From positions 1 through 37,992 of IMG/VR virus record IMGVR_UViG_3300020394_000991: DNA of 37,992 bases; one strand, written 5' to 3'. Below are positions 1 to 37,992 of the stretch, piece after piece. Position 1 is the stretch's first letter; the number at the start of each line of letters is the position of its first letter. A model generated the notes under the pieces. That model was not told the DNA's origin. It saw only the letters and a list, made by a program, of their open reading frames with translations, and did no database searches. This stretch comes from a virus. The position numbers and the translations under genes were made by a program.

Positions 1-55
1 AGCCGTTTGCTACTGCTGAGCCTACAAAGCCTTTACCTATGATGCCTAATTTCAT
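1..55 (-). CDS. NAD-binding dehydrogenase N-terminus (UDP-glucose dehydrogenase-like), cut by window edge
   Basis: Only the first 18 codons are present: MKLGIIGKGFVGSAVANG. This is a beta-strand followed by a GxGxxGxA glycine-rich loop, the start of a Rossmann NAD(P)-binding domain. UDP-glucose/GDP-mannose dehydrogenases that make sugar acids for surface glycans begin this way, and such genes are common in T4-like marine phages. The ATG overlaps the TGA of the upstream 52-aa gene (ATGA), so it belongs to the same transcription unit. The rest of the gene lies outside the window, so the substrate cannot be judged; any Rossmann enzyme is possible. Confidence 0.5.
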   Translation of the reverse strand, partial: MKLGIIGKGFVGSAVANG

Positions 56-210
56 ACGTTAAGTCCTATCAAAAGCATAGCCATACCCATTCCTAATAAC
101 ATAAGAACTTGCACAACTGACATAATTGCCACTTGTTTCATTGGGTGAATACTATCAATTGAACCTAACTGCTCTGATTGTTGTGTTTTAATTTTATCGT
201 ATTCTTTCAT
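52..210 (-). CDS. Small single-span membrane protein (52 aa)
   Basis: Short gene with ATG at 210 and TGA at 54-52. The first about 27 residues are polar (starting MKEYDKIKTQQSEQ); the rest is hydrophobic and methionine-rich (AIMSVVQVLMLLGMGMAMLL), giving one membrane span with the C-terminus at its end. It overlaps both neighbours by four bases (ATGA on each side), which is strong evidence for translation. Function unknown; single-span proteins of this size are common between metabolic genes in large marine phages and may sit in the host inner membrane. Confidence 0.7.
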   Translation of the reverse strand: MKEYDKIKTQQSEQLGSIDSIHPMKQVAIMSVVQVLMLLGMGMAMLLIGLNV

Positions 211-476
211 ACTTTTCCTTTTATTCTATTCATTAAATATATATCTTCATATGGTTCTTCGCCAGCATAAGTTGGCGCATCTACTAATGCTTCATCAACT
301 GCGTTTTTAATATCCCATAATCTCTTTTTCATATCTGAGCCTGTCCAACCATCATTACGTGGATTATTCATTTCGAACTTCAATTCCCATATGATGCGTT
401 CGGCTTTTTTGCTATCTGGTATTATCATGCCTTCTCTATTGTAATAAATCCGTTGATTATGTGATTGATCCCTCAC
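207..476 (-). CDS. Hypothetical protein (89 aa)
   Basis: Soluble, charged protein beginning MRDQSHNQRIYYNREGM. The middle is rich in Trp, Lys and Glu and looks helical; there is no signal peptide, membrane segment or recognisable catalytic motif. Its TGA overlaps the next ATG (ATGA at 207-210) and its ATG overlaps the upstream stop (473-476), so it is read as part of the minus-strand operon that includes guaC. I do not recognise the family. Confidence 0.65.
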   Translation of the reverse strand: MRDQSHNQRIYYNREGMIIPDSKKAERIIWELKFEMNNPRNDGWTGSDMKKRLWDIKNAVDEALVDAPTYAGEEPYEDIYLMNRIKGKV

Positions 477-679
477 CAGTACTCAACGGCTTTAATGTTT
501 TCAGGCAACCCTTCGATACATTCCAATAAATCAAGTTCAAAGTCTTCTGGAGTATTTGCTTCACCTCCAAATGTTGCCCACCCGTTTTCAATAATTAAAC
601 TGAAATTCTTTGCTTTTGTACCAACTGCTTTTAGACTGTCTCCGTCTGGCATAGGTACTGTAACTGTATATTTTGTCAT
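473..679 (-). CDS. Hypothetical protein (68 aa)
   Basis: Small acidic protein (starts [20 protein letters not shown]) with a predicted beta-rich N-terminal half and a helical acidic segment near residues 43-58 (PEDFELDLLECIEG). It sits directly after the GMP reductase gene with a four-base ATGA overlap at 676-679, so the two are probably translationally coupled. No known motif is seen; function unknown. Confidence 0.65.
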   Translation of the reverse strand: MTKYTVTVPMPDGDSLKAVGTKAKNFSLIIENGWATFGGEANTPEDFELDLLECIEGLPENIKAVEYW

Positions 680-1794
680 TCGCCAACCTGCATGTTTTCA
701 AAAATTGTGTTATGTGTTTTACCACCGTTTACTTGTACAAATGTAGTACATTTACTCAACTGCTTAAGAGTACGAGCACCAACATAAGTACAACCACTCC
801 TAAGACCTCCGAGTACGTCTGTAACCACATCTGCAACTGGACCTTTGTAAGGAAGTTCGACCACCCTGCCTTCACTTGTTCTATGATTTTTAACTCCACC
901 TGATTCCTCCTGTGCTACTGTTGTACTACTTCCATAAAATTGCACAACTTTCTTTTCAATTTTTTTGCCAATTCCTGCACTAGTGCTTGGTGCTTGTTCA
1001 TTTGTAATGTAGTGTCTAGTAATCACTTCTCCACCACCTTCATCTGTGCCAGCCATCATACCACCCAGCATTACAAAATCTGCTCCGGCACCAAATGCCT
1101 TTACTACATCTCCAGGACTACTACAACCCCCGTCAGCAATAATGTGTCCACCAAGACCGTGAGCGGCATCCATGCACTCAATGACTGCGGATAACTGCGG
1201 ATACCCAACACCAGTCTTAACCCTAGTAGTACAAACACTACCAGGCCCAATACCCACTTTAACAATATCTGCTCCACGTAATAATAACTCCTCTGTTATG
1301 TCGGCAGTTACTACGTTACCTGCTATGATTGTTACTTCTGGATGATTTTCTCTAAACCTTGCAACAAAGTCTAAGAATCTTTCACTGTAACCATTTGCAA
1401 CATCAATGTTTACAAACTGAATACTACGGCATAATTTTAATGTTGCTTCTACACGTTCAACATCTATATCAGTAATACCTGTAGTAATTGCTGTGTGTTT
1501 ACACATATCAGGTTTGTTTACATGATTTCCTAACCAACCCCAAATGTCTGCAGGTTGATAGTTTTTATCTAAACAAGTAAACATAGGAACTCTTGCAAGT
1601 TCTTCTGCCATTTTAAATGTGCCAACACCTTGCATGTTAGCCGCCATAATAGGAATACCAGTCCATTCTCTTTGACTGTTCCTAAATTTGTATGTTCGAA
1701 GTAAGTCAACGTCTTTTCTACTGCCCATTGTACTTCGTTTGGGACGTAATAATACGTCATTGTAATCTAATTTAATATCCGTTTCTATACGCAT
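676..1794 (-). CDS. guaC: GMP reductase
   Basis: Converts GMP to IMP with NADPH, recycling guanine nucleotides towards the adenine pool. The 372-aa product follows the E. coli GuaC pattern closely: [20 protein letters not shown] at the start, the phosphate-binding and catalytic loop [20 protein letters not shown] with catalytic Cys188, then a [18 protein letters not shown] segment and a C-terminal GPV...[12 protein letters not shown] tail. I chose ATG 1794 because it aligns with the E. coli start; an in-frame ATG at 1809 would add five residues. No CBS domains are present, which separates it from IMP dehydrogenase. It lies with MazG and dCMP deaminase genes, fitting phage remodelling of the nucleotide pool when host RNA and DNA are broken down. 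Confidence 0.93.
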
Positions 1795-2165
1795 AATGAT
1801 ACAATCCAAGTAATCGCTATATAAGTTAGTAAATGTAGGAGTTGGTCAACTCCATGTGTTACCCAATACATTTGGTCTGCTGGGCCTAAGTTTCTGCTTT
1901 TCCAAAAATTACTTTTTACATAATCTACATGATAATGAATTATAAAATCAAACAAAGGTAGTAGTATCAAAAGATACCAAGGGATAAAAAATTGATATAA
2001 TACTAACAATGTAAGAATACCATGCCAACCACTGTGGGCAATACCACCCCAAGCACCGTAAGTACCCTTATCCCTAATCATCCAACTATATTGCATGAAA
2101 TAATCTGCAACAATGTGTTTGATTATTAGCAAAGTAATCATTGCTAAAGTCATTTCTACCACCAT
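1785..2165 (-). CDS. DUF3307-like membrane protein (126 aa)
   Basis: Integral membrane protein with about four hydrophobic segments (residues about 3-22, 45-63, 64-78 and 108-125). The first contains the KHIVADYFMQ motif with His and Asp inside a helix, followed by a K-G turn and a second His-rich helix (AHSGWHG), then FDFIIHYHVDY. This pattern matches the DUF3307 family (a conserved HxxADYxxQ helix). The biochemical role is unknown; the histidines and aspartates in the membrane suggest metal binding. Its end overlaps the start of guaC by 10 bases. Confidence 0.75.
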   Translation of the reverse strand: MVVEMTLAMITLLIIKHIVADYFMQYSWMIRDKGTYGAWGGIAHSGWHGILTLLVLYQFFIPWYLLILLPLFDFIIHYHVDYVKSNFWKSRNLGPADQMYWVTHGVDQLLHLLTYIAITWIVSLCV

Positions 2166-2293
2166 CTTAAATGAAATGGCACTTTATCTTTTAGTGGACC
2201 TATCCATCTTTCTTCAAGGTCTCCAATTTGATAAGGTCTAGGTATAAACCATCCTATGATAATACCTAATACAATAAGTAAAAAAGTACTCAT
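2156..2293 (-). CDS. Small membrane-anchored protein (45 aa)
   Basis: ATG at 2293 overlaps the stop of the MazG gene (TAATG), and its TAG at 2158-2156 overlaps the start of the DUF3307-like gene. The product starts MSTFLLIVLGIIIGWFIPRP, one N-terminal membrane span, followed by a short charged tail rich in Trp (ends HLRWW). The exact fit between two genes with overlaps on both sides supports it as real. Function unknown; the tail should face the cytoplasm or periplasm depending on topology. Confidence 0.7.
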   Translation of the reverse strand: MSTFLLIVLGIIIGWFIPRPYQIGDLEERWIGPLKDKVPFHLRWW

Positions 2294-2628
2294 TAACTGT
2301 CTCCTTCTTTTACAAAAATACCATCGACCATTTTACCTCTTCGGTCTTTGATATCATTCCATGCAACTTCTAAACATTCTTGCAATGTTAGATTATTACG
2401 TTTTGCTATATTGATTAATACAACTAACATATCACCAACATCATCTCGAATATCATTTCCCTTACACACGTTGTCAGATAGTTCTCCCATCTCCTGTATA
2501 AGTTTCAACACTTGGTCTTTATCTGTAGATCCTTCTATAAGGTTTCTGTCTTTATGCCATTTTTCTACAGACTCTACTAGTTCTTCTAGTTCCATCATTT
2601 CGTAAACTTCCTTACTTACCCTTGCCAT
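2293..2628 (-). CDS. mazG: MazG-like nucleotide pyrophosphohydrolase
   Basis: Hydrolyses nucleoside triphosphates (often dNTPs, in some reports ppGpp) to monophosphates. The 111-aa protein is a single all-alpha MazG domain with the metal-binding signature LIQEMGEL (around residues 43-50) and the partner helix DDVGDMLVVLINIA (about 62-75), which together supply the Glu and Asp ligands for Mg2+. One-domain MazG proteins are a hallmark of marine T4-like phages. It overlaps the gamma-glutamylcyclotransferase gene by 13 bases and sits two genes from guaC. Confidence 0.88.
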   Translation of the reverse strand: MARVSKEVYEMMELEELVESVEKWHKDRNLIEGSTDKDQVLKLIQEMGELSDNVCKGNDIRDDVGDMLVVLINIAKRNNLTLQECLEVAWNDIKDRRGKMVDGIFVKEGDS

Positions 2629-2999
2629 TTTAGGGTGTCGCCTTCTTCAATTACTTGGTCGCCTCTAACTCCTGCATAATCTTTGTATGCTTCGCCTTCC
2701 AAGTAATACATCCAGGCTTTACCCTGCGTTGTGTGTGTTACCTGCCTATTATAGAAGTCTGGATATCCTTCTATTGCATCCAATTGTTCCATAACTTGGT
2801 CATCAACTTCCCAAACTTCACCTTCAATGTGAAATTTGCCATTTAAAAATACACCTGGAAATGCTCCTAAGTCTGACATTTCATAATCAGGATACATTGT
2901 TTTTGCTTTACCTACAATAGCCGCGCCTTCTCCGAACTGGTTAAGTCCTCTGATTGCTCCGCCACTTTTTAGTGTTCCATATACAAATACTCTATTCAT
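2616..2999 (-). CDS. Gamma-glutamylcyclotransferase-like (AIG2/GGCT) protein
   Basis: 127-aa protein with the GGCT fold signature: N-terminal MNRVFVYGTLKSGG (the YGTL substrate-binding loop), a central GEVWEVDDQVMEQLDAIEGYP containing the conserved Glu-Gly-Tyr, and a late tyrosine-rich MYYL segment. Family members cleave gamma-glutamyl amides with release of 5-oxoproline, acting on gamma-glutamyl amino acids or glutathione. In the phage the substrate is unknown. It overlaps the upstream coiled-coil gene by eight bases. Confidence 0.85.
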   Translation of the reverse strand: MNRVFVYGTLKSGGAIRGLNQFGEGAAIVGKAKTMYPDYEMSDLGAFPGVFLNGKFHIEGEVWEVDDQVMEQLDAIEGYPDFYNRQVTHTTQGKAWMYYLEGEAYKDYAGVRGDQVIEEGDTLKWQG

Positions 3000-3231
3000 A
3001 TTCCTTCCTATTATCTAAGTCAACAACTTTTTCTTCTAGTGATTTAATCCTAGCACTAAGTCCTGCAATTAGCATACTTGTGTCTGTGTCAGTAACAATA
3101 GTATCTAATGCTATTCTGTCATTTCTTAAAGACTCAATTTCAGACTCTAGCACTTTAATGGTCTTCTCACGTTCTTTAAGTAAGTCAATTAACTCACTTT
3201 TAGTCATTTGTGTCTTAGATTTCTTTCTCAT
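2992..3231 (-). CDS. Small coiled-coil protein (79 aa)
   Basis: Lysine- and glutamate-rich protein with two heptad-like helical stretches (residues about 12-42 and 53-72) separated by a TDTDTS linker; probably a coiled-coil dimer. No enzymatic motif. A near-consensus promoter lies immediately upstream with its -10 box ending six bases before the ATG at 3231, so its mRNA is predicted to start at the start codon. That makes it the first gene of an early unit running through GGCT, MazG and guaC. Function unknown. Confidence 0.7.
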   Translation of the reverse strand: MRKKSKTQMTKSELIDLLKEREKTIKVLESEIESLRNDRIALDTIVTDTDTSMLIAGLSARIKSLEEKVVDLDNRKEYE

Positions 3232-3884
3232 GATATAATTTTACTATAATAATATGGTGAAGTCAACCAGTAATTGTATATTTCTGCTTCAACTTGTAAA
3301 AACTTATGTACTTGTTCTTTATGGTTTTCCTGTAAAAACATACTTATTTCTAATAAATTATCTTCATTTGACTTGTGCCAATGTAATTCTTTAAAACCAT
3401 TTTGACCTAACCACTTACTTAAATGTGCTGTATCTACAACTTCTAAAGATTTATATTCTAATTGTTTAGTGTTTGCTAACCAGTTTGAAGTGTGAGGATT
3501 TTTAAAAGAATAATCACCGTCAAAATTTTCTTCCCACCAATCCTTGAATTTTATTGATACACAAGGATTTTCATTTGGCTTGTCTTCACTTGTATAAGTT
3601 CTTCCATAAACTTTATGAGACCAAAGTGTCCTTAGACCACTAACGTATCTTTGGTAAGGATTTCTAATAATTAAAGTAACATCGTAATCTTTCCAAAAAC
3701 TAAAATCGCTTTTGGCATTTTGGTCATTTGTCCACCATTCAAATGTATCTAAATTATGTGGCAAATATTTTTTGGAGCCACTTCTATTTTTATAAACTTC
3801 TGTAACCGAATGACTCAAACTTATAAGTCCGCACTTTCGTACACTTAAAATTACTTTTTTGTTATGGTCGTCTAAGAAAATCAT
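3228..3884 (-). CDS. Sulfotransferase-like protein
   Basis: 218-aa protein with a P-loop-like N-terminus (ILSVRKCGLISLSHS, about residues 11-25), corresponding to the 5'-phosphosulfate loop of PAPS-dependent sulfotransferases, and the 3'-phosphate-binding motif LIIRNPYQRYVSGL (about 71-84), the RxPxxRxxS pattern. The 5' loop lacks the usual Lys/Thr spacing, so activity is uncertain. The family transfers sulfate from PAPS to glycans or small molecules. It is followed by the TauD-like gene, with a one-base overlap, suggesting a paired modification step. The early promoter for the next gene lies inside its 3' end. Confidence 0.6.
   Translation of the reverse strand: MIFLDDHNKKVILSVRKCGLISLSHSVTEVYKNRSGSKKYLPHNLDTFEWWTNDQNAKSDFSFWKDYDVTLIIRNPYQRYVSGLRTLWSHKVYGRTYTSEDKPNENPCVSIKFKDWWEENFDGDYSFKNPHTSNWLANTKQLEYKSLEVVDTAHLSKWLGQNGFKELHWHKSNEDNLLEISMFLQENHKEQVHKFLQVEAEIYNYWLTSPYYYSKIIS
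3238..3266 (-). promoter_or_regulatory. Sigma70-type promoter with leaderless start, TTGACT-N17-TAAAAT
   Basis: -35 3261-3266, -10 3238-3243; six bases separate the -10 from ATG 3231. Located in the end of the sulfotransferase-like gene. Confidence 0.75.
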
Positions 3885-4822
3885 TAGTATTCAAATTTAT
3901 CTGACTCTTTTACTTTTGTGTACCTATTAAAATAATCTTCTATCATATTATCATAGTGAAAAGTAATTCTATGTAATACTCTTTTAGCAATTATTTCTGG
4001 TTCCCATTCTACTCTTTTATGTAATGTTAAAACTTGGTCACTTATTACAATGTCGCCTGGATGCCATCTATGGTTATAAACATACTTATCTTGAAAACAA
4101 TGTTCCATTAAGATATTTTTCAATTCTGGATCAGACGGAAACGTGCAATTATTATGGAAGTGAAAATACATTCCTTTTTTGCCTCTGAAACTTTCGTGTA
4201 ATAAAGGCATAGTATATTTGTGGTCAACTATGCCAAACCCTTTCATTGTCATTAATTGAGGTGTTGGTACGCCTTTTGCCCAATTCTCTGGAGCATACTC
4301 ATAGTTGCCTATTACACCCTCACATCTTTGTTTTATATCATCTGGTAAATCTGCGTATGCTTTTGTTGTGTCCATAAATGCTGTATGAGTGTTTTCACTG
4401 AACAATGCACCTTGTAGAGCAACACCTCTTGCTCTATCCATATCGCCATTCATGTTACTATGCCAATCAAGTTCTCCGTTTCCGAATATACCTGTTGCCA
4501 TTCCTTTTTCTGTTTTTTCACCAGTTACACGTTGTACAGGATAATCGTTGTCGTCACCTTCCCAAGTAAAAGGATCTATATAAGGTTGTTTTCCTTTACC
4601 TGTATTGTTACCATCTTGTTTCCATAACATTTGTTCATGATTTGCAAACTGACCCATTTTGGATATTAGTTTTGCAAATGGTAATGTTTGGTAAGGTTGA
4701 TTTTCAAAAACTATAATTAAATGTTTTAAATATAATTCATTTATATCATTATAGTCTTGTTCACTGAGATTTGCAATGTCACAATTTATTTTTACACCTA
4801 TGTTTAGTTCTTCAACTTTCAT
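3884..4822 (-). CDS. TauD/TfdA-like 2-oxoglutarate/Fe(II) oxygenase with altered metal triad
   Basis: 312-aa double-stranded beta-helix oxygenase. The sequence shows LDWHSNMNG (His121, Asn123) where the family has WHxD/E, the distal His268 in VLTLHKRVEW, and the 2-oxoglutarate-binding Arg285 region (RVLHRITFHYD). The long TFMD-type substrate lid (TAFMDTTKAYADLP) is also present. The usual carboxylate of the facial triad is therefore Asn, which may weaken or change iron chemistry. Family members hydroxylate taurine, sulfonates or other small substrates. It overlaps the dCMP deaminase gene by 11 bases and abuts the sulfotransferase-like gene. Confidence 0.75.
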   Translation of the reverse strand: MKVEELNIGVKINCDIANLSEQDYNDINELYLKHLIIVFENQPYQTLPFAKLISKMGQFANHEQMLWKQDGNNTGKGKQPYIDPFTWEGDDNDYPVQRVTGEKTEKGMATGIFGNGELDWHSNMNGDMDRARGVALQGALFSENTHTAFMDTTKAYADLPDDIKQRCEGVIGNYEYAPENWAKGVPTPQLMTMKGFGIVDHKYTMPLLHESFRGKKGMYFHFHNNCTFPSDPELKNILMEHCFQDKYVYNHRWHPGDIVISDQVLTLHKRVEWEPEIIAKRVLHRITFHYDNMIEDYFNRYTKVKESDKFEY

Positions 4823-5330
4823 TATCTACTCTTATTTTTTCTACATTGCAACCGCTTTTTTCTAAAAACTCTAAACCACTTCCTTTATCAGCATCATATG
4901 AATTTTTGTATATTACATGTTTTATTCCGCTTTGATGTATAAGTTTTGCACAATCTATACAAGGTTCATGTGTACAAAATAAAACTGCGTCTTTGGAACT
5001 TTCATTGCTTTGTGCTAATTTTGTTATTGCATTTGCTTCTGCATGTAATACTTCTGGTTTTGATTTTAATTTACTCCAGGTACTACCATGTGGAGATTCA
5101 TGAAATTTAGCACCTTGTTTTTTATACTCTTCCCTCATGTGTGGAACATCATTCCATCTAATTTCATCTTCGCAGTTATTGTCCCAGCCTGTAGGCATGC
5201 CATTGTATCCAATACTAATAATTCTATTATCTTTTACAATAATAGCACCTACCTTTAGTCTCCTAGCACTACTTAGTTGTGCAAATCTTTCAGCACAATC
5301 CATAAATGCATCTTTAAATTTTTCTTTCAT
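4812..5330 (-). CDS. dCMP deaminase
   Basis: Deaminates dCMP to dUMP, feeding thymidylate synthesis for phage DNA. The zinc signature is complete: HAEANAI (His and catalytic Glu, about residues 96-102) and CTHEPCIDCAKLI with the PCxxC cysteines. The N-terminal RLKVGAIIVKDNRIIS and GYNGMPTG segments are typical of the T4 Cd/ComEB family. I prefer ATG 5330 because an AGGA site lies eight bases upstream; ATG 5336 is two codons earlier but too close to that site. It overlaps the neighbouring genes on both sides. Confidence 0.92.
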   Translation of the reverse strand: MKEKFKDAFMDCAERFAQLSSARRLKVGAIIVKDNRIISIGYNGMPTGWDNNCEDEIRWNDVPHMREEYKKQGAKFHESPHGSTWSKLKSKPEVLHAEANAITKLAQSNESSKDAVLFCTHEPCIDCAKLIHQSGIKHVIYKNSYDADKGSGLEFLEKSGCNVEKIRVDNES

Positions 5331-5593
5331 GTCCATCTTCCTGTTAACCTAAATCGTACTACTTCGTCCCATGTTGCATATTCAATTTTATCAAACGAAC
5401 TTTTGGGAAATTGAGGCGGTTCAATATGTAACCATCTCTTTCTACGATATAAAAAAGTTAACCATTTTCTTTTTCCGCCTTCTGTCTTTTTAGGCAAAAA
5501 GGCAAATATCTTTCTCCATTCAGAATATCTTAAATTGTCTTTACTGTGAATAAAATCACCGGCTACGTTACCGCCGTAGTAATTAGTCCCCAT
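5327..5593 (-). CDS. Hypothetical basic protein (88 aa)
   Basis: Protein starting MGTNYYGGNVAGDFIHSKDN, with many Lys, Arg and Trp residues and no membrane segment. The ATG at 5593 lies inside the end of the ketoacyl synthase gene (stop at 5583-5585); a GTG four codons upstream (5605) is an alternative start. The gene ends four bases into the dCMP deaminase start (ATGA). No recognised domain; the basic, aromatic-rich C-terminal half could bind nucleic acid, but this is a guess. Confidence 0.6.
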   Translation of the reverse strand: MGTNYYGGNVAGDFIHSKDNLRYSEWRKIFAFLPKKTEGGKRKWLTFLYRRKRWLHIEPPQFPKSSFDKIEYATWDEVVRFRLTGRWT

Positions 5594-6794
5594 CAAGAGA
5601 GACACTCACTGCCGCACTTCTGCCGCCAAATCCAAAACTTGTTTTAAACATTCTGTTGTAATCTTTTTCTACTACTTTAGATAGTAATTGAAAATAACCA
5701 TCTTTAGTAAATGGCTTTTCTAGTCCAGCATTTGCTGGCACAAATCCATTAGCCATTGCTTCTGCACCTAATACAACTTCTACTAAACCACTTGCACCCA
5801 TTTGATGGCCCACTTGTCCTTTATTGCTGTACAAATGACTTTGTTCTGGGAAGTAATCTTTCAACACGTTATACTCCACAGGATCGCCAAATGGTGTGCT
5901 TGTGGCGTGTGCATTTAACACATTGTAATCCTGAGCACTGGTGCCTGCTTGTTTTATAGCATTGTCTATTGCAATCCTGGCTCCAGTGCCTTCTAGGTCA
6001 GGTTGGGTAGGATGAGCACCATCGTTCGCTATCCCGATGCCATCAACTACCCACCTAATGTTTGCTCCTCTGGCTTTTGCCTTATCTAAAGGTTCAACTA
6101 CTACACATACAGAACCTTCCCCCATTACAAAACCGTCCCTACTTTCGTCCCAAGGTACACTTCTACCTGTAGGACTGATTGCTCCTAATAGTTGAAAATA
6201 CAATGAACTCATCGAACTAGTCATCCAATCTGTTCCAACAACTACAGCACAATCGTAATCTTCTAATGTCATATATTTTTTTGCTAAGTCTAATGCCTGT
6301 ACAGCACTAACGCATGTACCACTTGTACCCATACTGATACCATGCCATTTGTAATGACTGCTGATATGGTTGCTAAGGTATTCGTGACTACTGCTTAATA
6401 ATATTGTAGGGTGAACTTTGCGTCTACCTTGTACTAATATATCACTAAACTTTGCTAAGTTAGGTGCTCCACCCCTTATAGTTCCAACAAATACAGGTGT
6501 ATTATCTGGAAAATCATTGTTTGCCATTTGTACTGCTTGGTCAACTGCAACCATACTTGTTATTACAGTAGGGTCCATCCAACGTCTACTCTTTGGTTCT
6601 ATTAAACCTTCTAAGTCTAATTCATCAATATTGCAGTGAAATGCTTTTGTTACATTAAGGAATGGATCTGCAAAATGACCAGGTAATCTATAATCAGTTA
6701 CTGGTACTTGCAATGCCTTTAAATTCTGTGTTACGGATTGGATTTCATTGCCTAAAGGCGAGACAATGCCAACTCCGGTGATAGCGAGTTTCAT
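5583..6794 (-). CDS. Beta-ketoacyl-ACP synthase (KAS II/FabF-like)
   Basis: 403-aa thiolase-fold condensing enzyme. The catalytic triad is intact: nucleophile Cys161 in SMGTSGTCVSAVQAL, His296 in LNAHATSTPFGDP and His330 in SNKGQVGHQMGASG with the conserved Lys325, plus the C-terminal GFGGRSAA loop. It should extend acyl-ACP with malonyl-ACP, altering host fatty-acid or polyketide-like synthesis. Length and motif spacing match FabF. There is no ACP, ketoreductase or acyltransferase gene here, so it must use host partners. A weak late-type element (AATAAATA) ends five bases before the ATG. It may make a virion- or membrane-specific lipid, but that is inference. Confidence 0.9.
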   Translation of the reverse strand: MKLAITGVGIVSPLGNEIQSVTQNLKALQVPVTDYRLPGHFADPFLNVTKAFHCNIDELDLEGLIEPKSRRWMDPTVITSMVAVDQAVQMANNDFPDNTPVFVGTIRGGAPNLAKFSDILVQGRRKVHPTILLSSSHEYLSNHISSHYKWHGISMGTSGTCVSAVQALDLAKKYMTLEDYDCAVVVGTDWMTSSMSSLYFQLLGAISPTGRSVPWDESRDGFVMGEGSVCVVVEPLDKAKARGANIRWVVDGIGIANDGAHPTQPDLEGTGARIAIDNAIKQAGTSAQDYNVLNAHATSTPFGDPVEYNVLKDYFPEQSHLYSNKGQVGHQMGASGLVEVVLGAEAMANGFVPANAGLEKPFTKDGYFQLLSKVVEKDYNRMFKTSFGFGGRSAAVSVSLDGD

Positions 6795-6799
6795 ACAGA

Positions 6800-6807
6800 T
6801 ATTTATT
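6800..6807 (-). promoter_or_regulatory. Weak late-type promoter element AATAAATA (ketoacyl synthase)
   Basis: One mismatch to TATAAATA and five bases before ATG 6794 of the ketoacyl synthase gene, where no ribosome site is visible. Confidence 0.4.
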
Positions 6808-6839
6808 CTGTATTATTCTACTATGATAAATTTAGTGGC

Positions 6840-7679
6840 TTATGTTTTTTTGATTATAGCCGCTTGCCAGTAACCTGAATTATCAGTTTCACTGTTTAGA
6901 ACCCATTCAGATGTCCAAAACTTTCCAGTGTTTGTCATAGCATTCATAGTGTCCCAAAATGCTGTTTGTACAAATGGTAAATGGAAGTTAAAGATTATAA
7001 AACCCCCGCCTGACGGAGTTCTATTAAACAAACTTGCTATAATTTTTCTAGCAGTATTCTTTTCGTGTTCTGCAAATCCCATACTTACCGGCCAAGGATA
7101 ATAAATGCTAAGGTTATATGAACCAAAATTACCACTACTGTCAATGGCGGTACCTGCATGGTTGACTACATGCGAGTTGGGAATGTCTGGGTGGGTAAAA
7201 CTTGCTAGGTCATTTACGCCTAATAGTGTTGGAGAATCTGCTAGTGTAACGGTGCTTAGAATTGCATTAGCATTAGCACCAAAGGCATCTAACGAATCTA
7301 CTGATATAGCAGATCCACCTTCGTCAAAGTTTGTTCTTTGTAGTGAAGATGTGTCATTTTTATAAACATTGGATGCATTGGCTACGTTATCAAAATATTC
7401 ACTAGTTGTCAAATATGTGTCGTTATAAATGTCAGTGGTTGCAATTTTTAAGTCTGCTTGATTAGAACAATTATCTACAATAAATTTTGCAGTTTTTCCT
7501 GTACCTGCATTCATTTCATGTATGTTAATTATATCGCCTGAATCTAAAGATTCAACTACTAATTTTATAACTGCACCATGAGGATCAGTAATTAGTCCGT
7601 CCATCAAATCATCAGTTACAAATGCACTTTGATCCACTGCTCTAACGGCGGCTTCATCTGGTAATGTTATATTAGACAT
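6840..7679 (-). CDS. Putative class I methyltransferase-like protein (279 aa)
   Basis: The central part reads like a SAM-dependent methyltransferase: a beta-strand and glycine loop IINIHEMNAGTGKTAKFIVD (motif I, about residues 51-70), then LKIATTDIYND (acidic end of strand 2), a variable middle, and late GGGFIIFNFHLPFVQTAFWD plus a C-terminal hairpin. Motif I is not canonical (NAGTG rather than GxGxG), so the call is tentative. A GGAG site precedes ATG 7679, and a GATAAATA late-type element lies 35 bases upstream, so late expression is likely. Substrate unknown. Confidence 0.5.
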   Translation of the reverse strand: MSNITLPDEAAVRAVDQSAFVTDDLMDGLITDPHGAVIKLVVESLDSGDIINIHEMNAGTGKTAKFIVDNCSNQADLKIATTDIYNDTYLTTSEYFDNVANASNVYKNDTSSLQRTNFDEGGSAISVDSLDAFGANANAILSTVTLADSPTLLGVNDLASFTHPDIPNSHVVNHAGTAIDSSGNFGSYNLSIYYPWPVSMGFAEHEKNTARKIIASLFNRTPSGGGFIIFNFHLPFVQTAFWDTMNAMTNTGKFWTSEWVLNSETDNSGYWQAAIIKKT

Positions 7680-7713
7680 TTATTTCTCCAATTAAACGTT
7701 TCTGTCAACACAC

Positions 7714-8622
7714 TTATTTATCTGATTTTACTATAATGTCCTTTATATTAGGATAAAATAATACTAGGTCCTGTATCTCTTTTATAGTATATTCTTTTGA
7801 AATATGCCCTAGTCTGAGCCTTCCAAGCCTATATACGGGGTCTGTGTACGTTATATGACTATTCAAATTATTGTTTTCACACCATTCATAAAATTCATTT
7901 ATTTTTTGCGTGTCTATTTCATCAGTAGGTTTATTTTGTGGTCCTGACATAAAATTTACTGCAATCCCAGGACATAGTGTTGTTTGTTGTCTAAGTTCTC
8001 CTGATTCTACAAGTTCTGTATCATCTGTCCAAAAACATGCACCTAGATCCTTTCCTACAGTATGATAGTCCATTTCTAACTCTCCCCATAACGCATGTGG
8101 CTTCCTCAACATGTGGTCTTCATCTGTTAGGTCAAGTCCTAACTTTTCTGCAATAGGACCAACTTGCTTTGCAACCATAAACACTTGATCCATTTCAACA
8201 GGACCTGCTTCTAGTAAATGTACTAAAATGTTTACTCTTTCTAATTGAATTTGTGTTTCGTTTGCATCTACACCATATTCTTCTGTGTAGAGTTGAAATA
8301 TTTCGTGTAACTTGTTGAGTTTTTTAACTTGCTTGTGCGGTTCTACTTCTAAATCTAGTTTTAAATCATCTGTAATACTACAGCCTTCATTCAGAGAATT
8401 TACTTTGTCTATAACATCATTCATCTCAGATGCTAAAGACAAAGTAGATTCTTCTGTGTTAGACCTTCTTACATCGATACGACCTTCAACAAATGAAGTA
8501 CTTTTCGTGTATTCTAGTAGTTCGACAAATCTGTCAACAATAGGTAAATCATATAAATCGAAATCTATACTTTCAGTTTTATTACCGGATTCACTCTGTA
8601 GCAGTATCGTCAGTTTCTTCAT
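7714..8622 (-). CDS. Hypothetical protein (302 aa)
   Basis: Large soluble acidic protein with a helix-rich N-terminal half (residues about 25-160) and a more mixed C-terminal half containing GKDLGACFWTDD and CPGIAVNFMSGPQNKP. No signal peptide, membrane span or catalytic motif I can name. It overlaps the peroxiredoxin gene by 32 bases, and its stop lies inside the late-type element serving the next gene (GATAAATAA). Probably a conserved phage protein of unknown role. Confidence 0.65.
   Translation of the reverse strand: MKKLTILLQSESGNKTESIDFDLYDLPIVDRFVELLEYTKSTSFVEGRIDVRRSNTEESTLSLASEMNDVIDKVNSLNEGCSITDDLKLDLEVEPHKQVKKLNKLHEIFQLYTEEYGVDANETQIQLERVNILVHLLEAGPVEMDQVFMVAKQVGPIAEKLGLDLTDEDHMLRKPHALWGELEMDYHTVGKDLGACFWTDDTELVESGELRQQTTLCPGIAVNFMSGPQNKPTDEIDTQKINEFYEWCENNNLNSHITYTDPVYRLGRLRLGHISKEYTIKEIQDLVLFYPNIKDIIVKSDK
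7715..7722 (-). promoter_or_regulatory. Late-type promoter element GATAAATA
   Basis: Located 35 bases before ATG 7679, overlapping the stop of the 302-aa gene; a GGAG site follows. Confidence 0.5.
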
Positions 8623-9193
8623 TTTTTGCAGATTCTTCTTCTTGTATTTTTAATTGACTTCTTCTTAAGTCTTTTACATTAGTAAGATATTCAAGCATAG
8701 AAGTTGCATCACTAACCGAGAAAGGATCTCCAGCAAAATTATCTTCTTTACCTTCTTCTACAAAAATCATTTCCACTCGACCATTGTCGACTACCATGCT
8801 ATAACGTTGACTTCTGTATCCAAAACATACAGGTTCTTTTTTAACAAGCATACCCATTTGTCTAGTAAAGTCTGCGTTACCATCTGCAATAGGTTGTACC
8901 ATGCTAATACCTAAACTATCGAACCAAGCATTCATTACAAAACTATCGTTTACACTTAAACAATAAATTTCATCGACATCTTGTTCAAGAATTTCATTAT
9001 ACTTTGCTTCATATCCAGGTAAGTGTGTTGTTGAGCAAGTTGGTGTAAAAGCACCAGGTAATGCAAACAATACAACTCTTTTGCCTTTGAATATATCTTC
9101 TGAGTCTTGAGGTACCCAAGTGTATTCGTTTGTACCTTCTGGTTTCATTCTTCTATTCCAAGTTACCATAGGTATTGTCATTTCAATTGCCAT
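8591..9193 (-). CDS. Peroxiredoxin (Prx5/AhpE-type)
   Basis: Reduces hydrogen peroxide or organic peroxides through a cysteine thiol. The 200-aa protein shows the Prx5 active site VVLFALPGAFTPTCS with peroxidatic Cys53, the preceding Thr, and the later conserved Arg in the FGYRSQRYSMVV strand region. A second Cys (about residue 78) could resolve the disulfide. The C-terminal about 35 residues form an acidic, low-complexity tail not found in the family core. A GGAG site precedes ATG 9193. With the Suf, ferredoxin and ferritin-like genes it suggests protection of iron-sulfur clusters from oxidants, which is inference. Confidence 0.88.
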   Translation of the reverse strand: MAIEMTIPMVTWNRRMKPEGTNEYTWVPQDSEDIFKGKRVVLFALPGAFTPTCSTTHLPGYEAKYNEILEQDVDEIYCLSVNDSFVMNAWFDSLGISMVQPIADGNADFTRQMGMLVKKEPVCFGYRSQRYSMVVDNGRVEMIFVEEGKEDNFAGDPFSVSDATSMLEYLTNVKDLRRSQLKIQEEESAKNEETDDTATE

Positions 9194-9223
9194 ATTTTTA
9201 TCTCCAAATTAAAAAATATACTA

Positions 9224-10741
9224 CTAGTTATTAATAAAAACGTCAAAGTTAGTGAAATTCTTGTAAATTTTTAACTCATTATCTACGTCATATTCAAGTA
9301 GTTCGTGTCTATTATAAGGTTTTTGTATTTCGTTAGTAAAATGCTTTACTAGGTTTTCTGTGTAATTAAATTTAATATTTGTCAAACTAAGATATATTCT
9401 TTTTTGATTTTCTATAACTTTAGATTTTGTAGACAACCAACGTTCATATAACTCTTCTGGATCTAGGTTACATATTTTTACTGTTTCTGCTAGTACACGT
9501 TTCATACGTTCTTCGTTATCTTCTACATCATCATAATCTTCGTTTATGCCAAATTCTTCTCCTAGTGTATGATATCCTAATTGTTTAACTTTTTGTAAAA
9601 AGCCTGGTTGTGAAAATAATATAAGTCCTTGTCCGTTATTAAAAGGTTTTAAAACTTTTTCAGTAATAAACAAATTAGGTTGATCCAAGTCACCTGCTGT
9701 TTCGCAAGTAAGCCACACATAAAAATTATTTTCAAATGGTACATTTTGCGATTCAATATCTCCAATAAATTCATAATCACCGGGTATTGTTTTACCAACT
9801 CTCATCTTATCTTTGAATTCATCCATGCTAGTAGGATTTAAAGTATCCAATAGGTTCGTTTGGAACCTTTGAAGAACGTGTCCCATATATTCTATGTGTA
9901 CAACCTGGTCTGCCCAATCTGTAGAAGTATTACCTTGTTTAAAAAACTTTAAAGGTGGAAAAGCACTTATAGTAGGCATATCTTTTGCATATATGCCGTT
10001 AGCATACAATCCCCAAAGCAAGGCTGTTCTTGCCATTGTAGGTCTTCTGTTTAAAAAGGATATAGGGTATTTTCTTCTGTATTGCCAATTGTTATTGTCT
10101 ATATATTCAAATGTACCACCTTGCTTAAAATGTGTTGCATGTCTTTCAATTTTTTTATAATCCATATGTCCAGTCATATGCCATCTAACAACATACTTTA
10201 TAGGCAACTCTTTCCTTTCTTGACATAGTGCATTTATGGTATTTTGACCTAAGAAATTATGTCCCATAATCATAACACTATCTTTAGGAATATTATACAA
10301 GTTCATACAGTCATATATCTGTTCTACTATTTCATCTAATACAGGACTTTCATCACAAAAACCTATTACTAAATTATATTCTTTTAATTGTTCCCAATGT
10401 TCAAAATAGGACAATAAGAAATCTACTTGTTGTTCTCTTAATCTCCAATTTGCAGAAAATCTTCCAAATCTATCTACTTCATTCCATCCGCTAGTAGGAA
10501 TAAAAAAATTAAATACTAAACTTGGTTTTGCTGTATCGTCCCAAGTGTCTTTGTACATAGAAAATAATGTACCAAAGTCTTGGAAATATAAAACTAAAGG
10601 ATGACCTGATATTCTATCATTTACAGGTATATCTAACTCTAATCCATTGTTTAAAATATGTTCTCTGTCTGATGGATTAGTTAAATCAAATCTTTCTCCT
10701 CTACTACTTTTGAGAGAGGTTACATCTACAGTTAGGCTCAT
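9224..10741 (-). CDS. Large glycosyltransferase-like protein (505 aa)
   Basis: The C-terminal half (residues about 355-410) contains PNLFITEKVLKPFNNGQGLI followed by a PGFLQKVKQLGYHTLGEEFG segment, the acceptor/nucleotide-sugar region seen in GT10/fucosyltransferase-like GT-B enzymes. The same arrangement recurs in the plus-strand gene at 29576-30739. The N-terminal 300 residues are unfamiliar and Trp/Tyr-rich. Likely modifies surface glycans or virion proteins. Its end overlaps no gene; its start overlaps the next small membrane gene by four bases (ATGA). Confidence 0.5.
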   Translation of the reverse strand: MSLTVDVTSLKSSRGERFDLTNPSDREHILNNGLELDIPVNDRISGHPLVLYFQDFGTLFSMYKDTWDDTAKPSLVFNFFIPTSGWNEVDRFGRFSANWRLREQQVDFLLSYFEHWEQLKEYNLVIGFCDESPVLDEIVEQIYDCMNLYNIPKDSVMIMGHNFLGQNTINALCQERKELPIKYVVRWHMTGHMDYKKIERHATHFKQGGTFEYIDNNNWQYRRKYPISFLNRRPTMARTALLWGLYANGIYAKDMPTISAFPPLKFFKQGNTSTDWADQVVHIEYMGHVLQRFQTNLLDTLNPTSMDEFKDKMRVGKTIPGDYEFIGDIESQNVPFENNFYVWLTCETAGDLDQPNLFITEKVLKPFNNGQGLILFSQPGFLQKVKQLGYHTLGEEFGINEDYDDVEDNEERMKRVLAETVKICNLDPEELYERWLSTKSKVIENQKRIYLSLTNIKFNYTENLVKHFTNEIQKPYNRHELLEYDVDNELKIYKNFTNFDVFINN

Positions 10742-11094
10742 GCTACTAAAGTTCTAATTAGTGTGTTTAAAAATAATACAATGCCTACACCATTGAGAAG
10801 TATTAATGCTCTGTCTTTCCATAAGAACCCTACCCACATCCAACCGGATACACCAATCAAACTTAAAATAAGGTCATAATGTTGTAAACCATCAACTCCT
10901 CTTATACTCATACTTGCTAGTATAAACATACTGGCTGTCCATTTTACATACCAAGAAAGGTCTTGTTTAGGTGTTTTACTTTTTACAACTCTGTTAGAAT
11001 GTTTTATCTCTCCTACAGTAAACTCTTTGCCTTTATCTGTTTCGATTACAACGTCATCTAATTTTTTTGAATGTGCTGGTACTTTTCTGCTCAT
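10738..11094 (-). CDS. Membrane protein with soluble N-terminus (118 aa)
   Basis: The first about 45 residues are charged and cytoplasmic-looking (SRKVPAHSKKLDD...); then three hydrophobic segments follow (about residues 47-63, 70-88 and 93-116) separated by WKDR-type short loops. ATG 11094 overlaps the sufT stop (TAATG), so it is read from the suf transcript. No known motif. Its position at the end of the suf cluster may be incidental. Confidence 0.7.
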   Translation of the reverse strand: MSRKVPAHSKKLDDVVIETDKGKEFTVGEIKHSNRVVKSKTPKQDLSWYVKWTASMFILASMSIRGVDGLQHYDLILSLIGVSGWMWVGFLWKDRALILLNGVGIVLFLNTLIRTLVA

Positions 11095-11450
11095 TATAAT
11101 ATTCCTAACTGATATTTTCCTTCATCACTAATCATTTGGTCTGGATTCCAAGGAGGATCAAATGTTAATGTAACTTTTACTTTATTAATGCATTCAACTG
11201 CTCTGGTGGCAAATTCAACTTCCATAGGGAGTATTTCTGCCGCTGGGCAATTAGGAGATGTTAATGTCATAATAACATTTGCATCATATTCTCGATTTAC
11301 TGCAACTTGATATATTAGTCCCATATCATAAACATTCAAATTTATTTCAGGATCATATACACGTTTTAGATTTGCAATTATTTGGTCAACTAATTGGTCT
11401 TGTAAATCTTCCGGTGGACTTATTTTTTTATCTTCTCTATCGCTTTCCAT
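11094..11450 (-). CDS. sufT: SufT-like Fe-S assembly factor (DUF59/MIP18 family)
   Basis: Accessory factor for maturation of iron-sulfur proteins. The 118-aa product has the MIP18/PaaD signature: RVYDPEINLNVYDMGLIYQV (about residues 30-49), MTLTSPNCPAAEILP with the conserved Cys68, and KVTLTFDPPWNPDQMI. The upstream 24 bases start at a TTG; I use ATG 11450, which has a GGA(AGG) site upstream. It overlaps the 3' end of sufS. Its adjacency to SufS, SufD and SufC makes SufT far more likely than the phenylacetate-pathway PaaD. Confidence 0.88.
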   Translation of the reverse strand: MESDREDKKISPPEDLQDQLVDQIIANLKRVYDPEINLNVYDMGLIYQVAVNREYDANVIMTLTSPNCPAAEILPMEVEFATRAVECINKVKVTLTFDPPWNPDQMISDEGKYQLGIL

Positions 11451-12634
11451 AGTCCTTCCACTAGCATTACACAATCATGTTCATCATTATATGGTGCTGA
11501 ACTTACTCTGAATACTCCTTTTCCTCCTGAGTATTTATTACTTGCAGGGTAGGCGCATAAATGTCCAGTCCTAACACATACATTATCTAAGTCTAAGAAC
11601 CCAGCAACATCACTTGGATGATAATCATCTATTGTAAATGTGTAAACACTTCTAGGCATAATATTGCCAATCAATTTTAATTCTTCAATTTCAAAAAGAC
11701 CTTTTTCTTTAAGCATATTAAAAAATTCTGCTTCACATTCTTGTATGTCTTTATATGTAACTTCTTTAATCCATTTAGCCGCCGCTCCTAAACTATGAAC
11801 TCCTGCAATGTTTTGTGTACCTGCTTCTATATGCTCTGGGCCAGGAACTGTTACATAATGGTCAAAATCTACATGACTTACCGTTCCACCTCCTAAATCT
11901 CTATCTTTATCTAAGAAGCCTCCCCTACTAAACAGTACACCTGTACCTGTTGAAGCATACATTTTATGACCACTAAATGCCATATAATCTATGTTATTCA
12001 TTTGTAAATCTATTGCTTTATGACCTATACTCTGACATGCATCTACTATTGTTGTACATTCATTTTCTTTAGCAATCCTGCACATGTCTTGCCAAGGCAA
12101 TTCAATTCCAGTTAAATTACTTTGTGTTAAGAAACTTGCTACTGCACCAGGATGTGTTTTACATGCAGTTTCCCAATCTTCTATGTTTATACTGCCTTTA
12201 TCATTTGCAGGAACAACAACAAGCAATCCATTTAGTGCTGTTCTGCCTTGTTTCATCCAAGGTAAAATATTACTATGATGTTCTAGTTCTGTTATAATTA
12301 TAGGAGTTTCAATTGGAATCCATTCTGCAACTATGTTTAAACTGTGAGTTGTACCAGAAGTAAATGCTACCTCCCAATCCTCACAATTAATAAGTTCTGC
12401 AATTTCTTTTCTTGCTTTTTCATAAAAGTCTGTAGCAATAGAACTAGTTTTGAAATCTCCCCTATGTACGTTTGCCCTGTAATTATAATGATAATCGCTT
12501 ACTGCTTTTATAGAAGTATCAACTGTTTGTGAACTCGCGGCATTATCTAAATATACTAAATCAGTATATGCAATACTAGGAAAACAATTTCTGATTTCCT
12601 TTATTCGTTTTGCTTTTGGGTAAACTCTTAACAT
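11420..12634 (-). CDS. sufS: Cysteine desulfurase SufS
   Basis: PLP enzyme that takes sulfur from L-cysteine and holds it as a persulfide for cluster assembly. The 404-aa protein has the PLP lysine Lys224 in AFSGHKMYASTGTG, the strand before it ending TIVDACQSIGH with the PLP-binding Asp, ELEHHSN for substrate/cofactor contact, and the persulfide Cys360 in VRTGHLCAYP (group II desulfurase pattern, E. coli RxGHHCA). Length matches SufS. No SufE or SufU partner is seen in this window, so sulfur transfer may use a host partner or go directly. It overlaps sufD by seven bases. Confidence 0.95.
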   Translation of the reverse strand: MLRVYPKAKRIKEIRNCFPSIAYTDLVYLDNAASSQTVDTSIKAVSDYHYNYRANVHRGDFKTSSIATDFYEKARKEIAELINCEDWEVAFTSGTTHSLNIVAEWIPIETPIIITELEHHSNILPWMKQGRTALNGLLVVVPANDKGSINIEDWETACKTHPGAVASFLTQSNLTGIELPWQDMCRIAKENECTTIVDACQSIGHKAIDLQMNNIDYMAFSGHKMYASTGTGVLFSRGGFLDKDRDLGGGTVSHVDFDHYVTVPGPEHIEAGTQNIAGVHSLGAAAKWIKEVTYKDIQECEAEFFNMLKEKGLFEIEELKLIGNIMPRSVYTFTIDDYHPSDVAGFLDLDNVCVRTGHLCAYPASNKYSGGKGVFRVSSAPYNDEHDCVMLVEGLWKAIEKIKK

Positions 12635-13905
12635 AAAAAACTGTCCACTAAAATGTTTTCTGCAGATTTTTTATCAAATCCTTTTGTCTGCAAGTAATAT
12701 AATTGTTCTTCGTCTACATTACTTATAGTGCAACCATGTGAACATTCAATTTCTTTGGTATAGATATCCAGGATAGGTCTGGTCTGCATTTTAGCAGTTT
12801 TAGATAACATTAGATTTGAATTATCCATACTGCCTGAAAATCCTTCACTAGCAGAACTTATTTCAAACTTTCCTATAAAAGATGTCTTAACTTCATCATT
12901 GCCTACGTTTCTTATGTCTACAGTACTTTTATTATCATGGTCAGAACTTCTAACCCTAACAAAGTTGTAATACTCGTTTCCTTTTGATATATTGTTTCTA
13001 CCTTGTAAATCTATTTCAACATCTGAACTACATTTAAAATAAAAGTTTTCTTGTGTGTATTGACTGCCTGTGTTTTTAAAATTAATTTTTACAGTACTAC
13101 CAGCATGGCATATAAACCTGCTGTCAAACACATTCCATCCACCATAATCATTAGACACTCTGTCAATTTCCAATGTACTGTTTTCTCTTACAATGTATGT
13201 TGTGTAATTCATTTGTCCTGCAAACAATTTTATATGTTCTTTCAATTTAACATGTGTGTCATATTGCACATCAAAAATTGTTGTGTTAGATTCTAGTACT
13301 GGTTCATCATTAGAATTTTCATATCTCACAGTTAAAGGATTCTTTTTATATCTATCTTTTGAACCATGTGGGAAAATTATTACGTTTGGATATGATGTAG
13401 TACCAAATGTAAAGTTGCTAAAGTTTCCTGTGTTTTCTATTAGTTTAATATATTCTGCATGTTTGTGTTTACTTTTCTTTATATAATCTAAAACCTGTAT
13501 GCCAAAAGGCTTCTTTTTATTAACAGATTCATTTGTAAAAATATTACCATCAACTAACACCATAGCATTTTTATTTGTAGTTGCTAAAAATTCCCATCTA
13601 TCTAATTTAGAAAATTTGTCCTTTGCGTCCATAGGACTTAAAATATCAATGTTGTATAATTTGTTTAGATTGAATGTGTTAAATTGTTCATCTTTGTAAT
13701 GTGGTAATTCTTTTTCTCTTAAAAATAACAAATTATCTATGTAACAATTTGTTAATTCATTATACATATTTCTATCAGTATGATGCTTTGTTAATTTTAT
13801 ATAGTCATCGCTGACTAGGAAGTCATACAAAGACTCTAAGTTATAGTAAAACTCGTTTTGATTAGATAATAGTGGGTATGAAAATAATTGCTTATACACT
13901 TTCAA
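12628..13905 (-). CDS. sufD: Fe-S scaffold subunit SufD
   Basis: Partner of SufB in the SufBC2D scaffold. The 425-aa protein has a divergent helical N-terminal region, a long beta-helix core, and the diagnostic C-terminus EIECSHGCTISNVDEEQLYY, including His390 that corresponds to the functionally important SufD histidine (E. coli His360), then a two-helix SufC-binding tail. It resembles SufB far less than SufD at the C-terminus. It overlaps sufC by 14 bases, giving coupled translation in the order C, D, S, T. Confidence 0.9.
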   Translation of the reverse strand: MKVYKQLFSYPLLSNQNEFYYNLESLYDFLVSDDYIKLTKHHTDRNMYNELTNCYIDNLLFLREKELPHYKDEQFNTFNLNKLYNIDILSPMDAKDKFSKLDRWEFLATTNKNAMVLVDGNIFTNESVNKKKPFGIQVLDYIKKSKHKHAEYIKLIENTGNFSNFTFGTTSYPNVIIFPHGSKDRYKKNPLTVRYENSNDEPVLESNTTIFDVQYDTHVKLKEHIKLFAGQMNYTTYIVRENSTLEIDRVSNDYGGWNVFDSRFICHAGSTVKINFKNTGSQYTQENFYFKCSSDVEIDLQGRNNISKGNEYYNFVRVRSSDHDNKSTVDIRNVGNDEVKTSFIGKFEISSASEGFSGSMDNSNLMLSKTAKMQTRPILDIYTKEIECSHGCTISNVDEEQLYYLQTKGFDKKSAENILVDSFLC

Positions 13906-14587
13906 ATCCTTTGCTGAAAATAGTTTGTGCTAAAGTATTATCTCCGACAACAACTTCATCTTTTTTAAGAACTATTACAGCATCAGGATTTAATCCTTCT
14001 ATGAGTTTTTCATAGTGTGTTACGACAATCAGTGTGTTGTTTTTATTGTGCCAATCTTTAAGTGTTGTGATTAAAGTTTTTATACCATCTACGTCTAAGC
14101 CACTATCCGGCTCATCTAGCATTGCAACTTTTTTGTTTAGCATTTGTAATTGTATAAGTTCGTTTTTCTTTTTCTCACCGCCACTTGCATCATGATTGAC
14201 ATTTCTTTTGTCCCAATCAGATGGGAGTTTCAGTGCATTACTATTTTCTTTGAACTTAGTTAATGTAGGTGCTATTTCACTACCTTTAAGATTTAATGCC
14301 TGCTTTAGCATTTGAAAATTACTTAGACCAGGAATACTAGTAGGTGATTGGAAAGCAACAAATAAACCAAGTTTTGCTCTTTGGTCAACTTCTAAATCTG
14401 ATATATCACTTCCCATAAATGATATATCTCCATCAACATTTAAATCGGGCCTACCCATTATGCTATGTAGTAATGTACTTTTACCTACACCATTAGCACC
14501 CATAACGACATAAGACTTACCTTGTTCAAAGTCAATGCTGATGTTTTCTAATACATCTTCTACGGAAAAATTCTTAAGTCTAAGCAT
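13892..14587 (-). CDS. sufC: Fe-S assembly ATPase SufC
   Basis: ABC-type ATPase that drives conformational change in SufBD. The 231-aa protein has Walker A GANGVGKS (residues 30-37), Q-loop FQSPTS, signature ASGGEKKK (134-141), Walker B VAMLDEPDSGLDVD with catalytic Glu159 and switch His191. It aligns from its first residue with E. coli SufC (MLS/MLR start). A perfect consensus promoter ends six bases before the ATG, predicting a leaderless mRNA. It is about 17 residues shorter than E. coli SufC. Confidence 0.96.
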   Translation of the reverse strand: MLRLKNFSVEDVLENISIDFEQGKSYVVMGANGVGKSTLLHSIMGRPDLNVDGDISFMGSDISDLEVDQRAKLGLFVAFQSPTSIPGLSNFQMLKQALNLKGSEIAPTLTKFKENSNALKLPSDWDKRNVNHDASGGEKKKNELIQLQMLNKKVAMLDEPDSGLDVDGIKTLITTLKDWHNKNNTLIVVTHYEKLIEGLNPDAVIVLKKDEVVVGDNTLAQTIFSKGFESV

Positions 14588-14593
14588 GGTAGT

Positions 14594-14622
14594 ATTATAC
14601 TGTCTTTTGTGCTGTATGTCAA
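14594..14622 (-). promoter_or_regulatory. Sigma70-type promoter with leaderless start, TTGACA-N17-TATAAT (sufC)
   Basis: Perfect consensus hexamers (-35 14617-14622, -10 14594-14599), 17-base spacer, and six bases to ATG 14587 of sufC. Gives sufC, sufD, sufS and sufT expression separate from sufB. Confidence 0.95.
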
Positions 14623-14759
14623 TCCTGATTATGCCTAGGATCTTGTTGTTGTCTAATCCACTCGGCTATTTGTTTTTCTTGTTCTTTTATTGTTTGTGCT
14701 TGGTCTTTGATTTTCTTATCTTGAAACCTAAGTCTTTGCTGTTGTTGTTTTTGTGCCAT
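14619..14759 (-). CDS. Small Gln-rich coiled-coil protein (46 aa)
   Basis: Begins [20 protein letters not shown] and is almost entirely a charged, glutamine-rich helix. ATG 14759 overlaps the stop of the cupin gene (TAATG); its TGA at 14621-14619 lies within the -35 region of the sufC promoter. Precise coupling to the cupin gene supports expression. Function unknown; a helix of this type could dimerise or bind a Suf partner. Confidence 0.6.
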   Translation of the reverse strand: MAQKQQQQRLRFQDKKIKDQAQTIKEQEKQIAEWIRQQQDPRHNQD

Positions 14760-15091
14760 TAGTGATTTCTCCCTCCGTCAAATACGCATACAAAGTATAA
14801 ACCTAAATGACTATTATTAAAGACTCTATGAAATTCTCCATCTTCTATGCAAATTACATCTCCTGCTTTTACAGGAAAACGTTCATCATCAATTTGCATT
14901 TCACCTTCGCCATCTACAAAGAAGTAAACTTCTTCTTGCCCTTTATGTGAATGTCCATTTGTTTTTTGATTTGCTCTTAAAAATGTACTGCTTAAAACTA
15001 AATTATTTCCAAAAGCATTATCTTTAAGTAAGTATGTGGCATTGTCTTTGATGACATCTCCGCCAACATCTTTAATTGTGACTTTCTTCAT
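14759..15091 (-). CDS. Cupin-domain protein inside the suf cluster
   Basis: 110-aa small beta-barrel. Cupin motif 1 is [20 protein letters not shown] (two His, one Glu metal ligands), motif 2 is [20 protein letters not shown] with the last His. The metal set is therefore intact. Cupins of this size can be sensors, isomerases or thiol dioxygenases; nothing indicates the substrate. It sits between sufB (four-base overlap) and sufC, so a sulfur- or iron-related role is plausible but unproven. Confidence 0.8.
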
Positions 15092-16542
15092 CCAACTGCT
15101 CCTTCCAATGTTACATCTAATAGTTTATTTGCTTCGGCGGCAAACTCTAATGGCAGTTTTTGAAATACGTCTTTACAAAAACCATTGACCACTAAGTTTA
15201 ATGCATCATCCTCATCAAATCCTCTTGTTGCAAGATAATACATTTGTTCTTCACTTATTTTTCCTGCACTTGCTTCATGTTCTACTTTTGCAGTATCATT
15301 ATTGCTTTCTATATAAGGTATAGTAAGTGCCCTACTGTCTTGTAACATCAAACTATCACATTTTGTGAAGTTTGTTGCATTATTGGCTCCTGGGTTTACT
15401 TTTACTTTTCCTCTATAAGTGTTTGTACTATCTCCAAAACTAATTCCTTTTGATATAACAGTTGACTTGGTATCCTTACCTAGATGTATCATTTTAGTTC
15501 CTGTGTCTGCTTGTTGTTTACCTTTTGTAACAGCAACACTATAAAACTCTCCTATACTACCATCACCTCTCAAAATACAACTAGGGTATTTCCAAGTTAC
15601 AGCACTACCTGTTTCTACCTGTGTCCAACTAACTTTACTCTTAACTCCTTTGCACATGGCACGTTTGGTTACAAAATTATATACACCTCCAACACCATTT
15701 TCGTCTCCTGGGTACCAATTTTGTACTGTTGAATATTTTATTTCTGCTCTGTCATGCGTTACTAATTCTACAACCGCCGCATGTAATGTGTTTTCATCAT
15801 AGGCTGGAGCAGTACAACCTTCTAAATAACTTACATAACTGTCATCGTCAGCAACAATTAATGTACGTTCAAATTGTCCTGTGTTTCTAGCATTAATACG
15901 AAAATATGTATTAAGTTCCATTGGGCACCTAACACCTTTTGGTATATAACAAAAAGTACCATCTGAGAATACAGCAGAGTTCAATGTAGCAAAATAATTA
16001 TCTGTGTATGGAACAACTGTACCTAAGTACTTTTTGACTAATTCTTCATGGTCTTTGACTGCTTCACTGATACTGCAAAACACTATGCCATGCTTTTCAA
16101 GTTCTTTTCTAAATGTAGTTGCAACACTAACACTATCAAAAACAGCATCGACGGCAACTGTGGGAATAAGGTTGTCAGGCTTTTTTTCTGTTTCTATACC
16201 TAACAATGCATCACGTTCATGTAAAGGAACACCTAACTTTTCAAACGTGTCTAAAATTTCTTGTGGTATCTCATCTTTATTTCTCAATTTGGGAGATGAG
16301 TGATAACTTAATTCTTGATAATCAACTGGATTGTAATCTAATTCACTCCAGTCCGGCTCGTCCATTTGTTTCCATCTTCTGTATGCTTTGAGCCTAAATT
16401 CTAATAACCATTCTGGTTCTTCTTTGATTGCACTGATTTTTCTTACAATGTCTTCGTTTAATCCTGCAGGAAAGGCATCACTTTCTAGTTCAGTGACAAA
16501 TCCTTGTTCATACTTTTCTTTATTAAGATTATCTATACTCAT
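15088..16542 (-). CDS. sufB: Fe-S scaffold subunit SufB
   Basis: Main scaffold of the SUF machine, where clusters form before handing to target proteins. The 484-aa product carries the SufB N-terminal [19 protein letters not shown], the core [20 protein letters not shown] and [15 protein letters not shown] segments, and C-terminal [20 protein letters not shown] then [19 protein letters not shown]. The Cys that pairs with the SufD histidine in E. coli (Cys405) appears as Ser403 here, by eye. It overlaps clpS (ATGA) and the cupin gene. Confidence 0.96.
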
Positions 16543-16838
16543 TCTACAGGAAACGTTTTAAGTTGTAATGGATGACCATTTGCACGAGCGACAGTAATTG
16601 CTTCATTTGTTTTTTGCTCGGCTATTTCAAAATTATAGTTTCCTGCAATAGCACTAGTGTTGTTATGAATTTCCATTGTTATTTCTTTTGCTGTAGTAAT
16701 GTTTTTATTAAAAACTTCAATTAACAATTTAATAACAAATTCCATTGGTGTATAATCATCATTATAAATGATAACATTATATCTAGGTGGATACTCTAAT
16801 TGTGTATTTGTTCTAGTTTTTACTGCTTCTTTTGTCAT
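16539..16838 (-). CDS. clpS: ClpS adaptor protein
   Basis: Adaptor that delivers N-degron substrates to Clp unfoldases. The 99-aa protein contains [20 protein letters not shown], the N-end-rule pocket residues (Asn-Asp-Asp), the conserved His in TMEIHNN, and [11 protein letters not shown]. The Asn, Asp and His that contact the N-terminal amino group in ClpS are kept, so it should bind destabilising N-termini. It is cotranscribed with sufB (four-base overlap) and lies four bases from the bL33 gene. Confidence 0.93.
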
Positions 16839-16842
16839 AGCC

Positions 16843-17046
16843 TTATTTACTGTGTGGTGGTAATTTTGCTTCTACAAATAGTTCGTGTTTGCGTTTTACC
16901 GGATTATACTTCTTTAATTTTAACTTCTGATTTTCAGAAGTCAACCTTTTTGTTTTAATTGCTGTGTAATGATATGTGTGACTATCCCTAGTTTCTCCTT
17001 CTGGAATCAAATAAACTATAGTCTTTCTTTTGTCTTTCTTTGCCAT
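16843..17046 (-). CDS. rpmG: Ribosomal protein bL33 homologue
   Basis: 67-aa basic protein that fits large-subunit protein bL33: MAKK start, THYHYT-type beta hairpin (TYHYTAIKTKR), then KLKLKKYNPVKRKHELFVEA, closely following the bL33 pattern LxLKKFDPxxRxHVxxxEAK. It has no zinc Cys, like proteobacterial bL33, and is about 12 residues longer, with an extension before the TYHYT strand and a KLPPHSK tail. In the cell bL33 sits near the ribosomal E site. It could replace host bL33 and alter translation of phage mRNA. Confidence 0.85.
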   Translation of the reverse strand: MAKKDKRKTIVYLIPEGETRDSHTYHYTAIKTKRLTSENQKLKLKKYNPVKRKHELFVEAKLPPHSK

Positions 17047-17057
17047 ATGTACTCACG

Positions 17058-17091
17058 AAAAAGGGGAGATAAGCATTATTCCTATCTCCCC
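17058..17091 (-). terminator. Rho-independent terminator after the heat-shock gene
   Basis: A nine-base perfect stem (GGGGAGATA at 17063-17071 with TATCTCCCC at 17083-17091) and an 11-base loop, followed on the minus strand by TTTTT. It lies between the hsp20 stop and the bL33 start. Confidence 0.85.
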
Positions 17092-17108
17092 AGTATTTAC
17101 CACGAAAT

Positions 17109-17549
17109 TTACTTAATTGAAATCTTTTGTGGCTTAAGAGCATCAGGTACGTTTCTAAACAAAGAAACTCTCAAAATACCGTCCTCTAACTTGGCTTCTT
17201 TCACTTCAACATGTTCTGCAAGTTTGAAAGTTCTTACGAAGTTTCTTTCTGCAATGCCTTTGTGTAAGTATTCAATCTCATCTCCATCTAGAACATTTGA
17301 TGTTCCGGAAATTTTGAGTGTGCCATCTTCTAATTCAATTTCGATATCTGCTTTTTTAAATCCTGCTACTGCAAGAGTAATCTCATAGATATCATCTTTT
17401 GTTTTAGAAATGTTATAAGGCGGATAGCCTGTAGCATTATTGAATGCTGGCTCATTGAAAAATTCATTGACTAATCTGTCGAATCCAATGCTTGTTTTAA
17501 ATAGTGGGGATAATGTATCGGTTGTGATACGAAATTGCTTATTTGTCAT
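17109..17549 (-). CDS. Small heat-shock protein (IbpA/Hsp20-like)
   Basis: 146-aa ATP-independent chaperone. The alpha-crystallin domain spans about residues 40-135: PPYNISKTKDDIYEITLAV, GFKKADIEIELEDGTLKISG, and the closing KLEDGILRVSLFRNVPDALK, with an IbpA-like N-terminus (LSPLFKTSIGFDRLVNEFF). A GGAG site precedes ATG 17549. Small heat-shock genes of this type are a common element of T4-like marine phages and probably assist capsid protein folding. Its transcript ends at the hairpin at 17058-17091. Confidence 0.93.
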   Translation of the reverse strand: MTNKQFRITTDTLSPLFKTSIGFDRLVNEFFNEPAFNNATGYPPYNISKTKDDIYEITLAVAGFKKADIEIELEDGTLKISGTSNVLDGDEIEYLHKGIAERNFVRTFKLAEHVEVKEAKLEDGILRVSLFRNVPDALKPQKISIK

Positions 17550-17573
17550 AATAATCTCCTATAGTTTAGCAAG

Positions 17574-17705
17574 TTATTTTATTCCACTTTTCCTAACCCA
17601 TAATGGCGAAAGGATAAGTCGCGAGTGAGGTCGTTTCCTGTTAGTGTGTTTTCTGTATCTCCTCACACACTTGTTACACTTCTTGGTTTCCTCCGATGTT
17701 GCCAT
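17574..17705 (-). CDS. Small basic protein with CxxC (43 aa)
   Basis: Starts MATSEETKKCNKCVRRYRKH; very Lys/Arg-rich with one CNKC pair. A longer version from a TTG at 17771 would add 22 residues. A single CxxC can form half of a zinc site in a dimer, and the basic composition suggests nucleic-acid binding; both are inference. The start site is weakly defined and the reading frame is short, so confidence is low. Confidence 0.4.
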   Translation of the reverse strand: MATSEETKKCNKCVRRYRKHTNRKRPHSRLILSPLWVRKSGIK

Positions 17706-17771
17706 CTTTGGCCCTTTGTTGGGTAACCCAATAATGTTGGTACTCTCTTCCCGAAGGCTTAGTACTACCAA

Positions 17772-17912
17772 CTACAATGTTTTCCTTTGTTTGGTCACCA
17801 GTCGGTTTGTTTCAGTTACCATCCACTTACCTTGTGTTACCTTTCTGGTTAACATTGTGCATTTAAATCTTACAGTAGGTCCAAGTTTCTTACGATTCTT
17901 TTTCCCTTGCAT
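17772..17912 (-). CDS. Small basic protein (46 aa)
   Basis: Begins MQGKKNRKKLGPTVRFKC and is dominated by Lys, Arg and Thr. ATG at 17912, TAG at 17774-17772. It is the first frame after the tandem early and late promoter at 17929-17977, with 16 bases between TATAAATA and the ATG. No Shine-Dalgarno site is obvious. The promoter position is the main support; function unknown, possibly nucleic-acid binding. Confidence 0.5.
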   Translation of the reverse strand: MQGKKNRKKLGPTVRFKCTMLTRKVTQGKWMVTETNRLVTKQRKTL

Positions 17913-17928
17913 GATTTTAATGCAAAGT

Positions 17929-17936
17929 TATTTATA
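17929..17936 (-). promoter_or_regulatory. T4-type late promoter element TATAAATA
   Basis: Exact TATAAATA on the minus strand, 16 bases before the 46-aa gene at 17912. T4 late promoters use this box with the phage sigma gp55. It sits just downstream of a sigma70-type promoter, so the unit may be read both early and late. Confidence 0.55.
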
Positions 17937-17947
17937 TAACTTAGTAT

Positions 17948-17977
17948 ATTATATAGTGTTTTTTGGCAAAAAATCAA
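17948..17977 (-). promoter_or_regulatory. Sigma70-type promoter, TTGATT-N18-TATAAT
   Basis: The -10 box is perfect (17948-17953), the -35 is TTGATT (17972-17977) and the spacer is 18 bases. The stop codon TGA of the upstream 77-aa gene is contained in the -35 box. Confidence 0.7.
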
Positions 17978-18207
17978 CCTTTTTTTGCCTTTTTTCTTAA
18001 ATTTCTGGTCTCAAAGTACATTCTTGTGTATGTTTTCCTTATAATTGCTACGGTTGTAAACACCAATGTGAGAAAAATAGAAGTCTGTAATGCAGTAAAA
18101 TCTAAGTCAAATGCAATAGCAACCAACAATAAATTCAATGGAAAGTTAATAATAAATGCCAAAAAAGTATCTGCTACTGCTTCTTTGAATGCTACTTTTT
18201 TATTCAT
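17974..18207 (-). CDS. Two-span membrane protein (DUF7220-like, 77 aa)
   Basis: Begins MNKKVAFKEAVADTFLAFII; hydrophobic segments at about residues 11-31 and 38-56, then IRKTYTRMYFETRNLRKKAKKG, a basic cytoplasmic tail. The helix-short loop-helix followed by a R-x-Y-x-x-R stretch resembles the DUF7220 phage family. Function unknown. Its TGA is embedded in the -35 box of the next promoter. ATG 18207 overlaps the upstream stop (ATGA). Confidence 0.75.
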   Translation of the reverse strand: MNKKVAFKEAVADTFLAFIINFPLNLLLVAIAFDLDFTALQTSIFLTLVFTTVAIIRKTYTRMYFETRNLRKKAKKG

Positions 18208-18548
18208 TTAAATACTTTCTCCACATATGGTTTCAAATTTCTAATAGGAAATTTATCTGTAAATCTCATTTTGTAAATCATTTCTGCTTCATCGCTCACA
18301 TCACTTGCATAAATTCTAGCAAAATAATTTAGATAAAAATCTATTGAATCTTCAAATTCACTTTCGTAAGGTTTACCCCAACTAACAAAATATTCAACAG
18401 GAATATTATTTTCTTCTAACCAATTTTTTAAATCTTGTGTTGCAATTTCACAAGCATCTAAATAGATGTGTTCATAATCTGAATCATCTTTTACAGGACA
18501 ACTTACTAACAGTAGTTCTCTTCCAGTATCAAAGTTTTTTGTTTCCAA
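18204..18548 (-). CDS. Hypothetical protein (114 aa, TTG start)
   Basis: I place the start at TTG 18548 (ETKNFDTGRELLLVSC follows), preceded by AAGGA at a good distance; an ATG at 18593 would force a 65-base overlap with the HNH gene. The product is mixed alpha/beta: LLLVSCPVKDDSDYEH at the start, LKNWLEENNIPVEYFVSW in the middle and an acidic helical C-terminal part. No family recognised. It could be a small nucleotide- or protein-binding domain. Confidence 0.6.
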   Translation of the reverse strand: METKNFDTGRELLLVSCPVKDDSDYEHIYLDACEIATQDLKNWLEENNIPVEYFVSWGKPYESEFEDSIDFYLNYFARIYASDVSDEAEMIYKMRFTDKFPIRNLKPYVEKVFK

Positions 18549-18981
18549 GGTAATCCTTCTCAATATATGATTTAGCCATATGACATAAAACACAAAGGCT
18601 TCTTATATTTTCCTTTGCATTAGAACCGCCTTGGCTCTTTAGGTGTATATGGTCTCCATGCATAACTCCACGCATTGCTCTTAATTTGTCATATTCATTT
18701 TCAACATGTCCAAATCGTAAGTCATCTTCACGTGGGTCATATCCACAGTTATCACATACCCAGTTACGATAAAACGTGTGGGGGCGGTCAGGTTTACCCA
18801 TTCCGCCATATTCCACACACTCAATTTGATGAGCCCTGCATAGCACTTGGCTACCGGGCCCTTCAAATGTGCTAATTGGATTATTACAATCCTCTAGCAT
18901 ACAAGTAGAGTTTACTCTAGTCTCTTTGAGATACTGAGCCGTACTCTTTGGCTTGTCCTTATTAGGGTCTCTTAGTCCCAT
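18529..18981 (-). CDS. HNH endonuclease
   Basis: 150-aa nuclease with a clear HNH core in the C-terminal third: RGVMHGDHIHLKSQGG (metal and catalytic His), SNAKENIRSLCVLCHMAKS (Asn and the CxxCH end). Two more Cys pairs lie in the N-terminal half (CMLEDCNN, VCDNCGYD), probably structural zinc sites. T4-like phages carry such enzymes as homing nucleases or packaging helpers. It overlaps the ParB-like gene by ten bases. Confidence 0.88.
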   Translation of the reverse strand: MGLRDPNKDKPKSTAQYLKETRVNSTCMLEDCNNPISTFEGPGSQVLCRAHQIECVEYGGMGKPDRPHTFYRNWVCDNCGYDPREDDLRFGHVENEYDKLRAMRGVMHGDHIHLKSQGGSNAKENIRSLCVLCHMAKSYIEKDYLGNKKL

Positions 18982-20120
18982 AAGTCCTCAGCCTTTACTG
19001 TATAACCATTGTTGGGGTCATACTTTGGAGTTTTAAGGTTAGTGCTTTTCTTAATTTGTGCAATTAAGAAAGGACCACCACATCTCCATTCTGTTGCAAA
19101 GCCTTTAAGTCCATGCTCAGCATAACTTTCTGGATTTGCAGATTGATACCATCTGGTATAGGACATTTTCACTTTGTCCCAAAAAGAACCAGTTTCACTA
19201 AAGTCTGCTTCAAAGAAGTCTTTAGTAAATCCTACAAGTTCTCTTATATAGTCAGTGTCAACAGTAATACCTTGTTGATGACATGCATCAAAGTATTCGT
19301 ACAACTGCCTAGCCTCCTTTGCTTGTACTGGTCGTTCTGCGTTTAGCATACTCCAATATCCTGCAAAGTATTTTGTGACTACAGGGTCTTTTGCTTTTGC
19401 TAGATTCTTTGTCATCAAAGTATCTGCTAACAAAGTAAATGCACCTGGCTCAGTTTCGTCACCAAACTTACTGTTGGTGGCAAACAAACCTGCTTGTTCA
19501 AAGAACACTTGTTTTTGGTTTGCTTTAATCCAAGCATCGTCATCAGCACCGTCGACTCTAACACCGAATACCATTTGCTTATAAGTATCGATAAAATCTA
19601 AAGGTTCCTTAGCATCACCATTTAGCAAAATAAAGTTACGTCTAATCTCTAACTTTTCTGCTGTTGGATACACTACTACAGGTACCATCATTTGTGCTGT
19701 ACGAACTCCAAACACTTTTGTTGCAATTATATAAAGAGCAACTGCGGTGTGTTGTCCGTCCCAGGCAATATATTTGTCTGGATGTTTAGGATCTACATAC
19801 ACCTGTATTGGCATCACCATTGTGTTCTTAAATGCTGATAGGATATTTACAATGTGCCTAAAATTTAATTGGCGTTGCATTGTAGTATCAATCAATATTT
19901 GATCCAACGTTGCGTCAACAGAGGTACACAATGCAATATCAGATAATTTCTTCCATTGCTTGTTCCTGCGTTTGAACTCATCTACGACACCTATTAGCAT
20001 ATTTTTGAATACTGGATTCAATGCTAAAGATTCGTTTAGACGGTCTTGTAAAGTAACAAAGTTACTTTGGGTTTGGTTGTATTGCCGATTAACCTTATCG
20101 GCATGGGTTAATGTTGTCAT
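18972..20120 (-). CDS. ParB/sulfiredoxin-like domain protein (382 aa)
   Basis: The segment KYIAWDGQHTAVALYIIA (about residues 110-130) matches the ParB/sulfiredoxin nucleotide-binding loop (G-x-H-R/T-x-x-A), preceded by the strand MPIQVYVDPKHP. The C-terminal 200 residues are helical. Such proteins in phages are of unknown activity; ParB-like domains bind CTP or cleave nucleic acid. ATG 20120 has a strong GAGGAGG site seven bases upstream, so the upstream in-frame ATG at 20174 is in the leader. A consensus promoter and structured leader precede it. Confidence 0.7.
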   Translation of the reverse strand: MTTLTHADKVNRQYNQTQSNFVTLQDRLNESLALNPVFKNMLIGVVDEFKRRNKQWKKLSDIALCTSVDATLDQILIDTTMQRQLNFRHIVNILSAFKNTMVMPIQVYVDPKHPDKYIAWDGQHTAVALYIIATKVFGVRTAQMMVPVVVYPTAEKLEIRRNFILLNGDAKEPLDFIDTYKQMVFGVRVDGADDDAWIKANQKQVFFEQAGLFATNSKFGDETEPGAFTLLADTLMTKNLAKAKDPVVTKYFAGYWSMLNAERPVQAKEARQLYEYFDACHQQGITVDTDYIRELVGFTKDFFEADFSETGSFWDKVKMSYTRWYQSANPESYAEHGLKGFATEWRCGGPFLIAQIKKSTNLKTPKYDPNNGYTVKAEDLWD

Positions 20121-20196
20121 TTTATGCCTCCTCGGACTCTGTCCTATTATTGCGGGCCTAATTGCCCTATGCATGGTAAGATTATCTCACCTGACT
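20121..20196 (-). promoter_or_regulatory. Structured 5' leader with three hairpins
   Basis: Between the promoter and GAGGAGG of the ParB-like gene, three small hairpins follow one another: GGTGAG/CTTACC, GGGC/GCCC and GGAC/GTCC. The third ends just before the ribosome site. Likely affects translation or mRNA stability; no known riboswitch is recognised. Confidence 0.45.
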
Positions 20197-20198
20197 TT

Positions 20199-20218
20199 TA
20201 CTATTATATGTCTTTTAA
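20199..20218. repeat. 20-base promoter repeat, copy 1
   Basis: Identical to 22699-22718 and covering the -10 box and part of the spacer of the promoter at 20203. The -35 sides differ, but both have GGTTGAC. Confidence 0.85.
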
Positions 20219-20230
20219 GATTTTTGTCAA
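20203..20230 (-). promoter_or_regulatory. Sigma70-type promoter, TTGACA-N16-TATAAT
   Basis: Both hexamers are perfect consensus (-35 20225-20230, -10 20203-20208), 16-base spacer. It shares a 20-base block with the promoter at 22703. Drives the ParB-like gene and HNH downstream. The TGA of the upstream gene is inside the -35 box. Confidence 0.9.
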
Positions 20231-21078
20231 CCTTTAAATAATTCTTTTTTATCATAAAGGTCACAAATTTGTGAAAAGGTGTAATCATTATTACCCAAAA
20301 ATCTAAAACTCATTCTGTTATTTCCAGTTGTAGTAACTCTATGCCAACTGCTTAAAGGTATAATGTATGGGCAATCGTATTGGTTCTTTCGGCCCACATG
20401 AGTAAGTTGGTCTGCATGAATATCGTCCATCAAGTCCATTACAGTTGTAGTAGTCATGCCATCTTCTGATATTTGCAAAGCCATTTCTTTGAAATATTCT
20501 TGGTTTATATCATTTAAATTTCCAACTACTGCTCTTTTGTGTTCTGTTACTTTGTCTATAAACCTTTCTGTCAAAGCCTTAAAACGTTGTTCGTATTCAT
20601 CAGAACCTTTAGCAAAATCAACATAAGTTTCTCCTTCTTCAAGATACAAAGGAAAGTTTAATGCAAAATTTGTTCTACCCATTAGGTATTGTTGTTGTGC
20701 TTTGGTTACCCAATATGGATAACCTTCTCTGTGCCAACCTGTGCTTGTATGAAACTTCAAACAAGATATTGGCATCATTTTTTTACCAAGTATAGTGGTT
20801 TTTATTGGTGTAAGTATATCTATAGTAAATTGCTCTCTTATCCATTCAATAAGATTTTTTGCAATTTTATTATTATGAAGTGATGCTCCTACTGGTGCAT
20901 CAGTGTCATTGTATGGATTATGATACCATACAAAGTTTTTTGTAATTGTGTTTTTGGATATTTGTTTTTTAGCAGATGCAATTTCAAAGTCTTGTTCGTC
21001 AAATATTTCATCTAACGAATATGGAAATTGTAATTGTGTTAAATCAATATACGGATGTGTTTCAGTATCTACAAACAT
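20227..21078 (-). CDS. Putative 2-oxoglutarate/Fe(II) oxygenase-like protein (283 aa)
   Basis: The central region has CLKFHTSTGWHREGYPYWV (HxE metal motif, His and Glu), a strand GRTNFALNFPLYL, and a C-terminal IPLSSWHRVTTTGNNRMSFR with a distal His and an Arg in the position that binds 2-oxoglutarate. This is a double-stranded beta-helix layout. The family is distant from TauD and the call is tentative; a non-enzymatic beta-helix is possible. The substrate is unknown. Its end overlaps the next promoter. Confidence 0.5.
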   Translation of the reverse strand: MFVDTETHPYIDLTQLQFPYSLDEIFDEQDFEIASAKKQISKNTITKNFVWYHNPYNDTDAPVGASLHNNKIAKNLIEWIREQFTIDILTPIKTTILGKKMMPISCLKFHTSTGWHREGYPYWVTKAQQQYLMGRTNFALNFPLYLEEGETYVDFAKGSDEYEQRFKALTERFIDKVTEHKRAVVGNLNDINQEYFKEMALQISEDGMTTTTVMDLMDDIHADQLTHVGRKNQYDCPYIIPLSSWHRVTTTGNNRMSFRFLGNNDYTFSQICDLYDKKELFKG

Positions 21079-21090
21079 GTATATACTTAT

Positions 21091-21537
21091 TCATTTTCCG
21101 ATATCTTTGATGTTATTTTTACCAATTACTTGATATGCACCTTTGTTGTAAGCAGGAGCAATAGTGTAGTTTTTACATATCTCTTGCTTTTCTTTTTCCC
21201 ACTCGAGATTCTTTGAACCAGTGCCTGAACTAGAACTGATAGGCATACTAGGATATTTCTTAGCATGTTCTTTCATTTGTCTTGCACGTTCTTGTGCATA
21301 ATGATTAGGCTTTGCTGTCTTGAATGCCTCTCTGCTTCTAGGATCTACTTTAGGTTGTATTCCATGACAGTAATCAACATACTGTTCAAAAGTCCACTTA
21401 GGCAAACCCATACGTTTGTGTTCTTTGTTTTTTATTCTCAAACCCTCTTCCCACTTGGCAATGTTTGCCTTGGTCATTTTAGGCTTGTATTTTCTATTTC
21501 GAATGGTCGTTAGACCTTGTGCTAAATGCATTGTCAT
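21091..21537 (-). CDS. Hypothetical basic protein (148 aa)
   Basis: ATG 21537 overlaps the stop of the membrane protein gene (TAATG) and has an AAGGCGG site upstream, so I use it rather than the in-frame ATG at 21591. The product is Lys/Arg-rich (MTMHLAQGLTTIRNRKYKPK...) with a helical middle (EERARQMKEHAKK type) and a conserved-looking end YTIAPAYNKGAYQVIG. No known domain. Possibly a DNA-associated or virion protein. Confidence 0.6.
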   Translation of the reverse strand: MTMHLAQGLTTIRNRKYKPKMTKANIAKWEEGLRIKNKEHKRMGLPKWTFEQYVDYCHGIQPKVDPRSREAFKTAKPNHYAQERARQMKEHAKKYPSMPISSSSGTGSKNLEWEKEKQEICKNYTIAPAYNKGAYQVIGKNNIKDIGK

Positions 21538-21905
21538 TATGTTACCGCCTTCAATATTTCTACAAAAAGTTTGCCATATTTTGCAAACCATGTTTGGTCT
21601 TCCGTGAGTGCAATGCCATAACTGTTTGCTAGTTGTATAGCAGTATCTGTGCCTAAGAAAGCATTACTCACTAATAAAAATCCTGCACTAGATACTAACA
21701 AATATAAATGATCCTTACCTCGTAAACTGTGTGTCATAATAATCACAGTACCACCAAACAGCATAAGATATGCATATATTTCCATGTGCGGATTCAAAGA
21801 TATTCCCAATGACATTGTCAATCCAAGAAATAATAGTGAACAACCTACAATTTTCAATGTAGTCTGAACAAAGTTGTCCACCTTCTTCTTTTGTTGTTTT
21901 GTCAT
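21537..21905 (-). CDS. Multi-span membrane protein (122 aa)
   Basis: After a basic N-terminus (MTKQQKKKVDN) come hydrophobic stretches at about residues 18-36, 43-58 and 66-84, so three spans, with a polar C-terminal tail containing SYGIALTEDQTWFAKYGK. ATG 21905 follows the preceding gene's stop with overlap. No recognisable family; likely host inner-membrane protein. Confidence 0.65.
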   Translation of the reverse strand: MTKQQKKKVDNFVQTTLKIVGCSLLFLGLTMSLGISLNPHMEIYAYLMLFGGTVIIMTHSLRGKDHLYLLVSSAGFLLVSNAFLGTDTAIQLANSYGIALTEDQTWFAKYGKLFVEILKAVT

Positions 21906-22111
21906 TATGAAATATACAATTCGGCCTCTTCGTTAAAAGATTCTAATTCGTTGAAAAGTTGCTGACTTGTAAAACCAAGTTTTTTCTCTGCATTATCCAA
22001 ATGAATATCTGCATCAACAAAATTCCAGTTTATAGTACCATCCTCATTGATGTTTTCTGGATTTTTTATTGCCTTGACAATTAAGTCTTTTATAGTTATT
22101 TTTCTACTCAT
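21905..22111 (-). CDS. Hypothetical protein (68 aa)
   Basis: Acidic soluble protein starting MSRKITIKDLIVKAIKNPEN, predicted largely helical, with the C-terminal SQQLFNELESFNEEAELYIS. It is the first gene after the consensus promoter at 22142-22170, with a 30-base leader and a weak AAGG site. No motif recognised; being promoter-proximal it is probably made early. Confidence 0.65.
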   Translation of the reverse strand: MSRKITIKDLIVKAIKNPENINEDGTINWNFVDADIHLDNAEKKLGFTSQQLFNELESFNEEAELYIS

Positions 22112-22141
22112 AGTTACGCCTTTTTCTAAATTAATACATAT

Positions 22142-22170
22142 ATTATACTAAAAATAATAGGTTATGTCAA
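22142..22170 (-). promoter_or_regulatory. Sigma70-type promoter, TTGACA-N17-TATAAT
   Basis: Perfect consensus at both hexamers (-35 22165-22170, -10 22142-22147) with a 17-base spacer. Starts the unit running from the 68-aa gene through the two genes after it. Confidence 0.92.
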
Positions 22171-22194
22171 CCTTTTTACCAGTTTTTTTGGCAA

Positions 22195-22302
22195 TTATTC
22201 TTCAAAATCTAACTGACTTGTTTGTTGCTGTCTCCTATGGAAAGATACTGTATGTAAGGGTTCTTGTATGAGCCAACATATCAGCCAAAAACAAATAGTC
22301 AC
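22195..22302 (-). CDS. Possible small membrane peptide (35 aa, GTG start)
   Basis: Frame GTG 22302 to TAA 22197-22195 gives a hydrophobic stretch TICFWLICWLI and a polar tail ending QLDFEE. There is no good ribosome site. The frame stays open further upstream but contains no ATG there. The stretch 22171-22383 otherwise holds only the terminator at 22341. Listed as a low-confidence candidate or decayed gene. Confidence 0.25.
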   Translation of the reverse strand: MTICFWLICWLIQEPLHTVSFHRRQQQTSQLDFEE

Positions 22303-22340
22303 TATTATAGGTAACTTATGTCTGAACTTTAAATCTCCAC

Positions 22341-22363
22341 AAAAAAAGGAGCCCGGAGGCTCC
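22341..22363 (-). terminator. Rho-independent terminator after the winged-helix gene
   Basis: GGAGCC (22348-22353), CGGA loop, GGCTCC (22358-22363): six-base perfect stem, followed on the minus strand by seven Ts (22347-22341). It closes the winged-helix transcript. Confidence 0.9.
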
Positions 22364-22383
22364 TTAATTTTTGCAAGTTTAAC

Positions 22384-22647
22384 TTATGAACTTGCTAATG
22401 CTTTGTAACCAGCGGCAATAACTGCTCTGCTTGGAGTACCAAGTCTGTAAACTCTACGAGTTCTGTTTTTGGTATCAGTTACAGTATTTAGGTAAATTGG
22501 ATACCCTTTGAATCTTAGTGCTTGAATCACTGCTTGTGGGTTACCAATTCCAAAGAAAGATTTCATTTGTGCTGAAGACAATGTTCTTCCTTCTTGAAGA
22601 GCCGAAAGTACTTTAGACTCTTTAGTTAATGTAGTAGTTGTAGTCAT
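22384..22647 (-). CDS. Winged-helix DNA-binding-like protein (87 aa)
   Basis: Begins MTTTTTLTKESKVLSALQEG. Residues about 10-45 form a helix-turn-helix-like segment (LSSAQMKSFFGIGNPQAVIQ, then ALRFKGYPIYL), with a beta wing NRTRRVYRLG. It resembles winged-helix proteins common in marine phages and could be an early regulator. ATG 22647 is chosen because AGGAGG lies just upstream; an in-frame ATG at 22758 lies in the promoter region. A hairpin leader and its own promoter precede it, and a terminator follows, so it is a one-gene unit. Confidence 0.7.
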   Translation of the reverse strand: MTTTTTLTKESKVLSALQEGRTLSSAQMKSFFGIGNPQAVIQALRFKGYPIYLNTVTDTKNRTRRVYRLGTPSRAVIAAGYKALASS

Positions 22648-22677
22648 ATGACCTCCTAATTTTCTACTTAATAATTC

Positions 22678-22693
22678 TGTGCTAAATTGCACA
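22678..22693 (-). promoter_or_regulatory. Leader hairpin upstream of the winged-helix gene
   Basis: TGTGC-loop(6)-GCACA, five-base stem in the 5' untranslated region, about 30 bases before the start. It may stabilise the mRNA or be an operator, since the stem is a short palindrome. Confidence 0.4.
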
Positions 22694-22698
22694 TTATC

Positions 22699-22718
22699 TA
22701 CTATTATATGTCTTTTAA
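22699..22718. repeat. 20-base promoter repeat, copy 2
   Basis: Identical to 20199-20218; covers the -10 box and spacer of the winged-helix gene promoter. Suggests duplication of a promoter module or a shared regulator site. Confidence 0.85.
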
Positions 22719-22730
22719 AAAGAAAGTCAA
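22703..22730 (-). promoter_or_regulatory. Sigma70-type promoter, TTGACT-N16-TATAAT
   Basis: -35 TTGACT (22725-22730), perfect -10 (22703-22708), 16-base spacer. The -10 and its flank share 20 identical bases with the promoter at 20203. Confidence 0.85.
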
Positions 22731-22747
22731 CCTTTTTTATTAATTTT

Positions 22748-22894
22748 TTAAATATCATTGTTTTTTGTTGCTTTTAGTGAATAATAAATTGTAATTGCTC
22801 CAAATACCATAGGGCATAAGAAAACTGCAATCAAGCCAAGTACACCTATATCAAAGAACTGCTTAACTGCAATAAAATATGTATCTAAGTTCAT
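22748..22894 (-). CDS. Small single-span membrane protein (48 aa)
   Basis: Starts MNLDTYFIAVKQFFDIGVLG; one hydrophobic segment (about residues 17-38, VLGLIAVFLCPMVFGAITIYY) and a short Lys/Asn-rich tail. ATG 22894 overlaps the stop of the cupin gene (ATGA), which supports translation. Ends just upstream of the winged-helix promoter. Function unknown. Confidence 0.6.
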   Translation of the reverse strand: MNLDTYFIAVKQFFDIGVLGLIAVFLCPMVFGAITIYYSLKATKNNDI

Positions 22895-23331
22895 CCTTTA
22901 TATCTCTCCGCTAAGTATTGTTCGTGTTGTTTCCATTCCCCATTGTCTATAAATCCCCATTCTCTTAACTGTGGACCGGGAATAAAAAGAGTCCAAGTAT
23001 CAACGCCAGGCTCCAACTCAATGCGGTGAAGGCTACGACTCCCTGCAAGGCGTATAGTTCCGGGTGGTCTCCACTTTCGCTCGCCAGTTTTGAGATGCTC
23101 CCAATAGCCACCTTTAAGGATAATAGTGCAATAAGGCCAAGGATGGTCATGTAAATCATCCGGGTCTCCTTTATGAAAGTTATGTAAAAATATGTTGAAA
23201 GGGAACCATTTGCGTTCTTTAAGAAACAAATAGTATCTGGTTAGATAGGGCTCATTATCAAGCCTATCCATAATTATTCTTTTACGTCCTAAACGTTCAA
23301 GAATCTTTAGAAATGTTTTCATGTTGTGCAA
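22891..23331 (-). CDS. Cupin-like protein (146 aa)
   Basis: Beta-barrel metal-site pattern: DDLHDHPWPYCTIILKGGYW (His-x-His, Cys and Gly-rich turn) and SRSLHRIELEPGVDTWTLFI with a later His. The layout resembles cysteine-dioxygenase-like or other small-molecule cupins; a Cys near the metal site is notable. Start could also be the Met at 23322 (residue 4). It overlaps the nucleotidyltransferase gene by 35 bases. The substrate is unknown; nearby sugar-nucleotide enzymes suggest sugar modification. Confidence 0.65.
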   Translation of the reverse strand: MHNMKTFLKILERLGRKRIIMDRLDNEPYLTRYYLFLKERKWFPFNIFLHNFHKGDPDDLHDHPWPYCTIILKGGYWEHLKTGERKWRPPGTIRLAGSRSLHRIELEPGVDTWTLFIPGPQLREWGFIDNGEWKQHEQYLAERYKG

Positions 23332-23752
23332 CTCTCTGTCTTAAACTTGTACTGCTAAAACTATGGTCTCTACCATTAAACACCAATTTGATGTTTCTGT
23401 CTTTACATATAGTTTTACCTGTAAAGTCTTTATCTTTGTATTCGACTCCTAACACTCTTACATTAATAGGAAGTGTTAAAAGTAAATCCTCTAGATCCTG
23501 CTCTGTCGCATAACAAACAATTTCATCTATATATTTTACAGCCGCTAATTGTATTTGTCTTTCCACTAAACTTTGTACTGGCTGATTTTTTGTGTCGGGT
23601 CTGTCTATAGTAGGATCTGTCTGTAAACCTACAATTAAATAATCACAATGATGTTTCGCTTCTTCTAGCATTGTGATATGTCCTGCATGTAACAAATCGA
23701 ATGTACTACAAGTAAATCCAATTTTGCCACAATCTTTATAACTTAATCTCAC
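23297..23752 (-). CDS. Cytidylyltransferase-like nucleotidyltransferase
   Basis: 151-aa HxGH nucleotidyltransferase: TCSTFDLLHAGHITMLEEAK (nucleotide binding), ERQIQLAAVKYIDE, and the C-terminal SFSSTSLRQRVAQ loop (ISSTxLR in family). Transfers CMP or another nucleotide to a phosphorylated alcohol or sugar, as glycerol-3-phosphate cytidylyltransferase or the HldE C-terminal domain do. It pairs with the second nucleotidyltransferase at 24189. ATGA overlap with the ferritin-like gene. Confidence 0.85.
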   Translation of the reverse strand: MRLSYKDCGKIGFTCSTFDLLHAGHITMLEEAKHHCDYLIVGLQTDPTIDRPDTKNQPVQSLVERQIQLAAVKYIDEIVCYATEQDLEDLLLTLPINVRVLGVEYKDKDFTGKTICKDRNIKLVFNGRDHSFSSTSLRQRVAQHENISKDS

Positions 23753-24192
23753 GCAAAGTCCTTTAACATTTTTTTGATTTCTAGTGCATGTTGTTCTTCT
23801 TGACCGATTTGCCCTCTTGCATATTCTTCTAAATACACACTAGCACCATCGACCTCTGCTAACAACTTCTTGTATAAATTTACAGCATAAGTTTCATGCT
23901 CTAAACTTTCTTCAAGTATTTTTAAAATAGAATGGTCATGCGATTCTTCAATGTCTGCAATAACTTGGCTAGGATGTCCATTTAATCCTGTGATTAGTTC
24001 TCCAGCCTGTAAGGCATGTGCTAAACTTTCGTTTGCCTGTTCTTGCAAGAATGTTACAATAGGTATTCTATATGGTCCTGTAACCATAAGCGAACTATGT
24101 GCATATCTCACAACACCAGCCATTTCATACTCTATAATTTCATTAAGTATTTCACATACTCTCGATTCATTTAATTCTTTCAATTCCATCAT
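23749..24192 (-). CDS. Ferritin-like diiron protein (bacterioferritin-like)
   Basis: 147-aa four-helix protein. Helix 1 NEIIEYEMAGVVRYAH, helix 2 EQANESLAHALQAGELI, helix 3 LEESLEHETYAVNLYKKLL and helix 4 GQIGQEEQHALEIKKML carry the Glu/His pattern of the ferritin superfamily. The usual ExxH of helix 2 is shifted to ExxxH, so one metal ligand is uncertain. Could store or detoxify iron, or protect DNA. It is sandwiched between two nucleotidyltransferase genes with short overlaps. A phage ferritin-like gene would fit iron acquisition from the host or iron loading of Fe-S proteins. Confidence 0.75.
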   Translation of the reverse strand: MMELKELNESRVCEILNEIIEYEMAGVVRYAHSSLMVTGPYRIPIVTFLQEQANESLAHALQAGELITGLNGHPSQVIADIEESHDHSILKILEESLEHETYAVNLYKKLLAEVDGASVYLEEYARGQIGQEEQHALEIKKMLKDFA

Positions 24193-24971
24193 TCTCCGTT
24201 GTAATACTCAAGACGTTCTATATCGTCCTCAGTGGTTTCTTCGCCATATTGTATTTCTATAATATGGCAAGGTTCATCAAAAGGATTATATGCTTGATGC
24301 CAATCACCTTGTTTGACATGAAAAACATTATCCTTACTCAAAGTGTGGATATTAAATTTATCTGGATCTCCACAACTATGTTTTAAATTCATTTTGCCTT
24401 TGCTAACAAACCACATTTCACTTCTTTTAAAATGTCTTTGATAACTTATTCCTTTGTTTGGTTCAATGATTAGTTCTTTTACACGAACAACATCATCTTG
24501 AAACAAGTCACTAAACTCGCCCCAAACTCTTCTAGTTGTTGGATATTTCCATTCTTTTAAAATCCAACTACTGCTATTGGCTTTGTTTTCTCCGCCAACA
24601 CCAAATAAAAATTCATAACCTTCAACTTTCATTTCAGGTATATTTTCTTTAGTTCTGTCTCCGCCATTGCAAAAAATAAACTCTACATCTTTTGCAGTAC
24701 CTTTAAATGCTTTTTTAACATCTTCTAATCCTGCGGAAACACTTCCATCTTTGTCTATTACACCATAAACATAATCAACCATTTCCATACGTTCTATTAT
24801 GTTTGCTCTTTCTTCAAAAGGCATAAAAGGTCTGCCTTTTTTTCTAGTAAGCCATTCGTCGCTGTTTAACAAAACAACAAGTTTGTCTCCATGTGCTTTT
24901 GCACTTTCTAAATAATTGATATGTCCAGAATGCAGTGGATCGAACCCTCCACTAACAACGACAATTTTCAT
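24189..24971 (-). CDS. Nucleotidyltransferase fused to a cupin (260 aa)
   Basis: Residues about 1-140 are a cytidylyltransferase domain: VSGGFDPLHSGHINYLESAK, then FEERANIIERMEMVDYV and SSSWILKEW. Residues about 145-255 are a cupin resembling the C-terminal domain of mannose-6-phosphate isomerase/ManC: YQRHFKRSEMWFVSKGKM, KQGDWHQAYNPFDEP and DIERLEYY. The two domains would activate and shape a sugar precursor. It is the first enzyme after bS21 in the transcript, separated by one base. Confidence 0.8.
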   Translation of the reverse strand: MKIVVVSGGFDPLHSGHINYLESAKAHGDKLVVLLNSDEWLTRKKGRPFMPFEERANIIERMEMVDYVYGVIDKDGSVSAGLEDVKKAFKGTAKDVEFIFCNGGDRTKENIPEMKVEGYEFLFGVGGENKANSSSWILKEWKYPTTRRVWGEFSDLFQDDVVRVKELIIEPNKGISYQRHFKRSEMWFVSKGKMNLKHSCGDPDKFNIHTLSKDNVFHVKQGDWHQAYNPFDEPCHIIEIQYGEETTEDDIERLEYYNGE

Positions 24972-24972
24972 T

Positions 24973-25401
24973 TTAGTAATGCCCTAGATTTCTTTGACGT
25001 ATCTGTTGACGCATTTTGGCATCTCTCATCTTTCTGGACTTTCTTTTACTCTTCATCCATTTAACGCCAGTCAACTCATACTGTTTCATATCACCTCGAG
25101 CCTCTGCATCACGTACCCAACGTTCCCAACGTTTTTTTGCTTGTTGCTTTTTACGTTTACGTTTCTCACTAGGCTTTTCGTAATATTGTTGTTTTGCTAA
25201 TTCTTTTTGAAAATCAGACTTTTCAAGTTTTTTCTTTAAAACTCTTATTGCTTTATTTACATCGCCATTTCTTACTTCAACAGCCGCCTTGAACTTATCT
25301 AAATAATGTTCTTCTTTTTTAGGTCTGTCATCTCTTTTTCGTTGATTAAACGATTTTGTATATGATTTATTTCTTTGATTTTGATTGCTTCTATTTTTCA
25401 A
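24973..25401 (-). CDS. rpsU: Ribosomal protein bS21 homologue with long tails (TTG start)
   Basis: 142-aa, extremely basic. Residues about 36-90 match bS21: AAVEVRNGDVNKAIRVLKKK, then FQKELAKQQYYEKPSEKRKR, the YEKPxxxRKRK motif that defines the family. The flanking tails are longer than host bS21 (about 70 aa). The start is TTG at 25401, one base after the clpX stop, with AGAGG overlapping that stop; no ATG occurs for many codons. Bacterial bS21 sits near the mRNA 5' end and Shine-Dalgarno helix, so a phage copy could redirect initiation. A perfect promoter lies inside clpX. Confidence 0.85.
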   Translation of the reverse strand: MKNRSNQNQRNKSYTKSFNQRKRDDRPKKEEHYLDKFKAAVEVRNGDVNKAIRVLKKKLEKSDFQKELAKQQYYEKPSEKRKRKKQQAKKRWERWVRDAEARGDMKQYELTGVKWMKSKRKSRKMRDAKMRQQIRQRNLGHY

Positions 25402-25402
25402 G

Positions 25403-26668
25403 TTAACCTCTTAATTTAATTTTGTAATCCTTATCTGTGACTTCATTGCCATTATTATAAAGGAAAATAGGGTGTGTGTCAACATCTTTGGTAGGATAAG
25501 TTTTAAATTTTATACTTTCTACTCCAGATTCCTTTAATTTAGGGCCTCTAAACATGATGTTATGTAAACTAACTTCTATAATACTTTTTAATCCTCTAGC
25601 ACCAATTTTGTTTTTTCTAGCCAATCTAGCAACATCTTTATAGTATTGTTCTTCAAATTCTAATTTTATTTCATCAAACTCCATTAGTTTTTGCACTTGT
25701 GGAATAATACTTGCATTGGATTTTTTAAGTATTGTTACCATATGTTTTTCTTCTAATTCATTTAGTGTAACAATATTTGGAAGTCTTCCTACCAATTCTG
25801 GTATCAAGCCAAATGATATTAAGTCTCTATGGTCAATGCTTTCTTGCCATTCTGTATCTTCCTTTGTATTCAATTTAGAATTGAATCCCATATTCTTTTT
25901 GTTTATCCTAGCATTCACAAGTTTTTCTATACCCACAAATGCTCCACTACAAATGAATAAAATGTTTGTGGTATCTACATCTACATAGTCTGGACGTTTT
26001 GTGCCTCCTGTAGGTATTTTAACAACTGTGCCTTCTATTAATCTTAATAGTGCTTGTTGTACACCTTCTCCACTTATATCCTTTGTACTGGCATTAGATT
26101 CACTGCTACGAGCCTTTTTATCTATTTCATCTAAAAATACTATTCCATGTTCTGCAACCGAAACGTCCCAGTTACATTGATGTAATAATCGTTCTATTAC
26201 ACTTTCTACATCTTCACCTACATAACCTGCTTCAGTTAATGTTGTAGCATCTGCAATAGTAAAAGGTACGTTTAATCGTTTGGCAAGAGTTTTAGCAAGT
26301 AGTGTTTTTCCACTTCCTGTAGGACCTAGCATAATAACATTACTTTTTTCTATTTTAGGTTCTTCGTCTCCATAAAATAATCTTTTATAATGATTATATG
26401 CAACAACACTCAAAACTTCTTTTGCATGTTCTTGGCTGATTACAACCTTATTAAGATGGTCATTAATTTCGTCAGGCGTAGGTACTTCAGTGATATCTAA
26501 ATCATCTATAGTATTTTCGTCGTTGATAATTTTATGACTAATACTAATACATTCATTGCAAATGTATGAGTTAGGTCCAGCAATTAATTTTTTGACTTCA
26601 TTTCTGTTTTTGCCACAGAAACTACATGTTAAATTTTTATCGTTTGAATCGTTTATGTTATCGCTCAT
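25403..26668 (-). CDS. clpX: ClpX ATP-dependent unfoldase
   Basis: 421-aa AAA+ unfoldase. N-terminal zinc site CSFCGK...CNEC (Cys15, 18, 37, 40), Walker A GPTGSGKT (115-122), pore loop GYVG (148-151), Walker B VFLDEIDK, the GEGVQQALLRLIEGT segment and a ClpP-docking loop with MGF (260-262) in the place of IGF. All catalytic parts look intact. Feeds tagged proteins to ClpP; no ClpP gene is seen here, so it probably uses host ClpP. Overlaps the coiled-coil gene by four bases. Confidence 0.95.
   Translation of the reverse strand: MSDNINDSNDKNLTCSFCGKNRNEVKKLIAGPNSYICNECISISHKIINDENTIDDLDITEVPTPDEINDHLNKVVISQEHAKEVLSVVAYNHYKRLFYGDEEPKIEKSNVIMLGPTGSGKTLLAKTLAKRLNVPFTIADATTLTEAGYVGEDVESVIERLLHQCNWDVSVAEHGIVFLDEIDKKARSSESNASTKDISGEGVQQALLRLIEGTVVKIPTGGTKRPDYVDVDTTNILFICSGAFVGIEKLVNARINKKNMGFNSKLNTKEDTEWQESIDHRDLISFGLIPELVGRLPNIVTLNELEEKHMVTILKKSNASIIPQVQKLMEFDEIKLEFEEQYYKDVARLARKNKIGARGLKSIIEVSLHNIMFRGPKLKESGVESIKFKTYPTKDVDTHPIFLYNNGNEVTDKDYKIKLRG
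25454..25482 (-). promoter_or_regulatory. Sigma70-type promoter, TTGACA-N17-TATAAT, inside clpX
   Basis: Perfect hexamers (-35 25477-25482, -10 25454-25459), 17-base spacer, located in the last codons of clpX. It would give bS21 and the downstream sugar genes expression independent of clpX. Confidence 0.9.
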
Positions 26669-27345
26669 TTTTTAATTGTGTATCTAGTTTCACCTGTGTC
26701 TTCGTCACCGTCAGTTGGTAAAGGAATCGCCCAAAACCCTAACTTATTATTTACTTCTTCTTGGCTTAAATCCTTCAACATAGTGAGTATCTCTTCTGTG
26801 CTTAAATCATTTACATTCATTTCGCTATTTGCAATCAAAGTTGCCGCGGCTTTAAGGTCTCCTGTAGCAGGTAACTCTACTGTTTGTGGTCTGCGTGGTC
26901 CTTCAACTACTTTTTCTTTTACTATTTCTTTAATAACTTCAACAGGTACTTCTTTTACTATTTCTTTTTCTACTATTCGTTCTGGCCCTGGCACTTCGAC
27001 AATTTTTTCAACCTCGACAATCTTTTCGACCTCGACAGGTTTCTCAACAATTTTTTCCTTCTCAACAATCTTCTCGACTTCGATTTCAACGGGCACCTCC
27101 TTAGTTATAGTTTTTGGTTTTGCTTTTAACTTTTTTTCTAATGTTTCAATCTTTGATTTTAATGTTTGAATTTCTTGATTATACATTTGTTCCTGTTTTG
27201 TGGAAAGTGGAACAACTACTTCTCTAATAGTCTCTTTTGGCTTTTTTTCAAGTTTAGTTAAAGCATCATCTAACATAGACAACGTATTTCCATAACGTTC
27301 CCATAAACTATCTAATGCTGTTTGGAGTTCTTTTTTAGTCGCCAT
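26665..27345 (-). CDS. Coiled-coil protein with VEKIVE repeats (226 aa)
   Basis: N-terminal coiled coil (residues about 4-95), a middle segment of degenerate repeats built from E-K-I-V-E/V-P units (about 85-150, e.g. VEKIVEVEKIVEVPGPERIV), then a short globular end. The repeats read like a long charged stalk. It overlaps the membrane protein gene by 11 bases and clpX by four. A structural or membrane-linked role is likely; function unknown. Confidence 0.7.
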   Translation of the reverse strand: MATKKELQTALDSLWERYGNTLSMLDDALTKLEKKPKETIREVVVPLSTKQEQMYNQEIQTLKSKIETLEKKLKAKPKTITKEVPVEIEVEKIVEKEKIVEKPVEVEKIVEVEKIVEVPGPERIVEKEIVKEVPVEVIKEIVKEKVVEGPRRPQTVELPATGDLKAAATLIANSEMNVNDLSTEEILTMLKDLSQEEVNNKLGFWAIPLPTDGDEDTGETRYTIKK

Positions 27346-28963
27346 CCTTATCCAACCTTTGCTTTAACTTCTTTTCTAAGTCTAAAATTGCTTTGGGCGG
27401 ATTCAAGTCAATGTTGAGTTCTTTTTCTACTTCTTTTTCAACGATTATTTCTTTGGGTTTTTCTTCTAATTGTTTTTCCAGTTCTTTTATTTTTGCCTGA
27501 TTAGCCGCCGCTTCTGCCATTGCCACAGCCGCATCATCTACCGCTGATGGCATTTCATCTCTGTCGAAATATTCTACACTAGTAGGTCCACTTGTGTCAC
27601 GTAACTCGTCACCATCCTTCCCTGATTGTCGTAAATGTAAGTCGTCGCTTGTTGAGTAGTTCCTTGATTCACTATTTTGTAAACTACCTGCTTCGATAAT
27701 ACTTCCGGTTGGCTCAGAGACTTTACCGAGGTCGTCGGAATACTCTGAATTGGTGTAATGCTGTTTACTTCCATTACCATCTCCTTCTGGTCCTGTTTTT
27801 TCTAAGTTTATCCCATATCTAAGTAATGTTTGGTTGGCGGCAATAATCAATACGACTGCTAGTGGATCAAAAACGAATACTAGCATCAAAATGAATAGTC
27901 TAACTGCTTGGTCTAAATAGTCTTGACTATCACCGCCATAAATCAATTCTGCTACATATTTGATAGGGCCAACTTCCGTTTCTAAATCTCTTACAATACT
28001 TTCTGCTTCAAATTTTTCATCTTTTAGTATTGCAATGTTGTCGTAAAGATTATCTATTTCTGTGTTGTACTCATCTATCTTCTGTAGGTTTGTGTCTTGT
28101 TGGTCTGTACTTTGATTTCTCAATCTGTTTATTTCTGCATTTGCATCATCAATAGTTTTCTGTGCTTGAGCTCTATAGTTGTCTATAGCATCTTGAAAAA
28201 CTTTTATATCTGCACTTGCAGTTTGTCTTAAAGTGTTCTTTTCTTCTTTGATAGTGTCACGTTCTGCTTTTTGACTTGCAAACAATTCATTTGCTTGAGC
28301 AACGTAATCTATTTTTTCTGTTTCCGCTTGTCTAAATGCACCACCCTCGTCTAGTGTAACAACTTCTACACCTTTTGCTCTAAGGTCATTTACTGATTTG
28401 TCTAATGCGGCTAATCTACTATCTAATTGTGCAATGTCTTCTTTTAATTGTGCTCTGACATTTTCTATTTGTTCTTGGTTGTAGTCTATATCACCTTGTA
28501 CTCTTGCCCATGCACCATCTCTTATTTCTTCTTGTTGTGCAATGCTGTTACTAACATCTGTTGAACCACCTAAAGATAAAATTCTATCTTCTATGATATC
28601 AATTTTGTTTTCTTCTCTGGCAATTTGTCCATCAATTCTTTCTACTGTAGCAAATGCATTGCTACTAACTCCTGCTTGGTCTAAATGTGCTTTTGACAAG
28701 TATCCAAATATACCCATGCTTGTAACTAACATTAAAACAACCACGGCTATGGATAGGTATGTTTTTAATAGTAAAGTTGTTTCATGCCAATATCTATAAA
28801 GCCAACTTGCTGTAAGTAATTTACCTATCTCAAGTGTACCTGCCATAATTGCAATCGGTACTGCTGAGGCACTGAAAATAGCCATAAGACCTTCAATAGA
28901 AAACCATGCCGCAACTCCGGCGATGGCTAGGGCTGTAAACAATGTGATTAGACCAAACAACAT
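27335..28963 (-). CDS. Large membrane/coiled-coil protein (542 aa, DUF4407-like layout)
   Basis: Hydrophobic segments near residues 1-20, 28-48 and 72-92, a long coiled coil (about 120-340, with IDGQIAREENKIDIIEDRIL), another membrane segment near 365-385 (LFILMLVFVFDPLAVVLIIA) and a C-terminal polar tail ending in EKKLKQRLDKDGD. The layout resembles DUF4407 proteins. A late-type element GATAAATA ends nine bases before ATG 28963. Perhaps spans the host membrane late in infection; function unknown. Confidence 0.7.
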   Translation of the reverse strand: MLFGLITLFTALAIAGVAAWFSIEGLMAIFSASAVPIAIMAGTLEIGKLLTASWLYRYWHETTLLLKTYLSIAVVVLMLVTSMGIFGYLSKAHLDQAGVSSNAFATVERIDGQIAREENKIDIIEDRILSLGGSTDVSNSIAQQEEIRDGAWARVQGDIDYNQEQIENVRAQLKEDIAQLDSRLAALDKSVNDLRAKGVEVVTLDEGGAFRQAETEKIDYVAQANELFASQKAERDTIKEEKNTLRQTASADIKVFQDAIDNYRAQAQKTIDDANAEINRLRNQSTDQQDTNLQKIDEYNTEIDNLYDNIAILKDEKFEAESIVRDLETEVGPIKYVAELIYGGDSQDYLDQAVRLFILMLVFVFDPLAVVLIIAANQTLLRYGINLEKTGPEGDGNGSKQHYTNSEYSDDLGKVSEPTGSIIEAGSLQNSESRNYSTSDDLHLRQSGKDGDELRDTSGPTSVEYFDRDEMPSAVDDAAVAMAEAAANQAKIKELEKQLEEKPKEIIVEKEVEKELNIDLNPPKAILDLEKKLKQRLDKDGD

Positions 28964-28972
28964 AGTAATTAG

Positions 28973-28980
28973 TATTTATC
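28973..28980 (-). promoter_or_regulatory. Late-type promoter element GATAAATA (minus arm)
   Basis: Nine bases before ATG 28963. Together with the plus-strand element at 28983-28990 it makes a divergent pair in a 34-base gap. Confidence 0.6.
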
Positions 28981-28982
28981 TA

Positions 28983-28990
28983 TATAAATA
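28983..28990 (+). promoter_or_regulatory. T4-type late promoter TATAAATA (plus arm)
   Basis: Exact T4 late consensus seven bases before ATG 28998, so transcription should begin at or very near the start codon. Confidence 0.7.
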
Positions 28991-28997
28991 GTTAGTT

Positions 28998-29579
28998 ATG
29001 GAACTTAACTGGACTCACCACGTTGATAAAAACTATTTAGAATGTATTATTACAGAAAACCTTTATTATAGGGCCTTTAAAGGCGGTAAGAAAATAAAGA
29101 AATATGTTGACGAAAAAGTTGTGGATGTTTTTGCATTTACAGAACAAGATGATCCTTGGGAACATGAAAAATTTTGGATTAGTACATACTATAGTGATAC
29201 ATTAGGAAAATACAGTCCTATGCTTGATTATGACAGAGTACAACAACAAGCATGGAAGGTTAGTCACAAATGGGACAATCAAGAATTTCCTTGCTTTGGT
29301 GTGAGTAAACAAGGTGAGTATCTAGACAGACTACAAAGACCCACAAGTAAACAAACAGGACAGGACATGATTACTGTACTTAAAAACAATGAATTTCATA
29401 TGATGATAGAGAAAGACAACAATGGCGATTATTGGCAGAGACCTTATTGTACAGAATTGGATACATTTTATAATGTCCAGCCTTGTTGTGTTTTTCCAGA
29501 AAACCCTGGTAGAAAATTTATACATCATGATGAAGCAAAACGTTTGATAGAGAAGTATGGTTATGCAGAAAATACATGA
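28998..29579 (+). CDS. Hypothetical protein (193 aa)
   Basis: Soluble, Trp/Tyr-rich protein beginning MELNWTHHVDKNYLECIITE, with segments VDVFAFTEQDDPWEHEKFWI and a C-terminal VQPCCVFPENPGRKF (adjacent Cys). No family recognised. It opens the plus-strand island and is coupled to the next gene by an ATGA overlap (29576-29579), so the two may act on the same substrate, perhaps a surface sugar. Confidence 0.65.
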   Translation: MELNWTHHVDKNYLECIITENLYYRAFKGGKKIKKYVDEKVVDVFAFTEQDDPWEHEKFWISTYYSDTLGKYSPMLDYDRVQQQAWKVSHKWDNQEFPCFGVSKQGEYLDRLQRPTSKQTGQDMITVLKNNEFHMMIEKDNNGDYWQRPYCTELDTFYNVQPCCVFPENPGRKFIHHDEAKRLIEKYGYAENT

Positions 29580-30739
29580 TACTTCCAATCAGATTCGAAA
29601 ATAAATCCTATTTTATTCCAGAGAGACTAGAATATTCTCATTTTTTTGACATAGCAGTTGACAGAGAAGTTTTTGGAGACCATCAAGATATATGGCATTT
29701 GGCATGTAGCCAAATACATAACTATAACAAAGATTGGAAACTGCAAGAAAATTTTATAAATTTTGAAGATGTTTTGCATAATAACTTTGATCCTGATGCT
29801 TATTTGGAAATTACAATAGGTCATTGGTTTTTACTAAAAGATAGAAGTTGGGCAAAAGATAAAAACATTATTGTTACTAACTTTACAGAATCTTGGCTAA
29901 GAGGTTTACCTTGTTTTGGTAATGACTTTGGCAGAGAAATAATTGACCTAACTGTCCTAAGTGACTTAAAACTAGCAAAGAATCCTGTATTAGTCAGGGA
30001 TAATGCAATTAAGATAGATGGTATCAAATGTGTTCAAGTGCATTACTTTTACATGGAATGTAGAGAGCATCATAAAAGTTGGATACCGTGGTGTAAGAAC
30101 TATGAAGAGTTTGTTGCAGAAAACATTAATAGAATAGACCAGAAGAAAAATAAATTTGTTGCATTGTTAGGACATCATAAGCCACATAGAACAGATTTCT
30201 TGAAAAAAATAAGAAAAGAAATTAAAAAGAATCCTTTAGATGTAAAAGGATACTTTGGTGGTTTTGATTATGGCAAAATAGATGCCGACGAACACCAGGA
30301 TAACCATATAGATGATGACTTTTTGAAGGATAGATTTATTGCTAAAGAATGGCTTTGGAATACAAAGTTATGGGTAGCACATGAAACACATTGCACTTAT
30401 GAAGGTCAAGAACCAGAATATGTAAATGCACCTATCACAGAAAAAACTTGGAAGCCAATTGCATTTGGTATGCCATTTGTTATAAATTGTAATATACAAC
30501 AATTAGAAAGAATAGAAGAATTAGGATTCGATACATTTAGAAGTGTGTTTGGTGATTATCACACAAATGATTTTGAAACAACAAATGACAATATAATTGC
30601 TATAATCAAAAACATAGACAATTACGAATCAAAAGAACTAAAAAGAATTTGTAGAAAAAATTGGATTAGGTTTATGAATCTAACAGAGTTCGATTTTCAA
30701 GATATATTTTGGAAAGAACTAGAAATAGATTACAAATAA
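29576..30739 (+). CDS. Glycosyltransferase-like protein (GT10-type C-terminus)
   Basis: 387-aa protein. C-terminal segment NAPITEKTWKPIAFGMPFVI then QLERIEELGFDTFRSVFGDY resembles the donor-binding part of alpha-1,3-fucosyltransferases (GT10), and the mid segment FVALLGHHKPHRTDFLKKI is a second strand-helix unit of a GT-B fold. It is similar in layout to the larger protein at 9224-10741. It probably modifies host or virion glycans. A bidirectional terminator follows at 30738-30764. Confidence 0.6.
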   Translation: MILPIRFENKSYFIPERLEYSHFFDIAVDREVFGDHQDIWHLACSQIHNYNKDWKLQENFINFEDVLHNNFDPDAYLEITIGHWFLLKDRSWAKDKNIIVTNFTESWLRGLPCFGNDFGREIIDLTVLSDLKLAKNPVLVRDNAIKIDGIKCVQVHYFYMECREHHKSWIPWCKNYEEFVAENINRIDQKKNKFVALLGHHKPHRTDFLKKIRKEIKKNPLDVKGYFGGFDYGKIDADEHQDNHIDDDFLKDRFIAKEWLWNTKLWVAHETHCTYEGQEPEYVNAPITEKTWKPIAFGMPFVINCNIQQLERIEELGFDTFRSVFGDYHTNDFETTNDNIIAIIKNIDNYESKELKRICRKNWIRFMNLTEFDFQDIFWKELEIDYK

Positions 30740-30764
30740 AAAAATAGGTACACGTCTGTACCTA
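30738..30764. terminator. Bidirectional terminator between convergent genes
   Basis: TAGGTAC (30745-30751), ACGTCT loop, GTACCTA (30758-30764), with seven As on the left (30738-30744) and CTTTCTTT on the right. Strong for minus-strand transcripts of the queD-like gene, weaker for the plus-strand glycosyltransferase. The stretch 30765-30844 between it and the queD-like stop has no gene; it contains a short GC-richer block with an AACGACTCGTT palindrome. Confidence 0.85.
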
Positions 30765-30844
30765 CTTTCTTTAACGACTCGTTCTCATATATTATTCATC
30801 GTATAATGGACTTTAGGCGTCCCACGGCTCCAAGGGCCTGTTAG

Positions 30845-31333
30845 TTATTGTACGTCTTCTATAAAACGTACTTTTTGGTGGTCTGCTAATTCAACTGTAG
30901 CACTATTGGCTTCATGTTCTCTAACAGTACATTTCTGTACCCAACACCTACCATTAGTCAGTTCCTTAACAATTCTGTCTGCTTCATCAAATGCCTGTTC
31001 GGCAAATCTTTCACAGCCAACACCTCCAACTACTCTCAAATCAATTAATCCTTTGTCTGCTAACATTTGAAATGTTTCAAACTCTGGATCATCACTTGCA
31101 AGTAGGTAAGTATGGTCAAACATATATTTCAACCATTCTTTAAGTGGCTTCAGTCCTCCAAAGTCCACTATCCAGTTACGTTCATCAAGTTCATCACCTC
31201 CAAAGAGAAATTCAAACTGTAATGCATAACCATGGATTAAATTACAATGGCTGTCTGCTCTCCATTGTCTAAATGCACATGAATGTCCTGTATTATGTGC
31301 ATAAGTTTTTCCTGAATAAAATCTTTTTGTCAT
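30845..31333 (-). CDS. queD: 6-pyruvoyl/6-carboxy-tetrahydropterin synthase-like protein (QueD family)
   Basis: 162-aa T-fold enzyme. Segments GHSCAFRQWRADSHC, NLIHGYALQFEFLF, IVDFGGLKPLKEW, MFDHTYLLA and VREHEANSA follow the family order (metal-binding His region, DFG substrate loop, DHxxL, catalytic Glu). The usual HGH is HGY, as in a phage/marine subgroup I know of. Makes carboxytetrahydropterin in queuosine/7-deazaguanine synthesis, so it could feed DNA modification. Overlaps the next gene by four bases. Confidence 0.82.
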   Translation of the reverse strand: MTKRFYSGKTYAHNTGHSCAFRQWRADSHCNLIHGYALQFEFLFGGDELDERNWIVDFGGLKPLKEWLKYMFDHTYLLASDDPEFETFQMLADKGLIDLRVVGGVGCERFAEQAFDEADRIVKELTNGRCWVQKCTVREHEANSATVELADHQKVRFIEDVQ

Positions 31334-31623
31334 AGTGTCTCAATCTTTGATGTTTGTTTTGTGTAGCCTTTACTTATCTCGTCATTAGTCTTAGCCATAC
31401 TCAAAACGTGTTCCATCTTTATTGATACTGTTGATTCTGGATTCACTGTCATCATATAAGGCATAAGTCCGAAACCTTCTGCACTTCTACCTACAATTAA
31501 TGGCGTATCAAGTTCAACGTAACCGTCTTCTCTTTTATCCTTCTTTAGTCTTGCAACTAATTCTTCGCCTGTTGTAAGTCTGCAACTAACAACTTCGTTT
31601 TCTTTAATAACTTCAATAAGCAT
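31330..31623 (-). CDS. Hypothetical Sm-like protein (97 aa)
   Basis: Short beta-rich protein: MLIEVIKENEVVSCRLTTGE at the start, then ELVARLKKD, DGYVELDTPLIVG and MTVNPESTVSIKMEHVLSMA. The alternation of strands and a central turn resembles an Sm/Hfq-like fold, but this is inference. It is the first gene of the transcript from the promoter at 31646 with an AGGA site, so probably early. Function unknown. Confidence 0.55.
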   Translation of the reverse strand: MLIEVIKENEVVSCRLTTGEELVARLKKDKREDGYVELDTPLIVGRSAEGFGLMPYMMTVNPESTVSIKMEHVLSMAKTNDEISKGYTKQTSKIETL

Positions 31624-31645
31624 AGTATTTTCCTGTAATGTTTCT

Positions 31646-31673
31646 ATTATACAGATTAGTTATGAAAAGTCAA
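31646..31673 (-). promoter_or_regulatory. Sigma70-type promoter, TTGACT-N16-TATAAT
   Basis: -35 TTGACT (31668-31673), perfect -10 (31646-31651). The TGA of the methyltransferase gene is inside the -35 box. Preceded by AAAAAAAGG. Confidence 0.85.
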
Positions 31674-32251
31674 CCTTTTTTTACTAAAATCCAGGCAACT
31701 GTGTTTAAGTGATGGTTGGGTTTGGATAGATTTATTTCCAAGTTATATTTTTGTGCAAATACATTTAATGCTTCTTTAACACCTTCAATGGCATAGTCAT
31801 CAAAAACTATTACGCCGTCTGTCATCAAAGAATAAATCCACTCTGCATCTTTAAGTACACTATCTTTGCTATGGTCACCATCTATAAATGCATAACCTAT
31901 TTCAGGCATAGGATAGTTTTCTAAAGGTGAATAGTCTCTTATAAATGTAACATTATCAAACTCATCAAATTTCTTTATAACTTTGTCATATTGATAATGA
32001 GGAGTTCTATCAATCTCTAAACCAAAAAAGTCATCATGCATAACTGTTTGAACTACATTGCCTTCAAATGGATCAATAGCAAAAACATGTTTGGGTTTGC
32101 TATTTTCAAGTAAATGCATTAAACTTTTACCACAAAACACACCTACTTCAATACAATTTGTATTTTCATCAACATGTTCTTTTATAAGTTCTTCTATGCA
32201 AATTGCTTTTTCAGGGAATAGAAAGCCAACAGTGGATTGCCATTTTAACAT
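31670..32251 (-). CDS. Class I SAM-dependent methyltransferase (Methyltransf_24-like)
   Basis: 193-aa protein with motif I CIEVGVFCGKSLMHLLENS, acidic loop KHVFAIDPFEG, and YAFIDGDHSKDSVLKDAEWI followed by DGVIVFDDY, the pattern of the small cephalosporin-hydroxylase/Methyltransf_24 group. SAM-binding residues look intact. Substrate unknown; a sugar or small-molecule hydroxyl is usual for this group. A weak late-type box (ATTAAATA) ends five bases before ATG 32251. Confidence 0.8.
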   Translation of the reverse strand: MLKWQSTVGFLFPEKAICIEELIKEHVDENTNCIEVGVFCGKSLMHLLENSKPKHVFAIDPFEGNVVQTVMHDDFFGLEIDRTPHYQYDKVIKKFDEFDNVTFIRDYSPLENYPMPEIGYAFIDGDHSKDSVLKDAEWIYSLMTDGVIVFDDYAIEGVKEALNVFAQKYNLEINLSKPNHHLNTVAWILVKKG

Positions 32252-32281
32252 ATGGATATTTAATTAGAACTTAAAAATAAA

Positions 32282-32755
32282 TTAAATTATTCCGGCTTCT
32301 TGTTCAGTCATTTTTATATGACCTTCTCTGATTAACTTTTTACGGTTAGCCATATGCTTGTCTTGTATTTCTTCTTTACTGCCGCCAAAGTATGCAACTG
32401 CATGTCCTTCTTCTACCATTATTTCAGATACCATTCTCCAAGAATCTGTTGGTGCATAATAAACAGTAAAGTCGCCTAGTATTCGACCAAACTTACCTTT
32501 CATGTCTACGCCTTTTTTATCGATTTTAGTTTTTAGAATAGGACCTGATTTATTATCAAGCATTTCTTTTAGCCTTTTCTTTGCGGCTAAACCAAATTGT
32601 TTTTCTACTTTATCTCTTGTCCTGCTTTCTGGTGTGTCTATGCCTATAAGTCTGACACGTTCATTTCTAAGAACAATATCAAAACCTAAATCTATGTCTA
32701 CATCTACTGTATCACCATCCACGACTTTTAAGACTTTGCATCTATATTCGTACAT
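32282..32755 (-). CDS. Thermonuclease (staphylococcal nuclease family)
   Basis: 157-aa nuclease with the SNase core: VVDGDTVDVDIDLGF (Ca2+ Asp), RVRLIGIDTPESRT (catalytic Arg and Asp), KGKFGRILGDF (second Arg) and EEGHAVAY. No signal peptide, so it works in the cytoplasm or virion. May degrade host DNA. GATAAATA and GGAG precede ATG 32755, indicating late expression. Confidence 0.9.
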   Translation of the reverse strand: MYEYRCKVLKVVDGDTVDVDIDLGFDIVLRNERVRLIGIDTPESRTRDKVEKQFGLAAKKRLKEMLDNKSGPILKTKIDKKGVDMKGKFGRILGDFTVYYAPTDSWRMVSEIMVEEGHAVAYFGGSKEEIQDKHMANRKKLIREGHIKMTEQEAGII

Positions 32756-32781
32756 AATTACTCCTGTGTTTCCTACAAGAG

Positions 32782-32789
32782 TATTTATC
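32782..32789 (-). promoter_or_regulatory. Late-type promoter element GATAAATA
   Basis: 26 bases before ATG 32755 of the thermonuclease gene, with a GGAG site in between. Confidence 0.55.
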
Positions 32790-32802
32790 TTAAAGTACTG
32801 CT

Positions 32803-33357
32803 TTAATCGTTTCTAACTAAGAAGGTATGATTGCTTAAAATAGCAACTACAGGATATACACTTCCCCAATTAGGTTGACTTATATTATGATTATAATAAT
32901 GTGTCGCACCACTTGTAGGATCTATAGTAATACCTTTCATTGCCAATAATGCAACTTGGACACTTTGTTTCCAAGACTCCATATTAGGCCCTATAGGCTT
33001 TCCTGCTCTACTACCAGTGTGATATACTATTTGAATTTCATCACTTTTGCCATCACAATACCAACTGAATTGACATAAACCAATTACAGGTGTTTGTTTG
33101 CCTCTCCAGTTTGTGTAATATTTTGCTTGTTGAACAACATCACAAATGTTGTTTGGATACTTAGGATGTTTCACCCTATTTAATGTAACATGAGCAACAG
33201 CACTTTTACCTGCTAAAGACTCTCCTTTTGCTTCATGGTACACATTAGTCGCTAAACATAATGCTTGTTCAGGGTCTATCTTGACTCCGTCTACATTATA
33301 AGGTGCATAACTTACCAACATTGATAAAAGCACCGTCTTAATGGTAATCATTTCCAT
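32803..33357 (-). CDS. SleB-type cell wall hydrolase
   Basis: 184-aa hydrolase_2 (SleB/CwlJ) domain: LCLATNVYHEAKGESLAGKS with catalytic Glu42, VAHVTLNRVKHPKYP, CQFSWYCDGK and the late ATHYYN. A hydrophobic N-terminus (ITIKTVLLSMLVSYAP) may be a signal or anchor. It cleaves peptidoglycan; an early promoter 26 bases upstream is unusual for a lysis enzyme. GGAG site present. Confidence 0.88.
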   Translation of the reverse strand: MEMITIKTVLLSMLVSYAPYNVDGVKIDPEQALCLATNVYHEAKGESLAGKSAVAHVTLNRVKHPKYPNNICDVVQQAKYYTNWRGKQTPVIGLCQFSWYCDGKSDEIQIVYHTGSRAGKPIGPNMESWKQSVQVALLAMKGITIDPTSGATHYYNHNISQPNWGSVYPVVAILSNHTFLVRND

Positions 33358-33382
33358 GTCATCAACTCCAATAATAAATTAT

Positions 33383-33411
33383 ATTATACTAAATTCGTGT
33401 GACTGTGTCAA
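33383..33411 (-). promoter_or_regulatory. Sigma70-type promoter, TTGACA-N17-TATAAT
   Basis: Perfect hexamers (-35 33406-33411, -10 33383-33388), 17-base spacer, upstream of the SleB-type gene. Confidence 0.92.
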
Positions 33412-33451
33412 GTTTTTGTTACCAAGAATATTGGCGTAAATGTTTGTTTAT

Positions 33452-33802
33452 TTATTCTATTTCTTTAAAGGGAATTCTACTTACTTTACTCCATTGTTCG
33501 TCGGCAGTATATTTTGCCGCTTCTTCATAAGTAGGCATTGGGTCTTTGACTTTTGTAATTACGGGCCATTGTTTGCTCATTTCTTTATTAAACTCTAGCC
33601 AGTGATGGTCTTCTGGTGCAAGTTTTCTATCTGACACAATAGCATTTACAGGACACTCTGGTTCGCATATAGCACAATCAATACACACATCAGGGTCTAT
33701 AACTAATGTATTCTCGCCTTCGTAAAAACAATCCACTGGACAGACCTTAACACATGTGGTATGCTTACAATCTACACATTCTCCTTTAACTACATAGGTC
33801 AT
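33452..33802 (-). CDS. fdxA: 7Fe ferredoxin (FdxA-type, 3Fe-4S/4Fe-4S)
   Basis: 116-aa electron carrier. N-terminal [20 protein letters not shown] and [19 protein letters not shown] carry two cysteine clusters (Cys9, 12, 17, 21 and 40, 43, 46, 50) fitting the FdxA arrangement, then a C-terminal helical tail typical of the alphaproteobacterial form. Gives electrons to redox enzymes and is itself a client of Fe-S assembly, so it links to the suf genes. GGAG precedes ATG 33802. Confidence 0.92.
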
Positions 33803-33829
33803 TTAGTGGTCTCCAATGCTATATTTAAC

Positions 33830-33851
33830 AAAAAAAAGGTATTTCGATACC
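33830..33851. terminator. UUCG-loop terminator upstream of the ferredoxin gene
   Basis: GGTAT (33838-33842), TTCG, ATACC (33847-33851), with A7 on the left and ATTTTTT on the right, so it can work in both directions. On the minus strand it ends the uvdE transcript. Confidence 0.85.
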
Positions 33852-33880
33852 ATTTTTTAGTTATGATGTAAATAAAAGTA

Positions 33881-33974
33881 ACTGATTGGTTATAGAACCA
33901 GTTGACACAAATAATGTTTCACCGCTCATTAAGATGTGATAGATAGTAAAGGAACTCGGCGTTCCCCAATCAGT
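33881..33974. other. Possible structured RNA region at the 3' end of uvdE
   Basis: Perfect nine-base arms ACTGATTGG (33881-33889) and CCAATCAGT (33966-33974) enclose 76 bases holding GGAAC-TCGGC-GTTCC and a TAATG/CATTA hairpin. The right arm includes the uvdE stop codon. No known RNA family is recognised; it may be a 3' untranslated structure. Confidence 0.35.
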
Positions 33975-35046
33975 CAACACAGACTCCGGAGTCAATTTGT
34001 GTTATCAATCCAGTATCAATGGCTTGTTGCCATAACTGTTCACTGGCTAAATTCTTTGCCTTTGCTTCGCATTGGATGTCGAAGTCTTTCCAGAAACTCA
34101 ATGCCCAATCATTAGTTTTTTCATTAGGGTAAAAGTCTGAGTGTGCTCTTAGTTTTTGTTTTTTATGACCTGCTTCAAGAAGTCCCACAATATCATGCAT
34201 ACTAGAGTGGGTATCATCACTAATAGGTAAATGCTCGTCGCGACTGTAACTGTAATGCATAGCAGGACGAACTCCACGCCAACTGTCGATAACCGCTTTA
34301 ACTCTGTCGTCCTCGGGTTGTATGTATTCTTCATCTCTAATCCAATGATGGTGTATGTCTAAGACCAACGCCAAATGTTTTGTAAGTTTAAGAGATTCAT
34401 CAAGGCCCCAACACATTTCATCATTCTCGATTGTAATAGTGTTACGAGCTTCGGGTGATAATCTCGGTAATGTTTGTATGACTCCTTCTGCACCATGTCT
34501 GCCAGATATGTGTATATTAATTTTCATGTCTTGGAACTCTTTACCATAGCCCATCCAACGTGCCATGTTGACATGATACTCAAATTCATCAATGCTACGT
34601 TCTACAACATCAGGCTTGTCGCTAGCCAATACGCAAAACTGCCCAGGATGGAAACTAATACGCACATCAAGATTACGAGCCAGTTCGCCAACCTTAGCGA
34701 ATCCTTTCTCCAGCATTCTGATATTGTCAGGATCGTCCCACATGTAGCGAAAGTTTGGCTCAGTAGCCATAGGTATTTGATTACTTCCAAGACGTACCAT
34801 CCTCCTGTTTTCAGGTAGACTGCCTACCCATTCCACAAGATTGTAGGCACTTTGCATGTTGTGTTCTACTAGATCCAACATACGTTGCTCTGCAACAGAC
34901 TTTTCTTGTCTTTTGCACCAAGCAACAGTAGTTACCTTTTCTGTGTAGTTCTGCTGTATTTCCTTAAGGATCTTGGGCTTTTGCGTCTGATCCGGGTCCA
35001 GATATTTGCAACAGAAACCAATGCGTTGTATAGATTCGTCAAACAT
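33970..35046 (-). CDS. uvsE: UV damage endonuclease (UvdE/UvsE)
   Basis: 358-aa TIM-barrel nuclease that nicks DNA 5' of UV photoproducts. Segments QRIGFCCKYLDP, VRISFHPGQFCVLAS, INIHISGRHGAEG, ITIENDEMCWG, LVLDIHHHWI and HYSYSRDEHL give the metal-binding His/Glu/Asp of the family. ATG 35046 is chosen because the promoter -10 ends six bases upstream; an in-frame start at 35061 lies in the -10. Useful for a phage in sunlit water. Confidence 0.92.
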   Translation of the reverse strand: MFDESIQRIGFCCKYLDPDQTQKPKILKEIQQNYTEKVTTVAWCKRQEKSVAEQRMLDLVEHNMQSAYNLVEWVGSLPENRRMVRLGSNQIPMATEPNFRYMWDDPDNIRMLEKGFAKVGELARNLDVRISFHPGQFCVLASDKPDVVERSIDEFEYHVNMARWMGYGKEFQDMKINIHISGRHGAEGVIQTLPRLSPEARNTITIENDEMCWGLDESLKLTKHLALVLDIHHHWIRDEEYIQPEDDRVKAVIDSWRGVRPAMHYSYSRDEHLPISDDTHSSMHDIVGLLEAGHKKQKLRAHSDFYPNEKTNDWALSFWKDFDIQCEAKAKNLASEQLWQQAIDTGLITQIDSGVCVD

Positions 35047-35052
35047 GGCTAA

Positions 35053-35081
35053 ATTATACACTAATACAGTATCGATGTCAA
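35053..35081 (-). promoter_or_regulatory. Sigma70-type promoter with leaderless start, TTGACA-N17-TATAAT
   Basis: Perfect hexamers (-35 35076-35081, -10 35053-35058); six bases separate the -10 from ATG 35046, so the mRNA should begin at the start codon of uvdE. Divergent from the plus-strand gene at 35094. Confidence 0.93.
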
Positions 35082-35093
35082 CTAAATAATGAT

Positions 35094-35876
35094 ATGGATA
35101 TAGACAAAATTATTGCTTCAGGAGACAGTTTTACTGAAGGTGCTAAAAATGTAATCAATATCACAAGTGTTGAAACATGGCCCGCAAGGTTAGGAAAGAA
35201 ATTAAATGTGCCTTGGGTAAACTTAGCAGAAGGTGGATCAAGCAATTATGATGTTGCATTACAACCTATTCAGCACATAGATGATAAGCCTTCAAATAAA
35301 CCTCTGTTTATATTTGGTTTTACTGTGGATCATAGAATTACATACTTTGATTATGACTTAGGTAAAATAAAAAGTTTTTATACACTTTTACCAGAAGAGA
35401 TTGATACTGTATTTAATAAAACCACTGAACTTAAAAAGAAATTAAGTTTAGATGTTACGTTAGGTTTAAAAAACAATGTAGATTTTGTTGGAAAATGTGA
35501 TATTAAAAAAGTAAACAAAGATGATCCTGACCCGTTACTAGATGGCTTCCTGTGGCAAACTATAAATGCAATTAATATTGCTATGAATTATAAAAACTTA
35601 TACAAAGGTGCGGAAGTACTTTGGGGATTCATACATGCAGAAGATACAGCAAGAGATATAAGAATTAGAACATGTCCTTTTACAAATACTCAATATAAAA
35701 TAAATTGGCCCCACATGGATAATTGTTTTAATCAGTATATGGATAACTTTAATGCTGTACAAGGTTTAAGTGATAAAGAAAAAAACTGGGCAAAGAAAGA
35801 TGACTGTCATCCAGACGTTGTAGGAATACAGAAGTATGCTGACTTCTTTGCAAACGTCATATCAAAAATAAGATAA
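35094..35876 (+). CDS. SGNH/GDSL hydrolase-like protein
   Basis: 260-aa esterase-fold protein: block I IIASGDSFTEG (nucleophile Ser12), block II WVNLAEGGSSNYD, block III FIFGFTVDHR and block V DDCHPDVVGIQKYADFF (Asp236, His239). Deacetylates or hydrolyses sugar or lipid esters. Opens the second plus-strand island. A weak late-type box (ACTAAATA) ends five bases before the ATG. Confidence 0.8.
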   Translation: MDIDKIIASGDSFTEGAKNVINITSVETWPARLGKKLNVPWVNLAEGGSSNYDVALQPIQHIDDKPSNKPLFIFGFTVDHRITYFDYDLGKIKSFYTLLPEEIDTVFNKTTELKKKLSLDVTLGLKNNVDFVGKCDIKKVNKDDPDPLLDGFLWQTINAINIAMNYKNLYKGAEVLWGFIHAEDTARDIRIRTCPFTNTQYKINWPHMDNCFNQYMDNFNAVQGLSDKEKNWAKKDDCHPDVVGIQKYADFFANVISKIR

Positions 35877-35879
35877 ATA
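35872..35879 (+). promoter_or_regulatory. Late-type promoter element GATAAATA
   Basis: Overlaps the SGNH gene stop, 43 bases before ATG 35923, with a GGAG site between. Confidence 0.6.
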
Positions 35880-35922
35880 ATGATGTAGATAACTACATAA
35901 TCGATTATTAGTGGAGTAACCA

Positions 35923-36507
35923 ATGGCAGATATTAATAACTTCGGGTTGAAAGGATTAGGCAGTCTTGTCCAATTCGGAAAACGCGGATTAAAACTTCTC
36001 ACAAACACAACAGATAACGAATTTACGTTTACTGACAATGACGGTTCAACTCTAGTAGAAGTAAAAGGTGCTGATGCAACTCAGGCTAATGCATTCTTTA
36101 CAAAAGGACAATTTGATAGTGCTACGCAAACAGTTGCTCAATATGTAAGTACAGAAGTACAATACAATACAGGGACTACAACTTTGTTTGAAGCACCAGC
36201 AAATTCTATGATATTCAGTGTACATGTTGATGTTGGCAGTCCGTGGGTAAGTGCAAACAGTACCACAGCAGTCCAAGTTGGTGATAGTGGTGATGCAGAT
36301 AGGCATTTTAGTGCCGGAGATGCTGATATGACTCAGACATTTCAATTTCAAAGCAATCATCAACACATTTACACATCTGCCACAGACGTTGTTGCAACAA
36401 TCACGCAGGGCGGAGCATCATCTGGAACTGCTACAGTAACAGCGATTGTTATTACGCAGGCTGGAGTTACAAGTAATATTGCTAGAGATTACGGTTCGGT
36501 AGCATAA
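35923..36507 (+). CDS. Putative virion structural protein (194 aa)
   Basis: Ala/Thr/Ser-rich, low Lys, with beta-rich repeats (QANAFFTKGQFDSATQTVAQ, TTLFEAPANSMIFSVHVDV, VVATITQGGASSGTATVTAI) typical of phage decoration or tail-fibre proteins. Starts MADINNFGLKGLGSLVQFGK. A late-type promoter and strong terminator frame it as a single highly expressed late unit. No catalytic motif; assignment by composition and context. Confidence 0.6.
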   Translation: MADINNFGLKGLGSLVQFGKRGLKLLTNTTDNEFTFTDNDGSTLVEVKGADATQANAFFTKGQFDSATQTVAQYVSTEVQYNTGTTTLFEAPANSMIFSVHVDVGSPWVSANSTTAVQVGDSGDADRHFSAGDADMTQTFQFQSNHQHIYTSATDVVATITQGGASSGTATVTAIVITQAGVTSNIARDYGSVA

Positions 36508-36528
36508 CAATATTAATTTAAGAAATAA

Positions 36529-36554
36529 GCACACCTTCGGGTGTGCTTTTTTTT
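36529..36554 (+). terminator. Strong UUCG terminator after the structural gene
   Basis: GCACACC, TTCG loop, GGTGTGC (seven-base perfect stem) followed by eight Ts. Confidence 0.95.
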
Positions 36555-36572
36555 GACAAAAATTGAGAAACT

Positions 36573-36580
36573 GATAAATA
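36573..36580 (+). promoter_or_regulatory. Late-type promoter element GATAAATA
   Basis: Eight bases before ATG 36589 of the lysozyme gene, predicting an almost leaderless mRNA. Confidence 0.6.
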
Positions 36581-36588
36581 CACATATA

Positions 36589-37068
36589 ATGTTTAGAAAA
36601 TTATTTAATAGGAAGAGTCAATTGAATAGAGAAGCAGTATTTGAACAATTAAAAATCGACGAAGGAGTCGTAAATGAAATCTATAAAGACCATCTCGGCT
36701 ACCCAACATTTGGTGTCGGCCACCTCGTCCTCGAATCAGATCCAGAATACGGGCAAGAAGTCGGAACACCAGTCTCAGAAGAAAGGGTCAAAGAGTGTTT
36801 TGAAAAAGACCTCGACACAGCAATCGGAGAATGTGAGTTATTATACGAAGACGGGGTCTTTGGAAACTTACCAGACGAAGTCCAACAAATATTGGTTAAC
36901 ATGATGTTTAATATGGGTAGAACTAGGTTAAGTAAATTTAAAAAAATGCATGCCGCAATTCTAAAAGAAGATTGGAAAGAAGCCGCAGTAGAAGGCAGAG
37001 ATTCAAGATGGCACAAACAAGTAACTAACAGAGCAGAAAGACTCATGGTTAGATTAGAGAATGTATAA
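36589..37068 (+). CDS. T4-type lysozyme (GH24 endolysin)
   Basis: 159-aa muramidase. Starting at MFRKLFNRKS, the active site is KIDEGVVNEIYKDHLGYPTF with Glu25, Asp34 and Thr40 in the T4 Glu11-Asp20-Thr26 spacing, followed by GVGHL, NMMFNMGRTRLSKF and WHKQVTNRAERL. No signal peptide, so it needs a holin or sits in the virion (gp5-like). Codon use in the first half favours GTC/CTC/ATC unlike neighbours. ATG 36589 was preferred over 36541, which lies in the terminator. Confidence 0.93.
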   Translation: MFRKLFNRKSQLNREAVFEQLKIDEGVVNEIYKDHLGYPTFGVGHLVLESDPEYGQEVGTPVSEERVKECFEKDLDTAIGECELLYEDGVFGNLPDEVQQILVNMMFNMGRTRLSKFKKMHAAILKEDWKEAAVEGRDSRWHKQVTNRAERLMVRLENV

Positions 37069-37992
37069 TGAGATTAACAGACTTTTTAAATGAGGCAGAC
37101 CAAGTAAAGGCTAAAGAAAAGAAGCCTAAGAAAATCAAGCCTAACAAAGGACATGAAAGTCCTCATCCTTACCAAGGAAGACTTGTTGGCGAAAGTAAAC
37201 CTCAAAAACCTAAACCTTATAGTCCTAAGCAACCTAATCCAGTTGCTAAACATTCAAGGAATAAAAGTGGTGCTGGTGCTCATAAGTCTGCAAAGGATTA
37301 TGACAGAAAAGATAAAAGAGCAGATATACTTTCTAGAATGGATGAAGGTGAAGAAAGAAGTATTATACAACAAGCATGTATTGAAAAATTAATAGACAAC
37401 TTTTCTGGCAGAGAATCTAATTATGAAAACAAAGAAGAATTAGAATATGCAATTTTTCAACAACTAGAACAATTAGATGTTGCAGATTGTGTAGATCCAG
37501 AAATGGAAGTAGGTGGACAACCAATTGGTAACTTTGCTAGTGGCAAGGTTTTAGATACAATTAACTCAAGTGATGTAATATATGACGTGATGAATGCTTT
37601 GGATTTATCAGAATTAGAAGGTGTATATGAAGGCATACTTGTTGCTGACAGAGGCGATATTATAAACAGTATTTTAGACCAAATAAGAAAAGAAGCATAT
37701 GATGATATAGGACTTATAAAACACTTAGCAAAATTAATAGGCAAATCAGTAACTGTTAGAAGGCATGGACATAAAAAAGAAGGTGGAGTATTACAGTTAG
37801 AGCATGTAGAAAAATTAATGCTTTTACCTCCACAACATTATCGAACATTAGAAGAAGCAAAAGGCAAATTAATCACAGAAGCAGAATTCGATAGACTAGC
37901 AGAAAAGAAAGATGCTTGTTATCACAAAGTAAAATCAAGATATAAAGTTTGGCCCAGTGCTTACGCCAGTGGTGCATTAGTACAATGCAGAA
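37068..37992 (+). CDS. Large hypothetical phage protein (DUF5872-like region), cut by window edge
   Basis: At least 308 codons, starting MRLTDFLNEADQVKAKEKKP at the TAATG overlap with the lysozyme gene. The first about 90 residues are Lys/Pro-rich and disordered; residues about 105-230 are acidic helical; near the cut comes YKVWPSAYASGALVQCR, a conserved C-terminal motif of a marine T4-like phage family of unknown function. Could be a virion or scaffold-associated protein. Confidence 0.8.
   Translation, partial: MRLTDFLNEADQVKAKEKKPKKIKPNKGHESPHPYQGRLVGESKPQKPKPYSPKQPNPVAKHSRNKSGAGAHKSAKDYDRKDKRADILSRMDEGEERSIIQQACIEKLIDNFSGRESNYENKEELEYAIFQQLEQLDVADCVDPEMEVGGQPIGNFASGKVLDTINSSDVIYDVMNALDLSELEGVYEGILVADRGDIINSILDQIRKEAYDDIGLIKHLAKLIGKSVTVRRHGHKKEGGVLQLEHVEKLMLLPPQHYRTLEEAKGKLITEAEFDRLAEKKDACYHKVKSRYKVWPSAYASGALVQCR

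Follow-up and report, generated by a model that had tools for sequence, protein, structure and literature searches.

The virus record analyzed here (the window, taken as the whole stretch of 37,992 bases) probably, at a rough probability of 0.6, belongs to a large T4-like marine phage, one that produces bL33 and bS21 ribosomal proteins of its own for exchange on host ribosomes, with SAR86 or a relative as the likeliest host, present or past. Judged from their sequences, both genes are real ribosomal protein genes kept by purifying selection, and the bL33 is of a type that, in a cellular scan considered through the best 80 of 223 relatives, is shared by the phage and one SAR86 clade only. Genome comparison further indicates that this phage-type protein has displaced the classical bL33 in that clade, the sister clade retaining the classical gene beside rpmB. 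Phage and cells therefore share a part of the ribosome: the cell lineage has a bL33 of phage type as its own, and in it a core ribosomal protein has given way to a type that viruses also have. It also ties two phage ribosomal proteins to the abundant marine SAR86, for which no described phage isolate was found in the literature searched, and makes the function of such proteins testable in SAR86-type ribosomes.

The phage bL33 gene (16843..17046, minus strand) encodes 67 residues without zinc-binding cysteines and is marked by a SAR86-type IPEGETRDSHTYHYT hairpin and a -KLPPHSK tail. Its match to the Pfam Ribosomal_L33 profile (PF00471; E = 6.6e-6, 26.8 bits) lies above the gathering cut-off of 25 bits and covers positions 15–47 of 47; a full-length match is no requirement of the Pfam cut-off, but the shortfall still reflects real divergence. 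All 30 related contigs match the profile at E ≤ 0.001, with 12 passing the cut-off. The window protein also matches 44 sequences of solved structures, nearly all named bL33 or L33, and a profile of the phage proteins finds bL33 chains at E-values down to 6e-6. The predicted structure has four strands in a weak model (pLDDT 63), and the top 30 PDB matches in a fold search are structures of ribosomes or mitoribosomes, in most cases with a bL33 chain, at weak E-values (best 0.18). Pairwise dN/dS has a median of 0.08 across 408 pairs, none of them above 1.

The bS21 gene (24973..25401, minus strand) encodes 142 residues from a TTG start, with a core at about residues 41–91 set between an N-terminal extension of about 40 residues and a C-terminal extension of about 50, the latter containing a conserved TGxKWMKxKRK motif. 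The same plan, a core extended on both sides, is found in most relatives, where bS21 of this lineage has about 127–151 residues. Pfam Ribosomal_S21 (PF01165) is matched at positions 2–53 of 55 (E = 7.8e-16; score 58 bits, cut-off 27), and 34 bS21 or bS21m sequences in the PDB match the window protein. Helices are predicted at residues 48–73 and 79–102 and a third at 119–139 (mean pLDDT 71); the PDB matches in the fold search are weak ones to mitoribosomal bS21m (E 0.58). Median pairwise dN/dS is 0.12 over 18 pairs, again with none above 1. With both proteins above their Pfam cut-offs and matching solved ribosomal chains, the earlier note named the two families correctly. Chance open reading frames are excluded because relatives of bL33 are encoded in 83 IMG/VR stretches, 14 of the 30 larger records with bL33 have bS21 as well, and both genes are under purifying selection.

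That the two proteins act outside ribosomes, moonlighting as decoys, for example, or in the binding of phage RNA, would agree with the divergence of bL33, which aligns with only two thirds of its Pfam profile, and with the long basic extensions of bS21. It is nonetheless very improbable, as purifying selection is strong, the core motifs are kept, and the same bL33 type is the sole one detected in a whole SAR86 clade. This last observation makes it very probable that the phage-type bL33 serves SAR86-type cells as a ribosomal protein. In the exchange that we favor, the phage would produce its two proteins at what is most likely a late stage of infection, and host ribosomes would trade their own loosely bound bL33 and bS21 for them.

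Several elements of this picture have precedents. Both proteins were already reported on marine viral contigs by Mizuno et al. 2019 (PMC6375957), with bS21 accounting for 88% of detections on aquatic viral contigs and bL33 found on over 10 contigs, in agreement with the earlier description of bS21 as common and bL33 as rarer in viruses. The available text of that paper also presents viral ribosomal proteins as being under purifying selection, bS21 and bL33 as loosely bound and exchangeable on ribosomes, the exchange idea itself, and the incorporation of bS21 from pelagiphage HTVC008M into E. coli 70S ribosomes. Over 99% of the viruses described there have one ribosomal protein gene and 8 contigs have two, whereas in the present lineage nearly half of the larger bL33 records also have bS21; the available text mentions neither a SAR86-type bL33, nor displacement in SAR86, nor the leader hairpin described below. 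A full-text search on L33 transfer or displacement and SAR86 returned, in the texts available, no report of this case.

Among GenBank phages, bS21 matches were found in HTVC008M, Mosig, and an uncultured phage (52–55% identity over about 40 residues), and no relative of bL33 was found. HTVC008M, a Kyanoviridae T4-like phage, resembles the window in having a bS21 (AGE60443, 67 residues) near an Hsp20 gene, but this protein is half as long as that of the window and 55% identical to it over 42 residues, no bL33 was found, and a TAAATA hexamer stands 5 nt before the start in 1 of 7 occurrences in the 49 kb examined. The jumbo cyanophage PhiMa05 likewise has a phage bL33 and a host lineage sharing phage-like ribosomal proteins, but differs, by its description in the available text, in having six ribosomal proteins (bL33 and five others) of Vampirovibrio type (PMC13157829). 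In bS21 phages of Bacteroidetes the protein is expressed late, and Hsp20 and Clp genes often lie near it in published bS21 phages; these viruses differ in their Flavobacteria-type bS21 and, as far as the available text goes, in that no other ribosomal protein gene is reported in the curated genomes (PMC9723584).

In the window, bL33 and bS21 both lie within the region 16843–25401 but are not adjacent: other genes fill the roughly 7.9 kb that separates them. An Hsp20 small heat-shock protein gene (17109..17549, minus strand) lies upstream of bL33 and a ClpS adaptor gene (16539..16838, minus strand) downstream, the ATG of the latter being preceded at exactly 5 nt by TAAATA; a SUF cluster (SufT-like, SufS, SufD, SufC, and SufB; 11094..16542, minus strand) follows. 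A ClpX-like AAA+ unfoldase gene (25403..26668, minus strand) immediately precedes bS21 within one gene run. The window-type order Hsp20-bL33-ClpS-SufBCDS occurs at 14 loci, the SUF neighborhood beside bL33 and clpS being kept in 14 relatives, and the order TNase-bL33-PTPS...ClpX-bS21 occurs at nine. Elsewhere bL33 adjoins a T4-like terminase (L027) or lies near gp32 and UvsX homologues (L041, L068) or peptide deformylase (L012). T4-type TerL, gp32, and UvsX are thus found near bL33 in related contigs, and the window itself has only a lysozyme related to baseplate-hub and endolysin families. As separate observations, the SUF genes amount to a near-complete iron-sulfur cluster operon on a phage contig, and a 400-residue protein (18972–20174, minus strand) has a median identity of 97% in five relatives and no PHROG, Pfam, or GenBank phage match.

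The tie to SAR86 comes from a scan of the phage bL33 alignment against 84,980 species genomes. Among the best 80 of 223 relatives, SAR86 proteins rank first (45 loci, 71–77% identity, about 76%), followed by those of Pelagibacteraceae/SAR11 (51–55%, about 53%). The IPEGETRDSHTYHYT segment or close variants of it are common to phage and SAR86 proteins, and SAR11 bL33 is without the HTYHYT signature. A match to the phage profile at E of about 1e-37 is found in 37 of 101 genomes of the SAR86A order. By Pfam L33, the classical protein (at least 58 bits) is present in 68 of 202 SAR86-order genomes, and 31 more have weak phage-type matches only; among the SAR86-order genomes listed, each has a single match and none has both types. 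Some 90 bp separate classical bL33 (rpmG) from rpmB in 10 of 10 classical genomes, and in phage-type genomes where rpmB was found bL33 is ectopic, away from rpmB, the phage type occurring in two different chromosomal neighborhoods on contigs of up to 1.3 Mb. In a tree of host ClpX with an E. coli sequence as outgroup, the phage-type genomes form one clade (99/95). It is this combination of type split, rpmB adjacency, and ClpX clade that indicates displacement within a single SAR86 clade. One contig binned as Euryarchaeota (L119) also has a SAR86-type bL33 and is probably misbinned.

How the type came to be shared is best considered from the bL33 trees, in which phage and SAR86-type proteins form a clade (100/100) that is sister to the SAR11 type, and the classical SAR86 protein falls among those of other gammaproteobacteria. 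The likely cause is a transfer, in either direction, between SAR86 and this type of phage. In free protein trees the SAR86-type proteins form one clade inside the phages, although a clade of all phage proteins is not rejected (p-AU 0.52 for protein, 0.27 for codon positions 1+2, and 0.47 for all positions), and with 67 columns in the alignment either direction would fit. A tentative scenario, placed somewhat short of even odds, is that a bL33 of SAR11-like alphaproteobacterial source evolved in phages, passed from T4-like phages to SAR86, and replaced the clade's own protein, with phages still tuning SAR86 ribosomes by means of it during a partly leaderless late program. Plain capture from a SAR86 host, a reading about direction alone that fits within the overall one, is possible if rather doubtful: SAR86 holds the nearest cellular relatives (among the best 80 of 223) and phage monophyly survives the tests just given, but the phage proteins occur in several lineages and contexts and enclose those of SAR86 in the free trees. 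Moreover, because the sister clade of this gammaproteobacterium keeps the classical gene at rpmB, the phage type appears foreign to SAR86 too.

For the host of the phage, the bL33 type would make SAR86 or a relative the most likely candidate, present or past, and the SAR11 host assumed by the earlier note is unsupported for the same reason. Some results count against the SAR86 reading: bS21, in an unresolved tree, falls in a clade of its own that is close to neither SAR86 nor SAR11, and a ClpX search of 203 SAR86-order genomes recognized no contig of this phage lineage. The host could instead be SAR11 or another alphaproteobacterium, the SAR86 likeness of bL33 recording one old transfer that says nothing of today's host. 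The sister position of SAR11-type bL33, the pelagiphages HTVC008M and Mosig as cultured relatives by bS21, and a composition slightly closer to SAR11 all favor this, as does SufB, which is present in SAR11 and was not found in any of 20 SAR86-order genomes searched, so that the phage SUF genes are of non-SAR86 origin. Set against it are the low identity and missing signature of SAR11 bL33 and a phage SufB that is no closer to SAR11 (63–64%) than to other proteobacteria (62–69%), and it is judged unlikely. SufB and ClpX themselves gave no host link, and composition was uninformative, tetranucleotide profiles showing no preference for SAR86 over SAR11. No tRNA gene was found in the window and hence no tRNA-based link; five related records with bL33 near PTPS have tRNA genes for Glu and Ser and, in some, Gly and Asp.

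The two genes differ in their leaders. Before bL33 stands a hairpin of 11 bp (GGGGAGATAGG/CTTATCTCCCC; 17063..17091, minus strand), with a T4-late-promoter-like TAAATA upstream of it (17094..17099, minus strand) that is invariant, at 0–4 nt from the hairpin, in 13 aligned window-type loci. The stem, of 7–12 bp, has 10 distinct sequences in 14 loci with pairing kept through the changes, and lies 7–18 nt from the ATG without a clear Shine-Dalgarno sequence. Fold-energy z-scores range from -1.4 to -6.7 in the ten that were folded, and for the window 0 of 200 shuffles were as good; an Rfam search gave no match. The window has a U-tract here that is not conserved in relatives. The hairpin may be a 5' stabilizing element, a terminator of hsp20, or both. 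The bS21 start is preceded by a GAGG Shine-Dalgarno sequence (25407..25410, minus strand) conserved in most relatives; the start codon is TTG in most of the window's subclade, GTG in L104, and ATG in other subclades.

T4-like late promoters are also exposed elsewhere in this lineage, at positions giving predicted leaderless mRNAs. Relatives contribute 1,110 starts, each defined as the first ATG in a mechanical open reading frame, and 89 of 206 upstream TAAATA occurrences lie exactly 5 nt before the ATG. Control hexamers have no comparable peak at 5 nt (ATAAAT and AAATAT, which overlap the motif, peak at 6 and 4 nt), and in the stretches examined T4 peaks at 27–28 nt with no peak at 5 nt and Syn9 has none at 5 nt. 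The arrangement occurs at four window starts, 6794, 16838, and 32251 (minus strand) and 35094 (plus strand), and, in L009 and L010 among other relatives, before bL33 itself. The geometry of T4 late promoters puts the transcript start at the ATG for this spacing, and a subset of late genes therefore likely has leaderless mRNAs. To this extent the earlier proposal of leaderless mRNAs stands; a genome-wide lack of leaders is rejected, as 32% of the starts in the window have Shine-Dalgarno-like pairing of ≤ -4 kcal/mol, compared with 14% in controls (p = 0.004), and 40 of 56 same-strand gaps measure 10 nt or less. The suggested link between leaderless initiation and the ribosomal proteins found no support, because the same late promoters and 5-nt peak (71 of 215) recur in T4-like relatives whose examined stretch is without bL33, and bS21 has its GAGG and bL33 its hairpin leader. 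In SAR86, TATAAT lies 6 nt before the ATG in 14 and 7 nt in 7 of 358 starts, and Shine-Dalgarno pairing is near background. The leaderless signatures of phage (TAAATA-N5-ATG) and SAR86 (TATAAT-N6-ATG) fit a SAR86 host but do not prove it. On its own, the SAR86 start pattern suggests that leaderless mRNAs are common in SAR86.
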